Shown piece by piece: positions 1-47,764 of a stretch of DNA of 47,764 nucleotides (position 1 is its first letter; the number at the start of each line of letters is the position of its first letter). The DNA is from a virus. The position numbers and the translations under genes are program-made. Where the stretch lies: IMG/VR virus record IMGVR_UViG_3300009762_000001, positions 1-47,764 of that record; one strand, given 5' to 3'. The notes under the pieces were generated by a model. That model worked only from the letters and a program-made list of their open reading frames with translations, did no database searches and was not told the DNA's origin.

Positions 1-500
1 CACGGGACGTCGGGCGTTCCGCCCGTGCCGCTGTTCGACACCCCCGAGATGTCATCGGACGCGCCGGACATCACCAACTCGGTGACGATCGGGTATTCTA
101 TCCCGCCGACTTCCGCGATGACGTACTCCACGGAGACCGTCCCGCTCCCGCCGCCCTCGTTGATCGCCTCCACCGTGATCGTCTGCGACGGGCTCATCGG
201 GGGCGCGTTGGCGATCCACCAAAGCGTCGAGCCGGCCACGTCGTTCCCCGCGTCCTGGGCGAAGCTGCTCGGCCCGTCCAGACCGCTCGTGAACGTGCCG
301 CCGTAGCCTCCAGAGACGACGGGCGCGTTCATCGCCACGCCGCCCGTGTTCGACGACACGAAAGCCACCAGTAGCAGCAGGCTCGCGTTCGTAGTTGGCG
401 AGGTGAATCCTCCGGCGCTGGACGTGATCGTGCCGAGGGATGACACGATGCCAGATGCCGAGCCTCCCTGCTTCCACGCCTGCAACAGGCTGGCGGCCAT
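1..500 (-). CDS. Virion protein, probably tail appendage (partial)
   Basis: Open reading frame from ATG at 500 running off the left window edge, so at least 166 residues and no C-terminus. The start overlaps the stop of the spike gene by one base (TAATG), typical of the coupled tail genes here. The protein begins MAASLLQAWKQGGSASG and is rich in Gly, Ser, Thr and Val with little charge, as in beta-rich phage surface proteins. Lying after the spike gene at the end of the baseplate run, it could be a fibre or decoration protein. I do not recognise a named family; role is inferred from position and composition. Confidence 0.7.
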   Translation of the reverse strand, partial: MAASLLQAWKQGGSASGIVSSLGTITSSAGGFTSPTTNASLLLLVAFVSSNTGGVAMNAPVVSGGYGGTFTSGLDGPSSFAQDAGNDVAGSTLWWIANAPPMSPSQTITVEAINEGGGSGTVSVEYVIAEVGGIEYPIVTELVMSGASDDISGVSNSGTGGTPDVP

Positions 501-1180
501 TACGGGTTCTCCGGCGCGCCCGTCTGCCCGCTGCCCACGGGGTGGACGTGCGTCGAGTAGGTCGTCGAGTCGTTCACTATCGTGCCGTTGACCACGAGGT
601 TTCCGGTCACGCCAAGGTTCCCGGTCACGGTTATGCCGAGGCTGCTCGCAGTCAGCTTTATCGTTCCGGAAAGGTTGCGGAGTTCGGCAGAGGAGGTGTT
701 GTAGTCGGGGATCGGCACGGCGGCCGAGTGAGGCCTGAAGATCGCCACGCCGTCGGCGAAGTTGTGCCGCCTGAGCGGAGGAAGCTGCACGTTGTTCGCT
801 CCGCCAGACTGCCGCCACGCGTCCAGCGCGTTGTCGTTGAAGATGACGAAGCATTCGTCGCCGGCCTGGATCGGGAATGTCTGGAGCCACCCTCCGCCGC
901 CCGCGACCACGACGGTGGCGCGAAACGGGTGCGTCCACTTGAAGTCCTGGGGCGTCATCACGCCGCCCACGTTCTGGTAGGTCTTCTCCATCACCGCAGG
1001 GAGCACGGTCACGATGGGCGGAGTGGTTGCTCCGTCCCCGGGGTCGAACTTCTGGACGATGCAGACCATGGCCACTCGCAGGGAAGCCATCGCCTGCTTG
1101 ACGGCGCTCCCCACCTCGTCGGTCGGGAGCCCGAGCCACTGCGAAAGCGAGAGGAAGTCGAGCGTCTGCCCGTTGCTCAT
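500..1180 (-). CDS. Baseplate spike protein, Gp138 N-terminal type
   Basis: 226 residues from ATG at 1180, which overlaps the hub gene stop by four bases (ATGA). The N-terminal half has the OB-fold pattern of Gp138-type spikes, with a stretch like FPIQAGDECFVIFND near residues 102-116 and the following ALDAWRQSGG. The C-terminal part is repetitive and Gly/Thr-rich (ITVTGNLGVTGNLVVNGTIV), as expected for a trimeric beta-helix needle. It ends near a THVHPVG motif; His pairs in this position often bind metal in spike tips. It should sit at the distal end of the tail tube and puncture the outer membrane. A longer in-frame start at 1249 exists but lies deep in the hub gene. Confidence 0.85.
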   Translation of the reverse strand: MSNGQTLDFLSLSQWLGLPTDEVGSAVKQAMASLRVAMVCIVQKFDPGDGATTPPIVTVLPAVMEKTYQNVGGVMTPQDFKWTHPFRATVVVAGGGGWLQTFPIQAGDECFVIFNDNALDAWRQSGGANNVQLPPLRRHNFADGVAIFRPHSAAVPIPDYNTSSAELRNLSGTIKLTASSLGITVTGNLGVTGNLVVNGTIVNDSTTYSTHVHPVGSGQTGAPENP

Positions 1181-2229
1181 TGCGACGACCCGATCAGCTT
1201 CGTGATCAGCGCGCCCTGGTTGACCGCGCCCTTGATGTCCGTCTGCCACAGGTCGCCGCGCGAATCGCCCCTATGCCTCACCTGGAGGACGGCGTACTTC
1301 AGCGGAGGGCTGAGCGGGTACGGCGGGTAGCCGGCGGCGTTCGGCTGGTACGGTATCTGCTCGATGAGAGCCTGGTCGATGGACACCACCTGGAGCGGCA
1401 GCTTCGTCACCACGAACGGGTTGAGCAGCACGGAGAAATCTACTCCGTTCTGGTTCTGGACCGGCGTTCCGAGCAGCCCGTTGGACGGGGTGAATGTGAA
1501 GTCCGAGGTGGCCGTGTCCACCCCCTCCGCCGGGTCGCCGACGTAGATGCCGGTGTCCGTCGCGGCCAGTCCGCGCTGCTTCATGAACCAGACGAGGTCG
1601 TTCGCCTTCGTGATCTCGTCCAGCACCTGCGCCGGGTTCCCCGCCACAACGCTGTCGTACTTCAGCTGCGTGTCGCTCAGCTTGGACGGCAGCGGGGTTT
1701 CTAAATGCAGCCCGAGCGACTCGATCATCGAGGTCACGATCTGCGCCTGGTTGAACCCGGAGTACACGGCGCTCAATGTCTGCCCGTTGATCGCCTGGAG
1801 CAGCCCGATTATGCAGTGCAGCGTCAGCCGGTAATCGGTGACGTTCTCCCGCGTCCACGTCGGCTGGAGGATCGGACCCTGCCAGATGATGCCGTAGTTG
1901 CCGTTCTGGTACCCGGCGCTCAGGATGACGTTCATCCCCGGCTTGACCGCGTAGGCGTCCTTGATCAGCCCGATGGAGGTCGCCGGCCCGAGGTTGTAGA
2001 TGTCGATGTCGGCGAACCAGTAGGCGTTCTGGAAAACCAGCGTGCGCACGTCGAAGGTGATGCGCAGCGCCTCCGGCTCGAACGAGCTGTCGCTGACCGT
2101 GAACACGGTGGTCGAGCCGTCCGACTGCGGCGTGAGCACCTGGAGCGAGTACTTGCGCCCGTACAGGCCCTGGGAGTTGACGGTCTGCCCGGTGCCGACC
2201 TGCGGGTATGTTGTGGAGGTTCCGCCCAT
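1177..2229 (-). CDS. Baseplate hub protein (gpD / gp44-like)
   Basis: 350 residues, ATG start. The overall pattern is that of the hub proteins that join the tail tube to the spike: an N-terminal beta-rich part that builds on ALRITFDVRTLVFQNAYW, a middle domain with a long insertion, and a C-terminal barrel. Position directly before the spike gene and after the plug and Dit-like genes supports this. Its 3' end overlaps the spike start by four bases. Confidence 0.8.
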   Translation of the reverse strand: MGGTSTTYPQVGTGQTVNSQGLYGRKYSLQVLTPQSDGSTTVFTVSDSSFEPEALRITFDVRTLVFQNAYWFADIDIYNLGPATSIGLIKDAYAVKPGMNVILSAGYQNGNYGIIWQGPILQPTWTRENVTDYRLTLHCIIGLLQAINGQTLSAVYSGFNQAQIVTSMIESLGLHLETPLPSKLSDTQLKYDSVVAGNPAQVLDEITKANDLVWFMKQRGLAATDTGIYVGDPAEGVDTATSDFTFTPSNGLLGTPVQNQNGVDFSVLLNPFVVTKLPLQVVSIDQALIEQIPYQPNAAGYPPYPLSPPLKYAVLQVRHRGDSRGDLWQTDIKGAVNQGALITKLIGSSQ

Positions 2230-2230
2230 G

Positions 2231-2575
2231 CTACGGCGTGTCTCCCCAGATGTCTAAATAGCCGGAGCCGAGGTTCTGGTTGTTGGGATAGTTCGGAGTC
2301 TCCGATCCGGACACGTTGAGGATGTACTCCGAACCGATCTGAAGGTAGCTGTACTGGCGTAAAATGTTGCACGCAGGCCCGTTCCCAGTGAGCAGCGGTA
2401 CGGAGTCGAGCAGCAGGTTCCCGGCCGAGTCGGAGAGCGTTTCGCACCAGTACCCGGCGATCTCGTTATAGCGCAAGACGCGCATCAGGGTGAGCGGGCT
2501 CCCGTCCACGGACAAGGTGAGCGTCTGCGTCAAGTTCGGCTGCGGCGGGTTCGGGAGCGGGATGATCTGCTGCAT
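2231..2575 (-). CDS. Baseplate plug-like protein (Pam3 gp18 / DUF6983 type)
   Basis: 114 residues. Begins MQQIIPLPNPPQPNLTQT and continues with a compact beta-rich domain containing LRYNEIAGYWCETL and LLTGNGPACNILRQYSYL. This pattern matches the small plug protein found in simple contractile baseplates such as cyanophage Pam3, where it lies between the Dit-like ring and the hub. Its position between those two genes agrees. The assignment is by remembered pattern, not by search. Confidence 0.7.
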   Translation of the reverse strand: MQQIIPLPNPPQPNLTQTLTLSVDGSPLTLMRVLRYNEIAGYWCETLSDSAGNLLLDSVPLLTGNGPACNILRQYSYLQIGSEYILNVSGSETPNYPNNQNLGSGYLDIWGDTP

Positions 2576-2577
2576 CG

Positions 2578-3330
2578 CTAGGGGCTCGGCTGCAAAGTTC
2601 CGATCCAGCCCACGGGGTCGCTGTTCCAGTTCGGGTTGGGGTTCGGAGTGACCGGCGCGCTCGGCGGGGTCGCCGCGGGCGTCAAGGTCGTGTTGGTGCC
2701 GTAGATGGAAGTCGGGACCGTCACCGACTGCGTGTTCCCGGTGCTCGTCTGCTGCGAGGAGTCCGGGCGGCTGCTCTGCACGACCGTCGTGCTCGTCTGC
2801 GCGATGATGATCTGGATGAAGGTTATGACAAACTTCACTCCATTGGAGGTCTCCAGCGTGTCCGCCGCTCTGATCGACTCTATGCCCATCACGCCGTACT
2901 GCTTCAAGCGGGTCGCGAGGTAAAGTTGCTGGCCCTGCTCCTTCAGCGCCACGAACTTCGTGAAGGCGTCTATCGATGAAGTATATTGTCCGTTGGAGAA
3001 GGACTGCATCGCGTCTGAGAAGCCGACGCCGATAACCACTCTGTCCGGAAGGTTGAACGAGTGGTCCGTGATCGACGTGTTATTCTGCACCGGGTGCTGC
3101 GTGAACCTTCGGGTGAGGTAGTGGTCCGTCGAGAACACGGCGTCGAAGTAGAATATGACAGGCTGGCCCGGAGTCGTCACCGGTGGGATCGGAGTCCCGC
3201 CCGTCTCAAGGTTCGAGACGCCGAGCGTGGTAGTAGAAACGCCCACGGTGGCCGTCGGCTCCGTGTAGGACACGTAGACCAGTTGAGGCTGCGAGGCCCA
3301 CTGCGGCGGCCGCCAGCCCTGCCCCGCCAC
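2578..3330 (-). CDS. Dit-like baseplate protein
   Basis: 250 residues. The central part (VFSTDHYLTRRFTQHPVQ, then SITDHSFNLPDRVVIGVGFS) has the pattern of Dit-like tail proteins of myoviruses: a ring-forming domain beginning with a request to keep residues aligned to tail axis. A hydrophobic segment FVITFIQIIIAQ lies near residue 170. The C-terminal 60 residues are Pro/Ser/Thr-rich and probably unstructured. It lies immediately after the tape measure gene, the usual place. Confidence 0.75.
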   Translation of the reverse strand: MAGQGWRPPQWASQPQLVYVSYTEPTATVGVSTTTLGVSNLETGGTPIPPVTTPGQPVIFYFDAVFSTDHYLTRRFTQHPVQNNTSITDHSFNLPDRVVIGVGFSDAMQSFSNGQYTSSIDAFTKFVALKEQGQQLYLATRLKQYGVMGIESIRAADTLETSNGVKFVITFIQIIIAQTSTTVVQSSRPDSSQQTSTGNTQSVTVPTSIYGTNTTLTPAATPPSAPVTPNPNPNWNSDPVGWIGTLQPSP

Positions 3331-3331
3331 G

Positions 3332-4840
3332 CTAGTATCCTCCCGTCACGTACACCTGCCCCGACTGCACCTGCTGCCTCTGAGACTTCAGCCGGTTCGT
3401 CTCTTCGATGAACTTCCGCGCGTGCTCCGCCGGATCGCTCGTCTGCGCGTAGATGTTGACGTTGATAGTCTCCGCCAGCGCGCGGGCGTGCTCCATGCCG
3501 CGGGCGTAGTTCTGCGGCGTGTCCTCCATGTAGTGGCCGGCCTTGAGCGCCTGCGCCCACTCCTGCTCCGTCTGGGCCGTGCGCAGCCCGGAGAACCTTC
3601 CGCGGCTGATGAGGCGCTCGTAAGCCTGCGCGAACTCGTCGACCGACGAAAATTCTCTATAGGCTCCAGTAACGGTTTTCATACCGCCGAGGTTGAGTTG
3701 TTCCCGCGCCAGCCTGCTCGTGAACCCGCCCGTCTCGTGCGCCCACTGCTCGAAGATCAGGCGCGGATTGACTCCGAGGTCGGCCCCGATGCTCATGGCG
3801 GCAGCCATTGCCTGCTGCGGCAGCGTCTTGCCCCTTTGCTGGAATATGGGGAGTTGAGCTTTGTATTTCTCCATTGACTCGGACTTCATTCCACTTTCCG
3901 GGAACATCCTCGCGAACATGTCCCCCATGGTCGCCGGTTTCCCGACCGGACCCCAAAGCCACTTGTCACTTCCCGTCTGACCCGCTGGCTGATGAAGCAG
4001 CGCGAACCACTCCCGCGTCTCGTCGATGATGTCTGCCAGTTCGTCGGAGATGTGCTGAAGCGATAGGCTGATGGTTTCGAGGTTAGCTTTTCCGCCGATG
4101 AGGCGCTGGTCGTTGTACAACACCCCGACCATCTGCACGAAGTCGTCCGCGACCATCTGCCCCATCGAGCCTATGTCCTTAAGTATGCTCCAAACGTCCC
4201 TCAGGACAGGAGCCAGATAGGTAGCGGCCTTGTTCGCTAAGTCCGGGATGTTCTGGATCAGCCACTCGTTCCAACTCTTGAGCCGCATCAGTATCCCGTT
4301 CTCGTCTCCGGTAAGAGCCTTTGACAGCGACTTGGTCAGCGCCATCACGAACAGCCCTGCCTCCTGCCGCAGCCGCGTGAACTGGAATTCCACGTCGCGT
4401 ATCCGGCGCATCTCCCGCTCGAAGTCCGCCGGGCCGAGCGCAGCCATGATGCGGCGGTTGTCCTCCGAGAGCGTCTTGTACCTCTCGCGCAACTCCGGCG
4501 GCCCGAAGATCACGTCCTGGGCAGAGACTCCCAAAGCGTCCAGCGCCATTTTCATCTCGCGGAACTGCGGCAAAGACATCATCATCCGGCGCGCCATGAG
4601 TTGCATCTGCAAATCGCCGCGGGCGGTCTCTGTCGCTAGTGCTACCGTCCCTGTAGCTATCGCCGTGAGCACTCCGACGACGGACGCCCCAGCCTCGACG
4701 AAACTGGTGGCCATGCCGCCGGTGAAGCGTGTGATGTTCTGCGTGGCGACGCGGATGGCCTCGTCAAATTTCCGCTGGCTCTGAGAATTCACGTCGAAAT
4801 TCAAAGCCACCAAATAACTCTTTATGACCGATGTGTCCAA
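3332..4840 (-). CDS. Tape measure protein with C-terminal lytic domain
   Basis: 502 residues from a TTG at 4840 with GAGGTGGGG eight bases upstream, four bases after the stop of the frameshifted chaperone gene; a longer frame to 4918 would overlap that gene without a good ribosome site. The N-terminal part has hydrophobic stretches and helices typical of tape measures. Residues near 345-440 (AAMSIGADLGVNPRLIFEQW, then AHETGGF) resemble a lysozyme or glucosaminidase fold, with Glu in AHETGG a candidate catalytic residue; such domains help the tail through peptidoglycan. The short length predicts a short tail, in the region of 75 nm by the usual 1.5 angstrom per residue rule. Confidence 0.85.
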   Translation of the reverse strand: MDTSVIKSYLVALNFDVNSQSQRKFDEAIRVATQNITRFTGGMATSFVEAGASVVGVLTAIATGTVALATETARGDLQMQLMARRMMMSLPQFREMKMALDALGVSAQDVIFGPPELRERYKTLSEDNRRIMAALGPADFEREMRRIRDVEFQFTRLRQEAGLFVMALTKSLSKALTGDENGILMRLKSWNEWLIQNIPDLANKAATYLAPVLRDVWSILKDIGSMGQMVADDFVQMVGVLYNDQRLIGGKANLETISLSLQHISDELADIIDETREWFALLHQPAGQTGSDKWLWGPVGKPATMGDMFARMFPESGMKSESMEKYKAQLPIFQQRGKTLPQQAMAAAMSIGADLGVNPRLIFEQWAHETGGFTSRLAREQLNLGGMKTVTGAYREFSSVDEFAQAYERLISRGRFSGLRTAQTEQEWAQALKAGHYMEDTPQNYARGMEHARALAETINVNIYAQTSDPAEHARKFIEETNRLKSQRQQVQSGQVYVTGGY

Positions 4841-4844
4841 TTTT

Positions 4845-5515
4845 CTAACCCCACCTCGAAAACCACGACAGCGGGAGCGACAGAAGTGGCTTCTTGCTCC
4901 TCGCTTGATCCATAACATCCAAGCGCGATTTCTCTCTGATATCGAGCAGCGCGTGAGCCGTCAGCAAATCGGAGACGCGGTAGGTCCCGTCGAAGACTTC
5001 GCGCTGCTGCCACATTCCTGAGAGCACCGGGCGGTAGATGAATAAGTCTATGCCGTCGGAGTTGCCGGGAACATCTTCAGCAACTCCCTTAAGAAAAAAG
5101 GGGAGCAGGACAACTGGAGCGATTTCAGCACGAGGTCGTCGACTCCCGGGCCGTTCTCCTGCAGCGCGGCATCCGCGATCCGTCCGTTCACCAGCAGGTC
5201 GCACGGGGCGTTCGTCGGGGCGTCGTAGTACCTGCAAACTTGCAGGGCGTAGCGCTGAATTTTCTCGCACGCCTCCTCGCTGATGGTGGACGGAGCGATG
5301 GACCATGTGTACTCGACTGATCCGTCGGCGATCTCCTGCTGCTCCTCTGGGGAAGGAGTCTGGTTTCTGTCCGGGGCGGAAGTCTGTCCCTTGTCCCTGC
5401 GCGAGAACTCGATGGCTGCGCCCTTCAGCCAGCCGTAGACTCGTCCGGCGACGAAGGGAGTCATCTGCTCGATGTGGTACTTCTTTCCGTTCACAGTCAC
5501 ATCTTTGCTTTGCAT
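4845..5515 (-). CDS. Tail assembly chaperone, -1 frameshift product (GT-like)
   Basis: Predicted fusion of about 223 residues made when ribosomes slip back one base at 5093-5103. The first 141 residues are those of the shorter product; the remaining 82 come from the -1 frame (beginning LKGVAEDVPGNSDGIDLF) and end at TAG 4847-4845, four bases before the tape measure start. The -1 frame has no good start of its own but reads like real protein. Gene order (tube, chaperone, frameshifted chaperone, tape measure) is the classical one of lambda G/GT. The product should coat the tape measure during tail assembly. Confidence 0.8.
5048..5515 (-). CDS. Tail assembly chaperone, unshifted product (G-like)
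   Basis: 155 residues, ATG start (MQSKDVTVNGKKYHIEQMTP). The start of this type, a short beta hairpin followed by a helical domain, is common in myovirus tail chaperones. It ends at TAG 14 codons after the slippery site. It lies between the tube gene and the tape measure gene. One copy of the CTGCAANNTTGCAG palindrome lies within the coding sequence at 5232-5245. Confidence 0.8.
   Translation of the reverse strand: MQSKDVTVNGKKYHIEQMTPFVAGRVYGWLKGAAIEFSRRDKGQTSAPDRNQTPSPEEQQEIADGSVEYTWSIAPSTISEEACEKIQRYALQVCRYYDAPTNAPCDLLVNGRIADAALQENGPGVDDLVLKSLQLSCSPFFLRELLKMFPATPTA
5093..5103 (-). other. -1 ribosomal frameshift slippery site
   Basis: On the coding strand the sequence is CCCCTTTTTTC. In the zero frame it is read TCC CCT TTT TTC, which contains both C-CCT-TTT and the canonical heptamer T-TTT-TTC. 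Slipping back one base gives CCC TTT TTT CTT AAG and opens the frame down to the tape measure gene. I did not identify a clear downstream pseudoknot. Confidence 0.8.
5232..5245. repeat. Palindrome CTGCAA-AC-TTGCAG, in chaperone gene
   Basis: Exact copy of CTGCAANNTTGCAG. Coded as Leu-Gln-Val-Cys. Confidence 0.75.
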
Positions 5516-5528
5516 GAAGTCCTCAGTG

Positions 5529-5984
5529 TTACGTGTTCGTCACGTCAGCCGCCATGAACTCCCATGTGGTGTGCTCGCCCTGCGCGGCATATGGCGTGTC
5601 GGGCTGCTTTGTCGGGCTGAGTCCCGTGAGCACGTGCCCGGTGTTCGTGGTCACCGAGCGGATGGAGAGCGTGGCCGAGGCCCAGTTTGTCACGTCGTTG
5701 TTCCTCTGCGCCGCGATCAGCTGGTTCATGAACTCGGTGAAGAACTGGTGGATGACCGAGGTCTGCTGCGTCTCGATGGTGACGTGCCCGTTGTCGCCCT
5801 TGATGCTTGACACCATGATGGCCCCGTCCGCCGCCACGTCGTGCACCGTGCGGACCGTGGTCATGGCGACGACGATGCGCGTCGTTCCGATTGGGCCGGA
5901 GAACGACATCGCGGGAACTAATGGAGACGCGAACGCGATCACGACATCCCCGAAACTGTACACGCCGCCGGTTGGTTGCGCCAT
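5529..5984 (-). CDS. Tail tube protein (DUF3277-like)
   Basis: 151 residues. Features such as YSFGDVVIAFASPLVPAMSF at the start, the TTVRTVHDVAADGAIMVS segment, and the SVIHQFFTEFMNQLIAAQ helix match the tube proteins of DUF3383-sheath myoviruses. It follows the sheath gene by 18 bases, as expected for sheath/tube pairs. The tube forms the inner channel around the tape measure. Confidence 0.88.
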   Translation of the reverse strand: MAQPTGGVYSFGDVVIAFASPLVPAMSFSGPIGTTRIVVAMTTVRTVHDVAADGAIMVSSIKGDNGHVTIETQQTSVIHQFFTEFMNQLIAAQRNNDVTNWASATLSIRSVTTNTGHVLTGLSPTKQPDTPYAAQGEHTTWEFMAADVTNT

Positions 5985-6002
5985 AATATGTTTCTCCTGT
6001 TC

Positions 6003-7466
6003 CTAGAACTGGACCTGCAAATTGATCTGGACGGACTGAATTGCGCCCGGAGTGTTCACGCAGACGTAGATCGGCATCCCCTGTCGCGCCTGCTGCGCAG
6101 CCGAAGTCTGCGTGGCGAACGATGCCGCGAACACCGTGTATCCATTCGTGAGCGCCTGCCCGTTCGTGATCCCGATGGTGCCGCCGGTCCCGTTCGGAAG
6201 CTGGATCGTCGCGCCGCCCCACACTCCCGGCTGGATGAACCCGACGGCGCCCAGCGCGTCGCACGCCTGGTTGACGGCGTGGATCAACAATTGTTCGCCG
6301 GCGTTGTCCTCGGGAACCGCGGGAAGCAGCGCGAGCGCGTTCGCCACGTTGTATTGAATCTGCGCTTTCAGGACATTGAGGAAAGTCACGAAGTCTGAAA
6401 ACCAATTCGTCCGGCCGCTGATCCCCGGATACACCCAGGCATAGGCGTTGTTGAAGTTGCCGTAGATGTTGCAATTCTTCGACAGTATGTTTTGGTACTG
6501 CTGCAGGGTGAGCGGCTCCGGGGTCACTCCGACCAGCGTCTTGAAGGCGAGCGTGTAGTAGCTCCCGGCCAGTCCGGTGTTCAACCCCATCTCCAATCCC
6601 ATCATGCCGGCGGCCGCGTAAACGTTGTTAGGGGCGGTCCCGTTTTGTGTGGTCGAGTAGATGCCGGTCACGTTCGAGAGGCTGTTGGCCTCCATGTAGC
6701 TGGCCACGTCCGTCGATCCGGATTGGTACGGAGATTGAGAGATCGCCACCGTGGACGACGCCCAATAGTATTTCGCGGGCGGCGAGATGCCTTGGACGAA
6801 CGTGGCGATGGCCTCGTGGTCAGAGTCGGCGGCGGTCGTGGACGTGCAGCCGTACCACGTGCCGTTCGCGTTGCGCAGGTACGCGAAACACGCTTCCGGG
6901 GTTTCCCCGATGGCCGTGACGTCGACGTACAATCCGCTCGCGGCGGGGTTCGCGACGGTCACGTTCGCTGTTGCCAGATCCGTTCCGGTCGTGTAACCCG
7001 TGCCGTCGGAAGTGAGCACCGGCGCCAAAGTGAGCGGAACTCCGCCCGCCGCGACTGTGAGTATCTCCGCCTGCCCCGTGACGTTCGGGGGTGACCCCTG
7101 AAGCACCTGCACTATGTCCCCGGCGGTGTAATTCGTTCCCGCCGCCCCGGAATGGGGAATCAGCGTTTTCAGTGAAGACGGGTTTTGCAGGCCGACGAAC
7201 ACCAACTGCGCGGCCTGATTCTGCGAGAAGTAGATGCCCGCCTCGATGTACTCGGGCGACGTGAGCAGAAATCCAGCCGCGATCATTGCGGAGGACCAAT
7301 CCCCCTGCGAGAACTGCAGAATCCTAGAATTAGCCGCCGCGTATCCGCTGGCAACCGTCGTCCCGGTTATGAGCCCGATGTTGTACGTGGGCGCGGTCAC
7401 GGCTATGCCCTGCGTGGTCACGGTGATAGGAACGACCAAACTCAATGGAAGCGCGGTGCTGGACAT
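6003..7466 (-). CDS. Contractile tail sheath protein (DUF3383-like) with inserted domain
   Basis: 487 residues, ATG start. The N-terminus (residues 1-105) and C-terminal half (from about residue 185; AWVYPGISGRTNWFSDFVTF and the final SVQINLQVQF strand) match DUF3383 sheath proteins. The C-terminal strand is what links neighbouring sheath subunits. Between them lies a Gly/Thr/Val-rich insertion (about residues 105-180) with two GTNYTAGDIV- and GTGYTTGTDL-like repeats. That insertion is not part of the core sheath fold as I know it and probably projects from the tail surface. Confidence 0.88.
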   Translation of the reverse strand: MSSTALPLSLVVPITVTTQGIAVTAPTYNIGLITGTTVASGYAAANSRILQFSQGDWSSAMIAAGFLLTSPEYIEAGIYFSQNQAAQLVFVGLQNPSSLKTLIPHSGAAGTNYTAGDIVQVLQGSPPNVTGQAEILTVAAGGVPLTLAPVLTSDGTGYTTGTDLATANVTVANPAASGLYVDVTAIGETPEACFAYLRNANGTWYGCTSTTAADSDHEAIATFVQGISPPAKYYWASSTVAISQSPYQSGSTDVASYMEANSLSNVTGIYSTTQNGTAPNNVYAAAGMMGLEMGLNTGLAGSYYTLAFKTLVGVTPEPLTLQQYQNILSKNCNIYGNFNNAYAWVYPGISGRTNWFSDFVTFLNVLKAQIQYNVANALALLPAVPEDNAGEQLLIHAVNQACDALGAVGFIQPGVWGGATIQLPNGTGGTIGITNGQALTNGYTVFAASFATQTSAAQQARQGMPIYVCVNTPGAIQSVQINLQVQF

Positions 7467-7503
7467 TATGATGCTCCTTTATGCTTGGTGTAAATGTTGA
7501 CGG

Positions 7504-7737
7504 TCACGGGATCACGAGCGTGGTGCCATCGTCGGTGATGCCGACCTGGTTGCGGCGGGCCAGCGGAGACGGGCCGGACTTCACCCCGGTCAGCGACTCT
7601 ATGTACTCGTTCAGCCTCTGGCTTGCCGCCTGGACCGCCCGGCTGTACGGGGCTGCGGCCAGCTGCGCGGCAGCCACGGCGTCCTTGAGGCTGGCTATCT
7701 TCTCCTGCTGCTCCTGCGTGAGTGGTATGACTCTCAT
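7504..7737 (-). CDS. Small helical tail protein, unknown function
   Basis: 77 residues from ATG at 7737 (MRVIPLTQEQQEKIASLKDA). The first 50 residues are predicted helical and could form a coiled coil. It lies between the appendage-like gene and the sheath gene. A longer frame to 7821 would overlap the upstream gene. Family not recognised. Confidence 0.65.
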   Translation of the reverse strand: MRVIPLTQEQQEKIASLKDAVAAAQLAAAPYSRAVQAASQRLNEYIESLTGVKSGPSPLARRNQVGITDDGTTLVIP

Positions 7738-7747
7738 AGTCGATTCC

Positions 7748-8728
7748 TCAGTGGACGATGCACAAAAAGTCTGGATCGCTGCCGGTCCTGTAAATCTCCC
7801 CGGCGGACAGGCCGCCGTCAACCGCCTCCGCGTTGTCGGCGTAAGTCGGAGGCAAGATGCTTAAACTCAGGGCGGTGACTTCCATCGGACCAGAGAGTAC
7901 GCTTGGCGCTGTGCTTCGGGATTTAATGAAATAACGCGTTGCGCCGTTGATGCCGTAGTCTGACCCATTACTCTCCGGAAAAACGTAAATTCCTATAGCT
8001 TCTCCCGTCGAAGGATCTGCGCTCACGCCTTCTATGTAAAGAGCGGCCCCGAACTGAATTCCGGAAGGACCGGTTCCTCGCCCAGAAACATTCTGTCCTA
8101 CAGCTATGTCGATGGCAGCGCCAGCGCTAACCGTGCCACCATTGTTCCACACGCCAAAGAAGCTGCCAAACAAATGTGCGCCGGCGACTGTAGCATCTTC
8201 CGCGAAAACATCTGCGGCATAGCCGGATGCCACTGCATCCGACGAACTGCTTGCAACTACGGCTTGCGTATAATTACCATACGACCCACATGGTGACGCT
8301 ACACTAGTGGACATTCCTATGATGTACGTGGCCAGATCGGAACAGTATCCTCCGGTCTGCAATACTGCGCCTATATCGCCATTGCCAAACCCAGCCGGAA
8401 CGATTGCGTTAACCGAATTGAGGCCGGGATAGATTAAAGATTGCAGATACTCCGGCAATGCGGAGAGACTTCCAAAAGTAAACAGCCCATCGAGGTCGAC
8501 GATGTTCCCGTCCTCGTCGATCGTGGCCGAGGAGCCGGAGAACAAGCCGTTGTCGTTGAACTGGATCGCGCCATCAGTTCCCTCCGGTGAACCGCCGAGC
8601 GCGGCTATCGCCTCGGCCGTGAGGCTCACGTCCTGGTCGTCGTCCCGCACGGCGTAGACCAGGTCGGCGGGTTGGGCCGCCCCGCCGGGGGTGAGGTTGA
8701 TTATCTTCTCGCTGAGCGCCGTCGGCAT
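7748..8728 (-). CDS. Probable virion appendage or tail fibre-like protein
   Basis: 326 residues. The N-terminus (TALSEKIINLTPGGAAQPAD and later GTDGAIQFNDNGLFSG) carries the short repeat typical of phage appendage and fibre proteins that attach to the virion. The middle is Gly/Ser/Ala-rich and beta-prone. The C-terminal segment (near LSAGEIYRTGSDPDFLCIVH) resembles the common end of phage fibre and intramolecular-chaperone-like domains. It lies between the tail terminator and sheath genes. Codon use in the middle is more AT-rich than in the neighbours, suggesting exchange. Confidence 0.65.
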   Translation of the reverse strand: MPTALSEKIINLTPGGAAQPADLVYAVRDDDQDVSLTAEAIAALGGSPEGTDGAIQFNDNGLFSGSSATIDEDGNIVDLDGLFTFGSLSALPEYLQSLIYPGLNSVNAIVPAGFGNGDIGAVLQTGGYCSDLATYIIGMSTSVASPCGSYGNYTQAVVASSSSDAVASGYAADVFAEDATVAGAHLFGSFFGVWNNGGTVSAGAAIDIAVGQNVSGRGTGPSGIQFGAALYIEGVSADPSTGEAIGIYVFPESNGSDYGINGATRYFIKSRSTAPSVLSGPMEVTALSLSILPPTYADNAEAVDGGLSAGEIYRTGSDPDFLCIVH

Positions 8729-8732
8729 AGTT

Positions 8733-9461
8733 TTATCCAGAAAGCCCGAGCGTGGTCTCCCCGTCGGACAGCAGCAAGCCGCCGCCGCTCGACAGCAGGA
8801 GCACGTTCTCCAATTCCGATTCCAGCGGAACCACGAAGTCCGCGACCAGCCCCGCCTCGCCCTCGTAGACCTTGACCTCGACCGAGGCCATCGCCGGTAT
8901 GACGAGCGGCTCCTGCACGTACTCGTTGAACTCCGCCTCGAAGTCCGTCCGCTCCCACCACTCGCCGTCCGAGTAGTACGGAACCCTGCGCGGGGTAGGA
9001 GTGTCAGGCACCCAGTAGAGCGCCAGCCCGAGGGCCGCGAACGTGTCGTGCACCTGCTGCGTGTACAAGGCGGACTCGAACTGCCGCGCCCGGTCGAACG
9101 CCAGCTGCGGCCCGTAGAACTCCCAGTACGTCCTCCAGACGCGCGTGTAGCTCGTGAGCAAGACCAGGGTCTGCGGCGGGTTGTTGGCGTCGTTCGGGTT
9201 CGGCAGCAACTGGCGGTTCCTGACGCGGTTCACCGGAGGGACGTCGGTCAACTCGCAGCGCAGGTAGACGATCTCGTCCGTCGCCGCGTTGAACGGCTGC
9301 CCCCGCCTCTGCCATCCGACCCTGACCGTGTTGTAGACCGTTTGAGGTATCGGCGGAGTCGGAGTGTTCGGGATCGGGATCATGCCGAGGGCCACGGCGG
9401 TCAACGTCTGCATCGCGGGCTGGATCGTCTGCGGCGTCAATGGAACCGGGTAAGCGCTCAC
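8733..9461 (-). CDS. Tail terminator / neck protein
   Basis: 242 residues from GTG at 9461, which overlaps the stop of the 29-residue ORF by two bases and has GAGGGAT upstream. Segments such as NTVRVGWQRRGQPFNAATDE and SYTRVWRTYWEFYGPQLAFD match the neck terminator family that caps the tail tube and sheath. The last 50 residues (from about VEVKVYEGEAGLVADF) are an extension not seen in short members. An in-frame start at 9632 would overlap two genes and is rejected. Confidence 0.75.
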   Translation of the reverse strand: MSAYPVPLTPQTIQPAMQTLTAVALGMIPIPNTPTPPIPQTVYNTVRVGWQRRGQPFNAATDEIVYLRCELTDVPPVNRVRNRQLLPNPNDANNPPQTLVLLTSYTRVWRTYWEFYGPQLAFDRARQFESALYTQQVHDTFAALGLALYWVPDTPTPRRVPYYSDGEWWERTDFEAEFNEYVQEPLVIPAMASVEVKVYEGEAGLVADFVVPLESELENVLLLSSGGGLLLSDGETTLGLSG

Positions 9462-9547
9462 TTGGAATAATCCCTCAGCGAGATCACGACGATGTAAGCC
9501 ACTACCGCGATTCCGGAGAAGATCATCGCGCCGAGAATCCAAGGCAT
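9458..9547 (-). CDS. 29-residue single-span membrane microprotein
   Basis: Reads MPWILGAMIFSGIAVVAYIV followed by a short basic tail. The ATG at 9547 overlaps the upstream stop (TGATG), and its TGA overlaps the GTG start of the tail terminator gene. Both overlaps argue for a real gene even though it is tiny. One hydrophobic segment of about 20 residues. It might only serve to couple translation, or it may be a membrane peptide; function unknown. Confidence 0.6.
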   Translation of the reverse strand: MPWILGAMIFSGIAVVAYIVVISLRDYSK

Positions 9548-9915
9548 CACGCGCCCAGAATCCTCGCTGCGAGGCCCCACCAATAGCCCCTGCTGGAATA
9601 GTCGCGCACCGCGACGATGCGGTACAACTCACCGTGGTACATCAGCAAATCGCTCGTCGCCGGATTCCCGTTAGTGTCCTGTTCCCGCGTCACGTAAATC
9701 GGCAGTTCGCAGTTGATCGTGATCGCTCCGTGGATGTGATCTGCGTCCGGCTGCGCGTCCACGACTTTCGGATCGGCGATGGTGACGTTGCCGTAGTAAT
9801 TCAAATTCGTGTACTTGTCGTTCCATCCGCCCGGACCCCACGCCCCGCCGTTGCTGCGCTGAATCACGAACGGTTCGGCTGTAAGTGGATTGTTGCATGT
9901 GAAGGAGAGGTCCAT
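9547..9915 (-). CDS. Head-tail joining (neck) protein, tentative
   Basis: 122 residues. The C-terminal half (LMYHGELYRIVAVRDYSSRG) is like small beta-barrel head-closure or stopper proteins of contractile-tailed phages. Position between the DUF4054-like adaptor and the tail terminator fits. Family not certain. Confidence 0.6.
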   Translation of the reverse strand: MDLSFTCNNPLTAEPFVIQRSNGGAWGPGGWNDKYTNLNYYGNVTIADPKVVDAQPDADHIHGAITINCELPIYVTREQDTNGNPATSDLLMYHGELYRIVAVRDYSSRGYWWGLAARILGA

Positions 9916-9919
9916 CTAC

Positions 9920-10741
9920 TTATTGCACGCTATCGGTTAGCGAAGTAAACCGTCCAAACTCATCTTGTGGAACTCGAATAATAGGATGGCGACCTTCAGC
10001 GTATGCCCGCTTCAAAGACTCTGAGCGCTTCTGTTTAGTCTCCTCAGATTGTTTCTTGCCTTTGTGAGATAGCGAGAGATTAGCCCGCCATTCTGCCGAA
10101 TGAGTCTTGCCTTTATTCCAAGCAGTTTGACCTTTTTTCCATCTAGTCTCTTTCCCGGCTTCTGCGAGAATTGCTCCAGTATTATTGCGAATAGACGCTA
10201 TCCTGATCTTTTGACGCGTTGAGGGAGAAAGAGGGGCGCGCTTACGCCCGCGCTGCCATGCTCCTATTTTTTCTCGAGTCTCGGCAGAAATAACTCTTGT
10301 AAAGAGATACTGCCGCAACTTCTCTTTAGTCTTTTCAGACATAGGAAGATGCTTGGAAGAGGCCCGCATCCTCGCCTTTGTCTCTTCCGATGCTTTCTTC
10401 CCGAGGTGCGAGCGCCGGTTTTTCTCGATTACCTCAGGCGCGGGATCACATACTCCATCACCGCCAGCAGTGAGGTTGTACCCATGAGGAGCCTTAGAAT
10501 TTAATAGTGCGATGTAGTATTTTTCTTTCTGGTTCAACTCTTCAAATGAAGAAGCGTGGTCAATAATAGAGAACTCGAACGAGCGCGTTCCATATTTTTT
10601 TATCGCTCCATGAATTGCTGTCAATCTCTTTCTAGACGTTGGAGCATTCAGGTGCTGCTGACGGCGTTTTGCAAGTGTATGCTTAGTAATCCCAACATAT
10701 AACTTGCCGTTAACCATGTTCCTGATACGGTAGACAATCAC
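9920..10741 (-). CDS. GIY-YIG homing endonuclease
   Basis: 273 residues from GTG at 10741 (GTGA overlap with the upstream neck gene; AGGCGAG upstream). The GIY-YIG domain is at the start (VYRIRNMVNGKLYVGITK, with the following Arg and a Glu-containing helix). Later residues contain several NUMOD3-like DNA-binding repeats (GKKASEETKARM, GKTHSAEWRANLS, GKKQSEETKQKRSESLK). The gene is more AT-rich than its neighbours, a sign of transfer. As a free-standing element between neck genes it probably spreads by cutting phage relatives that lack it. Confidence 0.9.
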   Translation of the reverse strand: MIVYRIRNMVNGKLYVGITKHTLAKRRQQHLNAPTSRKRLTAIHGAIKKYGTRSFEFSIIDHASSFEELNQKEKYYIALLNSKAPHGYNLTAGGDGVCDPAPEVIEKNRRSHLGKKASEETKARMRASSKHLPMSEKTKEKLRQYLFTRVISAETREKIGAWQRGRKRAPLSPSTRQKIRIASIRNNTGAILAEAGKETRWKKGQTAWNKGKTHSAEWRANLSLSHKGKKQSEETKQKRSESLKRAYAEGRHPIIRVPQDEFGRFTSLTDSVQ

Positions 10742-11325
10742 TTTGCTCTCTCGCCTAACAACCAAATTATACTTTGTCGCAAGGCACCTGTGTCTATGTT
10801 TCTCCGGCTCGAACCCTTGCGGCGAATTGTAGCGGCGGCGTTCGGCGGCCAGTTGTTGCGCGGGTCTGTGAAAAAATTGCGTACGACGTTCTGCCCAGCC
10901 ATGCCCGCTCGCTTCATGTATGTAACCGCCTGCGCCCTTTTCCCGTCCAACTGCAAACTTGCAGCCTCGCGCAGTTCGGGGATGATCTTGTCTTGATCTA
11001 ACTCGATCGCCGGTTCGATGATCGGCGTCGGCGGCGTGTGGTACGCCATGCTGCCGCGCGACTTGATGTACAACTCCTGTGCCGCATTGTATGACACGTT
11101 GCGGTTCAGCATCATCGCGCCCATGATTCGGCGGGCGTCTATCGTTCTCACGCCCTTGGTTAACAGAAACGCCAATTCTGCATTCGTGATGTCCCCGCCT
11201 TTCCGAGACGGGCTCGCTTCTGGAATCCCGACATAAACAGCTAAGTCCTCGATCCCGCGTATGTTCTTCGCGGCCTTCACCGATCCATCTAAAACAGTCT
11301 TCACTTGGATGTTAGGCTTGAACAC
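10738..11325 (-). CDS. Minor head / neck protein
   Basis: 195 residues from GTG at 11325. Has the layout of HK97 gp10-like or related neck proteins: an N-terminal part (NIRGIEDLAVYVGIPEASPS), a helical middle, and a C-terminal PPNAAATIRRKGSSRRNIDT stretch followed by TGALRQSI, which is frequent in this group. Its neighbours are DUF4054 and a homing endonuclease that begins within its stop. One palindrome copy lies at 10951-10964. Exact role (tail completion versus head closure) is uncertain. Confidence 0.65.
   Translation of the reverse strand: MFKPNIQVKTVLDGSVKAAKNIRGIEDLAVYVGIPEASPSRKGGDITNAELAFLLTKGVRTIDARRIMGAMMLNRNVSYNAAQELYIKSRGSMAYHTPPTPIIEPAIELDQDKIIPELREAASLQLDGKRAQAVTYMKRAGMAGQNVVRNFFTDPRNNWPPNAAATIRRKGSSRRNIDTGALRQSIIWLLGERAK
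10951..10964. repeat. Palindrome CTGCAA-AC-TTGCAG, in neck gene
   Basis: Exact copy; different reading frame from 5232. Confidence 0.75.
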
Positions 11326-11328
11326 GAT

Positions 11329-11868
11329 TCACCGAACATACATCGGCCCGATCCCTATGATGCGGGCGAGCGTGGCTAAATTTTGTCCGTAAATTGTGAG
11401 GTTCCACGCTGCGAACTCTTCCAAGTCCGGTGGCTGCACCGATTGGCTCACGTCGCCAGCCGACTGACTGACCAAGATACCAGAAGCCAATCCGCTGCGC
11501 GCTATCGCGCCCGGCGTGGTTCCCGCGTTCCCCTCTGACTCCATGTAGAGCGTGGCGAAGTGCGCGATGAACAGCGCCATGCCCATCAACCACTGGTCCT
11601 GCCAGCGGGCGAAGTTTATGGAGGCACTCGCCAGATTCACATACATCTGCAAGACCGCCGGAGGGAGCACCAAGTCGTACACCGGAGGGCTGCCGTTCGC
11701 GGTTCCAAACTTCGGATAGACATTCAAAAAATCGCTGATCAAGTATGGCGGGTTGCTGCCGAACACCAGGTTCTGCGCCTGCGTGATAGAACCGGCGAAG
11801 GCGTTGTTCTGGCATCCCCCGTTCCACCACACCGTCAGCAGCGTTTGTATGTCCGGGCCTTGAGACAT
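11329..11868 (-). CDS. DUF4054-like head-tail adaptor
   Basis: 179 residues, ATG start. The pattern of helices with FLNVYPKFG near residue 48, a central FARWQDQWLMGMALFIAHFA helix and a late TIYGQNLATLARIIGIGPMY helix matches DUF4054, the connector below the portal in many myoviruses. It follows the capsid region directly. Confidence 0.8.
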   Translation of the reverse strand: MSQGPDIQTLLTVWWNGGCQNNAFAGSITQAQNLVFGSNPPYLISDFLNVYPKFGTANGSPPVYDLVLPPAVLQMYVNLASASINFARWQDQWLMGMALFIAHFATLYMESEGNAGTTPGAIARSGLASGILVSQSAGDVSQSVQPPDLEEFAAWNLTIYGQNLATLARIIGIGPMYVR

Positions 11869-12390
11869 TTAGGCCATCGCCCTCTTGCTCTTGGATTTAT
11901 GCGCCGTTGCTGCTTCTGGAGCATGAGCGATATCCGTTAACTGCCCTCCGAGAATCGGATTGCTCTTTGTGGCCGCAGAAGCGATAGCTTCACCGGTGGC
12001 TATGTCGGCTGCAATTCCTAGTCCTGTGTTTATAACTCGGCCATCTGATACTACCGCTAACGCCTCTGCCGCCGACAGCGTCGCTGCTATCCCGGCCACG
12101 TCTTGAGCCGTGCGCTTGACTTCTGCGGGAGCAGGGGCGGGAACTATGATCACGTCGTGCTCCGCCAGCGCCCATTTGAACATCTGATCTTCTCGAACCC
12201 ATTCTGGCACGTTCACCGCCCCGCCATAGGCGTTCGAAGGCAAGAGTGGCGCCGAAGGGTTCACGGCTGGCCGGACTTCGACGAAGGCCACACCTTCGGC
12301 CGTCGCCCGCGAACCTTTGTTGAAGTTTTCTTGCAGCGCGTCTACCAGTCGGATTGCGGGGTTGTTAAACCTGTATGCTTTTCTCGCCAT
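11869..12390 (-). CDS. Unknown protein of the capsid region
   Basis: 173 residues, start taken as ATG at 12390 (MARKAYRFNNPAIRLVDALQ). Middle part Ala/Val-rich (VAGIAATLSAAEALAVVSDG), tail basic. It begins inside the 3' end of the next-upstream small gene (26-base overlap) and ends right next to the DUF4054 gene. No family recognised; a minor virion or head protein by position. Confidence 0.6.
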   Translation of the reverse strand: MARKAYRFNNPAIRLVDALQENFNKGSRATAEGVAFVEVRPAVNPSAPLLPSNAYGGAVNVPEWVREDQMFKWALAEHDVIIVPAPAPAEVKRTAQDVAGIAATLSAAEALAVVSDGRVINTGLGIAADIATGEAIASAATKSNPILGGQLTDIAHAPEAATAHKSKSKRAMA

Positions 12391-12613
12391 GATCCACATG
12401 ATTCAATTCTCCTTTTTCAGCGTGTGTTGCTGACTGCGCCCGCCGACGGAGCACGAGGTCCGCGCCTTCCCTGAGAAGGGAATATGGCCTTTTCCAGTTA
12501 GGATGAGTCACCGTGTGCGCTTTCCTCGTTGCCCAGTCGGCGAGCGTCGCCAAGTCGTGATCAGTGAAGTCGTCAGCCTGCTCGTTCAGCAGGTCGAAGA
12601 GCCGGTTCTGCAT
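12365..12613 (-). CDS. 82-residue protein, unknown function
   Basis: Starts at ATG 12613 with GAGGAG eight bases upstream. N-terminal part acidic and helical (MQNRLFDLLNEQADDFTDHD), C-terminal part basic. It follows the capsid gene. No recognisable family. Confidence 0.55.
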   Translation of the reverse strand: MQNRLFDLLNEQADDFTDHDLATLADWATRKAHTVTHPNWKRPYSLLREGADLVLRRRAQSATHAEKGELNHVDHGEKSIQV

Positions 12614-12630
12614 GTCGCGCTCCTCTTCAT

Positions 12631-12646
12631 CCGGGTAAGCGCCCGG
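12631..12646 (-). terminator. Hairpin after the major capsid gene
   Basis: CCGGG, six-base loop, CCCGG lies seven bases after the capsid stop codon. There is no T-tract, so this could be a weak attenuator or an mRNA-stabilising stem-loop rather than a strong terminator. Confidence 0.4.
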
Positions 12647-12652
12647 TCGGTT

Positions 12653-13771
12653 TTAGATGCCGTCGTAGTATGCGATCGGCTGGTAATACATAGGCTTTAC
12701 CACGCCGATCTGCCCGCCATACAACGTCTCGTAGGCTCCGCCGCCGGTGACGGTCGGAACGGTCATGACGCGTTGTATCGGCACGGGGATGTCCATGTAG
12801 ATTTTCTTCTTGTCCGCGACGTAAGCCACCATGCGGTCCGTGGCGGACTGTCCGGCGCCAGAACACCAGCGGGAGGGGAAAATCTTCAGGTTCACGCCCT
12901 GCGTCTTGGCGATGTTGTTGGCCAAGATGTAGGTCAGAATCGAGACTGTTCCGGCCGTGCTCACCAGTGCGTTGGCGATGAGCGTGAACTGAGCCGGGGG
13001 AATCAGTATCTGGTTCGCCATGCCCGTCACGTCATAGTTCGAGGCAGCCCAGGTCGCGAGAACGGCGGTGTTGACGTCGTTCATGATGGCCTGGATGCCA
13101 GCCTGCGTTCCGAGCGCCAGCTTGGCCGCCCAGGTGGTCGCGGCGGAGACCGTGGCGACGGCGCTGGCCGTCACGTTCGAGTTGTTCACCAGTCCGGGAT
13201 AAGACGGCGTGCTCCCGGCCGAAGCGATTGGCCCGATGTAGGTCTGCTGGTCCAGGGACTTGTTCCAGTTCAGGCGCAGGCAGTTGTCGTAGAGGTTGTC
13301 GAGCGAGCGCCCGATGTTCTGCGATTTCTGCATGTCGACGAACGTCACGCGGGCCTCGTTGAACCAGTTGAAGACCCGGTAGATGTCCTTCGTGATGTTG
13401 GCCTGGGCGACGGGGATGGCGGTCGATTCGCCAGCCTGTATGCCGTAGCCGTTGCCGCCGCTGATCTGGTAGTCGGCGAAGTAGTTCGAAGAGAACTCTA
13501 CCCAGCCGCCGCCAGAGTCGACGGGCATGTCGCGCATCCACGTAACGGATGTCAATGGTTCGTGCACCGTGGGATCGCGCTTTTCCAGTTCAGCGATCAG
13601 GAAGGCCAGACCGCCCGCGACGGCGGCGTCAGAAGCTTGGAGCCGCAAAGCTCCAGACCGCAACGCCCCCGCAGCGTCCATGAGGCGTCGCGCCGCCGGA
13701 ATGCCTGCCCGGCTCGCCACTTCGCCCCGCTGAATTGCTGTGTCGAGGTAATTTTCAAATCGTTCCAGCAT
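12653..13771 (-). CDS. Major capsid protein (DUF2184-like)
   Basis: 372 residues, ATG start. The segments SVTWMRDMPVDSGGGWVEFS, NYDVTGMANQILIPPAQFTL and GQIGVVKPMYYQPIAYYDGI match DUF2184-type HK97-fold capsid proteins. Size and position after the cement protein gene fit. It builds the icosahedral head. A stem-loop follows the stop. Confidence 0.9.
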   Translation of the reverse strand: MLERFENYLDTAIQRGEVASRAGIPAARRLMDAAGALRSGALRLQASDAAVAGGLAFLIAELEKRDPTVHEPLTSVTWMRDMPVDSGGGWVEFSSNYFADYQISGGNGYGIQAGESTAIPVAQANITKDIYRVFNWFNEARVTFVDMQKSQNIGRSLDNLYDNCLRLNWNKSLDQQTYIGPIASAGSTPSYPGLVNNSNVTASAVATVSAATTWAAKLALGTQAGIQAIMNDVNTAVLATWAASNYDVTGMANQILIPPAQFTLIANALVSTAGTVSILTYILANNIAKTQGVNLKIFPSRWCSGAGQSATDRMVAYVADKKKIYMDIPVPIQRVMTVPTVTGGGAYETLYGGQIGVVKPMYYQPIAYYDGI

Positions 13772-13790
13772 GGTGGTTTATTGGTCTCCT

Positions 13791-14441
13791 TTAGCCTACG
13801 TTGGGCGAGAGCAGCGTCACTTCGATCACCTGTTGCGTGCCGCCAGGGTCGGTCGAGATGAGGCCGGTTGTGAAAACGCAGTTCGTGAGTTGGATGGTGT
13901 AGGAGGTCGACGTGTCTTCCGCCGGCTCCACGTTCCCCACCGTCCCGTAAGGCGAACCCGTGCTGGCCGCGATGCGGAGCCACACCGGACCGCCCGCGAT
14001 CGGCGCGCTGGCCGACTTCGGGTTGCCGTAGGGCACGATGATGTTTCCCCTGCACATGGCGTCGCAAGGCTCGCCAGGCAGGTAGTAGCCGAGCGAAGGA
14101 TTCGTGCCGGGATATGGCGTGTATCCGAGCATCGTCTTGACCTCGCGCACGGCGAAGCCTACGAAGGCTCCCGTGCCCTGCGTCATCGTTGGAGTGATGC
14201 TGGTCGGCGAGGCGATCAAGTTCGTCAGGTCGGAGTAGTTGCCTCCCTGCGAAGCCTGAGCGCCCTTGCCGTTGATGAAGACGGCTTGCCCGAAGCTGAT
14301 CGAGCCGACCGGATTGCCCTGCGGACTCTGGGTGGCGTCCGAAGGAGTGACGTAACGGGCGACGATCTTCACCGCCTCGTTCCGGGCGTAGGAGCCCACG
14401 TAACCGAGCCCCATCAGTGTGCCTACAGTTGTTCCTGGCAT
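13791..14441 (-). CDS. Structural cement / decoration protein (Gp24-like)
   Basis: 216 residues from ATG at 14441 (MPGTTVGTLMGLGYVGSYAR). A second strong hint is the SISFGQAVFINGKGAQ stretch, common to phage cement proteins that bind between capsomers. It sits between the protease/scaffold and capsid genes. A long upstream extension in the same frame lies within the protease gene and is a shadow. Confidence 0.8.
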   Translation of the reverse strand: MPGTTVGTLMGLGYVGSYARNEAVKIVARYVTPSDATQSPQGNPVGSISFGQAVFINGKGAQASQGGNYSDLTNLIASPTSITPTMTQGTGAFVGFAVREVKTMLGYTPYPGTNPSLGYYLPGEPCDAMCRGNIIVPYGNPKSASAPIAGGPVWLRIAASTGSPYGTVGNVEPAEDTSTSYTIQLTNCVFTTGLISTDPGGTQQVIEVTLLSPNVG

Positions 14442-14442
14442 A

Positions 14443-15384
14443 TTATTGTAGTACCTCCTTCTTGGACTTTGCCGCTTCCGCCGCCGCTTCCGCAACGTCG
14501 CGTCCGAGGTAGTTGGCTGCCCTCTCGGCCAGCTTCCTGCCTTCGTCCGCTCCGTCGCCGGTCCGCATCCGCTGCTGTTCTGCCTTGCCCTCGCGGTCTT
14601 TCTCGCGGGCAGAGAGAACGGCGTCGTATCCGCCCTTCTTGCCCTTCGCCGGTCCGCGCAGCGCCTTGTACTGCTCGTTCCATGCGTCGATAGCATGACG
14701 ATCACCACTCGCTGCGACGGCAGGCTTCAACGCCTTGTGTCGCTCCAAGATGGCATCCAGCGCTTTGCGATCAGCACCAAGGATCGGGTTGTGGGGAATC
14801 TCGGACGCCTCCAGGGTCTCGACCGGGATCAGGTCGAAGTCCGTGGCGCGGTGACTTCCAGCCATCGGGCAGTCGTCGTCATGGGCTTCCTTGCCCTTGG
14901 CGCCGCAGTTGCACTCCGGCTCGTCATCATCGTCATCGTCTTTCCGCTTCTTGTCGTCCCTGGCGATCAACTTCTCGACGAGTCCGCAGAGGCGATCGAC
15001 GGCGTCGGTCGACTTGCGCTTCTTGTCGTCGTCATCGTCCTTCGCCTTCTTTTTGTCATCGTCATCGTCGTGCGCCTTGGCCTTTTTGTCGTCATCGTCG
15101 TCCTTGGCGCGCTTCTTGTCGGAACCCTTCTCCTCGGATTTCTCCGCGGGCTTGGCCCCCTTCTCTTCCTTCTCCAACTCGGCTTCCGCCGGATCGGCGT
15201 CTCGTGTCTTCAATTTGGCATCCTCGTTTCTGCGGGCCGCCCTGCGAAGGGCTTCCGCGTTGGCTTCCTCGTTGCGTTTCACCGGATCGTCCGGCGAGGT
15301 GTCTTGGGCAACGAGCTTCAAACCGAGCGAAGAGAAGAAATCCTTCATCCCGGCAAAGAAGCCCGTGGCCTCCTTCACGTCCAT
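14443..15384 (-). CDS. Nested scaffold protein from an internal start
   Basis: An in-frame ATG at 15384 (residue 196 of the fusion; MDVKEATGFFAGMKDFF) is preceded by AAAGGAGGAGTGT, a nearly perfect ribosome site at ideal spacing. This would give a 313-residue scaffold without protease, as in lambda C/Nu3. The family precedent is established; use here is inferred from the ribosome site and from the domain boundary. Confidence 0.6.
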   Translation of the reverse strand: MDVKEATGFFAGMKDFFSSLGLKLVAQDTSPDDPVKRNEEANAEALRRAARRNEDAKLKTRDADPAEAELEKEEKGAKPAEKSEEKGSDKKRAKDDDDDKKAKAHDDDDDKKKAKDDDDDKKRKSTDAVDRLCGLVEKLIARDDKKRKDDDDDDEPECNCGAKGKEAHDDDCPMAGSHRATDFDLIPVETLEASEIPHNPILGADRKALDAILERHKALKPAVAASGDRHAIDAWNEQYKALRGPAKGKKGGYDAVLSAREKDREGKAEQQRMRTGDGADEGRKLAERAANYLGRDVAEAAAEAAKSKKEVLQ

Positions 15385-15969
15385 ACACTCCTCCTTTTGC
15401 TCGATTTGTGAAGCATCTGAATTTGAATCCAGAATTCTGACTGAACTGCCCGCGCGGCCCGACTCCACCACAGCCACGTGGTTTCCGACGATCCCAACTT
15501 GCTTATAACGTCCTTCAACTTCGTCGGGAACAAGATCGTAGTCATACCCGCAAGAAATTTCTGCGATGGTATCGTTTTCGACACGGTTTATAAGAATTGA
15601 ATCTTTAATTACGAGATCAGCCTCGATGGCAAATTCTCCATCCGGGAGTTGACCGCCTTGCCTTACATTTTGTACATGGCCCTTCGAATAATTCGCATCA
15701 TTGTCGGGAGTCAGAAATACGGGAGGATGGGGAGATGTAATTGACTTACCTTCAAAACTCGCCAGCGTCGTAGGAGAAAACACTTCGTTAAACGGTCTGA
15801 ACACCTCGACAGTTTGATTAGCTGGGACGCCTTCGAGTTTCAATTCCGAGGCTTTGTATTTTTGCAAACCACTTCTGGCTATCGGCGTGCCGAGAACCAC
15901 CAAGTAACCTTCTTTGGTTTTTGCCCGGTGACTCCCGAGGGCAATGCGATCAGCGTGAAATTGTGCCAT
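14443..15969 (-). CDS. Prohead protease (DUF2213-like) fused to scaffold
   Basis: 508 residues; ATG overlaps the endonuclease stop (TAATG). Residues 1-180 match DUF2213 head maturation proteases, including QVGIVGNHVAVVESGRAG near residues 157-174, where His164 and a later Ser are candidate catalytic residues. From about residue 195 the protein turns highly charged and helical, as in scaffolds, with Asp-rich tracts at residues 290-294, 301-305, 311-315 and 344-349 separated by Lys-rich spacers. A small Cys cluster (CNCGAKG, then DDDCPM) lies near 353-375. It should process the prohead interior. Confidence 0.82.
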   Translation of the reverse strand: MAQFHADRIALGSHRAKTKEGYLVVLGTPIARSGLQKYKASELKLEGVPANQTVEVFRPFNEVFSPTTLASFEGKSITSPHPPVFLTPDNDANYSKGHVQNVRQGGQLPDGEFAIEADLVIKDSILINRVENDTIAEISCGYDYDLVPDEVEGRYKQVGIVGNHVAVVESGRAGSSVRILDSNSDASQIEQKEECMDVKEATGFFAGMKDFFSSLGLKLVAQDTSPDDPVKRNEEANAEALRRAARRNEDAKLKTRDADPAEAELEKEEKGAKPAEKSEEKGSDKKRAKDDDDDKKAKAHDDDDDKKKAKDDDDDKKRKSTDAVDRLCGLVEKLIARDDKKRKDDDDDDEPECNCGAKGKEAHDDDCPMAGSHRATDFDLIPVETLEASEIPHNPILGADRKALDAILERHKALKPAVAASGDRHAIDAWNEQYKALRGPAKGKKGGYDAVLSAREKDREGKAEQQRMRTGDGADEGRKLAERAANYLGRDVAEAAAEAAKSKKEVLQ

Positions 15970-16724
15970 TATCTATATGCGCGAGCATAGTTGTTGTAAG
16001 TGCTAGAACAACTCCTAGAGCAAACAACCCGTTTAATGCTGCGCTTATTATTAGGATTGATGTCGAACTTCCCTTTACAGATCTCGCAAATACGATCAAA
16101 GTGCGGAGTTAGTCTCGCGCTCCACCATTTCTTCTTTACGGATGATTGCAAAGCAATGCTCTCGGAAGAATGGGTTTTACCAAGCATCCGAGAACTGTTC
16201 AGAAATCCTTGAGGTACAGGACGCGGATTTAAACGGTAAGCGCGAGCAGAGGCAGCGGCTGCTTTACGCTGATGCTCGGGATTACTGTAGAACTGTTCCA
16301 ATTCTGGATGCTTAATCCCCACTCCAAATCTATTACCTTTCAATCGTTCTTTAGCTTCCGGATGATCTCGAAAAAACTTTCTAACAGCCGCACTCATACG
16401 TCGTCGTGTCAGCTTTGAACGAAGGGGGTGATCGCCTCCATGTGTCATGTTATAGCCATTCGGCCATACAGAATTGCAGCGCTTGATCCACTCAGCTTCG
16501 AGGAGATTGAGTTCTTTGCGATCTGTCGAACGCGCCACGATAGAAATTTCAAAAGCCAGCAATCCGTACTTACGAAGCGCATTCCCAAAGTAGGTATTCG
16601 CTGTGAAATGTTTCTTCACGCGTCGGTTCAGAGTTTTAACAGTCTGACCGATGTACGTCTTGCGACTCACGCGGTGCGTGAACTTATAAACGATACCTTC
16701 TTTCGTACTACGGAGATTAAGCAT
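15969..16724 (-). CDS. GIY-YIG homing endonuclease
   Basis: 251 residues, ATG start. N-terminal GIY-YIG domain (GIVYKFTHRVSRKTYIGQTV, followed by Arg and by LNLLEAEWIKRC with the catalytic Glu). The middle carries basic, helical DNA-binding repeats. The C-terminus has ICEICKGKFDINPNNKRSIK and VCSRSCSS, a probable zinc site. AT-rich compared with neighbours. It lies between a small head protein and the protease gene, with one-base overlap to the latter. Confidence 0.87.
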   Translation of the reverse strand: MLNLRSTKEGIVYKFTHRVSRKTYIGQTVKTLNRRVKKHFTANTYFGNALRKYGLLAFEISIVARSTDRKELNLLEAEWIKRCNSVWPNGYNMTHGGDHPLRSKLTRRRMSAAVRKFFRDHPEAKERLKGNRFGVGIKHPELEQFYSNPEHQRKAAAASARAYRLNPRPVPQGFLNSSRMLGKTHSSESIALQSSVKKKWWSARLTPHFDRICEICKGKFDINPNNKRSIKRVVCSRSCSSTYNNYARAYR

Positions 16725-16741
16725 ATCTACTATTTTATTCT

Positions 16742-17227
16742 TTAGTAGCTTTCTCCGCGCACCAGCTTGTTCGTCGGATCAACGTCCTTACCTTCGTGTT
16801 CGGCTTCCTTCTGTTCTTCGCTTAAAAATTTATTGAGTTCTTTCTTCAATTCTGGCAAGCCGTCGTCGCGCCCGAAAGTCTTCGCATCGACCGTGACCGG
16901 ATTCTCACCGAGGTAGTCTGCCGCCATCCTGCCAAGCTTCCCGTCGTCCACTGCGTTGCGCGCGATATTCCCAGCCGCGTGCTGTTCTTCCGGCGTCATG
17001 GGCGTATCGCCGGGACCAGTCAACGTGCTCACGGGCCAGCCGCCGCCGAACGAGAGCATGGCGTCAGTTCCAGTGAAAATATCTGCTCCGCACATGGAAT
17101 CGTTGTACGACTTCCCCGCCGTGTGCATCGCGATCGCGACTGCCTGCTTTTGGGGCTTTCCGTGCTCCATCTCTGTCTCGATGTTGTGCGAGATCGTTTC
17201 TTGGCTGCTGCCTTTTTCAAGCGGCAT
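16742..17227 (-). CDS. Small conserved phage protein next to portal
   Basis: 161 residues from ATG at 17227, overlapping the end of the portal gene by 11 bases. N-terminal [20 protein letters not shown] followed by [20 protein letters not shown] is a pattern I have seen repeatedly in phage head regions, with a basic helical segment. C-terminus acidic. Biochemical role unknown. Confidence 0.65.
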
Positions 17228-18779
17228 CTTTGACCTCCTTGGCCTTTCCCTTCTTCGCTTTCCCGTTCGGCTTCCCTTCCGGCGACGGGATCATCTCGTC
17301 CTGTTTACCGAACGGGTTCGCGCTGTTCAGCGCCTCCATGCCCATGCTCTCGGCCGGGGTGATCACGGCGTCGTCCGCTTCCTCGATCATCTCGTCCGTT
17401 ATGTTCGAGAACGCGCCAGTCTCGTCAGCTAGTTGCTGCAACTCCTGCAACAGAGTCTTGCGCCCGAACCCCCCAGCATTGAACACATCGAGGATCGGCT
17501 TTGTCTTTTTGTCTGTCAGGTCAGCCTGCTCCTCGTTCGTCAGCGAGCGCACCGGCCTGTAGTTCCACGAGAAGTCCTTTGGCACCTTGCCCCAAGTACT
17601 GACCGCGACGACGGGCAAGAGTTGGCGGAGGTTCGGGTCGAGTTCCGACTTCTGCTTCTGCCCGATGCTGTCGTAGTAGACGTGCTCGTCGCCTTCGTTC
17701 GTCGTGCCCAAACCGCCCGAGGGTTTGCCGAACAGCCGCGAGTACGGATAGCCCGTCGCCGCGCAGATGTCTTCCTTGAAGTGCATGTAGACTTCGCCCA
17801 GGCCGCCGAACGAGTACGAGTGGTTCTCGGCCGAACCTTTCTCCGGGAGAATCAGCAATCCCTGGTTCGACATCGTGTGGTTCATGGCTTCCAATGCGGC
17901 GGAGAAGCGTTGCTGGTTCGCTTGGGAAGCACCGAGGCCTGAGAGCATCGAAGCCAGGTCGGGCTGCCGGATGGCGAAGATGTTCGCGCGGAAGATCAGG
18001 TTAGCCAGGTTCCAGCTGGTGTTGTCGCGCTTCCTCAGTTCCTCGAAGAACACTTCCACCTCGGAGATGCCCCATCGCATCTCGGCCTGCTTCTCCCAAT
18101 ACGGCACATCGCGCCCGATGAACCTGAGCACGCGGGAGGAGTGAATCTCGAACGAATCCGCCTGCTCCGTCGTGACCCGGTAGGCCCGCGGCAGGCCATA
18201 GCCTACTGGGTCGTTGATGTCGTTGTTGATCTCGGGCAATGGCGTGATTCCGGACCAGCGGTCGAACGTGATCAAGCCTTTGTAGCTGCCGAGCGGGACC
18301 TCTTCGGGAACGAGCGGCTCAGCTAATCGGCCCTCGTCACCTTCGATGATGATCACGGCGCCGGCGCCGCCGAAGAGCCTGCCCCACTCCATCCCGCGAA
18401 GGATGCGAGACTGCGTTCCGGTGACTCTCAACACCTCGTTGAACTTATCCAAGTGCTTCGGGTCGAGTTCCGTCACGACCTCGATCCAGTTCTTGAGCAT
18501 GTCCTCGGGGACGGAGTCGATGACCTTCCTCACGAGCCAGTGGTTGCGGTAGAGGCTCTGGAGCAACCAGTATTGGTACGTGAGCCGCGTGAGCGGATAA
18601 GCCGTTCCTTCGAGCAGCGACGGCGTTCCGAAACCAGTCCGCGCCAAGGCGTTCGTGAACATGTCCATCGTCTGGCGGGACTTCGCCTGCTCCGCTTGCC
18701 ACTCAAGGAACTGCGGAGCCGTCAGTCTGGGCTTGCCGTTCATCAGCGGAATCAAATCAAGATTAGAACTGGCGCTCAA
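17217..18779 (-). CDS. Portal protein (DUF1073-like)
   Basis: 520 residues from TTG at 18779, overlapping the dehydrogenase stop (TTGA). The segments [51 protein letters not shown] and the later [20 protein letters not shown] are typical of DUF1073 portal proteins. The last 40 residues are Lys-rich and probably flexible. It forms the dodecameric DNA gate of the head. The usual neighbour, the Mu F-like gene, is displaced by an inserted cassette. Confidence 0.88.
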
Positions 18780-19462
18780 TTGATCTCGCGTCCATCTCTG
18801 AAGTATTTTCCGGTCGGAACATCATGCGCCTCCAAGAAGCACGCCTTGATGATGGAATCCGCCCCGTGCTCCGCCGAATGAGTGGCGTTGCTTCCCCCCA
18901 TGTCGGTTCTGCACCAGTCCGGACAAGCGGCGTTGCAAAAAATACCGTGCGGCTTCAATGCCGCCGCCAGCTTGAACGTGCTCATCAGCAGCGCAGACTT
19001 GCTCCCCGCGTACGCGATCTGGAAGTCGGTGTGAGCCCGCGCATCGTTGAACTCTCCCGAGCCGGACATGACATTCACCACCCTGGCCCCCTTCGCCAGC
19101 AGGGGGAGGAAGTAGCGCGCGGCCAGGAGCGGCCCGAGCACGTTCGTCTTGTAGACGCTCGTCCAGCGCTCGGGAGTTATTTCCAGCGCCCCAAGGTGAC
19201 CATCGTCTGGAACCCAGTCTGGTTCGGCTGCGTTGTTTATGATCACGTCGAGTTGACATCCCGCCTGCCGCAACCGCAGCGCGGCGTTGTGGATGGAGTT
19301 CTCGCTGGAAACGTCGATGACCAATGGCTTGATGTTCGCCCCCCACTCCTCGCAGCGGACGCGGCGCACGCCCATGTGGACCGCGTAACCGAGACGGGCG
19401 AACTTCCGGCACAACTCCAAGCCGATTCCGCGGTTGCCGCCCGTGACGAGAGCGCTAGGCAA
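18776..19462 (-). CDS. Short-chain dehydrogenase/reductase
   Basis: 228 residues, probable TTG start at 19462, overlapping the radical SAM gene end by eight bases. The classical SDR marks are all present: TGGNRGIG at residues 7-14 for NAD(P) binding, NNAA at 76-79, Asn107, Ser133, and Tyr151-x3-Lys155. The reaction would be NAD(P)-dependent reduction or oxidation of a hydroxyl or keto group; substrate unknown. It is the last gene of a glycosyltransferase/radical SAM cassette and is coupled to the portal gene, so it is transcribed with head genes. Such enzymes in phages often act on sugars or quinoid substrates, but that is inference. Confidence 0.88.
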   Translation of the reverse strand: MPSALVTGGNRGIGLELCRKFARLGYAVHMGVRRVRCEEWGANIKPLVIDVSSENSIHNAALRLRQAGCQLDVIINNAAEPDWVPDDGHLGALEITPERWTSVYKTNVLGPLLAARYFLPLLAKGARVVNVMSGSGEFNDARAHTDFQIAYAGSKSALLMSTFKLAAALKPHGIFCNAACPDWCRTDMGGSNATHSAEHGADSIIKACFLEAHDVPTGKYFRDGREIN

Positions 19463-20447
19463 CTCTCACGTCCTTGCTGTAGCGCATGAGTTTCGGGTCG
19501 CCCTTCATGTCGTCGGTTTGGATGTAAGTTCCGAGTCCAGCTTCCCTCAGCGCGCGCAGCAGCTTGGCGCCGAACTCGACGCTGCTCCTCGGAATCTCCT
19601 GGTCTCCGTAGGGGAACTCGGGACAGACGTAGACCGTCGACGGGCGCAGTTCCCTCATCATCTCCACGAATCCCGAGAGGTCGGCGTCTGTCTTGTTGTC
19701 CGCGGTGATGATGTACTTCGGCCAGAGGTTGCGCGTTCCGCTCGACTGATACCGCCGCAAGTTCTCCGCCACCCTGTTCAGCACGCTGCCCGGAACGCCC
19801 CTGACTTTGGCGAACGTCTCCGGCGTTCCTGCGTCGATGCTGACCGTCAGGTACATCCGGTTCGCCGCCAAGCCGTCGTAGACTGCCTGCTTGAAGGCGA
19901 TGGCGTTCGAGAACAGGCAGACCTGGCCGATGTTGTTGACGAGAAGGTATTCCAGCAATTCCTCGAAACCAGGAAGCAGGGTCGGCTCACCGCCGTTGTA
20001 CTCAATCCACGTCCCCGGATTTATTTTTCCGCGCTTCCGGAACTGCTCGATGAACTCGACGATGCGATCATTCCCGTAGGCGGCTGGCTTGAAGTTGTCC
20101 ATCTGCGTGTACAGGCAGTATCCGCAGCGCATGTTGCAGAACGTCGCGTGGGAGATGTTGAACCCGGAACTGTGGTCCGGGACGCCGAGGCGGCTGAAGT
20201 CCACGTTGGCCGCGTCCGTTTCGAACACCCTGCTGCAGCGCAGGCAGTCCCCGGCAACTGGATCGCCGGCATTTAGGGCGTCGTGCAGCCGCCTCCTGCG
20301 CTCCAATACCAGATCGTAATCGACGCCACCGGACGCCATTTCGGCTGCCGTGACGATCGCCGGACTCTGCCAGGTGTTCGCGCAACAGCAGTGCACGCCG
20401 TCGAAGTCAAATCTGACGCCACTCTCGATGTTCTTGCAGGTCTTCAA
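19455..20447 (-). CDS. Radical SAM enzyme
   Basis: 330 residues from TTG at 20447 (TTGA overlap with the glycosyltransferase stop). Has CxxxCxxC at Cys104, Cys108 and Cys111 (FCNMRCGYC), which binds the 4Fe-4S cluster, and the GGEPT motif that binds SAM. Two further Cys groups lie before it: CCC at 20-22 with HCCCANTW and CLRC at 68-71, perhaps an auxiliary site. The tail after the barrel lacks a clear SPASM-type Cys cluster. Substrate unknown. Coupling to glycosyltransferases and an SDR suggests modification of a sugar, peptide or lipid-linked precursor. A long upstream frame extension is a shadow of the glycosyltransferase gene. Confidence 0.85.
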   Translation of the reverse strand: MKTCKNIESGVRFDFDGVHCCCANTWQSPAIVTAAEMASGGVDYDLVLERRRRLHDALNAGDPVAGDCLRCSRVFETDAANVDFSRLGVPDHSSGFNISHATFCNMRCGYCLYTQMDNFKPAAYGNDRIVEFIEQFRKRGKINPGTWIEYNGGEPTLLPGFEELLEYLLVNNIGQVCLFSNAIAFKQAVYDGLAANRMYLTVSIDAGTPETFAKVRGVPGSVLNRVAENLRRYQSSGTRNLWPKYIITADNKTDADLSGFVEMMRELRPSTVYVCPEFPYGDQEIPRSSVEFGAKLLRALREAGLGTYIQTDDMKGDPKLMRYSKDVRVA

Positions 20448-21058
20448 TTGTGCACCAGCATGACTTCCGGGACGATGCCCCACGGCACGCCGGAGCGGAC
20501 GAGGTGCGCCCCGAAGCTGTAATCCGCCCCGGCGGCCGCATTCTCTGCGACCGGCTTGGCGTGGAACTTGGTGAAGCGCGAGGCTTTCACCAGGAACGAA
20601 GTCTTTATCGTCCTTCCAATCTGCATCTCCCAGACGCGGTATCCGGAGCCGCCCGATGCCGCCGGACCGACGACGGCGCCGCCGCAGACGACGAATTCCC
20701 AGTTCTCCCGGTAAGCGGCGCTGAGCATCCGCTGGCCGAACTCCGGCACGTAATAGGTGTCGTCGCAAGGGAAGCAGTACCAGTTGCCGCTGGCGTGGTG
20801 CCTGATCGCCCACTCCGCGGACCAGTAGCAGTCGGAAATCTTGATCTTGTTCGCCGTGCGATAGTAACGGAAACGCTGGTCCTTCATGCCCGACACGGTG
20901 GACCGATGCCTCGACGCCACGTCCTCGTCCACTGAATTGTCCGTGACCAGCACTTCGAAGTCTTTGTGAGTTTGCGCGGCGAGCGAATAGAGGCAAACGG
21001 GAAGCAACTTGGGACGGTTGAAGCAGGAGACGACGTAACTGATGTCGGGAGAGTTCAC
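20444..21058 (-). CDS. Family 2 glycosyltransferase
   Basis: 204 residues from GTG at 21058. GT-A fold marks: ISYVVSCFNRPKLLPVCLYS at the start, VLVTDNSVDED for nucleotide-sugar binding, and WYCFPCDDTYYVPEF, with the Asp pair in place of the DxD metal motif. No membrane span, so soluble. It lies between the LuxR-type gene and the radical SAM gene. Sugar donor and acceptor cannot be read from sequence. Confidence 0.83.
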   Translation of the reverse strand: MNSPDISYVVSCFNRPKLLPVCLYSLAAQTHKDFEVLVTDNSVDEDVASRHRSTVSGMKDQRFRYYRTANKIKISDCYWSAEWAIRHHASGNWYCFPCDDTYYVPEFGQRMLSAAYRENWEFVVCGGAVVGPAASGGSGYRVWEMQIGRTIKTSFLVKASRFTKFHAKPVAENAAAGADYSFGAHLVRSGVPWGIVPEVMLVHN

Positions 21059-21062
21059 GGCG

Positions 21063-21293
21063 TCACTCGATGATCCCCGTCCGCAAGGCCAAGGCGATGG
21101 CCTGAGAAGTGGTGCGGACTCCGAGAATCTCGCGGACGATCTGCATTTGGTTGCGCGCGTAAACTTCGCTGTGGTGCAATTCTTTGACCCGCGTGCCGTC
21201 TGCTATCGAACGGAGCCAGCGGCGGTCGCGCTCGCTCAGTTCGAGGCGGAAATTGCTCTGGGGGCCGTAGACGTGATTGATAGTCGCGCTCAT
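21063..21293 (-). CDS. LuxR-type helix-turn-helix protein
   Basis: 76 residues from ATG at 21293 (AGGTGA seven bases upstream); earlier in-frame starts at 21323 and 21332 are possible. The C-terminal 55 residues (LELSERDRRWLRSIADGTRV, then VYARNQMQIVREILGVRTTSQAIALAL) match the GerE/LuxR DNA-binding domain with its four helices. There is no receiver or ligand domain, so it is a stand-alone regulator. It sits inside the glycosyltransferase cassette and could control it or the head genes. Confidence 0.75.
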   Translation of the reverse strand: MSATINHVYGPQSNFRLELSERDRRWLRSIADGTRVKELHHSEVYARNQMQIVREILGVRTTSQAIALALRTGIIE

Positions 21294-21315
21294 CGCCCTG
21301 TCACCTTTGACGGTT

Positions 21316-21450
21316 TCAACCATTGCAATCATGGATGTATTCGCCAGCGCGGCAGTAGGCTTCCCGGCGGCTGTGGACTTTGCCGAATTCGCGGCCGCAC
21401 TTCGAGCAAACCACCAGGAAGCCGAACGCGAGTTGAATGAGTTTCAGCAC
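21316..21450 (-). CDS. 44-residue Cys-containing microprotein
   Basis: Starts at GTG 21450, inside the last codons of the glycosyltransferase gene. Reads VLKLIQLAFGFLVVCSKCGR with later YCRAGEYIHDCNG: a hydrophobic start followed by CxxC and two more Cys plus His, a likely zinc ribbon. Its stop is followed by the LuxR-type gene. Function unknown. Confidence 0.6.
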   Translation of the reverse strand: MLKLIQLAFGFLVVCSKCGREFGKVHSRREAYCRAGEYIHDCNG

Positions 21451-22097
21451 AGGCCCGCCGCCTTCCTGAAACCATCCGGCAACTGACCAACCGGAACGGA
21501 TGGCCAGTTTGCTTCGCCTGGATTCCGCTTCGTGCTGCGGTCGTTCAACGTGGCCACGAAGTTCCCATCGCCGTCCTTGGTGACTATCGCGCGCGAATCC
21601 CGCGCTGGCTTGATGAACGCCGCGTCTTCGATGAACTGACACTTCTCGTCCCACGGATGAGTCAAAGCGTAATCCGTGCGGTAGATCAGGTTCGCCCCCC
21701 AGATGTAACCACGGTAGTAGCTGGCCTTCTTGGATGCGAAATCGTACCAGTATGCGCGGTCGTATCCCGCAACCTCGGCGCCGTTCTGCATCAGGGCAAC
21801 CTGGTCTGATATACGGTGCGGTCCGCTCCAGTCGTCGGCATCGAAGTGAACGATGTATTCCCCACAAGCTACCTTCGCGCCAAAGTTCCGTTTCTCGCTC
21901 AAGTTCCTTCCGGGAAACGGAAAGTAGCGGCAGTGGTCGATGCCGGTCAGCAGGTCGGCGATCGGCTCGTCTCCGGAGTCCACAACCACCAACTCGCGGT
22001 CCTCATAGTCCTGCGAGAGATACGAAGGGATGGCCAGAGTACGGGCCAATTCGCGAATGTTCCTGTGGCAGAGCAAGACGGTGACCAAAGGCGTCAC
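21444..22097 (-). CDS. Family 2 glycosyltransferase (second)
   Basis: 217 residues from GTG at 22097, overlapping the stop of the Mu F-like gene (GTGA). Marks: TVLLCHRNIRELARTLAIPS at the start, RELVVVDSGDEPIADL, then EYIVHFDADDWSGPHRISDQ with a clear DxD (FDADDW) for metal and donor binding, and DAAFIKPARD later. Not closely alike to the other glycosyltransferase of the cassette. Acceptor unknown. Confidence 0.85.
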   Translation of the reverse strand: MTPLVTVLLCHRNIRELARTLAIPSYLSQDYEDRELVVVDSGDEPIADLLTGIDHCRYFPFPGRNLSEKRNFGAKVACGEYIVHFDADDWSGPHRISDQVALMQNGAEVAGYDRAYWYDFASKKASYYRGYIWGANLIYRTDYALTHPWDEKCQFIEDAAFIKPARDSRAIVTKDGDGNFVATLNDRSTKRNPGEANWPSVPVGQLPDGFRKAAGLC

Positions 22098-22888
22098 GCG
22101 GCCACCGCCATCTGCTCCACGCCGGCGATGCGGCGGAAAGCGGCCAAGGTCATCATCCGGATGGCTCCCGACCTGAACACTTTGTGCGGCCATTCGACCT
22201 GCTCAAGCCTAAGCAGCGGTTCGCTGTAGCACCTGCAGTTCCAAATGTTTCCGCTGTTGTACGGAGCGGGAGGATTCTTCTCTCCGAGCAGCCGTTCCGG
22301 CGAGGGTGGATCATTCCAACTGACCAGCACGCCCTGCATCTTGCGGTGGGACAGACGCACCCGTTCGTCTTGCGAAGTCCGCCACACGTACCAGTTCAGG
22401 TCCAACTCCTCAGACCGCGCCTGCGTCAGCGCCGACTGCGCCTTGGCCGTCTCGGTCCGTGCGATCCTGCGCGCCTGCCAGCGGGCGATGTGCTTCAGCA
22501 GCGATGGCTCGTCCGCGGGACGCTGGCCCTCTACCGCTCGCCTCTGTTGCTCTTTCGACGCCATCAGCGCCACGTTCTCGGGCAGAGTCTTGATCAGCAA
22601 GGCGTTCTGTTCGACCAGCTCCCGAACCCTGTCACCTACCGGCCCCTGGAGTTCCGCCTGGAGCATCCGGTAGATGTCGCGCCCGCGCATCACTTCCCTG
22701 CTCGCCTGGCGCCAGGTCCGCGCCGTGTCGTGGAGGCGCTGGAGGACCATCCGCTCCGCCGCTTGCCAGCTCCACAGGTCGAGGAACCGTTCTCTGTCCA
22801 CGAGCGGCACGCGGAACGAGCGCTGAGCGATCTCGAACAGCAACTTCGCGTATTCCTCGGCGGCGCGTTTAGACTGTTGCCAGTTCAT
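22094..22888 (-). CDS. Mu F-like minor head protein
   Basis: 264 residues from ATG at 22888. The end has RTSQDERVRLSHRKMQGVLV and the NCRCYSEPLL motif near the C-terminus, characteristic of the Mu gpF / SPP1 gp7 family of head morphogenesis proteins. The N-terminal part is helical and basic. In related phages it follows the portal; here the cassette separates them. The start codon lies in the 8-bp sequence CAGTTCAT (plus strand) that is repeated at 23802-23809. Confidence 0.83.
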   Translation of the reverse strand: MNWQQSKRAAEEYAKLLFEIAQRSFRVPLVDRERFLDLWSWQAAERMVLQRLHDTARTWRQASREVMRGRDIYRMLQAELQGPVGDRVRELVEQNALLIKTLPENVALMASKEQQRRAVEGQRPADEPSLLKHIARWQARRIARTETAKAQSALTQARSEELDLNWYVWRTSQDERVRLSHRKMQGVLVSWNDPPSPERLLGEKNPPAPYNSGNIWNCRCYSEPLLRLEQVEWPHKVFRSGAIRMMTLAAFRRIAGVEQMAVAA

Positions 22889-22891
22889 TAG

Positions 22892-22920
22892 TTTACTTTT
22901 GAGGTTAGAAAGGTTAGAAT
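22892..22920 (+). promoter_or_regulatory. Putative promoter of the plus-strand block
   Basis: TTTACT, 17 bases, TAGAAT. The predicted start of RNA (about 22927) falls at the ATG at 22928, so the transcript would be leaderless. The same two hexamers at the same spacing occur before the replication operon (37502-37530). Confidence 0.6.
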
Positions 22921-22927
22921 AGTAACC

Positions 22928-23281
22928 ATGACTAAACAACGCACCATAAGCAAGCAACATACGGGGGCAGCAGGTGAATTAAGGATTTGTGCTGACCTCC
23001 TCTTGCGCGGTTACGAAGTGTACAGAAATGTTTCATCTTCTGGTGTCGACATAGTCGCTTATAAAAACAAGAGATTCTACCGTGTCGAGGCTAAATCGAC
23101 ACAAATGGGAACGAAGGACAAGAACAGCAATTGGGATATCCGGGCTACAGCTAACGACAGTCATGGGAAAATTCGCTATTTGGTTGCTGAAACTGGTGAT
23201 GATTACAGATTCGACAATCTACGATGCACTGGCGTTCAAGATGCCGACAGTCCAGATTTTTCGAGGTCATCAAATGTCTAG
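22928..23281 (+). CDS. PD-(D/E)XK nuclease
   Basis: 117 residues on the opposite strand to nearly all other genes. Active-site pattern: Glu17 (GAAGELRICADLLLRGYEV), Asp41 (SSGVDIVAYKNKRF) and Glu54-x-Lys56 (YRVEAKS), as in Holliday-junction-resolvase-like and group I intron-type nucleases. AT-rich relative to the flanks. It is first in a three-gene block and overlaps the next gene by eight bases. Possibly a mobile or intron-type endonuclease; a restriction-like defence role is also possible. Confidence 0.75.
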   Translation: MTKQRTISKQHTGAAGELRICADLLLRGYEVYRNVSSSGVDIVAYKNKRFYRVEAKSTQMGTKDKNSNWDIRATANDSHGKIRYLVAETGDDYRFDNLRCTGVQDADSPDFSRSSNV

Positions 23282-23534
23282 CCTTCTCGTTAAAAACGTG
23301 ACTAAAGAATGGCTTCGCGAGATTAACTATGCTGCGGCAAAAGCAGACAAGACGCAAAGAGATTGGATAATCGAAGTTCTCGCCGCTGCCAGTTCTGGCA
23401 TGGGAAACTTTAAGCAAGTCGGGCCTAATACATGGGTCAGTCATCAGGAAACGGCACCACACGGCGATAAGACTTGCAAGCACGGCTTTAGGACGTGCAA
23501 AGCCTGCGGGTTCAAAGACGGAGCGAAACAATGA
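23274..23534 (+). CDS. Ribbon-helix-helix-like protein with Cys-rich tail
   Basis: 86 residues from ATG at 23274. First 40 residues (SSLLVKNVTKEWLREINYAA, then TQRDWIIEVLAAAS) fit the Arc/MetJ strand-helix-helix pattern, suggesting DNA binding and autoregulation. The C-terminal part (TCKHGFRTCKACGF) has CxxH and CxxC for zinc. Overlaps the genes on both sides. Could be the regulator of the nuclease block. Confidence 0.6.
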   Translation: MSSLLVKNVTKEWLREINYAAAKADKTQRDWIIEVLAAASSGMGNFKQVGPNTWVSHQETAPHGDKTCKHGFRTCKACGFKDGAKQ

Positions 23535-23800
23535 AAAACAAAACTGTAAATTTGCCGTTAGATCACGCATATTTTTGTCCGGCTTGCGAATGTCTTTCGC
23601 GAAATAAAGTATGCACTGATGGTCATAAACCTTGGCAGACTATCAACATGCGCAAATTCCTCATGCGCTTGGCTGGCCGTCTCATTGCTCTGACCGATGG
23701 CTACTCTGTAACCGATGTCAATCTCATTACGAACGTTCACGATGGCAGACCATTAAAAATTAACCAACAGCGAGGATTCTGTGTAACCGTTAAGCTGTAG
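23531..23800 (+). CDS. 89-residue Cys-containing protein of the plus-strand block
   Basis: Starts with ATGA overlap at 23531. Begins MKNKTVNLPLDHAYFCPACE, with a second Cys pair weakly spaced (CLSRNKVC). The rest is not recognisable. Its end overlaps the oppositely oriented 52-residue gene by 11 bases. Confidence 0.6.
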   Translation: MKNKTVNLPLDHAYFCPACECLSRNKVCTDGHKPWQTINMRKFLMRLAGRLIALTDGYSVTDVNLITNVHDGRPLKINQQRGFCVTVKL

Positions 23801-23948
23801 ACAGTTCATGCCGTTCGGCCTGTATCTCCACGGTAACAGGTTCCAGGAAGTGCTCGCAACGCTGGTTCTTGCAGTGGTACGTTCCTATTCTACCCAAGAT
23901 CAGCATCCATCCGCAGTCGCAGAACAGCGCCAGGTGGGCGACGGTCAC
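23790..23948 (-). CDS. 52-residue zinc-binding microprotein
   Basis: GTG at 23948 overlaps the large terminase stop (GTGA). Contains FCDCGWMLILGRIGTYHCKN and then CEHF, so Cys10, Cys12, Cys26 and Cys31 could bind zinc. Its last codons may have been altered by the insertion of the plus-strand block (see findings). Function unknown. Confidence 0.6.
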   Translation of the reverse strand: MTVAHLALFCDCGWMLILGRIGTYHCKNQRCEHFLEPVTVEIQAERHELSTA

Positions 23949-25225
23949 GCGGCCTTGCCTACGATTCTCCAGTTCGGAATCCTCGTTTTCACCATGTAGC
24001 GCACGGCATCGCATTCGTCGTCTTTTTGCTTGACCGGTTCCTCGACCCCGCGTCGGGCCTTTTTGTCGTCCCAAGCATAAGCTGGAAGTTTCGAGATCGT
24101 CTTCGGGCAGCGTTCCCTGGAAAACTTGATCTTCCTCAGAGCCATCAGCGAACTGACCATGCGTATCCCGTCGGCCACTTCGTTGTCCGCGTCCGTGTGC
24201 CAGATGCCGCGCAGAGTCAGCTCGGCTTCGAACGAAGCACATTCTGGAGGGACCAGCACAAGGGCATGTGGCAGCGGATGACCGGGAGCGCCTGCGCGGT
24301 TGCCACCCTTCATGAAGTCTTCCAGGTCATCCGCGTACTGCCCGTCCGTCTTCTGGCGCATCGTCTCGCTCGACTCCCAGACGTACTCGCGGTCAACCCA
24401 TACCGTGTCCCCGTCATCTATCACGGCCAGATAGACTTGCGGGTGGGCAACGCCACAGTCTACGGCGATGGTTTCCTCCCCGACACCCTGACCAACCGGA
24501 CACGGCCCATCGTAGCAGAGGGCATTTTCGTCCCAGCAACTCCCATAAATTGCTCCCTCGGCTACGATCCACAGGCCGAGGATGTACCGCTGATAAAACA
24601 CGCCCGTATACGAACGCCGCAGGAAAGCCTTCGTGTCTTCATCCAAATGCGGGTTGTCGTCTAGCCCGAACTCGATCACGCGCATGTCTCCGTTCTTCAC
24701 CAATCGGTCCATGATCTCTTTCACGTGGTGGTAGGGAGAATCCGTGTTCGTCGTCCAGTAAGCCCTCGCCCCTGTCGGAGACATGCGGTTCAGCGCCATG
24801 TTGATGAAACTGGCCGGGTAAGTGACGACCTCGTCCGCGTACCAAATGCCGACCGTCATTCCTCTGACGTTCCGCTCAGAGCCTTCGTCCTTCGCACCCA
24901 TCACTACCCACTTCGTCCCGAGTATCGACAGTTCCCCAGATTGCCGGTTGTAGGTGTAGCGGCTGGTTCCGACGAGATCGAACAAGTCGTTGAGAACGTT
25001 GCGGAAGACGGTTTCTTTTGTCGCGCCAGTCAACAGCCGCTGGCCCTTTACATCGTAGGCGCACAGGCCCAGGAACTTGGCCATCATCGCCCAAGTCTTC
25101 CCGCTGCGCACGGCTCCCTGGAGCACAGTGAAACGGGAATCGTTGCGCGGATCACTCCTGAGGAACTCTATAGCCTTGTCTCCGCAGCGCAAGAGCTTGT
25201 AGACCTCAGTGAAGCCTTCGCTCAT
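23945..25225 (-). CDS. terL: Large terminase subunit (TerL)
   Basis: 426 residues from the ATG at 25225 (ATGA overlap with the small subunit); a start two codons earlier is possible. Walker A GAVRSGKT at residues 37-44, Walker B VGIWYADEV near residue 129, and the nuclease aspartates in IAVDCGVAHPQ and the late QKDDECDAVRY. It pumps DNA into the prohead and cuts the concatemer. Gene order small-large terminase is standard. Confidence 0.93.
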   Translation of the reverse strand: MSEGFTEVYKLLRCGDKAIEFLRSDPRNDSRFTVLQGAVRSGKTWAMMAKFLGLCAYDVKGQRLLTGATKETVFRNVLNDLFDLVGTSRYTYNRQSGELSILGTKWVVMGAKDEGSERNVRGMTVGIWYADEVVTYPASFINMALNRMSPTGARAYWTTNTDSPYHHVKEIMDRLVKNGDMRVIEFGLDDNPHLDEDTKAFLRRSYTGVFYQRYILGLWIVAEGAIYGSCWDENALCYDGPCPVGQGVGEETIAVDCGVAHPQVYLAVIDDGDTVWVDREYVWESSETMRQKTDGQYADDLEDFMKGGNRAGAPGHPLPHALVLVPPECASFEAELTLRGIWHTDADNEVADGIRMVSSLMALRKIKFSRERCPKTISKLPAYAWDDKKARRGVEEPVKQKDDECDAVRYMVKTRIPNWRIVGKAA

Positions 25226-25764
25226 TTCCATCCCATCGCGTTCTTCACTTCCTTGGCCAAGTCGCGCTGCTTCTCTGATGTCCCAGATTCAAAGACGCCG
25301 GTGTGCTTGCCGAGCAGTTCTAGGCTGCTGCGCTTGTCGGACAGTTTGAACTTGGTTTTCCTTACTCGTTCAGCATCGTACCCGTGACCTTCGACGTATT
25401 CTTCGACCGTGATCTCCTGAATCGCAGCCGCTCGGTCGCGATCGAGTTCAGATAAGTCCACGAGAGCGCTGCCCTGCTCCGTCACGCGGATGTAGTCCTT
25501 CATGTTCGAAAAGCCCAGCAAAGCGAGTTCCCGGATGATTCGTTCAGATGTGATTTCCAGTTTGTCCATCTGCCGACTGCGGAGACGCTCGATTTCGGCC
25601 GAGATAATAGCATTTGATAGCAGTCGACTGGACTGCTCTTGAGCTGCCTTCGGAGCATAGCCAGCGCGGATAGCTGCTTGCGTACCATTGAGGTCGATCA
25701 GATACTCACGCACGAATCTGGCTTGTCTATCGTTGAGACTGTTGTGGTTTCGTTTGGCGGCCAC
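25222..25764 (-). CDS. terS: Small terminase subunit (TerS)
   Basis: 180 residues, GTG start. The N-terminal pattern LNDRQARFVREYLIDLNGTQ, AAIRAGYAPKAAQEQSSRLL is typical of the Terminase_2 family, a helix-turn-helix DNA-recognition domain. The C-terminal part is helical for oligomerisation. It recognises the packaging start and regulates TerL, whose gene it overlaps. Confidence 0.9.
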   Translation of the reverse strand: MAAKRNHNSLNDRQARFVREYLIDLNGTQAAIRAGYAPKAAQEQSSRLLSNAIISAEIERLRSRQMDKLEITSERIIRELALLGFSNMKDYIRVTEQGSALVDLSELDRDRAAAIQEITVEEYVEGHGYDAERVRKTKFKLSDKRSSLELLGKHTGVFESGTSEKQRDLAKEVKNAMGWK

Positions 25765-25807
25765 ATCTAATTGCGTAAGTTGCTGAATGCGTTAAGACTT
25801 AGCAGCA

Positions 25808-26047
25808 TCACGAGAACGCTTTGACCAGCCAGTCGTACCAGTGGCGGTGGTGGGCGGGAACCTCAAGGGGCGCCTCCACCTCTCCGCTCTGCACCTGCGC
25901 CGCCTCCGGCATCTCGATCGGCTCCGCCGGCAACTCCACGTTCGGCAAGTCGGGCGCGCCGTGAATTTCTAACTCCACGTGGTGCACGTCGTTCCCGAGC
26001 GGAACGACCTTCTTGACGCGGACCTTGCGGGTTTTCTTCTTCACCAT
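25808..26047 (-). CDS. 79-residue protein, unknown function
   Basis: Overlaps the protease gene stop by seven bases. N-terminus very basic (MVKKKTRKVRVKKVVPLGND), middle Pro/Glu-rich, C-terminus aromatic (HHRHWYDWLVKAFS). Could bind nucleic acid or membrane. Not recognised. Confidence 0.55.
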   Translation of the reverse strand: MVKKKTRKVRVKKVVPLGNDVHHVELEIHGAPDLPNVELPAEPIEMPEAAQVQSGEVEAPLEVPAHHRHWYDWLVKAFS

Positions 26048-26865
26048 TTTCCACCTGCGTGCGTAATTTTGAGGTCGGTCGAACCGTCGGCCGCATCAAT
26101 GACTGAAGTCACCATCCAGAAGAACCCTTTAAGCCCCCAACTGTCAGACCAGCTGTTCTGGATCAGGAACGCCGGCGGGCAAGCAGCTGGGCGCAGTGTG
26201 GGAATCGCGCCGAGGTCGTAGCCAACGGCGAGCACCTCGTGGCCGCCCAAGACGGATTCAGTCGACACGTTCGGGTTGTAGATGCCAGTGGCCGCGACTT
26301 CGTCCGACTCCAGCGAATCGTAGACCGTGAAGCCGACCAAAACGGGCCACGGCACCGGATCGCCGAGCACAGACTGCATGACCTGCGAGCCCGTCAAGCC
26401 GTGGTAGGCTCCCATGCGATACAACCCTGCGGCCGCGTCCTGCGCCGCGGTAGGCTGCGTGATCTGCCCGGCGACGTAAGGGTCGAGCGCCAGCGGGCAG
26501 AAGCCCTTGAGGATCGCTACTTCGCACGCCGTTTCGCCGTCGGAACCGGCGTCGCTCGGGAAATTTCCGTCTGTGATCAGTTCCCATTCGTAAGTGTACT
26601 GCGCCGAGAACTGAGGGTTTGGCGGAGCGCCCTTCGGGAGCCAGAACTTGGCATACTTACGGAATATCCATTCTCCCGCCGAGGCGCTGGAATTGCCAGT
26701 GCACGAACCCTCGGCGCCCTGGTTCTTGATCGGACCGCACCATGAGCGCAGGTCTACCACGGAGGGGAGATTGAGAGAGACGCGGGACAGCATCCTGTGA
26801 GCGGGAAGCGGCTCGGGTATGCTGCGGTCGAAGCGGTGGCCTTTTGCGGTTACGATGACAGCCAT
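26041..26865 (-). CDS. Papain-like (C1) cysteine protease
   Basis: 274 residues. The full papain active site is readable: Gln49 and Cys55 in IKNQGAEGSCTGNSSA, His209 in GGHEVLAVGYD, Asn237 in FLIQNSWSDSWG, with the expected six-residue Gln-Cys spacing. There is no obvious signal peptide or inhibitory prodomain. It lies just ahead of the terminase genes, separated by a 79-residue protein and preceded by a 32-residue membrane peptide. It may be packaged and act on the host cell surface or matured head; that is inference. Papain-family enzymes are unusual in phages. Confidence 0.85.
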   Translation of the reverse strand: MAVIVTAKGHRFDRSIPEPLPAHRMLSRVSLNLPSVVDLRSWCGPIKNQGAEGSCTGNSSASAGEWIFRKYAKFWLPKGAPPNPQFSAQYTYEWELITDGNFPSDAGSDGETACEVAILKGFCPLALDPYVAGQITQPTAAQDAAAGLYRMGAYHGLTGSQVMQSVLGDPVPWPVLVGFTVYDSLESDEVAATGIYNPNVSTESVLGGHEVLAVGYDLGAIPTLRPAACPPAFLIQNSWSDSWGLKGFFWMVTSVIDAADGSTDLKITHAGGKW

Positions 26866-26964
26866 TTACGGCACCCACCAGAACATGACGTAGGTCGCGG
26901 CGCCCGCCACCATCAAGAGAGTGACGACGAACGCCGCGAACTCGCGCTTTGTCAGTTCCTGCAT
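26866..26964 (-). CDS. 32-residue membrane microprotein, holin-like
   Basis: Reads MQELTKREFAAFVVTLLMVA and ends VMFWWVP; one hydrophobic segment of about 20 residues after a charged start. It lies four bases after the coiled-coil gene and its TAA is followed directly by the protease ATG. The layout (short charged N-terminus, one span) could suit a small holin but no endolysin gene is adjacent. Speculative role. Confidence 0.55.
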   Translation of the reverse strand: MQELTKREFAAFVVTLLMVAGAATYVMFWWVP

Positions 26965-26968
26965 TCGG

Positions 26969-27757
26969 CTACTGGACGCTGACGACGAACGTGCTCGCCG
27001 GACCCGCGACGACGTTCACCGGGCTGTAGGTTCCGGTCAAAGTGCCCATCACCGGGCCTGTGGCCGTCACCGTGATCGTGTCGCCCGAGACGAGCGCGGG
27101 CGGGGTGGCCGGAGCCACGACGCAGCTCATGCCGTCGGCAGCGACCGTGAGTACGATGTTCGGATCCGCGCCCGCCCCCGGCGTGGTCTCGCATATCCAG
27201 GTCGGTACGGTGCCCGCGTCGAACGAGGTCGGCAAGCCGGCCGCGTCCACGATGCCCGTGATGGTTCCCGTCGCCGTGCCGTTGTCCGGGATCGATACCT
27301 TGAACTTCAGTTTGAAAGTCTTCGATTTTGCCATGTCTGAATCTCCTTTTCGGTTGAGTGAGTTTACGTCGACCACTTCAACCTGAAATGCCACGGCTGG
27401 AGCGGAGGGAGGAGGTGTCTTGAGAATCGCCAGTATCTCCGCGATGTTCGAGGAGTCTGCGTTCTCTTGGGTAAGCACGGACTGCAAATTTGCAGCCACG
27501 GCCGTGTCTGTCTGGACGAGCGTGGAAAGGGCCGAGGCCATCCCGGCGTCGGCGTTGGCCAGGGCCGTGAGTTCGACGTTGCCAGCATCCACGGAGGTTT
27601 CGAGCAGGCGCAGGCGGTGCTCGATTTCGACTTGGTTGCTGTTGATGACTTCGCAGTAGTGGAGGATTCGAGTCAGAACGTTCTGGACCCAGACGGGTTC
27701 GGTGGGTTTGAAGACTGGCTCGGGCGGGGTTGGAGGTCCTGGTACGGGTTCGCTCAT
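26969..27757 (-). CDS. Coiled-coil and Ig-like two-part protein
   Basis: 262 residues, ATG start. Residues 20-115 are helical with heptad-like hydrophobics (NQVEIEHRLRLLETSVDAGN) and one palindrome copy at 27482-27495. From residue 142 a beta-rich domain begins, with repeating GTATGTITGIV and later GPVMGTLTGTYSP, similar to bacterial Ig-like or phage decoration folds. A strong internal ribosome site precedes ATG at 27334, so a separate 120-residue Ig-like product is likely. Plausibly a virion decoration protein. Confidence 0.65.
   Translation of the reverse strand: MSEPVPGPPTPPEPVFKPTEPVWVQNVLTRILHYCEVINSNQVEIEHRLRLLETSVDAGNVELTALANADAGMASALSTLVQTDTAVAANLQSVLTQENADSSNIAEILAILKTPPPSAPAVAFQVEVVDVNSLNRKGDSDMAKSKTFKLKFKVSIPDNGTATGTITGIVDAAGLPTSFDAGTVPTWICETTPGAGADPNIVLTVAADGMSCVVAPATPPALVSGDTITVTATGPVMGTLTGTYSPVNVVAGPASTFVVSVQ
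27482..27495. repeat. Palindrome CTGCAA-AT-TTGCAG, in coiled-coil gene
   Basis: Exact copy. Confidence 0.75.
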
Positions 27758-27921
27758 GCGAACGCTCCTTTCGTGAAAGCGGAAAAGTGTATCGGGGGCC
27801 AGAACATGCGGCCATCGACGATCAGGTAGCAGAACTCGCCGCAGACGAACACGTCGTCGAAGTAGCCGACCAGTTTGGGCAGCGGCTCGTACTCGGTCTG
27901 CGGCGTCAGTTCTTCGGACAT
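27754..27921 (-). CDS. 55-residue protein, unknown function
   Basis: Start ATG 27921 lies inside the last codons of the upstream gene (16-base overlap). Begins MSEELTPQTEYEPLPKLVGY; has a Cys pair FVCGEFCYL and ends hydrophobic/aromatic. Stop overlaps the ATG of the coiled-coil gene. Not recognised. Confidence 0.55.
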   Translation of the reverse strand: MSEELTPQTEYEPLPKLVGYFDDVFVCGEFCYLIVDGRMFWPPIHFSAFTKGAFA

Positions 27922-28406
27922 GCCATCTCCGGCGGCAGGAACAATCCCTCGGGGTGCCCCAGCCTGCTCCTGCGCGGCCACACGCTCCCGACGTGCTCGA
28001 ACTCGAACATGCACAGCGACAGCGCCGTCTTCATGGTGTTCACGCTGCAGTGACCCGTCACCTCCCGCATCTGGCGATAGGACAGGGGGCCGCACTCGAC
28101 GAACGCGGAGAACAGCTTCGTCTTCCAGTCGCCGAGGCTGGGATGTGCCCCGCGGCGGACATGAGAGGTCGGGTGCAACTCGCGCCAGGCCTGCTGAATC
28201 TCTTTGTCGATGTTGTAGGTGCTCAGCGATTCCGGAAACATGATCGGCTCACATTTAGAACAATAACGCGTCCCGTTCTCGACGAACATGTTCAATCCGC
28301 ACAGTTCACAAAGCTTGCTGTGGACTACCGTGCATCCCAGAGGGACCGTATGCTCGACCTCCGCGAAGCCCTGGAACATGCCGAGCGTGAAGGCTTGGCC
28401 CGTCAT
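27906..28406 (-). CDS. Zinc-ribbon and winged-helix-like protein
   Basis: 166 residues from ATG at 28406 (ATGA junction with the microprotein). KLCELCGLNMFVENGTRYCS followed by KCEP gives a CxxC...CxxC zinc ribbon (residues near 32-53). The C-terminal part (SYRQMREVTGHCSVNTMKTA) resembles a helix-turn-helix. Probably a regulator of phage gene expression, inferred only. Confidence 0.6.
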   Translation of the reverse strand: MTGQAFTLGMFQGFAEVEHTVPLGCTVVHSKLCELCGLNMFVENGTRYCSKCEPIMFPESLSTYNIDKEIQQAWRELHPTSHVRRGAHPSLGDWKTKLFSAFVECGPLSYRQMREVTGHCSVNTMKTALSLCMFEFEHVGSVWPRRSRLGHPEGLFLPPEMACPKN

Positions 28407-28459
28407 CGGAACAGTATGAACACCGCCCACGCCCAGAGCCACAGGAGGAACGCTTTCAT
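28403..28459 (-). CDS. 18-residue hydrophobic microprotein
   Basis: Reads MKAFLLWLWAWAVFILFR. Its ATG overlaps the upstream stop (ATGA) and its TGA overlaps the downstream ATG, so both ends are tied to accepted genes. Almost entirely Leu, Trp, Phe and Ala: a membrane peptide or a leader that couples translation. Confidence 0.5.
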   Translation of the reverse strand: MKAFLLWLWAWAVFILFR

Positions 28460-28617
28460 TTCGCCCTCTGCACTCCGACCTTCATGTCCCGCAGCTTCTC
28501 CTCGACCAGCTTCTCGTATGTCTTCCGCCAAGCTCCGTCCCGCATCAGCATCTTTCCGTGCTCCACTTGGTTCGTCGTGTACGGCTCCGGAAACTCCAAG
28601 ATTTTAGCTTGCGCCAC
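28456..28617 (-). CDS. 53-residue charged protein, unknown
   Basis: GTG at 28617 with GGGAG seven bases upstream. Begins VAQAKILEFPEPYTTNQVEH and ends with a basic helix (KTYEKLVEEKLRDMK). Overlaps the preceding gene by 14 bases. No family recognised. Confidence 0.5.
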   Translation of the reverse strand: MAQAKILEFPEPYTTNQVEHGKMLMRDGAWRKTYEKLVEEKLRDMKVGVQRAK

Positions 28618-28771
28618 CGAGGAACTCCCTGCGGAGTTGACACACCCAATCGAGTTGCCAGACGGCCAGCGCGACGGGGTCGTCGATGATTTCCATGTGC
28701 CGCTCCAAAGCATCCGAGGCCGCCTGTATCTCGCTCGCGCAATGCAGAACACGCTCCAGATCGGGCTTCAC
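28604..28771 (-). CDS. 55-residue helical protein, unknown
   Basis: GTG at 28771 overlaps the upstream stop (GTGA). Sequence VKPDLERVLHCASEIQAASD followed by an acidic helical part ending CQLRREFLGGAS. Both ends fit the chain of overlapping genes, which is the main evidence. Function unknown. Confidence 0.5.
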   Translation of the reverse strand: MKPDLERVLHCASEIQAASDALERHMEIIDDPVALAVWQLDWVCQLRREFLGGAS

Positions 28772-29121
28772 GCTGGCTCCGCCTGCAAATTTGCAGCCCA
28801 GACCTGACGCCGGATCGCGGCTCCGTTCGACTGACGATATGCCTCGGGATAACTTAAATCGAGGTTCTCCGGCCTGCGCGGTGGCAAAAGCTTGGGAACG
28901 GGGCGCGGCCCTGCGCGGAACTGCTCTTTCACCTCTGCCCAGGCGAAGCGGCCGAGGAGCACTATGCCCAGCTTCGGCTGCGACGGCTTGACGTACTTGG
29001 CCCAGCTGACGTTGACCAACAACGCGGCGAATTTCGGGGACGTTCTGTGCGGCGGGAGATCGGGAAGAGAGTCGGAAGGCTTGGAAGGCAGGAGGTAAAC
29101 GGGGAGCCGATTGTTGGCCAT
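28768..29121 (-). CDS. First gene of the late operon, unknown function
   Basis: 117 residues from ATG at 29121. Pro- and Arg-rich in places (LPSKPSDSLPDLPPHRTSPK), then LLGRFAWAEVKEQFRAG. About 85 bases downstream of the predicted transcription start at 29206. No clear ribosome site, so the start is uncertain. One palindrome copy lies at 28783-28796 near its end. Confidence 0.5.
   Translation of the reverse strand: MANNRLPVYLLPSKPSDSLPDLPPHRTSPKFAALLVNVSWAKYVKPSQPKLGIVLLGRFAWAEVKEQFRAGPRPVPKLLPPRRPENLDLSYPEAYRQSNGAAIRRQVWAANLQAEPA
28783..28796. repeat. Palindrome CTGCAA-AT-TTGCAG, first late gene
   Basis: Exact copy near the end of the gene. Confidence 0.75.
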
Positions 29122-29212
29122 CAGTCTAGGGCAAGTAGGGTACGGGGATTCAAGTTGCGTTGAACCACCAGCTTCTATCGAGGCCGGAAACGCATGTTGA
29201 AGATTCGATTGA

Positions 29213-29241
29213 ATAATAATCACAAATTGCCCCGCTGTAAA
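29213..29241 (-). promoter_or_regulatory. Strong sigma70-like promoter for the packaging/structural genes
   Basis: On the minus strand TTTACA (29241-29236), a 17-base spacer, TATTAT (29218-29213). It is in the 128-base gap between the methyltransferase and the next gene, and points at the terminase-capsid-tail genes. Predicted RNA start near 29206. Confidence 0.65.
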
Positions 29242-29249
29242 GAGTTATC

Positions 29250-29954
29250 TCAGACGCCGCTACTGGCAAGGGGTTTGCCATCGGTGACTATCAGCTTTTG
29301 TTCCAAAAGTCTTTCCGCGTAATCCGCAACACAATTGACCAGTTCGGGAGGGATGGTCGCCGCCCGCGCTTTCTGGGTGTCTTGCCGTTTTTGCGATTTG
29401 CTCGATCCGGTTGCGAGAATCTGTTCGCGGTTCCATGCGCCGAAACCCTTGTTTATTCCTTGCGGCATCAGCGGCGGTACGCCCGTTCCCCAAAGGTGAT
29501 AGGGTCCACAGTGATGAACGGATCTGCCGACGAAATCCTGCGCCCGTCGCACGTTCTCAAGAATGTATGGCACTCCGCTTTCTTCGCAGATTGACCGCGT
29601 ATGATTGAACAGGCGAATTCCCAACTCCGGGTAAGGCGGGTCTGGATGAAAATGCCGCATCCCAAAAACGGCGAACTGCTCGCACGGGGGAGAGGCGCAG
29701 ATGAAATCGAAATCCTCCCAGAATGGACCATGCTCATCCCAGATATAGGTGGCTATTTCAGAAGCTGAATTTCTTGGCGCGATTCGCAACACATCGGCCA
29801 TCAGAAAAATACAGCTTTCCGGTATCTCTAGTGGCTCAATCAAGTCCACTCCCACACACTCCCATCCCCTCGCCGCAAACGCCCGCGACCATCCCCATCT
29901 TCCTGAGAAGAGGTCCAAAAGACGGTACTTTCGTTTTCCTCCGCCCGTCCTCAA
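29250..29954 (-). CDS. DNA (cytosine-5) methyltransferase
   Basis: 234 residues from TTG at 29954 (AAGGA about ten bases upstream). Motif I DLFSGRWGWSRAFAARGWEC binds SAM, the catalytic PPC is in CASPPCEQFA, and motif VI is ILENVRRA. Shorter than classical enzymes (about 300-400 residues), and I cannot place motif VIII or a typical target-recognition region, so it may be a compact phage form. It would protect phage DNA from host restriction or control expression. Confidence 0.8.
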   Translation of the reverse strand: MRTGGGKRKYRLLDLFSGRWGWSRAFAARGWECVGVDLIEPLEIPESCIFLMADVLRIAPRNSASEIATYIWDEHGPFWEDFDFICASPPCEQFAVFGMRHFHPDPPYPELGIRLFNHTRSICEESGVPYILENVRRAQDFVGRSVHHCGPYHLWGTGVPPLMPQGINKGFGAWNREQILATGSSKSQKRQDTQKARAATIPPELVNCVADYAERLLEQKLIVTDGKPLASSGV

Positions 29955-29976
29955 ATCCCCAAATCCTTCTCAACCG

Positions 29977-30084
29977 CTACTGCTCCGCTCCGCGCTTGTG
30001 ACGCGTGGCGACGTGTTGCATAAGTTCCTGGAGACTTTTGGCTTTGACTTTGCAATGCTTCGAGACTCCGCAGATGAACTTCAC
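29977..30084 (-). CDS. 35-residue C2H2-like zinc finger microprotein
   Basis: GTG at 30084 overlaps the upstream stop (GTGA). Reads VKFICGVSKHCKVKAKSLQE then LMQHVATRHKRG: Cys5, Cys11 and two His (HxxxxH) as in a C2H2 finger. Only 22 bases before the methyltransferase start. Confidence 0.5.
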   Translation of the reverse strand: MKFICGVSKHCKVKAKSLQELMQHVATRHKRGAEQ

Positions 30085-30305
30085 GACTCCGCTCCCGCGA
30101 CCAAGACTCCTGGCATCGCCGTGTGCGCGTTCGTTCGCTTCGTTCCTTTGTCTGCCCTTGTTTTGCGAACATCGACAGGCTTTGATGCCTGAATCCGCTG
30201 CTTCAGGCGAGAGTTGGCGATGCCCATGATTGACTGAACGACTTCAAGCGGAGCCTCGTCCACCCAAGCCAAGAACCTTGCCTCCGTGCTGATTTTCTTG
30301 CTCAT
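30081..30305 (-). CDS. 74-residue basic protein, unknown
   Basis: ATG at 30305 with AGGAGG nine bases upstream. N-terminal helix (SKKISTEARFLAWVDEAPLE) and a basic tail (DVRKTRADKGTKRTNAH). Not recognised. Confidence 0.6.
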   Translation of the reverse strand: MSKKISTEARFLAWVDEAPLEVVQSIMGIANSRLKQRIQASKPVDVRKTRADKGTKRTNAHTAMPGVLVAGAES

Positions 30306-30316
30306 TGTGTTGCCTC

Positions 30317-30676
30317 CTAAATTCGCTTTGATCCAGCCCGACCATTGCACAACCAGCAGGAACATGAATTTATTTTATGCCCGTCTGAGTCAATGATGCG
30401 GTCATCCCTTGTTGCGCTGCCCATCCCGCGCCCGTTCGTCGAATGGTCGAACGTCGGAGCCACGATGCGGTGATCTCCTCGACTGCAAATCCCATTCTGG
30501 CGGTCGTGCATCTCCATCGTCCGACGCTTGTATTCTGCTTCGCCTTTTGCATTGTCCAAACAGACCTCGCGCCCATCGGGATATTTGCGGAACGAATCAT
30601 TCACGACCTCGAAGCGCAGCGATGTGGCGAGCCCCTTGTACTTCTTGCGCACACGGCCCATGAACGGAGTTGTCAT
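30317..30676 (-). CDS. HNH-type nuclease
   Basis: 119 residues. The pattern RQNGICSRGDHRIVAPTFDH, GRGMGSATRDDRI, then CSCWLCNGRAGS fits the compact HNH fold seen in phages (Cys pair, DH, RDDR, CN..GS). The first His of the core is in TFDH. It overlaps the upstream gene by 80 bases, more than is usual; the overlap suggests that one gene was fused or joined by recombination. Confidence 0.6.
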   Translation of the reverse strand: MTTPFMGRVRKKYKGLATSLRFEVVNDSFRKYPDGREVCLDNAKGEAEYKRRTMEMHDRQNGICSRGDHRIVAPTFDHSTNGRGMGSATRDDRIIDSDGHKINSCSCWLCNGRAGSKRI

Positions 30677-31376
30677 TGTTTCGTTTCCACTTCAATCGCA
30701 TCCAGCCGCTCGCGCAGCATTTGTAATCCTTCAATGCTCCCTCTATCGCGTCTTGACGACTCATGTCGGGATCGCCTTCCTTTTCGCGGTAGTAATCACA
30801 AACTGAATCAATCGCGGCGAGTTGGCTAGTCGGGAAAACTACGTTCTCAATGTCCTCCAGATGCAAATCAGGAAGCGCTTCGTTCACTTCTTTCATGCAC
30901 TGCGCTTTCTTTTTCTTGGACGCAGCTTTAACTTGTGGATTCTTTCGATGCTCCCGTGAGGTCACTTTCTTGGCAATCAGCTTCGCCGTTTCAACCGGCA
31001 TCTGACTTTGTTCTTCGTCTGTGAAATCTGGCGAGAGATTCTTGTGCAGGGACATGTAATCCATAATCGACCGAGCACTCTTAGGCGCTGCGTTTTCTAG
31101 CCAGTCAGTCATGGTTTTATAGCCGCCGTGCTGGAAAAGTTCCCCGTCTTTGACCATCTGACAATACTTCGCCAGTTTGGGCCATCCTGTGACCACAGAC
31201 TCAACCCTGCGAACCTCGCGGTCGATCGCTTCAAACTGTTGAGCGGGGTCAGAATTGGTTGAGAGAAAAAGTTCCAAGCCTACAAGATTCGACTGCAAAT
31301 TTGCGGCTGGCAGTTCTAGCCTTGGATTCTCAGGGACGATGATCGCAACAGCGTGACGCTTGCGCTTGAGTTTCAT
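30597..31376 (-). CDS. Unknown DNA-associated-looking protein
   Basis: 259 residues, ATG directly after the stop of the split gene (TGAATG). Segments WLENAAPKSARSIMDYMSLH and PVETAKLIAKKVTSREHRK suggest helical, basic DNA-binding parts. The last 30 residues overlap the HNH gene in another frame and may not be ancestral. One imperfect palindrome copy at 31293-31306. Confidence 0.55.
   Translation of the reverse strand: MKLKRKRHAVAIIVPENPRLELPAANLQSNLVGLELFLSTNSDPAQQFEAIDREVRRVESVVTGWPKLAKYCQMVKDGELFQHGGYKTMTDWLENAAPKSARSIMDYMSLHKNLSPDFTDEEQSQMPVETAKLIAKKVTSREHRKNPQVKAASKKKKAQCMKEVNEALPDLHLEDIENVVFPTSQLAAIDSVCDYYREKEGDPDMSRQDAIEGALKDYKCCASGWMRLKWKRNNDNSVHGPCAQEVQGARHIAALRGRE
31293..31306. repeat. 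Palindrome, one mismatch
   Basis: CTGCAAATTTGCGG; one base off. Confidence 0.6.
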
Positions 31377-31654
31377 TCATGCTCCAGACACACCGCAATC
31401 CTCGGGGGATTTAGGGGGTGTGGCCCTTGATCTTGACTCTTGCCCCTTGAGGCGGATAGGTACTCTTTTACTCCCCGTTGACCGGGACGTATGCGTTTTG
31501 CGCCAGAACATCTGGCCCGTTGCCCGGATTAAGAAGCCTTGTCCGTCCCATAACCTGACCCAAATGCGCGGCCCGTTGTTTTTCGGACAGGGGCAGAACT
31601 CCCCTAAGCAGTGCCGTGAAGCAACCGTGGCTCTGCCCATGGGCTCATAGACGA
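31377..31654 (-). pseudogene. 3' part of phage gene split by the IS element
   Basis: From the left target-duplication border to TGA at 31377. After removing the IS and one copy of ATTGTTTT, the 5' part (33448-33592) continues in frame into this part, giving one 140-residue protein of 423 bases. This part contains ASRHCLGEFCPCPKNNGP, a Cys-rich stretch. It has an internal ATG at 31640 that might still be translated as an 87-residue remnant, coupled to the next gene. Part of it resembles 46790-46860 (see findings). Confidence 0.75.
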
Positions 31655-31662
31655 ATTGTTTT
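31655..31662. repeat. Target-site duplication, left copy
   Basis: ATTGTTTT directly outside the left terminal inverted repeat of the IS; identical to 33448-33455. Confidence 0.9.
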
Positions 31663-31715
31663 GGGAATTATATACATGACTCGCTAACCCTTTCAGAACA
31701 AAACGACTAAAGTTC

Positions 31716-31744
31716 TTGACAAAATGCAGCGAGTGATCTACTAT
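31716..31744 (+). promoter_or_regulatory. IS promoter
   Basis: TTGACA (31716-31721), 17 bases, TACTAT (31739-31744), followed by AAGGAG and the ATG at 31769. Drives the four IS genes. Confidence 0.65.
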
Positions 31745-31768
31745 AAAGCCAGTTAAGGAGTTCCAAAG

Positions 31769-31972
31769 ATGGGCGAAACTCAAACGATTGTTCCGTACTG
31801 GTTCTTAATGAGAGCCGCTGGACACCTGACTGGTGGCGGCTGCGAAGGTAACGTATACAACGGCACCTGTCCGCTCTGCAAAGCACAAGAGATTCTAATG
31901 AACGCAGCGATGCGGATTGGCTATGTCGGAACCTTGCCCTACGAAGTGGGGGTTGGTAGCTATGCCCGCTAA
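31769..31972 (+). CDS. IS passenger ORF 1, small Cys protein
   Basis: 67 residues. AAGGAG eight bases before the ATG. Contains GGCEGNVYNGTCPLCKAQEI, a possible zinc site (CPLC). It overlaps the next ORF by 11 bases. No function known to me. Confidence 0.7.
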   Translation: MGETQTIVPYWFLMRAAGHLTGGGCEGNVYNGTCPLCKAQEILMNAAMRIGYVGTLPYEVGVGSYAR

Positions 31973-32378
31973 ACACACCGAAACCGTGACGAAGCCTACT
32001 CCCCCGACAGCGAGGGACGTTGTGACGTGGTGCCACGGCGAGGAAAGCGACTGGATCATTAAGGGCACGCAACTCATGCTGGATCGCTATGTGGAGCACT
32101 CCGAACTGGCAGAGAAATACAAGGAAATGTGCGGGAAGCTTCGCGAGTACGTCGAATGGCGTCATCTCGGCCTGGGCGGAGAGAACCTCGAAGAGCTTGT
32201 ACTGGCGCGAGCGAAAGAACTGGAGAGCATGCTCGCGCGAGTAATCGGCTGCCTGAATCGCGTTGAGGTGATGGCTCCGCATATTGCGGAACTGAAAACT
32301 GAGTCGCACAAACTGATGCCACAAGTCGAACGCACGCCTTTTATACCCGCGCCCGTGGGCTGTGGGCCGGGAGAGTAA
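31962..32378 (+). CDS. IS passenger ORF 2
   Basis: 138 residues from ATG at 31962. Helical, charged protein (EHSELAEKYKEMCGKLREYV; LEELVLARAKELESMLARVI) that may form a coiled coil. It ends three bases before the transposase ATG. Not recognised. Confidence 0.7.
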   Translation: MPAKHTETVTKPTPPTARDVVTWCHGEESDWIIKGTQLMLDRYVEHSELAEKYKEMCGKLREYVEWRHLGLGGENLEELVLARAKELESMLARVIGCLNRVEVMAPHIAELKTESHKLMPQVERTPFIPAPVGCGPGE

Positions 32379-32381
32379 GCC

Positions 32382-33308
32382 ATGAGCAAAAGCACGATCA
32401 GCACCTTCCAGCTTTTCGAGATGTTCCCGACGCCAGAGTCGGCACGGATTTACCTCGAATCGCGGCTCTGGCCCGATGGCCCGTTCTGTCCTGAGTGCAA
32501 GAGCCGTGAGCGCATCGGCAAGCAGCCCAAGGTTGGCTTCTACCGCTGTAATGCTTGTTCCCTCGATTTCACGATCCGTACCGGGACGATTTTCGAGCGC
32601 AGCCACATTCCCCTGCACAAATGGCTCTACGCCATGTACCTGCTCGTTACCGCTCGGAAGGGCATCTCTAGCCTGCAACTGGGAAAAGAGATCGGAGTTA
32701 CCCAGAAATCGGCATGGTTTATGCTCCAGCGTCTCCGTGAAGCGTGCGGTTCTGGCGATGACCTCGACAAGTTGCGCGGCATCGTCGAAGTAGACGAATG
32801 CTTCATTGGCGGGAAGGAGCGCAACAAGCACGAGCACAAGAAGCTCAAGGCTGGACGTGGATCGGTTGGCAAGACGGCTGTCGTAGGACTCAGGGAACGC
32901 GGCGGACGCACTGTAGCAATGCCGATTGAGGCTACCGACATGGCCGCGCTGCAATCGGCTGTCCATGCCAACGTCGAAGTAGGTTCCACGATCTTTACGG
33001 ATGAGGCGACCGGGTACGTCGGCCTTGACGGGCTGTTCTTTCGGCACGAAGCCATCAATCACACGGCGGGAATCTACTCCGAGAACGGCGTGAGCACGAA
33101 CAGCATCGAAAGCGTCTGGGCTGTGCTCAAGCGCGGAGTGTATGGCGTTTACCATCAAGTTTCCAAGAAGCATTTGCATCGTTACGTGGATGAGTTCACG
33201 TTCCGCCTGAATGTCGGCAACGTGAGCCGTCACACGTTGGAACGGCTGGACTCGTTCGTAGTTGCGGTAGTCGGAAAGCATCTCACCTACAAGGAACTGA
33301 CAGCATGA
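32382..33308 (+). CDS. IS1595-family transposase
   Basis: 308 residues. N-terminal zinc ribbon with CPECKSRERIG and YRCNACSLDF, a middle helical part, and the ISXO2-like catalytic domain: Asp in GIVEVDECFIGGKE, Asp in STIFTDEATGYVG and the late NSIESVWAVLKRGVYGVYHQ motif. Complete and intact, so likely active. Confidence 0.93.
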   Translation: MSKSTISTFQLFEMFPTPESARIYLESRLWPDGPFCPECKSRERIGKQPKVGFYRCNACSLDFTIRTGTIFERSHIPLHKWLYAMYLLVTARKGISSLQLGKEIGVTQKSAWFMLQRLREACGSGDDLDKLRGIVEVDECFIGGKERNKHEHKKLKAGRGSVGKTAVVGLRERGGRTVAMPIEATDMAALQSAVHANVEVGSTIFTDEATGYVGLDGLFFRHEAINHTAGIYSENGVSTNSIESVWAVLKRGVYGVYHQVSKKHLHRYVDEFTFRLNVGNVSRHTLERLDSFVVAVVGKHLTYKELTA

Positions 33309-33442
33309 AAACTCCCCCAGAGCTAGACCGAATCACAGATCGCGTGCTGGCCTATCGCCCGAAACCCAAGACGAAAGCGGCCAAGCGCCGGAAGCGAAGG
33401 AATCAATATGCGAAGCGTCGAAGGAGCGAGTCATCTATATAA
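33305..33442 (+). CDS. IS passenger ORF 3, basic microprotein
   Basis: 45 residues; its ATG overlaps the transposase stop (ATGA). Begins MKTPPELDRITDRVLAYRPK and ends in an Arg/Lys-rich tail. It reaches into the right terminal repeat. Could bind DNA as an accessory factor. Confidence 0.65.
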   Translation: MKTPPELDRITDRVLAYRPKPKTKAAKRRKRRNQYAKRRRSESSI

Positions 33443-33447
33443 TTCCC

Positions 33448-33455
33448 ATTGTTTT
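33448..33455. repeat. Target-site duplication, right copy
   Basis: ATTGTTTT directly outside the right terminal inverted repeat. Confidence 0.9.
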
Positions 33456-33465
33456 GGTGAGTCAT

Positions 33466-33509
33466 TAGCAGAGACAAATTCTTCGAGGTGGGGGCCGGTG
33501 TCTCTGCTA
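33466..33509. repeat. Perfect 11-bp inverted repeat beside the IS
   Basis: TAGCAGAGACA (33466-33476) and TGTCTCTGCTA (33499-33509), 22-base loop. Lies within the 5' part of the split gene, ten bases outside the target duplication. Confidence 0.6.
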
Positions 33510-33588
33510 GAAGTTTCCGGCACGCCCACACTCAAAGACATCCCAAGCATATCACAGCCGGGGAGATTGTCTAACAAAAAATCGCGCA

Positions 33589-33738
33589 TCATTCCATCTC
33601 CACCATCGTCCCCGCCGGGACAGCAATCGCGGCCTTCCAGATCAACTGGCAGGCTTCGAGGCGCGGCCCGAGTTCCACGGCCTTCGTCCGCCACAGGTAG
33701 TCGTGGGCGTGAACGAGGATTATGAATACACTTTTCAT
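33589..33738 (-). CDS. 49-residue protein, unknown
   Basis: ATG at 33738 with GGTGAG six bases upstream. Begins MKSVFIILVHAHDYLWRTKA. Overlaps the genes on both sides by four bases. Function unknown. Confidence 0.5.
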   Translation of the reverse strand: MKSVFIILVHAHDYLWRTKAVELGPRLEACQLIWKAAIAVPAGTMVEME

Positions 33739-33815
33739 AAACTCACCAGCCTGTAATTGAACGTCCTGCCAGAAAGCCGCTGGCACTGGATCACGTGGCC
33801 CTTCGCGCGCATCAT
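33735..33815 (-). CDS. 26-30-residue basic microprotein
   Basis: ATG at 33815 overlaps the endonuclease stop (ATGA); an earlier ATG at 33827 is also in frame. Reads MMRAKGHVIQCQRLSGRTFN and ends overlapping the next ATG. Accepted because both ends are coupled to neighbours. Confidence 0.4.
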   Translation of the reverse strand: MMRAKGHVIQCQRLSGRTFNYRLVSL

Positions 33816-34345
33816 ATGTGTTTCCATGTCTGTCGTCCTAGAATTCCAACGACATTTCGTAAAGCCAAATTATATTTTTCAGCAAGATACTTTGCGGTAA
33901 CTTTGCGCGGGATATATTCTGCCCTGATTTTCAACACCGTAGCATTATCGGTCTTAGATGAAGGGCGTTGTTCACCGCGAAGCGTTCGGTCGCGTCCTTT
34001 TCTTCTCATGTCAGCCAGATTGTCGGCTTGGGTGCCCTCAATGATATGCCGCGGGTTGAAGCAAGGTGGATTATCGCATGTGTGTAAGCCGTTCGGCGTT
34101 GGCCAATGCCCGTGAGTAAAAAAGAATGCAAGTCTATGCACTGGAACTGATCTACCTTCGTACCAAACTCCGCCGTAATCTCTGTAGCTCTTACTGAATG
34201 GCCAAAGCAAACAATCATCACTCTTGTGGTTCGCGATACTTCGTTTAAGATACTCAAGAGTCCCTTTCCACATGGGATTGCGCGGGCCACACACTTTGCG
34301 TTTAGCTATATGTTCGGGAGTCTGTTTATACCCAAATTTCGTCAT
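33812..34345 (-). CDS. HNH homing endonuclease with NUMOD-like repeat
   Basis: 177 residues; TTAGGAG upstream of ATG. The HNH core is GLHTCDNPPCFNPRHIIEGT with the following QADNLADMRRKGR; first His is in VPVHRLAF. N-terminal TPEHIAKRKVCGPRNPMWKG is a NUMOD3-like segment. The C-terminus holds a helix-turn-helix-like DNA-reader (TAKYLAEKYNLALRNVVGIL). AT-rich. A free-standing mobile endonuclease. Confidence 0.88.
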   Translation of the reverse strand: MTKFGYKQTPEHIAKRKVCGPRNPMWKGTLEYLKRSIANHKSDDCLLWPFSKSYRDYGGVWYEGRSVPVHRLAFFFTHGHWPTPNGLHTCDNPPCFNPRHIIEGTQADNLADMRRKGRDRTLRGEQRPSSKTDNATVLKIRAEYIPRKVTAKYLAEKYNLALRNVVGILGRQTWKHI

Positions 34346-34380
34346 AAAATACTCCTAACTGGAGGCTATGGAGTCGAGAG

Positions 34381-34596
34381 TCATATTTTCGCCGATCTTT
34401 TCGATTTGTAAAGCTGTTTGCGGAGGTCTTTGATGTATACAGTCAAATCCTTCACTGCAATACGCGAGAACTCCCGCGATTCGATAGCCTCTTTCAATCT
34501 ATCTTCCAACGATCTCCATTGCGGTCGTGGCAAAGGATCGCCAGTTATCGGGTCTAATCCTTGACGTATCATGTCTGCGAAGGCTTTACAGGTCAT
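34381..34596 (-). CDS. 71-residue basic helical protein
   Basis: ATG at 34596 with GGAGAG five bases upstream. Ends in a Lys/Arg-rich helix (VYIKDLRKQLYKSKRSAK). Unknown function. Confidence 0.6.
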   Translation of the reverse strand: MTCKAFADMIRQGLDPITGDPLPRPQWRSLEDRLKEAIESREFSRIAVKDLTVYIKDLRKQLYKSKRSAKI

Positions 34597-34768
34597 AATC
34601 TCTCCAGCACTTCCGTTCTCACTTCCCTCTGCGCCTGATGCCTGTTCTCGTCGACCAGCGCGGCCACAAGCCCTTGCAGACTAGGCGGTGGATGTCGGAT
34701 TCTTTTTCGTCAACCACGCTATCCGTATGAGTCGCTGGTTTCTCAGGATGGAAATAGCAATTGCTCAT
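34593..34768 (-). pseudogene. Small Cys/His ORF, apparently frameshifted
   Basis: ATG at 34768 overlaps the upstream stop. Starts MSNCYFHPEKPATHTDSVVD, a likely metal-binding start, and reaches TGA at 34619 after 49 codons. A second frame (LQGLVAALVDENRHQAQREV...) reads as good protein and ends at TGA 34593, overlapping the next ATG. The two parts may once have been one gene of about 60 codons, joined by one extra or missing base near 34690. Alternatively a short 49-residue gene. Confidence 0.4.
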
Positions 34769-35037
34769 GACTTCACCAGTTCAATGTGGCTTATTGCGAC
34801 CGATGCCGAATATTTGCCGTCATCTGAGCGAACATACACGCTTGCCGTACCGCCGATCTCGTATACACCGTCGTACTTGATCGTTCCCAATCGGCCCTCG
34901 CCTTCGCGGATTCCGCTCCAAAACCGAACTCGCGTTCCCTTAGCCACAGTCTCAAGACTGACCATTTTAAAGTGTCCCTTCTTTGCGCCGCTTTTGGATT
35001 TGATTACGGACCCGCTTGTACCAGTAGTCCGTATCAT
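34765..35037 (-). CDS. 90-residue small beta-barrel-like protein
   Basis: ATG at 35037 (ATGA overlap). Basic N-terminus (SGSVIKSKSGAKKGHF) then a beta-rich segment VAKGTRVRFWSGIREGEGRL, TIKYDGVYEIGGTASVYVRS resembling an SH3-like barrel. Possibly nucleic acid binding. A longer frame to 35310 is a shadow. Confidence 0.6.
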   Translation of the reverse strand: MIRTTGTSGSVIKSKSGAKKGHFKMVSLETVAKGTRVRFWSGIREGEGRLGTIKYDGVYEIGGTASVYVRSDDGKYSASVAISHIELVKS

Positions 35038-35288
35038 GCTTTCGCACGCTTTCTTCCTTCTTGAAACGCCCTCACAGTCTCGGGCCGGACCTTCGCCACC
35101 GCGTCGATCTTCTCGATCTCGAACCTGAACAAAGTCCTCTGGCAGTCGACCGGCATGTGTCTCCGCTCGGAATACCAGTGCGCCACTTCGTTCCCGGACA
35201 CGCCGAACATCAAGCCCAGCTTGTCGAAGCTCAACCCCGTGCGGTCCTTGAACCGCTGGATGCGTTTGTTTGCAGTGCGGTCTATCAC
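35034..35288 (-). CDS. Helix-turn-helix (Cro/CI-like) protein
   Basis: 84 residues from GTG at 35288, overlapping the helicase stop (GTGA). The segment LSFDKLGLMFGVSGNEVAHW followed by YSERRHMPVDCQRTLFRFE fits an Xre-type HTH. A transcriptional regulator in the replication block. Confidence 0.65.
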   Translation of the reverse strand: MIDRTANKRIQRFKDRTGLSFDKLGLMFGVSGNEVAHWYSERRHMPVDCQRTLFRFEIEKIDAVAKVRPETVRAFQEGRKRAKA

Positions 35289-36607
35289 TTTTCGTACCAA
35301 CTTTCTGCATTAGATTCTCCGCTCTCTGCCGCTCTCGGGAGGAACACGAGCTGCTTGTTGTCGAACATCACTGGAACTGAGTCCACGGGGCCTTCCCTCT
35401 GCTTTGCCACGATGATCTCATCCATCCGCGTAAACCCTGTTTTCTTGTCCAGTGGGCGGTAGACGAGCAGCACCAAGTGGGCGTCGTTCTCCACGTCTCC
35501 CGATTCCTTCAGGTCGAACAGTACCGGGCGACGTTTCATCTTCTCCGCTGGCCGTCCGAACTGCGAGACGCCAATCACCACGACCTTCTGCTTCTTGGCG
35601 AGTTCGCGCAGCGCGGCAGAACATGAAGAAATCCTCTGCGCCCGGTTGTCGCCTTCGCCTTGCATGAGTTGGATGTAATCTACGGCCACGAGTTTTATCC
35701 CATGCTTGCGGATCATCATCGTGGCGTGCGACGTGAACTCGCCGGCGGTCACTGACGAAGCATCGTTCACCCAGAGTGGCCACTGATCTAGCACGGCTTT
35801 GGACTCCATGAACATCGCGCGCTCGCTCGGCTCCATCCGCTTCGGGTTCCTCAACTTCCATCCTGTAACCGCGCCTTTCGTCACGAGCGGGATGCAACGA
35901 GAAAGCACGGCCTGCTTAGTCATCTCCTGGGAGAACAGCAAGCACGGTATTTCAGCTTCGCAGTTCGCGGCGATGATCTGAGTGACGAACGGCGTCTTGC
36001 CTTCGTTCGTCCAGCCGCCTATGACCACGAACTCTCCGGGATGGAGTCCTCCGGTCAGTTCGTCCAGGTCGGTCAAACCGCTGCTCAGCGCCTTCGACTT
36101 CGCCGCGCCGGTCGAGAGCTTCATCACGTAGTCGTAGAACACGTCCGAGAACTCGCTGAGCCGCAGGGAATCCGAACTCTGGCCGTACTCCGCCATCTCA
36201 ACCAGTTTGTCGTAGGTCACGGACAGCACGGATTCGTTGTCCTCGGATGCATCCCGCGCCTGCAATAGAGCAGACTCGAATTCCTGAATGATCTTCCGGC
36301 GGTGAGCTGCCCGGATGACTTCTTGCACGTGCGGGGCGATCTTGCGCGTCCCCGCGGCGTTGAAGTCCATGATGTACGCCGTCAGCCCGTGGTTCTTCGG
36401 GAACATGTCCGCCAGTATCACTTCGTCGACCTGCTCTCCGCCTTTGACGCGCCGCTCGATGGCCTTGAAGATTTCCCGGTGGTAGCTGTTCTGGAAGTGC
36501 TCCGGCCGCAACCGCTCGGCGAAGCAGAAAAGTTCGTTGTCCAGCAAGACTGACTGCAGGACGACCTTCTCCGACTCCATCGCTGCCTGCTGATCGACTA
36601 GCTGCAC
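35285..36607 (-). CDS. Replicative DNA helicase, DnaB family
   Basis: 440 residues from GTG at 36607. N-terminal primase-interaction domain (ESEKVVLQSVLLDNELFCFA). RecA-like domain: GLTDLDELTGGLHPGEFVVI, Walker A GGWTNEGKT (Trp-Thr-Asn-Glu in the loop is unusual), Walker B IKLVAVDYIQLMQG, and the later VIGVSQFGRPAEKMKRRPVL with the arginine-rich region. Unwinds DNA at the phage fork. It follows the initiator-like gene. Confidence 0.9.
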   Translation of the reverse strand: MQLVDQQAAMESEKVVLQSVLLDNELFCFAERLRPEHFQNSYHREIFKAIERRVKGGEQVDEVILADMFPKNHGLTAYIMDFNAAGTRKIAPHVQEVIRAAHRRKIIQEFESALLQARDASEDNESVLSVTYDKLVEMAEYGQSSDSLRLSEFSDVFYDYVMKLSTGAAKSKALSSGLTDLDELTGGLHPGEFVVIGGWTNEGKTPFVTQIIAANCEAEIPCLLFSQEMTKQAVLSRCIPLVTKGAVTGWKLRNPKRMEPSERAMFMESKAVLDQWPLWVNDASSVTAGEFTSHATMMIRKHGIKLVAVDYIQLMQGEGDNRAQRISSCSAALRELAKKQKVVVIGVSQFGRPAEKMKRRPVLFDLKESGDVENDAHLVLLVYRPLDKKTGFTRMDEIIVAKQREGPVDSVPVMFDNKQLVFLPRAAESGESNAESWYEK

Positions 36608-37413
36608 TCTGCCCTCCCGTACTTGTTCAGCGTTCCGGTTTCGTAGCGAGGAAGACGAGAAATATAAAAGGCAGGTTGCTCAGCTGGTGCGTGATCCTTC
36701 GACTCGTGATAGTTATCGAGCATCGCGACCAGCCGTTTCTCAGTAAGTGTCTTATCTTCTGAGAGTAACCGCTTGAGGTTTTTCCCAGCAGTGCCGTTGA
36801 AGTGGGGCGGAGCTTTTACGTAGTGCTGGTGAGCTTTAAAGATTAACTCTGTGAATCTTTCGTACCGTAAGTCTGCTGTAGTCTTGTGCCCGTTCCCGTT
36901 CTTGGGAGCAGGAGGGTTGGAATCGAGTTTGAAATCGTCGGTCGGAAGCGCAGCTGACGACAGTTGTTCTTGAGTATTGTTATAAGTCTTGTTAGGGGTA
37001 CATTCCTGTCCGCTATTTTTGTAAGAAATGTCCGCTTTCCCGTGTAGTTTTTGTCCGCTTTCGATAGCGGATATTTTGTCCGCTATCGACAAAAGAGCAT
37101 ATTCGTGATGCCGTCCAACTTTCTTTCTAGAGATCAACTTTGCACTGAGCAATTCGTCCATCGAACGTCGTACTGTCCGCTCGTCTATGCCGATCATCTC
37201 TGCCAGTAACTCCTGAGATGGAAAGCATTGTTGACTACTGTTGTTGGCCATTCGACACAGAGCCAAGTAGAGCATGAACGTAGTAGATTGGAGGCGCTTG
37301 GCGAAGAAGTCGAAGACGGCATTAGATACCCAGAGGAACCCGCCTCGGCGGTCTCGTACTTCAAAAGTTTCTTCTGCAAAACTATCAGCAGAAGTGCGAT
37401 CATCATTTTCCAT
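36598..37413 (-). CDS. Replication initiator-like winged-helix protein
   Basis: 271 residues, ATG start. The N-terminal 110 residues (WVSNAVFDFFAKRLQSTTFM, LCRMANNSSQQCFPSQELLA, IGIDERTVRRSMDELLSAKL) have the winged-helix layout of phage initiators such as the DnaD/lambda O class. C-terminal part helical and basic; the linker is Asn/Pro-rich. Probably loads the DnaB-type helicase encoded next. Confidence 0.75.
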   Translation of the reverse strand: MENDDRTSADSFAEETFEVRDRRGGFLWVSNAVFDFFAKRLQSTTFMLYLALCRMANNSSQQCFPSQELLAEMIGIDERTVRRSMDELLSAKLISRKKVGRHHEYALLSIADKISAIESGQKLHGKADISYKNSGQECTPNKTYNNTQEQLSSAALPTDDFKLDSNPPAPKNGNGHKTTADLRYERFTELIFKAHQHYVKAPPHFNGTAGKNLKRLLSEDKTLTEKRLVAMLDNYHESKDHAPAEQPAFYISRLPRYETGTLNKYGRAECS

Positions 37414-37430
37414 GTGTTAGACCTTTTTGT

Positions 37431-37474
37431 GCTCTCTCTGGACTGGGAGGTCTAGGCCCAGCCCGAGAGAGAGC
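37431..37474 (-). promoter_or_regulatory. Stem-loop in the leader of the replication operon
   Basis: Nine-base arms GCTCTCTCT / AGAGAGAGC enclose a second stem CTGGG / CCCAG. Lies between the promoter at 37502-37530 and the ATG at 37413. Could be an mRNA regulatory structure or an attenuator. Confidence 0.5.
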
Positions 37475-37501
37475 GAAGTGTCACTTGGCAGCGACAGTTA
37501 A

Positions 37502-37530
37502 ATTCTAAAATTCTATCAGACAAGAGTAAA
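37502..37530 (-). promoter_or_regulatory. Promoter of the replication operon
   Basis: Minus strand TTTACT (37530-37525), 17-base spacer, TAGAAT (37507-37502), same hexamers and spacing as at 22892-22920. In a 154-base gap between genes. A CTGCAANNTTGCAG copy lies 56 bases upstream (37586-37599). Confidence 0.6.
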
Positions 37531-37567
37531 GCCCTTTTTCACCGAGCAAACACGCGGCCTTCACGCG

Positions 37568-38326
37568 CTATGGAAATTCGTGAATCTGCAAGTTTGCAGG
37601 TATCAGCGCTTTTCCAGCTGCGGGAGTGAGTGCCGAGAACTGCTTGACGAACAGCTTGGTCCCGACAGCCTTGCACTCTGCCCGAAGATTAATCAGCCAC
37701 TCCAGTTTCATCGGTCGGCGAGCGTGCCCACTTTCTCCTCCGAAGATGATCCAGTCCGGAGGCACGTTGTAGTAAAAGCCAGACAACGGACTCTGCACTA
37801 TCGAGACCGGACCGAGCGCCGGTTCGTAGCTGATCCAGTTCACTCCGCCGCGCTGAATCGAGACTTCGCAGATGATCGGGTAGCGGATGTCGTAGAACTC
37901 TTGATTTTCAGCCGTCGCTCCGTACCACACGTTGTTGTGCTTGAAGTCTTTCGGCAAGTAACGCTCGTAACGCTGCGGCCGCTTCGTGAGCAGTTGCCAG
38001 ATGAGGTTCGGGGTCTGGTCGATCAACGTCCACAGTCGCTCCCTCTGGCCTTCGGGAGCCTCGTCGTCCATTATGTCGCACATCGAACCGCAGAACACTT
38101 TACGCTTGACGCTTTCCTTGGCGGCTTTCTTATCCCAGCGCAAAGGATCGTTCCAGTAATGATCGCTCATAATCCGGCGTGACTCGCCTTTGCCCCAGTG
38201 TGCTCCGCCGACGCGCTTATCAAAGGCTTCAGCATAGCAGTGATCGCAACCTGGAGACACTTTCGTGCAACCCCACCACGGATTGAACGTCGCGTCTGTC
38301 CAAGAAATGCCAGTTGTCTCTGCCAC
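37568..38326 (-). CDS. Phage Gp37/Gp68 (DUF5131) family protein
   Basis: 252 residues; GTG at 38326 overlaps the previous stop by one base (TAGTG). TTGISWTDATFNPWWGCTKV, SPGCDHCYAE with CxxC, VFCGSMCDIMD and the later LLTKRPQRYERYL, IIFGGESGHARRP are hallmarks of this phage/bacterial family, radical SAM-like in fold. Biochemical role not established. One palindrome copy near the 3' end. Confidence 0.85.
   Translation of the reverse strand: MAETTGISWTDATFNPWWGCTKVSPGCDHCYAEAFDKRVGGAHWGKGESRRIMSDHYWNDPLRWDKKAAKESVKRKVFCGSMCDIMDDEAPEGQRERLWTLIDQTPNLIWQLLTKRPQRYERYLPKDFKHNNVWYGATAENQEFYDIRYPIICEVSIQRGGVNWISYEPALGPVSIVQSPLSGFYYNVPPDWIIFGGESGHARRPMKLEWLINLRAECKAVGTKLFVKQFSALTPAAGKALIPANLQIHEFP
37586..37599. 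repeat. Palindrome CTGCAA-GT-TTGCAG, upstream of replication promoter
   Basis: Exact copy near the end of the DUF5131 gene, 56 bases from the -35. Confidence 0.75.
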
Positions 38327-38571
38327 TACGAATCCCCCTTCAACTCTGATTCCCCGTGAGAGATGAACTCTCGCAGAATCTTCGCCCCGCATTCCCAACT
38401 GCAAACCTCTTGCGGCTCATCGGCAGCTTGATACGGCAGAGCACTGGACGGTGGAACCATTGCGATAAAACGCGGCACATCCTGCTCGCGTCCGATTCCA
38501 ATGCGCGCGAATATCTGACTCTGTTTCAACTCTTGTCCGCAACCGTCACAGGTGATGATTTCGATTCTCAT
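38326..38571 (-). CDS. 81-residue zinc-binding protein
   Basis: ITCDGCGQELKQSQIFARIG near the start gives CxxC and VCSWECGAKIL later gives CxxxC, a likely zinc site with two separate Cys pairs. Coupled to the DUF5131 gene. Function unknown. Confidence 0.6.
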   Translation of the reverse strand: MRIEIITCDGCGQELKQSQIFARIGIGREQDVPRFIAMVPPSSALPYQAADEPQEVCSWECGAKILREFISHGESELKGDS

Positions 38572-38793
38572 TCAGCAATCCCCCTTCAACTCCCGGATGC
38601 TGGCCGAGACCTGCTCGGGATGGTCAGCCGGGTCGATCCGTTCATAGCAGGCGTCGCACACGACGTCCCACTCCGATTCGGGGACGGCGCCGAAGTAAGA
38701 TTCCATCTCGGCTGTCGCGTCGGCGCGCGTCCAGGTTCCGTCCGTAACGAACTCGAACGTCTCGCGGCACAGGGTGCAGGTGAAAGTGTTCAT
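38572..38793 (-). CDS. 73-residue zinc ribbon protein
   Basis: ATG at 38793, overlapping the upstream stop. FTCTLCRETFEFVTDGTW and VVCDACYERI give CxxC...CxxC, a pattern common in small phage proteins that also carry an acidic middle. Possibly regulatory. Confidence 0.65.
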   Translation of the reverse strand: MNTFTCTLCRETFEFVTDGTWTRADATAEMESYFGAVPESEWDVVCDACYERIDPADHPEQVSASIRELKGDC

Positions 38794-39071
38794 ACGGTAC
38801 TTCCATTGCGGTACTGCTCGTTGCAAATTCTTCGCTCTGCATTCAGCCGCGCTTGGTCCAATAAAAACGAGAGTTGAGACCGTCCATGCTTTGTGTCTGG
38901 AATGCGGCAATTGTTTATGTACGGCACTCCATTCGCATCGATGGTTAGTTCTTTCGGTAAGTCTTCCGGCTTGAGCATGTAATATTCCCATAACGCATTC
39001 CGTTCAGCGTCGAGCTGTTTGCTGATCTGCGCACATGCACCTTCCCAGATATTCGGTTTATCGCTCGTCAT
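38790..39071 (-). CDS. 93-residue helical protein, unknown
   Basis: ATG at 39071 with GGAGGG seven bases upstream. SKQLDAERNALWEYYMLKPE is strongly helical; the C-terminus is basic. Not recognised. Confidence 0.6.
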   Translation of the reverse strand: MTSDKPNIWEGACAQISKQLDAERNALWEYYMLKPEDLPKELTIDANGVPYINNCRIPDTKHGRSQLSFLLDQARLNAERRICNEQYRNGSTV

Positions 39072-39111
39072 CTTCCCTCCACCTCGCACATCAGGTCGTC
39101 GCTCAGCAGAC

Positions 39112-39321
39112 TTATTCGGACGGCCAACGCCGTCGAGGATGCAGAATCACAGCTCCGTCTTGCGAAACGTACACAGCCCCAATGTCTGGATTGGCGGTCC
39201 GCATCGCTTCATTTCTGTTTATCCATCCATCTTCGTACAGCAACCAATCTTCCGGCTTCGATCCTACGACGTGCGCGAGCACCCAGAATGGGATTTCAAA
39301 ACCTTCCGCGTTCAGATTCAT
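39112..39321 (-). CDS. 69-residue protein, unknown
   Basis: ATG at 39321 (overlap with the zinc finger stop; AGGA upstream). Begins MNLNAEGFEIPFWVLAHVVG and ends basic. Unknown. Confidence 0.55.
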   Translation of the reverse strand: MNLNAEGFEIPFWVLAHVVGSKPEDWLLYEDGWINRNEAMRTANPDIGAVYVSQDGAVILHPRRRWPSE

Positions 39322-39443
39322 CGTTTCCTCCCGCCCGAGTGCACCTGCCGGTTGTGCCGCTGGAGGTCGTCGATGCTCTCGAAAGCCTCCGGCGGGTCGC
39401 AACTGTGGCACCAAGCCCGCGCAGGCTCCCCGATTTGCTGCAT
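39318..39443 (-). CDS. 41-residue C2H2 zinc finger microprotein
   Basis: ATG at 39443. ARAWCHSCDPPEAFESIDDL followed by QRHNRQVHSGG: CxxC, 15 residues, HxxxxxH, a C2H2-like finger. TGA overlaps the following ATG. DNA or RNA binding is plausible. Confidence 0.6.
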   Translation of the reverse strand: MQQIGEPARAWCHSCDPPEAFESIDDLQRHNRQVHSGGRKR

Positions 39444-39473
39444 CCACTAAACAAAAATATGCAATTCATGCGA

Positions 39474-39998
39474 TCAGATCAAAGAGCGTTGCCGCTGTAC
39501 GTCCTTCAGTACTACCCATCCACGGGGATCGATCTTACTAATTGAGAATTCGGGGATTCTGACGACGTCCTCGATACGAATCAACGTCGCAAAAGATGCG
39601 GCGCGTTTTTTTGCCCAGAACTCGGAATCGTCCATGCACAATGCAGTGGCAAACTGCTCAATTTCAGACCAAGTCGTCGGATCAAGGTGATAATACCAAG
39701 CATTCGATACCCGACAGACTCCGCAAATTGGTCCGCTCGACTGCTTCAACACCACCAGATCCCCCTTTCTGACTTGCTCAAAGGGGGCGTGCCGATGAAC
39801 GCTAAATCTAGATTCGATCGTCTTCTTTCCTTCAAGAACGAATCTGAGGTATGGTTCAATGAAAACCGCAAGATGAATGCTGTTGTCCAGAGTCTCTGCA
39901 AGGATGCCCTCCAGAAGTCCAGATAAAACAGTTCCTGCAATCTTGCCCCTGAGTTCAGGAAGCAAGTCGTTAGTCCACCAATCAGGTCCCTGCGTCAT
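39474..39998 (-). CDS. ASCH-domain protein
   Basis: 174 residues, ATG start. HLAVFIEPYLRFVLEGKKTI, ESRFSVHRHAPFEQVRKGDL, and LIRIEDVVRIPEFSISKIDP match the ASCH barrel, with ESR and KKT residues that bind RNA or nucleosides in the family. Could act on RNA or on modified cytidine. Position in the accessory region. Confidence 0.7.
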   Translation of the reverse strand: MTQGPDWWTNDLLPELRGKIAGTVLSGLLEGILAETLDNSIHLAVFIEPYLRFVLEGKKTIESRFSVHRHAPFEQVRKGDLVVLKQSSGPICGVCRVSNAWYYHLDPTTWSEIEQFATALCMDDSEFWAKKRAASFATLIRIEDVVRIPEFSISKIDPRGWVVLKDVQRQRSLI

Positions 39999-40005
39999 GT
40001 GCCTC

Positions 40006-40124
40006 TTAGCTTTTTGATTCCGCGATCAAAATGTTCAAAAACATTTCCAAGCGCTCGGCGTAATCCGGGGAAGGTTCAGCAGTTCAGTTTCGGTCTTCTT
40101 TTCGTCTTCCGCTGCCTTGTCCAT
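40006..40124 (-). pseudogene. Frameshifted 39-residue gene (run of C)
   Basis: ATG at 40124, three bases after an upstream stop. Reads MDKAAEDEKKTETELLNLP then stops in frame. Adding one base in the CCCC run (near 40070) joins it to the frame PDYAERLEMFLNILIAESKS, which ends at 40006, eight bases before the next gene. Either an assembly/sequencing error or a real frameshift. Confidence 0.4.
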
Positions 40125-40127
40125 GTC

Positions 40128-40403
40128 CTAGAGTACCGTTTCCGAGCTATTAGGCGACTTGAGAGCGATTGCCGGGGCTTCCGGGTAGATTTCCTCAGTC
40201 TTTTCCCCGGCAGGCTCCCTGAACAGCGGTTTCCTGCCGATCCTCAGCTTTTTCTTCTGGTACCGCTTCTGCTTGCGCAGGCGCGTCCAGTGGCAGACGC
40301 AGAGGGCCAAAACAGCCATCCCCAGCTTCCGCGGTCGTGCCGGATGACCGCAAGCCTTCTGCTGGCCATCCGACTTCGAGCGCGTCATGTAGCTGCAAAT
40401 CAC
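40128..40403 (-). CDS. 91-residue basic protein, unknown
   Basis: GTG at 40403 overlaps the upstream stop (GTGA). ACGHPARPRKLGMAVLALCV, CHWTRLRKQKRYQKKKL: two Cys and His with a highly basic middle. Possibly nucleic-acid binding. Confidence 0.6.
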   Translation of the reverse strand: MICSYMTRSKSDGQQKACGHPARPRKLGMAVLALCVCHWTRLRKQKRYQKKKLRIGRKPLFREPAGEKTEEIYPEAPAIALKSPNSSETVL

Positions 40404-40789
40404 TTGATGTTCGCTTCCTTAAACCCGACTGCGATCTCTGGCGGTAACGGAATCTGTTGCTCTGTCGGTCGCCAGAGATGCAGGCAATATGGATGATTAT
40501 TGATCCACTTAGACTTTGGAGGATGCAACTGCATGACCGTGTCTTCGTCGTCCCAGAACAGCGATTTCACGAAGCACATTTCATCCCAGTTCGGACAACG
40601 ATTCGAGAGCGACACCGAAACATGCTCCCACGGAATCTGCTCGTTAGCATCACCCGGGCTTGCGATGATCCTAAGCATTCGGAAGTGTGGACCTTCGATT
40701 TCAAACGAACCGTAATCCGCTCCAATCGGAGAACCATATAGGCCGTTGCGTATTCGATGCCGCTCTAATTTGCCTGAGAACTTCATCAC
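40400..40789 (-). CDS. DUF7694-like phage protein
   Basis: 129 residues. The pattern NEQIPWEHVSVSLSNRCPNW, DEMCFVKSLFWDDEDTVMQL, NHPYCLHLWRPTEQQIPLPP is common in phage early regions; I believe it is the family DUF7694. Function unknown. Confidence 0.7.
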   Translation of the reverse strand: MMKFSGKLERHRIRNGLYGSPIGADYGSFEIEGPHFRMLRIIASPGDANEQIPWEHVSVSLSNRCPNWDEMCFVKSLFWDDEDTVMQLHPPKSKWINNHPYCLHLWRPTEQQIPLPPEIAVGFKEANIK

Positions 40790-42111
40790 GCCCCCTCTCC
40801 GAACAGACTCTCTCCGTCCAGCGGGTCAGCTTCGACCACGCCTTGCTCCGCCGGAGAGTCATCGACGAATACCTGACCTCCGAGTTCCAAAAGATGCTCG
40901 ACATGAACGAACAGTTTCCCGTTCTTTTCGTGCTCCGAGACTTCGGCTCTCATCGCCAATGCAGGCTTTATCTCGCCGCGCTGTTCGAAATACTTGTGCA
41001 GCGATTTGTGCCAGATGCAAAGATAACCCTTTCCTTCGTTCGTGAGCACTTCGAGTTGAAGCATCGTCTTTTTGTTGATTGTTTTTTTTTCCACTCCAAT
41101 TAGAGAGTAGGCGCGGTGGTTCGTCGGCTTCGAGGTCAGCCTGTCCTGCTCCGCCTTCGCTGCATATTTGCAGTCCGGCTCGTGGCCGTTCACGCCGCCG
41201 CAGTTCCCGCACTTGACGTCCATGTTCGGCTGCTTCTTCGGCTCGACGATCTCTTCGGTCTCGTCCGGCTTCGGGAAGGTCACCGGGGCGATGTTCGCGG
41301 CAGGGTAGAACTCCGGCGCGATCTCCTCGGCCCGTTCGTTGTCGTCCTCGACCACCTCTATCCTCCCAGTGCCGAGCATCTTCCGCGTCTGCTCGAACAG
41401 CCTCGCATGGTCCGTCATCCGCCCGATCAGCTCGCTGATGCCCGCTGCCTGAATCTCCAAGTTCAAGGCATAGATCGTCGTCGAGTGGCGCTTGTTGTCT
41501 TTTTCGGACATGTAACTCGTCTTCTCCGGCCTGACGACTAGCTTGGCCCTGATGCCCGCCAGCCTCCCCCCGGTGATCGTCTGAATCTGCTGGATGCTGG
41601 AAGAGATTTGCATGATGCTCCGGTACGACCCGGTGTGAATGCGCGCCACCGATCCGAGCTTCGGGAACGCGGCCAGCATGAAGCGCAAGTCGCCCGACGG
41701 CTTGCAATCTCCGCGCTCGAAGTCCGGACAGGATTTTCCGCACGGAGTCCACGGTTGCCCGTCCGGGTGCTCCGGCGTCCTTCGCGTGGCCGACTGCCCA
41801 TCCCCGAAACACTTGCACTCGGATGCGGTGAACCACGCCAACTTCGTCGGGAAGACGTTTTCCAAGTCGTCATCCAATAGGACGATTTCGAATTCCTTGC
41901 ACTTGTTTCCGTATGCCTTCGTAAGGTCCGGATCGATCTCCCAGGCGTTCTTGCTGGAAGGAGACTTGCGCAGGAACACAAAGCAATCGAGTTTTACAGG
42001 AGCCTTGCGACCGTGCTCTGGGTCAGGCGGCAGACCGATCGCCACCTTAGTGCTCACGGCCAACCGTTGGATGGGACTGCCGTCTTCCGTTGTCGTTATT
42101 CCGCGAATCAT
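40786..42111 (-). CDS. Protein resembling phiC31 Gp3 (recombination directionality family)
   Basis: 441 residues. N-terminal pattern TKVAIGLPPDPEHGRKAPVK, FEIVLLDDDLENVFPTKLAW, KCFGDGQSATRRTPEH, then Cys-rich CGKSCPDFERGDCKPSG fits the Gp3-like family as I remember it. C-terminal half holds CGNCGGVNGHEPDCKYA and an extra domain (RAYSLIGVEKKTINKKTML) resembling a single-strand-binding fold. No integrase is visible, so an RDF role cannot be concluded. One imperfect palindrome copy at 41160-41173. Confidence 0.6.
   Translation of the reverse strand: MIRGITTTEDGSPIQRLAVSTKVAIGLPPDPEHGRKAPVKLDCFVFLRKSPSSKNAWEIDPDLTKAYGNKCKEFEIVLLDDDLENVFPTKLAWFTASECKCFGDGQSATRRTPEHPDGQPWTPCGKSCPDFERGDCKPSGDLRFMLAAFPKLGSVARIHTGSYRSIMQISSSIQQIQTITGGRLAGIRAKLVVRPEKTSYMSEKDNKRHSTTIYALNLEIQAAGISELIGRMTDHARLFEQTRKMLGTGRIEVVEDDNERAEEIAPEFYPAANIAPVTFPKPDETEEIVEPKKQPNMDVKCGNCGGVNGHEPDCKYAAKAEQDRLTSKPTNHRAYSLIGVEKKTINKKTMLQLEVLTNEGKGYLCIWHKSLHKYFEQRGEIKPALAMRAEVSEHEKNGKLFVHVEHLLELGGQVFVDDSPAEQGVVEADPLDGESLFGEGA
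41160..41173. repeat. Palindrome, one mismatch
   Basis: CTGCATATTTGCAG. Confidence 0.6.
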
Positions 42112-42121
42112 GGTATTCTCC

Positions 42122-43087
42122 TTAGAAAATTCTGTCGATGATCTCTACTAAATACGCCGCGTCCACCTTCTCGGGGTCTTTTTCTTTCAGCCGCTCGATC
42201 AATTGGACGAAGTAAGCGGTGTCGACGCCGGTCAACTGATCTTCAAGCACGTTCAAGTCTTTCAGATTCAGTTCGCTGATCTGCATCGCCATCTTGAGAA
42301 TCTGTCCTGCGTTGACTCTCCATCCGCGCTCGATGAACTTCCGCAAGCGGACGACAGAGCAGATCGGGTACTTGCTGCCGACGTAGCGCAGTTCCCTCGC
42401 CAAGAGAGATTCGAGGGCTGCTGGTCGGAGCACGAGTTCGCTGTCCCAACTTTTCCAATAATTAGTGCAGTGGACGAAGTCGTAGTTCGCGTGTATCTCG
42501 TCCGGTTCTCCGTAGAATCTGAGGATGAGCTGGATTTTACCGCTCAGCGTGATCGCGTTCGAAGTCATGAATACAGGCCGGTGCTTCGGCTTGTCCTTCT
42601 CGTCTTCCGTTGCCAGCGCCTTGGCTTCGATCTCTTGGTGAGTATCTTCAATCTGCGCGGGGTCTTGGATGACTTCTCCGACGTAGGCTGCCGCATTCTC
42701 GTCCGGTGCTCCCTCGAAATATTGGTACGGCTTCTCGGTTCCTTCTGCACTCGCGATGCCTGCAGATTTGCAGACAACCTTGATGCGAGTCCCGTCGTCA
42801 AGGATGCTCAGCGGAACGTCGATCCCGTTCTTCTTCCCGGGCTTAAACCGCGCTAAGCAGTAGTTCGCCACTGCGAGCGTCGTGTCATGATCTCGGAAGT
42901 ACAGATCGAAGTCATTCACTTCTTCCCCGAGCAGCATAGAAGCAATCGAACCGCCGGTGACGATCACGCCTTTCGACAACTTCTCTTTTAGTGCGGCGTC
43001 TTCAATGGTTTCCAGCCAGCCATCGACCTTGCGGCGGATTATGCTTTTGATCGTCTTCGTCTTCATGCCGTGCTTGTGCTCTGTCAT
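42122..43087 (-). CDS. Nucleotidyltransferase-like protein
   Basis: 321 residues, ATG (ATGA overlap). The GVIVTGGSIASMLLGEEVND, FDLYFRD segment has GGS and D-x-D as in the pol-beta superfamily (poly(A) polymerase head type). The middle is longer than a minimal domain (PKHRPVFMTSNAITLSGKIQ). Substrate unknown. One palindrome variant lies at 42760-42773. Confidence 0.7.
   Translation of the reverse strand: MTEHKHGMKTKTIKSIIRRKVDGWLETIEDAALKEKLSKGVIVTGGSIASMLLGEEVNDFDLYFRDHDTTLAVANYCLARFKPGKKNGIDVPLSILDDGTRIKVVCKSAGIASAEGTEKPYQYFEGAPDENAAAYVGEVIQDPAQIEDTHQEIEAKALATEDEKDKPKHRPVFMTSNAITLSGKIQLILRFYGEPDEIHANYDFVHCTNYWKSWDSELVLRPAALESLLARELRYVGSKYPICSVVRLRKFIERGWRVNAGQILKMAMQISELNLKDLNVLEDQLTGVDTAYFVQLIERLKEKDPEKVDAAYLVEIIDRIF
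42760..42773. repeat. Palindrome, one mismatch
   Basis: CTGCAGATTTGCAG. Confidence 0.6.
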
Positions 43088-43776
43088 TTCACACGTCCCG
43101 CGATCACTGGAATGTTTCGGGCGATCACTCCCGGTATATTCATGGTGCTCTTGTCTGCCTTCGCCCTAGCGTTCAACGCGACTTGGTTCGGCAGGATGTA
43201 CTCGTAAGAAACTTTCCCGGCAGCGACGGCCTTCACCAGTTTAGCGATGTCAGTCACTTCTGCCGACCAGTTCTCGCGCATTTTAGAGATGCCGGCGGCC
43301 CGCTGGTAGGTCGGTGCGACCGGAGCGGCCACGACGGCGACCGGAGCCGAGAAGATGTCGTCCACCTGTTCCTTCGAAGCTCCCGCCTGTTCTGCTGCGA
43401 TGGCTGCTTTCAACTGTTCTTCCTTCGCCAGCCGCTCGGCTTCCTCTTGAGCCTTGCGCTGCGCTTCCTGCCGGATGCGTTCTTGCTCCATATCCCACGC
43501 GACTATCGCGGCTTTCACAACGCGTTCCGCTTGCGCGGCTGGCGCGTCGCCTTCCTCGAACTTCGCAGTGATCGCCTTCCACGAATCGTAGGCCGCCTTC
43601 TTGAGCGGATTCCAGTACTCCGCCCATCGCTTGCGGAAAGGGATGATTTGTTCCAAAAGCAGCGCTGACGCTGAATCATATGAAGGCTGGTCTGTGATCT
43701 TGACGAGCGCGGCCTTTTGCGTGACCGTCAATGCTTCCTGTTTTAGTTCCTGTTCCTGATCAATCGTAGTTGCCAT
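43084..43776 (-). CDS. Coiled-coil protein of the early region
   Basis: 230 residues. ITDQPSYDSASALLLEQIIP then a long Glu/Lys/Ala coiled coil (QERIRQEAQRKAQEEAERLA) and a compact C-terminus. Similar proteins lie next to recombination nucleases in phages. It precedes the nucleotidyltransferase-like gene. Confidence 0.65.
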   Translation of the reverse strand: MATTIDQEQELKQEALTVTQKAALVKITDQPSYDSASALLLEQIIPFRKRWAEYWNPLKKAAYDSWKAITAKFEEGDAPAAQAERVVKAAIVAWDMEQERIRQEAQRKAQEEAERLAKEEQLKAAIAAEQAGASKEQVDDIFSAPVAVVAAPVAPTYQRAAGISKMRENWSAEVTDIAKLVKAVAAGKVSYEYILPNQVALNARAKADKSTMNIPGVIARNIPVIAGRVK

Positions 43777-44356
43777 TCATTTTCCTCAATTCTTCGATGA
43801 ACCTAGATATGTCGCTGTCAAATGATGCCAACGGAAACTCTTTTACTTTGTAATCTCCGTCCGGTAAGAGACTCAATCCTATTCTTCTTATCGTCCGTGC
43901 CAGAGAGATGTTCGGCTGGATCAAGACGCACTGGGCAGCGAGTTGAAAACGGGTCCACTCTGCTATCGCTCCTGTCTTGAATTCCACAACCACATGTTGC
44001 CAAAGTGGCAACTTGCCGTAACGGTCTGGAATCCCACAGTAACCCAGAGCCGATGCCATCGGCTTCTCGATCAATAATGGGACGAATCCACTATTTTCTT
44101 TCCATGTCTTATAAGCGCGGCGGTATCCGAGCAAGGAGCGCGGAACCTTACGGTAGTTCAGCAATCCTTCGTCCTCAAGCTGCAGCATCCAGTGGACGGA
44201 CTTTCCACGGTTCATCGCATGGATGCGAACGTCCTCTGCAACGAAAGAGAAGTCGCAGATTCCAGATGCGGCTAAGACTTGCGTGATCGAAGGACGCCTG
44301 ACTCCGCCGATGCTGAACTCGTGCTTGGCGCGGTCGAATTTGAAATCTGTGATCAT
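43760..44356 (-). CDS. PD-(D/E)XK exonuclease-like protein
   Basis: 198 residues from ATG at 44356. SIGGVRRPSITQVLAASGIC, GIPDRYGKLPLWQHVVVEFK, TGAIAEWTRFQLAAQCVL have the PDR, EFKTG and QLxxYxxL-like marks of phage PDDEXK_1 / RecB-Cas4-like nucleases. Probably DNA end processing in recombination. Start coupled to the upstream zinc gene; a longer frame is a shadow. Confidence 0.78.
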   Translation of the reverse strand: MITDFKFDRAKHEFSIGGVRRPSITQVLAASGICDFSFVAEDVRIHAMNRGKSVHWMLQLEDEGLLNYRKVPRSLLGYRRAYKTWKENSGFVPLLIEKPMASALGYCGIPDRYGKLPLWQHVVVEFKTGAIAEWTRFQLAAQCVLIQPNISLARTIRRIGLSLLPDGDYKVKEFPLASFDSDISRFIEELRKMNGNYD

Positions 44357-44547
44357 CGCATCACGCTCGGCATCGTCCGACTCCAGTAGTCTCGCCCGGC
44401 GTTCGGGTTCCTGCTGCGCTGCTTCCTGTCGCGAACGCAGGAGCAGCAAATTCTTGACCCGCGCTCCAGTTGCCACATCTTAGGGCTGAAGCAGTTCACG
44501 TCCTTTTCGAGTTTGCAGTAGTTGCAATACTTAAGCGGCCGCTTCAC
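44353..44547 (-). CDS. 64-residue zinc-binding protein
   Basis: GTG at 44547 overlaps the upstream stop (GTGA). KYCNYCKLEKDVNCFSPKMW, QLERGSRICCSCV: CxxC and CxxC with linking basic helix, likely a zinc ribbon. Stop overlaps the nuclease ATG. Confidence 0.6.
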   Translation of the reverse strand: MKRPLKYCNYCKLEKDVNCFSPKMWQLERGSRICCSCVRDRKQRSRNPNAGRDYWSRTMPSVMR

Positions 44548-44756
44548 AGCTTCACTCCGAACTCGTGGAGTTCCTGTTCGAGCCAGTGCTTCGAGATTCC
44601 GTCCTCCCGGAACGGCGGCTCCAGCCCCATCGCCAGAGCCTCGGAGTCCGTCAGCGGCCTGACCAGGTGTTCGCTTCCGCCGTCCCTGTGCATGAAGGCA
44701 GCGTTCGCCGTGCTTCCCTTCCAGCCGCATCCCCTGCAGTACCAGGCGATGGTCAT
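44544..44756 (-). CDS. 70-residue zinc ribbon-like protein
   Basis: ATG overlaps the upstream stop. AWYCRGCGWKGSTANAAFMH gives CxxC and a His that may complete the site; the rest is acidic. Function unknown. Confidence 0.6.
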   Translation of the reverse strand: MTIAWYCRGCGWKGSTANAAFMHRDGGSEHLVRPLTDSEALAMGLEPPFREDGISKHWLEQELHEFGVKL

Positions 44757-44992
44757 AATTTCGCGAGCCTTTCCCGGAGAATGCGGTGAGCCTCGAACCG
44801 GTTCGGAGCCGAATCGACCGCATCGCTCATCATGTCCATCGAAAGCAAGATTCGCTCTTGGGCGTCATCGTAAGTCTCAGCGTCCTCGCAGTCGAAGCAG
44901 CGCATGAAACGGCGGTACGCGGCAACGTCTTTCTCCGTCGCATTCGGGTTCTTATCCCGCAATCCATCCATAATTTGCTGGTCACTTAGCAT
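44753..44992 (-). CDS. 79-residue protein, unknown
   Basis: MLSDQQIMDGLRDKNPNATE start, then CFDCEDAETYDDAQERILLS. Acidic helical. Overlaps both neighbours. Not recognised. Confidence 0.55.
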   Translation of the reverse strand: MLSDQQIMDGLRDKNPNATEKDVAAYRRFMRCFDCEDAETYDDAQERILLSMDMMSDAVDSAPNRFEAHRILRERLAKL

Positions 44993-45179
44993 GTTCCTTC
45001 TCCATTTCCCTACGTATCTCCTCTGCCCTCTGCGCCAGCCGCGACAGGTCGCACGGGCATCCCTTGGCGTGCTGGCCGGTTAGCATGACCACGGAGCCGC
45101 AAGAGCAGACGGCCTCAGCCTTAGCTTGATTGAAGGCAGCATTGTGCCTGTCGAGCGCGGCTTGGTCCCAACTAGCCAT
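44982..45179 (-). CDS. 65-residue Cys-rich protein
   Basis: ATG at 45179. AVCSCGSVVMLTGQHAKGCP, C gives CxC...CxC, a zinc site; a charged C-terminal helix follows. Overlaps the upstream gene by eight bases. Confidence 0.55.
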   Translation of the reverse strand: MASWDQAALDRHNAAFNQAKAEAVCSCGSVVMLTGQHAKGCPCDLSRLAQRAEEIRREMEKEHAK

Positions 45180-45351
45180 GATTACGCGCTTTCTGTTCAT
45201 TCTGGCAATTAACGCATTCCTGATTTGCAGTCGGAGTTGCTGTCAGAATGAAGCCAAGAACCTGAGCGAGCGATTCAAGTTTACGCGCGTGTTCTGCGCA
45301 CGATGGCACGTCCTTACCCGGCCAATGAACGAGTAAAACTGCTTCAGCCAT
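45172..45351 (-). CDS. 59-residue Cys/His protein
   Basis: ATG at 45351 with GGAGG seven bases upstream. VHWPGKDVPSCAEHARKLES and QECVNCQNEQK: Cys/His and CxxC. Function unknown. Confidence 0.6.
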   Translation of the reverse strand: MAEAVLLVHWPGKDVPSCAEHARKLESLAQVLGFILTATPTANQECVNCQNEQKARNHG

Positions 45352-45464
45352 GGTGGTGCCTCCCCACGTACCACTCGACGAGCCAGCCCCCCCAGGCACA
45401 GACCGCCGCAGAACAGGCTCGTCCACAGCGCCAGGAGCAGGACGTTCTCCAGGTAAAGGTTCAT
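45243..45464 (-). CDS. Single-span membrane protein, possible frameshift
   Basis: ATG at 45464 with AGGAGG four bases upstream. MNLYLENVLLLALWTSLFCG is a signal-anchor-like span. The frame then crosses a run of seven G and continues to 45243, overlapping the next gene by 109 bases. Removing one G gives WLVEWYVGRHHHG and a stop at 45344, overlapping the next start by only eight bases, like other genes here. The shorter form is more likely ancestral. Confidence 0.5.
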   Translation of the reverse strand: MNLYLENVLLLALWTSLFCGGLCLGGLARRVVRGEAPPWLKQFYSFIGRVRTCHRAQNTRVNLNRSLRFLASF

Positions 45465-45472
45465 AAGTCCTC

Positions 45473-45637
45473 CTACCACATCGATCCGCATTGAATGCAG
45501 CGGCTCGGATACATTGGCATCGCCAGCGTCCAGAGTCCGAACGTCAGCAGTATGAGCAAGCCCGTGCCGACTCCCCAGCGCTTCGAGAAGCCGCGCCTCA
45601 TGTCGCAGTGTGGACAATACGCTTCGTGCACGGTCAT
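45473..45637 (-). CDS. 54-residue membrane protein flanked by Cys pairs
   Basis: ATG at 45637 overlaps the upstream stop (ATGA). MTVHEAYCPHCDMRRGFSKR, a hydrophobic span (GLLILLTFGLWTLAMP), then SRCIQCGSMW. Two CxxC pairs on either side of one membrane span. Function unknown. Confidence 0.6.
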   Translation of the reverse strand: MTVHEAYCPHCDMRRGFSKRWGVGTGLLILLTFGLWTLAMPMYPSRCIQCGSMW

Positions 45638-46002
45638 TCCTCCCACTCGATTCGGACGCAGGCAATGCGAGATGACGTGGCCCGCGCATCGGCGTGTGCT
45701 TTACTTAGGAAAATGAGGCATCCAGTTACACAACCGAGCTGGACTTTTTCTTCGCGCAAAATGTTGATCCAACCTTCGCGCTTCGCTGGAGCCATGAAGA
45801 GGTCTAATTCGTGTTCGTAGTTAGAATAGCGGCCGTTGTACTTCCATGTAACTATCGAATTGTCCAGCACGCCAGCGAGCGAAGGAAGGAAGAGAAGTCT
45901 ATCCGGCGACAAGGCGAACTCGTGGAACTGAGTCACCGTCCTTCCGTCCCGCGTCACCACAGAAGCACCTTCCAACGCCGCTTTCAAGTCGAATGGTTTC
46001 AC
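45634..46002 (-). CDS. Conserved phage accessory protein
   Basis: 122 residues from GTG at 46002 (GGAG upstream). KPFDLKAALEGASVVTRDGR and the AKREGWINILREEKVQ stretch match a family common in phage early regions whose role I do not know. Confidence 0.65.
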   Translation of the reverse strand: MKPFDLKAALEGASVVTRDGRTVTQFHEFALSPDRLLFLPSLAGVLDNSIVTWKYNGRYSNYEHELDLFMAPAKREGWINILREEKVQLGCVTGCLIFLSKAHADARATSSRIACVRIEWEE

Positions 46003-46004
46003 GG

Positions 46005-46367
46005 CTATTTCTCCATCCCGAAGAACGGCGCCGGGTGAACGTCGATCACCGTGTACGTGAACGTGTTCGAGTCCTCCAAGGTACAGGTGTCCTCTACCAC
46101 AAATCCGTTCTCGTCCTGGTAGGCGACGTAGAGTTCCCCGCCGTAGTAGTCCTGAAGGTAGTCCGTCCGCGTGAACGAGACCGTGTAGTTCGCGTCCCAC
46201 TTGCACTCCAGCGGGAGAACGATCGTCGCGCTGGCCTGCGGCAAGCCCTCCTGGGAGAGCGTCAGCGTCCCCGTGGCCACGGTCAGCCCGGCGAAGTTCC
46301 AGCACTTCGGTTGCGCCAGCGCGGTGCCGGCGAGCAACAAGATTGCGAGCATCAGTTTGGTCTTCAT
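46005..46367 (-). CDS. Secreted protein with signal peptide
   Basis: 120 residues with AAGGAG upstream. MKTKLMLAILLLAGTALAQP is a clear Sec signal peptide with an ALA-Q cleavage site. The mature part is beta-rich with two Cys pairs at some distance. A phage protein sent to the periplasm or outside may act in superinfection exclusion; inference only. Confidence 0.7.
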   Translation of the reverse strand: MKTKLMLAILLLAGTALAQPKCWNFAGLTVATGTLTLSQEGLPQASATIVLPLECKWDANYTVSFTRTDYLQDYYGGELYVAYQDENGFVVEDTCTLEDSNTFTYTVIDVHPAPFFGMEK

Positions 46368-46386
46368 TGTGGTTCTCCTTTTTTAC

Positions 46387-46401
46387 CTGCAAAATTTGCA
46401 G
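46387..46401. repeat. Palindrome with one extra base, in a leader
   Basis: CTGCAAAATTTGCAG; lies between two genes, just upstream of the ribosome site for the secreted protein. Confidence 0.6.
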
Positions 46402-46566
46402 TCAGAACTTCTCGAACATCACGACCCAGACCGCGCGCCAGACGGCCGCGCAGACCAGAGCGGCCACGACCAAGCGGAAGATCGCGAACCAGTCCTTCCT
46501 CGTGAGCGGCTGCCAACAAGCGAGCGCCCAGCGGCGGCGACGAGTTTGAAAATCAGTTTCCGTCAT
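46402..46566 (-). CDS. 54-residue membrane protein
   Basis: ATG overlaps the upstream stop. Basic start (FQTRRRRWALACWQPLTRKD) then a span (IFRLVVAALVCAAVW). Stop lies next to a palindrome copy (46387-46401). Function unknown. Confidence 0.6.
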   Translation of the reverse strand: MTETDFQTRRRRWALACWQPLTRKDWFAIFRLVVAALVCAAVWRAVWVVMFEKF

Positions 46567-47042
46567 AAAAATCTTCCTCCAGGCAGACTCCTTCTGTACT
46601 GCTTTAGGGGTTTTGCTCCCTTGCTACTGTTCTCGTCTGTTCTTACGTCTTGAGAAAGTAGGTACGGGTTGAACAAGCAGTTAGTGTGGAGGGTAGTAGG
46701 AGAATCGCCAGAATTCACCCTTTCGGCACTGGCCCATTGGCCTCCGTCCCCCAGCCTTGCTCTCTCTGCCTCCGACCTTCCGAGGCTTACGTCTTGCAGC
46801 GGCCCGTTAATTTTCGGATGTACGCAGTGCCGCGAAGCTACCGCCCGATCGCTCGGGAAACAGACGTGGGTCTCCCGGTCAATTGGATCAGGCTCGAATT
46901 GTGAGAGTGAGGCATTTGATCGGGTGAAAGTTCGTACTCTCTGGTGGCCGGTCCACCCGATCAAGAATTTCCCGGCCAGCGCAGAGAGCAGAACCGACCT
47001 AAGATTATCACATCCTAAGCCGATGTCTAGAACTTTTTTCAT
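46563..47042 (-). CDS. 159-residue protein with similarity to the split gene
   Basis: ATG at 47042 with AGGAGG eight bases upstream, beside a palindrome copy (47055-47068). Begins MKKVLDIGLGCDNLRSVLLS. The stretch DRAVASRHCVHPKINGPLQD resembles the Cys-rich part of the IS-split protein. Composition is otherwise unusual (Arg/Ser-rich). Stop overlaps the next ATG (ATGA). Confidence 0.5.
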   Translation of the reverse strand: MKKVLDIGLGCDNLRSVLLSALAGKFLIGWTGHQRVRTFTRSNASLSQFEPDPIDRETHVCFPSDRAVASRHCVHPKINGPLQDVSLGRSEAERARLGDGGQWASAERVNSGDSPTTLHTNCLFNPYLLSQDVRTDENSSKGAKPLKQYRRSLPGGRFL

Positions 47043-47054
47043 TTTACTGTCCTC

Positions 47055-47068
47055 CTGCAAGTTTGCAG
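47055..47068. repeat. Palindrome CTGCAA-GT-TTGCAG, in a leader
   Basis: Exact copy between genes; its arm overlaps the ribosome site of the 159-residue gene. Confidence 0.75.
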
Positions 47069-47103
47069 GACAGGCCGCCCAGCCCGAGACGGCCCGTCCC
47101 CTC

Positions 47104-47764
47104 TCAGCGGTCAGCAGCAACGGGCGAAGTAGAGGCGACCGCTGAAACCTTCTTGCCGAAACGATCACATTCGTAGAGAACCTTCCCCACCCTGAATCCG
47201 ATCTTGTAGGGATACTCTGGGTTGTCTTTCCACTCATACAAGTCGGCCTTATTGATCTCGACAGCGATATAGCGGTCGCCTTTAACCGTGCGGAACTCAT
47301 CGCAGAAATACGGAAGCGAGCAAGCATGGAATTTACCACCGCCACATTCACTGTTCTTTGGTTCCCATGCTTTATGCTCGACCGTAGAACCCACCAGCCA
47401 TAGTGTTTCATTCTCGGTATTTTCCTGCGTCTTCCAGTCAACGGAAACTCGCTTGTAAAGTACGACTTTGTCACTTTCTTCGACTGCGTTGCGTTCAAAC
47501 CATCCTAAATCCTTGATGATCTGCACGTGGCAGTGTTTGGACTGTTTGCCTATATTCAGATTGATCGTGACTGGAAGGAAGGCTACAGAGAAGCCATGCA
47601 GCAGAATCTTTACGAATGCAGAGAAGATGCGCACAACAGAGTTCTCCCACGCCACGACCGAAGAGTTCTCCCACGCCACGACCGAAGAGTTCCCCCACGC
47701 CACGACCGAAGAGTTCTCCCACGCCACGACCGAAGAGTTCCCCCACGCCACGACCGAAGAGTTC
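47104..47764 (-). CDS. AWGNSSV-repeat protein with DUF7666-like C-terminal domain (partial)
   Basis: At least 219 residues; the 5' end is outside the window. N-terminal part made of 8-residue repeats (AWENSSVV / AWGNSSVV), each 24 bp. The C-terminal domain (VDWKTQENTENETLWLVGST and VEINKADLYEWKDNPEYPYK) is the kind often found after such repeats in phages. Likely a beta-solenoid structure; role unknown. Confidence 0.75.
   Translation of the reverse strand, partial: NSSVVAWGNSSVVAWENSSVVAWGNSSVVAWENSSVVAWENSVVRIFSAFVKILLHGFSVAFLPVTINLNIGKQSKHCHVQIIKDLGWFERNAVEESDKVVLYKRVSVDWKTQENTENETLWLVGSTVEHKAWEPKNSECGGGKFHACSLPYFCDEFRTVKGDRYIAVEINKADLYEWKDNPEYPYKIGFRVGKVLYECDRFGKKVSAVASTSPVAADR
47641..47764. 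repeat. 24-bp tandem repeats
   Basis: Five full copies of a 24-base unit beginning GTTC(T/C)CCCACGCCACGACC and a partial sixth reach the window edge. They encode the AWxNSSVV octapeptide on the minus strand. Copies 3 and 5 have C instead of T at position five. Confidence 0.95.

Follow-up and report, generated by a model that had tools for sequence, protein, structure and literature searches.

Members of the IS1595 family duplicate 8 bp of target DNA, have ends starting with GG, encode a transposase with a DDE_Tnp_IS1595 domain, and usually contain the transposase gene only; an N-terminal zinc ribbon is found in all the seven ISfinder groups but IS1016 (Siguier et al. 2009, as reported in PMC8101967). 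Transporter IS (tIS), which carry passenger genes, are known in the family, namely tISCpe8 and MTnSag1 (PMC5704250) and ISNha5 (PMC11891212). IS are very rare in virulent phages, temperate phages acquiring them from their hosts, according to a survey of sequenced phages (PMC8136500).

The element described here lies in a window of 47,764 nt (the whole stretch of viral DNA analyzed, positions 1 to 47,764 of IMG/VR record IMGVR_UViG_3300009762_000001). Like other IS1595 members, it features 8-bp duplications, GG-starting ends, a zinc ribbon and the DDE_Tnp_IS1595 domain; unlike them, it also carries a pair of cargo genes and a conserved ORF of 45 aa, and belongs to a clade residing mostly on phage contigs. 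With tISCpe8, MTnSag1 and ISNha5 it shares an IS1595 transposase, passenger genes between the ends and 8-bp direct repeats. Those units reside in bacterial chromosomes or plasmids and carry resistance, mobilisation or regulator genes, whereas the cargo of the window lineage is phage-like, is different in almost every element, and tends towards DNA modification. Small accessory genes also move among phages as morons or through homing endonucleases; in the present case the vehicle is instead a DDE transposase, whose units show exact ends and target duplications. The IS of temperate phages are likewise transposases in phage genomes tied to gene flow between phages, but have been read as host IS gained in lysogeny (PMC8136500), while a phage-enriched, cargo-bearing clade is found here. 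IS1595 transposition units with passenger genes are thus already known, and the new variant is the phage-enriched lineage with changing cargo. Descriptions of the enrichment in phages, of rapid turnover of cargo within a constant frame, of the accessory ORF and of the tendency towards DNA modification were not found in the literature searched, which consisted of open-access papers and did not extend to ISfinder.

The features of the locus are the following (L004 and L165 are contigs carrying the occupied and the empty site, respectively).

31377-31662, minus strand: interrupted 140-aa phage gene, 3' part; continuous in L165, split identically in L004
31655-31662, no strand: target site duplication, left copy, ATTGTTTT; exact match to 33448-33455, single copy in the L165 empty site
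31663-33447, plus strand: complete IS1595-family cargo-carrying element, 1785 bp, defined by ends, duplication, transposase and empty site
31663-31685, plus strand: left terminal inverted repeat, GGGAATTATATACATGACTCGCT; 22/23 against the right end
31667-31696, minus strand: outward promoter-like site, CTGAAA-18-TATAAT, 10/12; reads through the left end to the interrupted operon
31716-31744, plus strand: inward promoter-like site, TTGACA-17-TACTAT, 10/12; closes the shared leader and precedes the cargo
31769-31972, plus strand: cargo gene 1, 67 aa, open frame
31962-32378, plus strand: cargo gene 2, 138 aa; alternative 153-aa reading from 31917
32382-33308, plus strand: IS1595-family transposase, 308 aa, N-terminal zinc ribbon and DDE domain
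33305-33442, plus strand: conserved basic accessory ORF, 45 aa; overlaps the transposase stop (ATGA), its own stop lying inside the right end
33425-33447, minus strand: right terminal inverted repeat, inverted copy of the left end, 22/23
33448-33455, no strand: target site duplication, right copy, ATTGTTTT; exact match to 31655-31662
33456-33592, minus strand: interrupted 140-aa phage gene, 5' part; continuous in L165

The original prediction, made from the window alone, had called 23-bp terminal inverted repeats with one mismatch, an identical 8-bp direct repeat and an intact transposase, and all three were recovered. The ends, which start with GGG as befits the family, differ at one position only, the consensus of the left repeat across the element family being GGGAATTATATACTTGACTCCC. 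Among 4124 pairs of identical 8-mers set at IS-like spacing in the window, the ATTGTTTT pair encloses inverted ends matching at 22 of 23 positions, the runner-up ends matching at 14. The 308-aa transposase matches both DDE_Tnp_IS1595 (PF12762, 1.6e-42) and NCBIfam NF033547 (5e-60), and its residues 17-60 match Zn_ribbon_IS1595 (PF12760, 2e-7). The description as an IS only was correct as to the element, but overlooked two cargo genes and the conserved small ORF. In the definition given in PMC8101967, single-gene content is the one testable feature in which the element departs from the family; membership stands, since published tIS of the family deviate likewise. Neither the 67-aa nor the 138-aa cargo protein matches a Pfam, PHROG or NCBIfam family, and no relative of the latter was found in viral contigs and INPHARED except in the same phage. 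Both are orphans.

Removal of the IS and one repeat restores, as predicted, a frame of 423 nt running from 33592 to 31377 (140 codons and a stop), which overlaps the upstream gene by ATGA and abuts the downstream one. The insertion had been proposed to be complete, recent, and to split a phage gene, and a search of related phages for the uninterrupted 140-residue protein had been suggested. The protein is encoded at L165:5578-6000, between flanks 100% identical to those of the window. The site is exactly empty in L165, a contig taken from a 33-kb record: a single copy of ATTGTTTT is present, and no position differs from the window across 31108 to 31662 and 33456 to 38788 (~5.9 kb). L004, a 12.6-kb contig from a second assembly, has the same insertion, and is 99.98% identical to the window over 10.3 kb. 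The insertion is therefore real and young, younger than the first substitution in ~5.9 kb of flank. That it might be an assembly chimera, or an old shared insertion, has a negligible probability: the former is at odds with the second assembly and is excluded in practice, and both conflict with an exact empty site in flanks devoid of substitutions. No other relative of the 140-aa protein was found in the viral collection, which suggests that the gene is narrowly distributed and apparently dispensable. A recombination breakpoint located exactly at the IS, hinted at by a first BLAST comparison, was rejected, the identity to L165 being 100% on both sides and breaking only at ~31107. In the alignment of L165 to window positions 30687-38788, the ~5.9 kb of full identity are followed, left of 31107, by DNA ~94% identical, with changes mostly at third positions, and then by unrelated sequence, a pattern indicating mosaicism of the phage genomes, with the IS site inside a recently exchanged tract.

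In searches with the transposase, viral contigs yielded 237 relatives and genome contigs 452, the best 80 of each being used; a second viral scan was carried out with an alignment as query. Both ends were recognised in 192 matches. An exact 8/8 duplication flanks 145 of these, a 7/8 duplication two, and the others match at 6 positions or fewer, so that true ends separate cleanly from chance. At least 120 unique elements with both ends and target repeats were identified (at least 77 on viral contigs, at least 43 on genome contigs), mostly 1.4-3 kb in size. Target duplications are 84% A+T and conform to the pattern HWWNNWWD. Relatives of the transposase in sequenced phages are only three, all distant (38% identity at most), and those in plasmids do not exceed 43% identity.

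Ends, transposase and often the 45-aa basic ORF are conserved among elements, while the intervening content differs almost everywhere. The small ORF has the consensus LDxIxDxVLAYRPKPK followed by a basic tail, a strict pattern recognising it in 56 of 117 elements. In the subgroup of the window element (L004, L005, L007, L008 and L009) its pN/pS is ~0.11, against 0.08 for the transposase, values denoting purifying selection; the ORF is therefore a real gene of the element. In L102 (5915-7204), its N-terminal motif is fused in-frame to a C5 DNA methyltransferase.

Cargo ORFs number 237 and fall into 198 clusters. The cargo lies upstream of the transposase gene in 41 elements, downstream in 59, on both sides in 17. 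Elements with transposase DNA at least 95% identical share cargo in 7 of 7 pairs, those in the 80-95% range in 18 of 97. In the window's subgroup, sequence is shared over the initial 80-98 bp and again from roughly the transposase start onward, and five unrelated cargos are set between a common end and promoter and a common transposase. Cargo thus differs among closely related transposases, and therefore no single cargo is required, as in the definition of tIS passenger genes. A rare instance of cargo recurring in several elements is a membrane-anchored family of ~250-276 aa, without Pfam match, located downstream in L061, L040 and L109.

The inward promoter-like site of the window element is also present in L005, L007, L008 and L009. 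Sites matching at 10 or more of 12 positions were found in the first 150 bp of 41 of 97 clade elements, and of three in shuffled sequence. The sequence of the outward site is common to the subgroup elements as well; at a guess, this site might relieve polarity on downstream phage genes. In a few elements the promoter is overlapped by a striking internal repeat of the end in inverted orientation, which would suggest autoregulation; overall, such copies were barely above shuffled sequence, and the idea was dropped.

Elements 99.7-100% identical reside at three different targets, in flanks without similarity (L179, L180 and L181), and a second such case of near-identical elements in unrelated flanks is provided by L058 and L060. 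One contig bears two different elements of the lineage, L005 and L010. As judged from the L165 empty site and from near-identical units at different targets, as in L179-L181, the whole unit appears to transpose, as expected of a tIS.

A tree built from 191 transposases places 115 of the 118 viral sequences, together with 31 genome sequences, in a single clade (SH-aLRT 97), and viral and genome labels change a minimum of 22 times, against 50-68 in shuffles, the differing habitats of the two collections and the use of the best 80 matches per search being possible confounders of this enrichment. In a sister-group control, with the transposase of the host-borne L140 as query, no viral relative above 55% identity was found; its best full-length matches reached 49% at most, and for the most part led back to contigs of the window's clade. 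Random ORFs drawn from beside viral copies include terminases, head and tail genes. Genome-borne copies are often found among ordinary chromosomal genes; the lineage is therefore phage-enriched, not phage-exclusive, and the notion that such copies are confined to prophages was rejected, many having an ordinary chromosomal context.

That the element is simply an ordinary IS of the host which entered the phage genome during infection or lysogeny, with the phage as passive carrier and cargo as incidental as in known IS1595 tIS, is an unlikely explanation. It would fit the occurrence in bacterial genomes, many from Acidobacteriota and in chromosomal context, of relatives at 60-74% identity among the matches listed, and the surveys placing transposases mainly in temperate phages, presumably as host-derived DNA (PMC8136500). 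Yet among the matches listed the copies nearest to the window's transposase (92-99% identity) come exclusively from viral contigs, and genome copies reach 74% at best; clade enrichment and sister-group control, near-identical elements in unrelated viral flanks, and cargo homologues that are ordinary phage genes all argue against it. The ends, the target duplication, the move to a new site, the constant core, the turnover of cargo and the occurrence in unrelated phage contexts are observed, and the window element is a complete, recently inserted, cargo-carrying IS1595 tIS of a phage-enriched clade with swapped cargo. The fuller account, in which movement, expression and benefit would follow the steps proposed below, is probable. 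One transposase clade, mostly on phage contigs, crosses unrelated backgrounds and swaps cargo faster than the transposase diverges.

Among the profile matches in the cargo, DNA modification and counter-restriction predominate, with C5, N4/N6, D12 and Dam-type methyltransferases, PAPS-reductase-like proteins, Mom, Lar and one ASCH protein, the assignment of Mom, Dam and Lar matches to loci being our own reading of the sequences. Mom of phage Mu and Lar of the Rac prophage both counteract restriction. Counted by profile and catalytic motif, viral elements carry eleven methyltransferases (L010, L029, L041, L058, L060, L066, L083, L178, L186, L187, L211), six PAPS-reductase-like proteins (L064, L079, L169, L170, L172, L239), one Mom-like protein (L032) and one Lar (L082). 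Modification or counter-restriction ORFs are 19 of 141 in viral cargo and 4 of 138 in flanking DNA (p=0.002), a comparison in which the PAPS-reductase-like proteins are counted as DNA modification by guess; for methyltransferases alone the enrichment is not significant (p=0.11). The majority of cargo, that of the window included, has no recognisable function. Acidic, DNA-mimic-like cargo as a general trend was rejected, the median pI being 6.9. Homologues of cargo are found also as ordinary genes outside elements, the cargo methyltransferase of L010 being 49% identical to the product of window positions 29250-29954 (compared via L004), which supports capture from the phage gene pool.

It is conceivable, and in our view improbable to a marked degree, that cargo methyltransferases serve the element and not the phage, either methylating the ends to regulate transposition or as parts of selfish restriction-modification units. 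The transposition of IS10 and IS50 is known to be controlled by Dam, which provides a precedent, and in distant genome-borne relatives (L130, L136, L143, L157) methyltransferases sit beside HindVP, BglII, PDDEXK_11 and Vsr, apparently as whole restriction-modification systems carried as IS cargo (the protein-match assignment to these loci is inferred). Most elements, however, carry no methyltransferase, so none is needed to move, and the recognised cargo of viral elements also includes Mom and Lar.

In the reading preferred here, that of a phage-enriched IS1595 tIS, family knowledge would assign DDE transposition to the transposase, which would move the unit between genomes that come to share a host cell, with duplication of 8 bp at an A+T-rich target. 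The promoter at the left end would drive one transcript per unit, encompassing cargo, transposase and accessory protein; the cargo would be taken from the phage gene pool and swapped between leader and transposase gene. Copies might persist if some cargo benefits the phage, most plausibly against host restriction, and the 45-aa protein might have a role in transposition. It is possible, if short of probable, that the lineage is a phage-adapted counter-defence shuttle, with an interchangeable cargo slot behind the IS promoter filled with methyltransferases, Mom, Lar and many small proteins without known function. If so, these small proteins, including the two orphans of the window, would be candidate anti-defence genes; two exact ends would flag candidate anti-restriction genes for direct listing, and genes would have a definite, homology-independent route between unrelated phages.

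The viral record, linear and possibly incomplete, encodes portal, major capsid, terminase, tail and cement genes. The remark that IS are rare in virulent phages agrees with surveys (PMC8136500), but the element is no one-off, given at least 77 complete relatives on viral contigs, and this phage may or may not be virulent: a match to a Gp3-like recombination directionality factor was found, and no integrase, among the 25 of 30 Pfam families listed for the genome. The genome-borne transposases closest to that of the window, among the matches listed, are from Acidobacteriota, which points only tentatively to the host.

Two GIY-YIG and one HNH endonuclease genes (9920-10765, 15969-16724 and 33812-34345), all in DNA of lower G+C, are probably homing endonucleases, so that mobile genes of several types would reside in this genome. 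Short-chain dehydrogenase, radical SAM and family-2 glycosyltransferase genes (18776-22193) lie within the structural module, between portal and Mu-F-like head genes, a metabolic or sugar-modifying cassette unusual for a phage. A 24-bp unit, repeated 5.3 times with 97% identity, extends from 47638 to the very contig end (47764), encodes AWENSSVV-like repeats on the minus strand, and may be the reason why the assembly stops there. A papain-family (C1) cysteine protease gene is located at 26041-26865.
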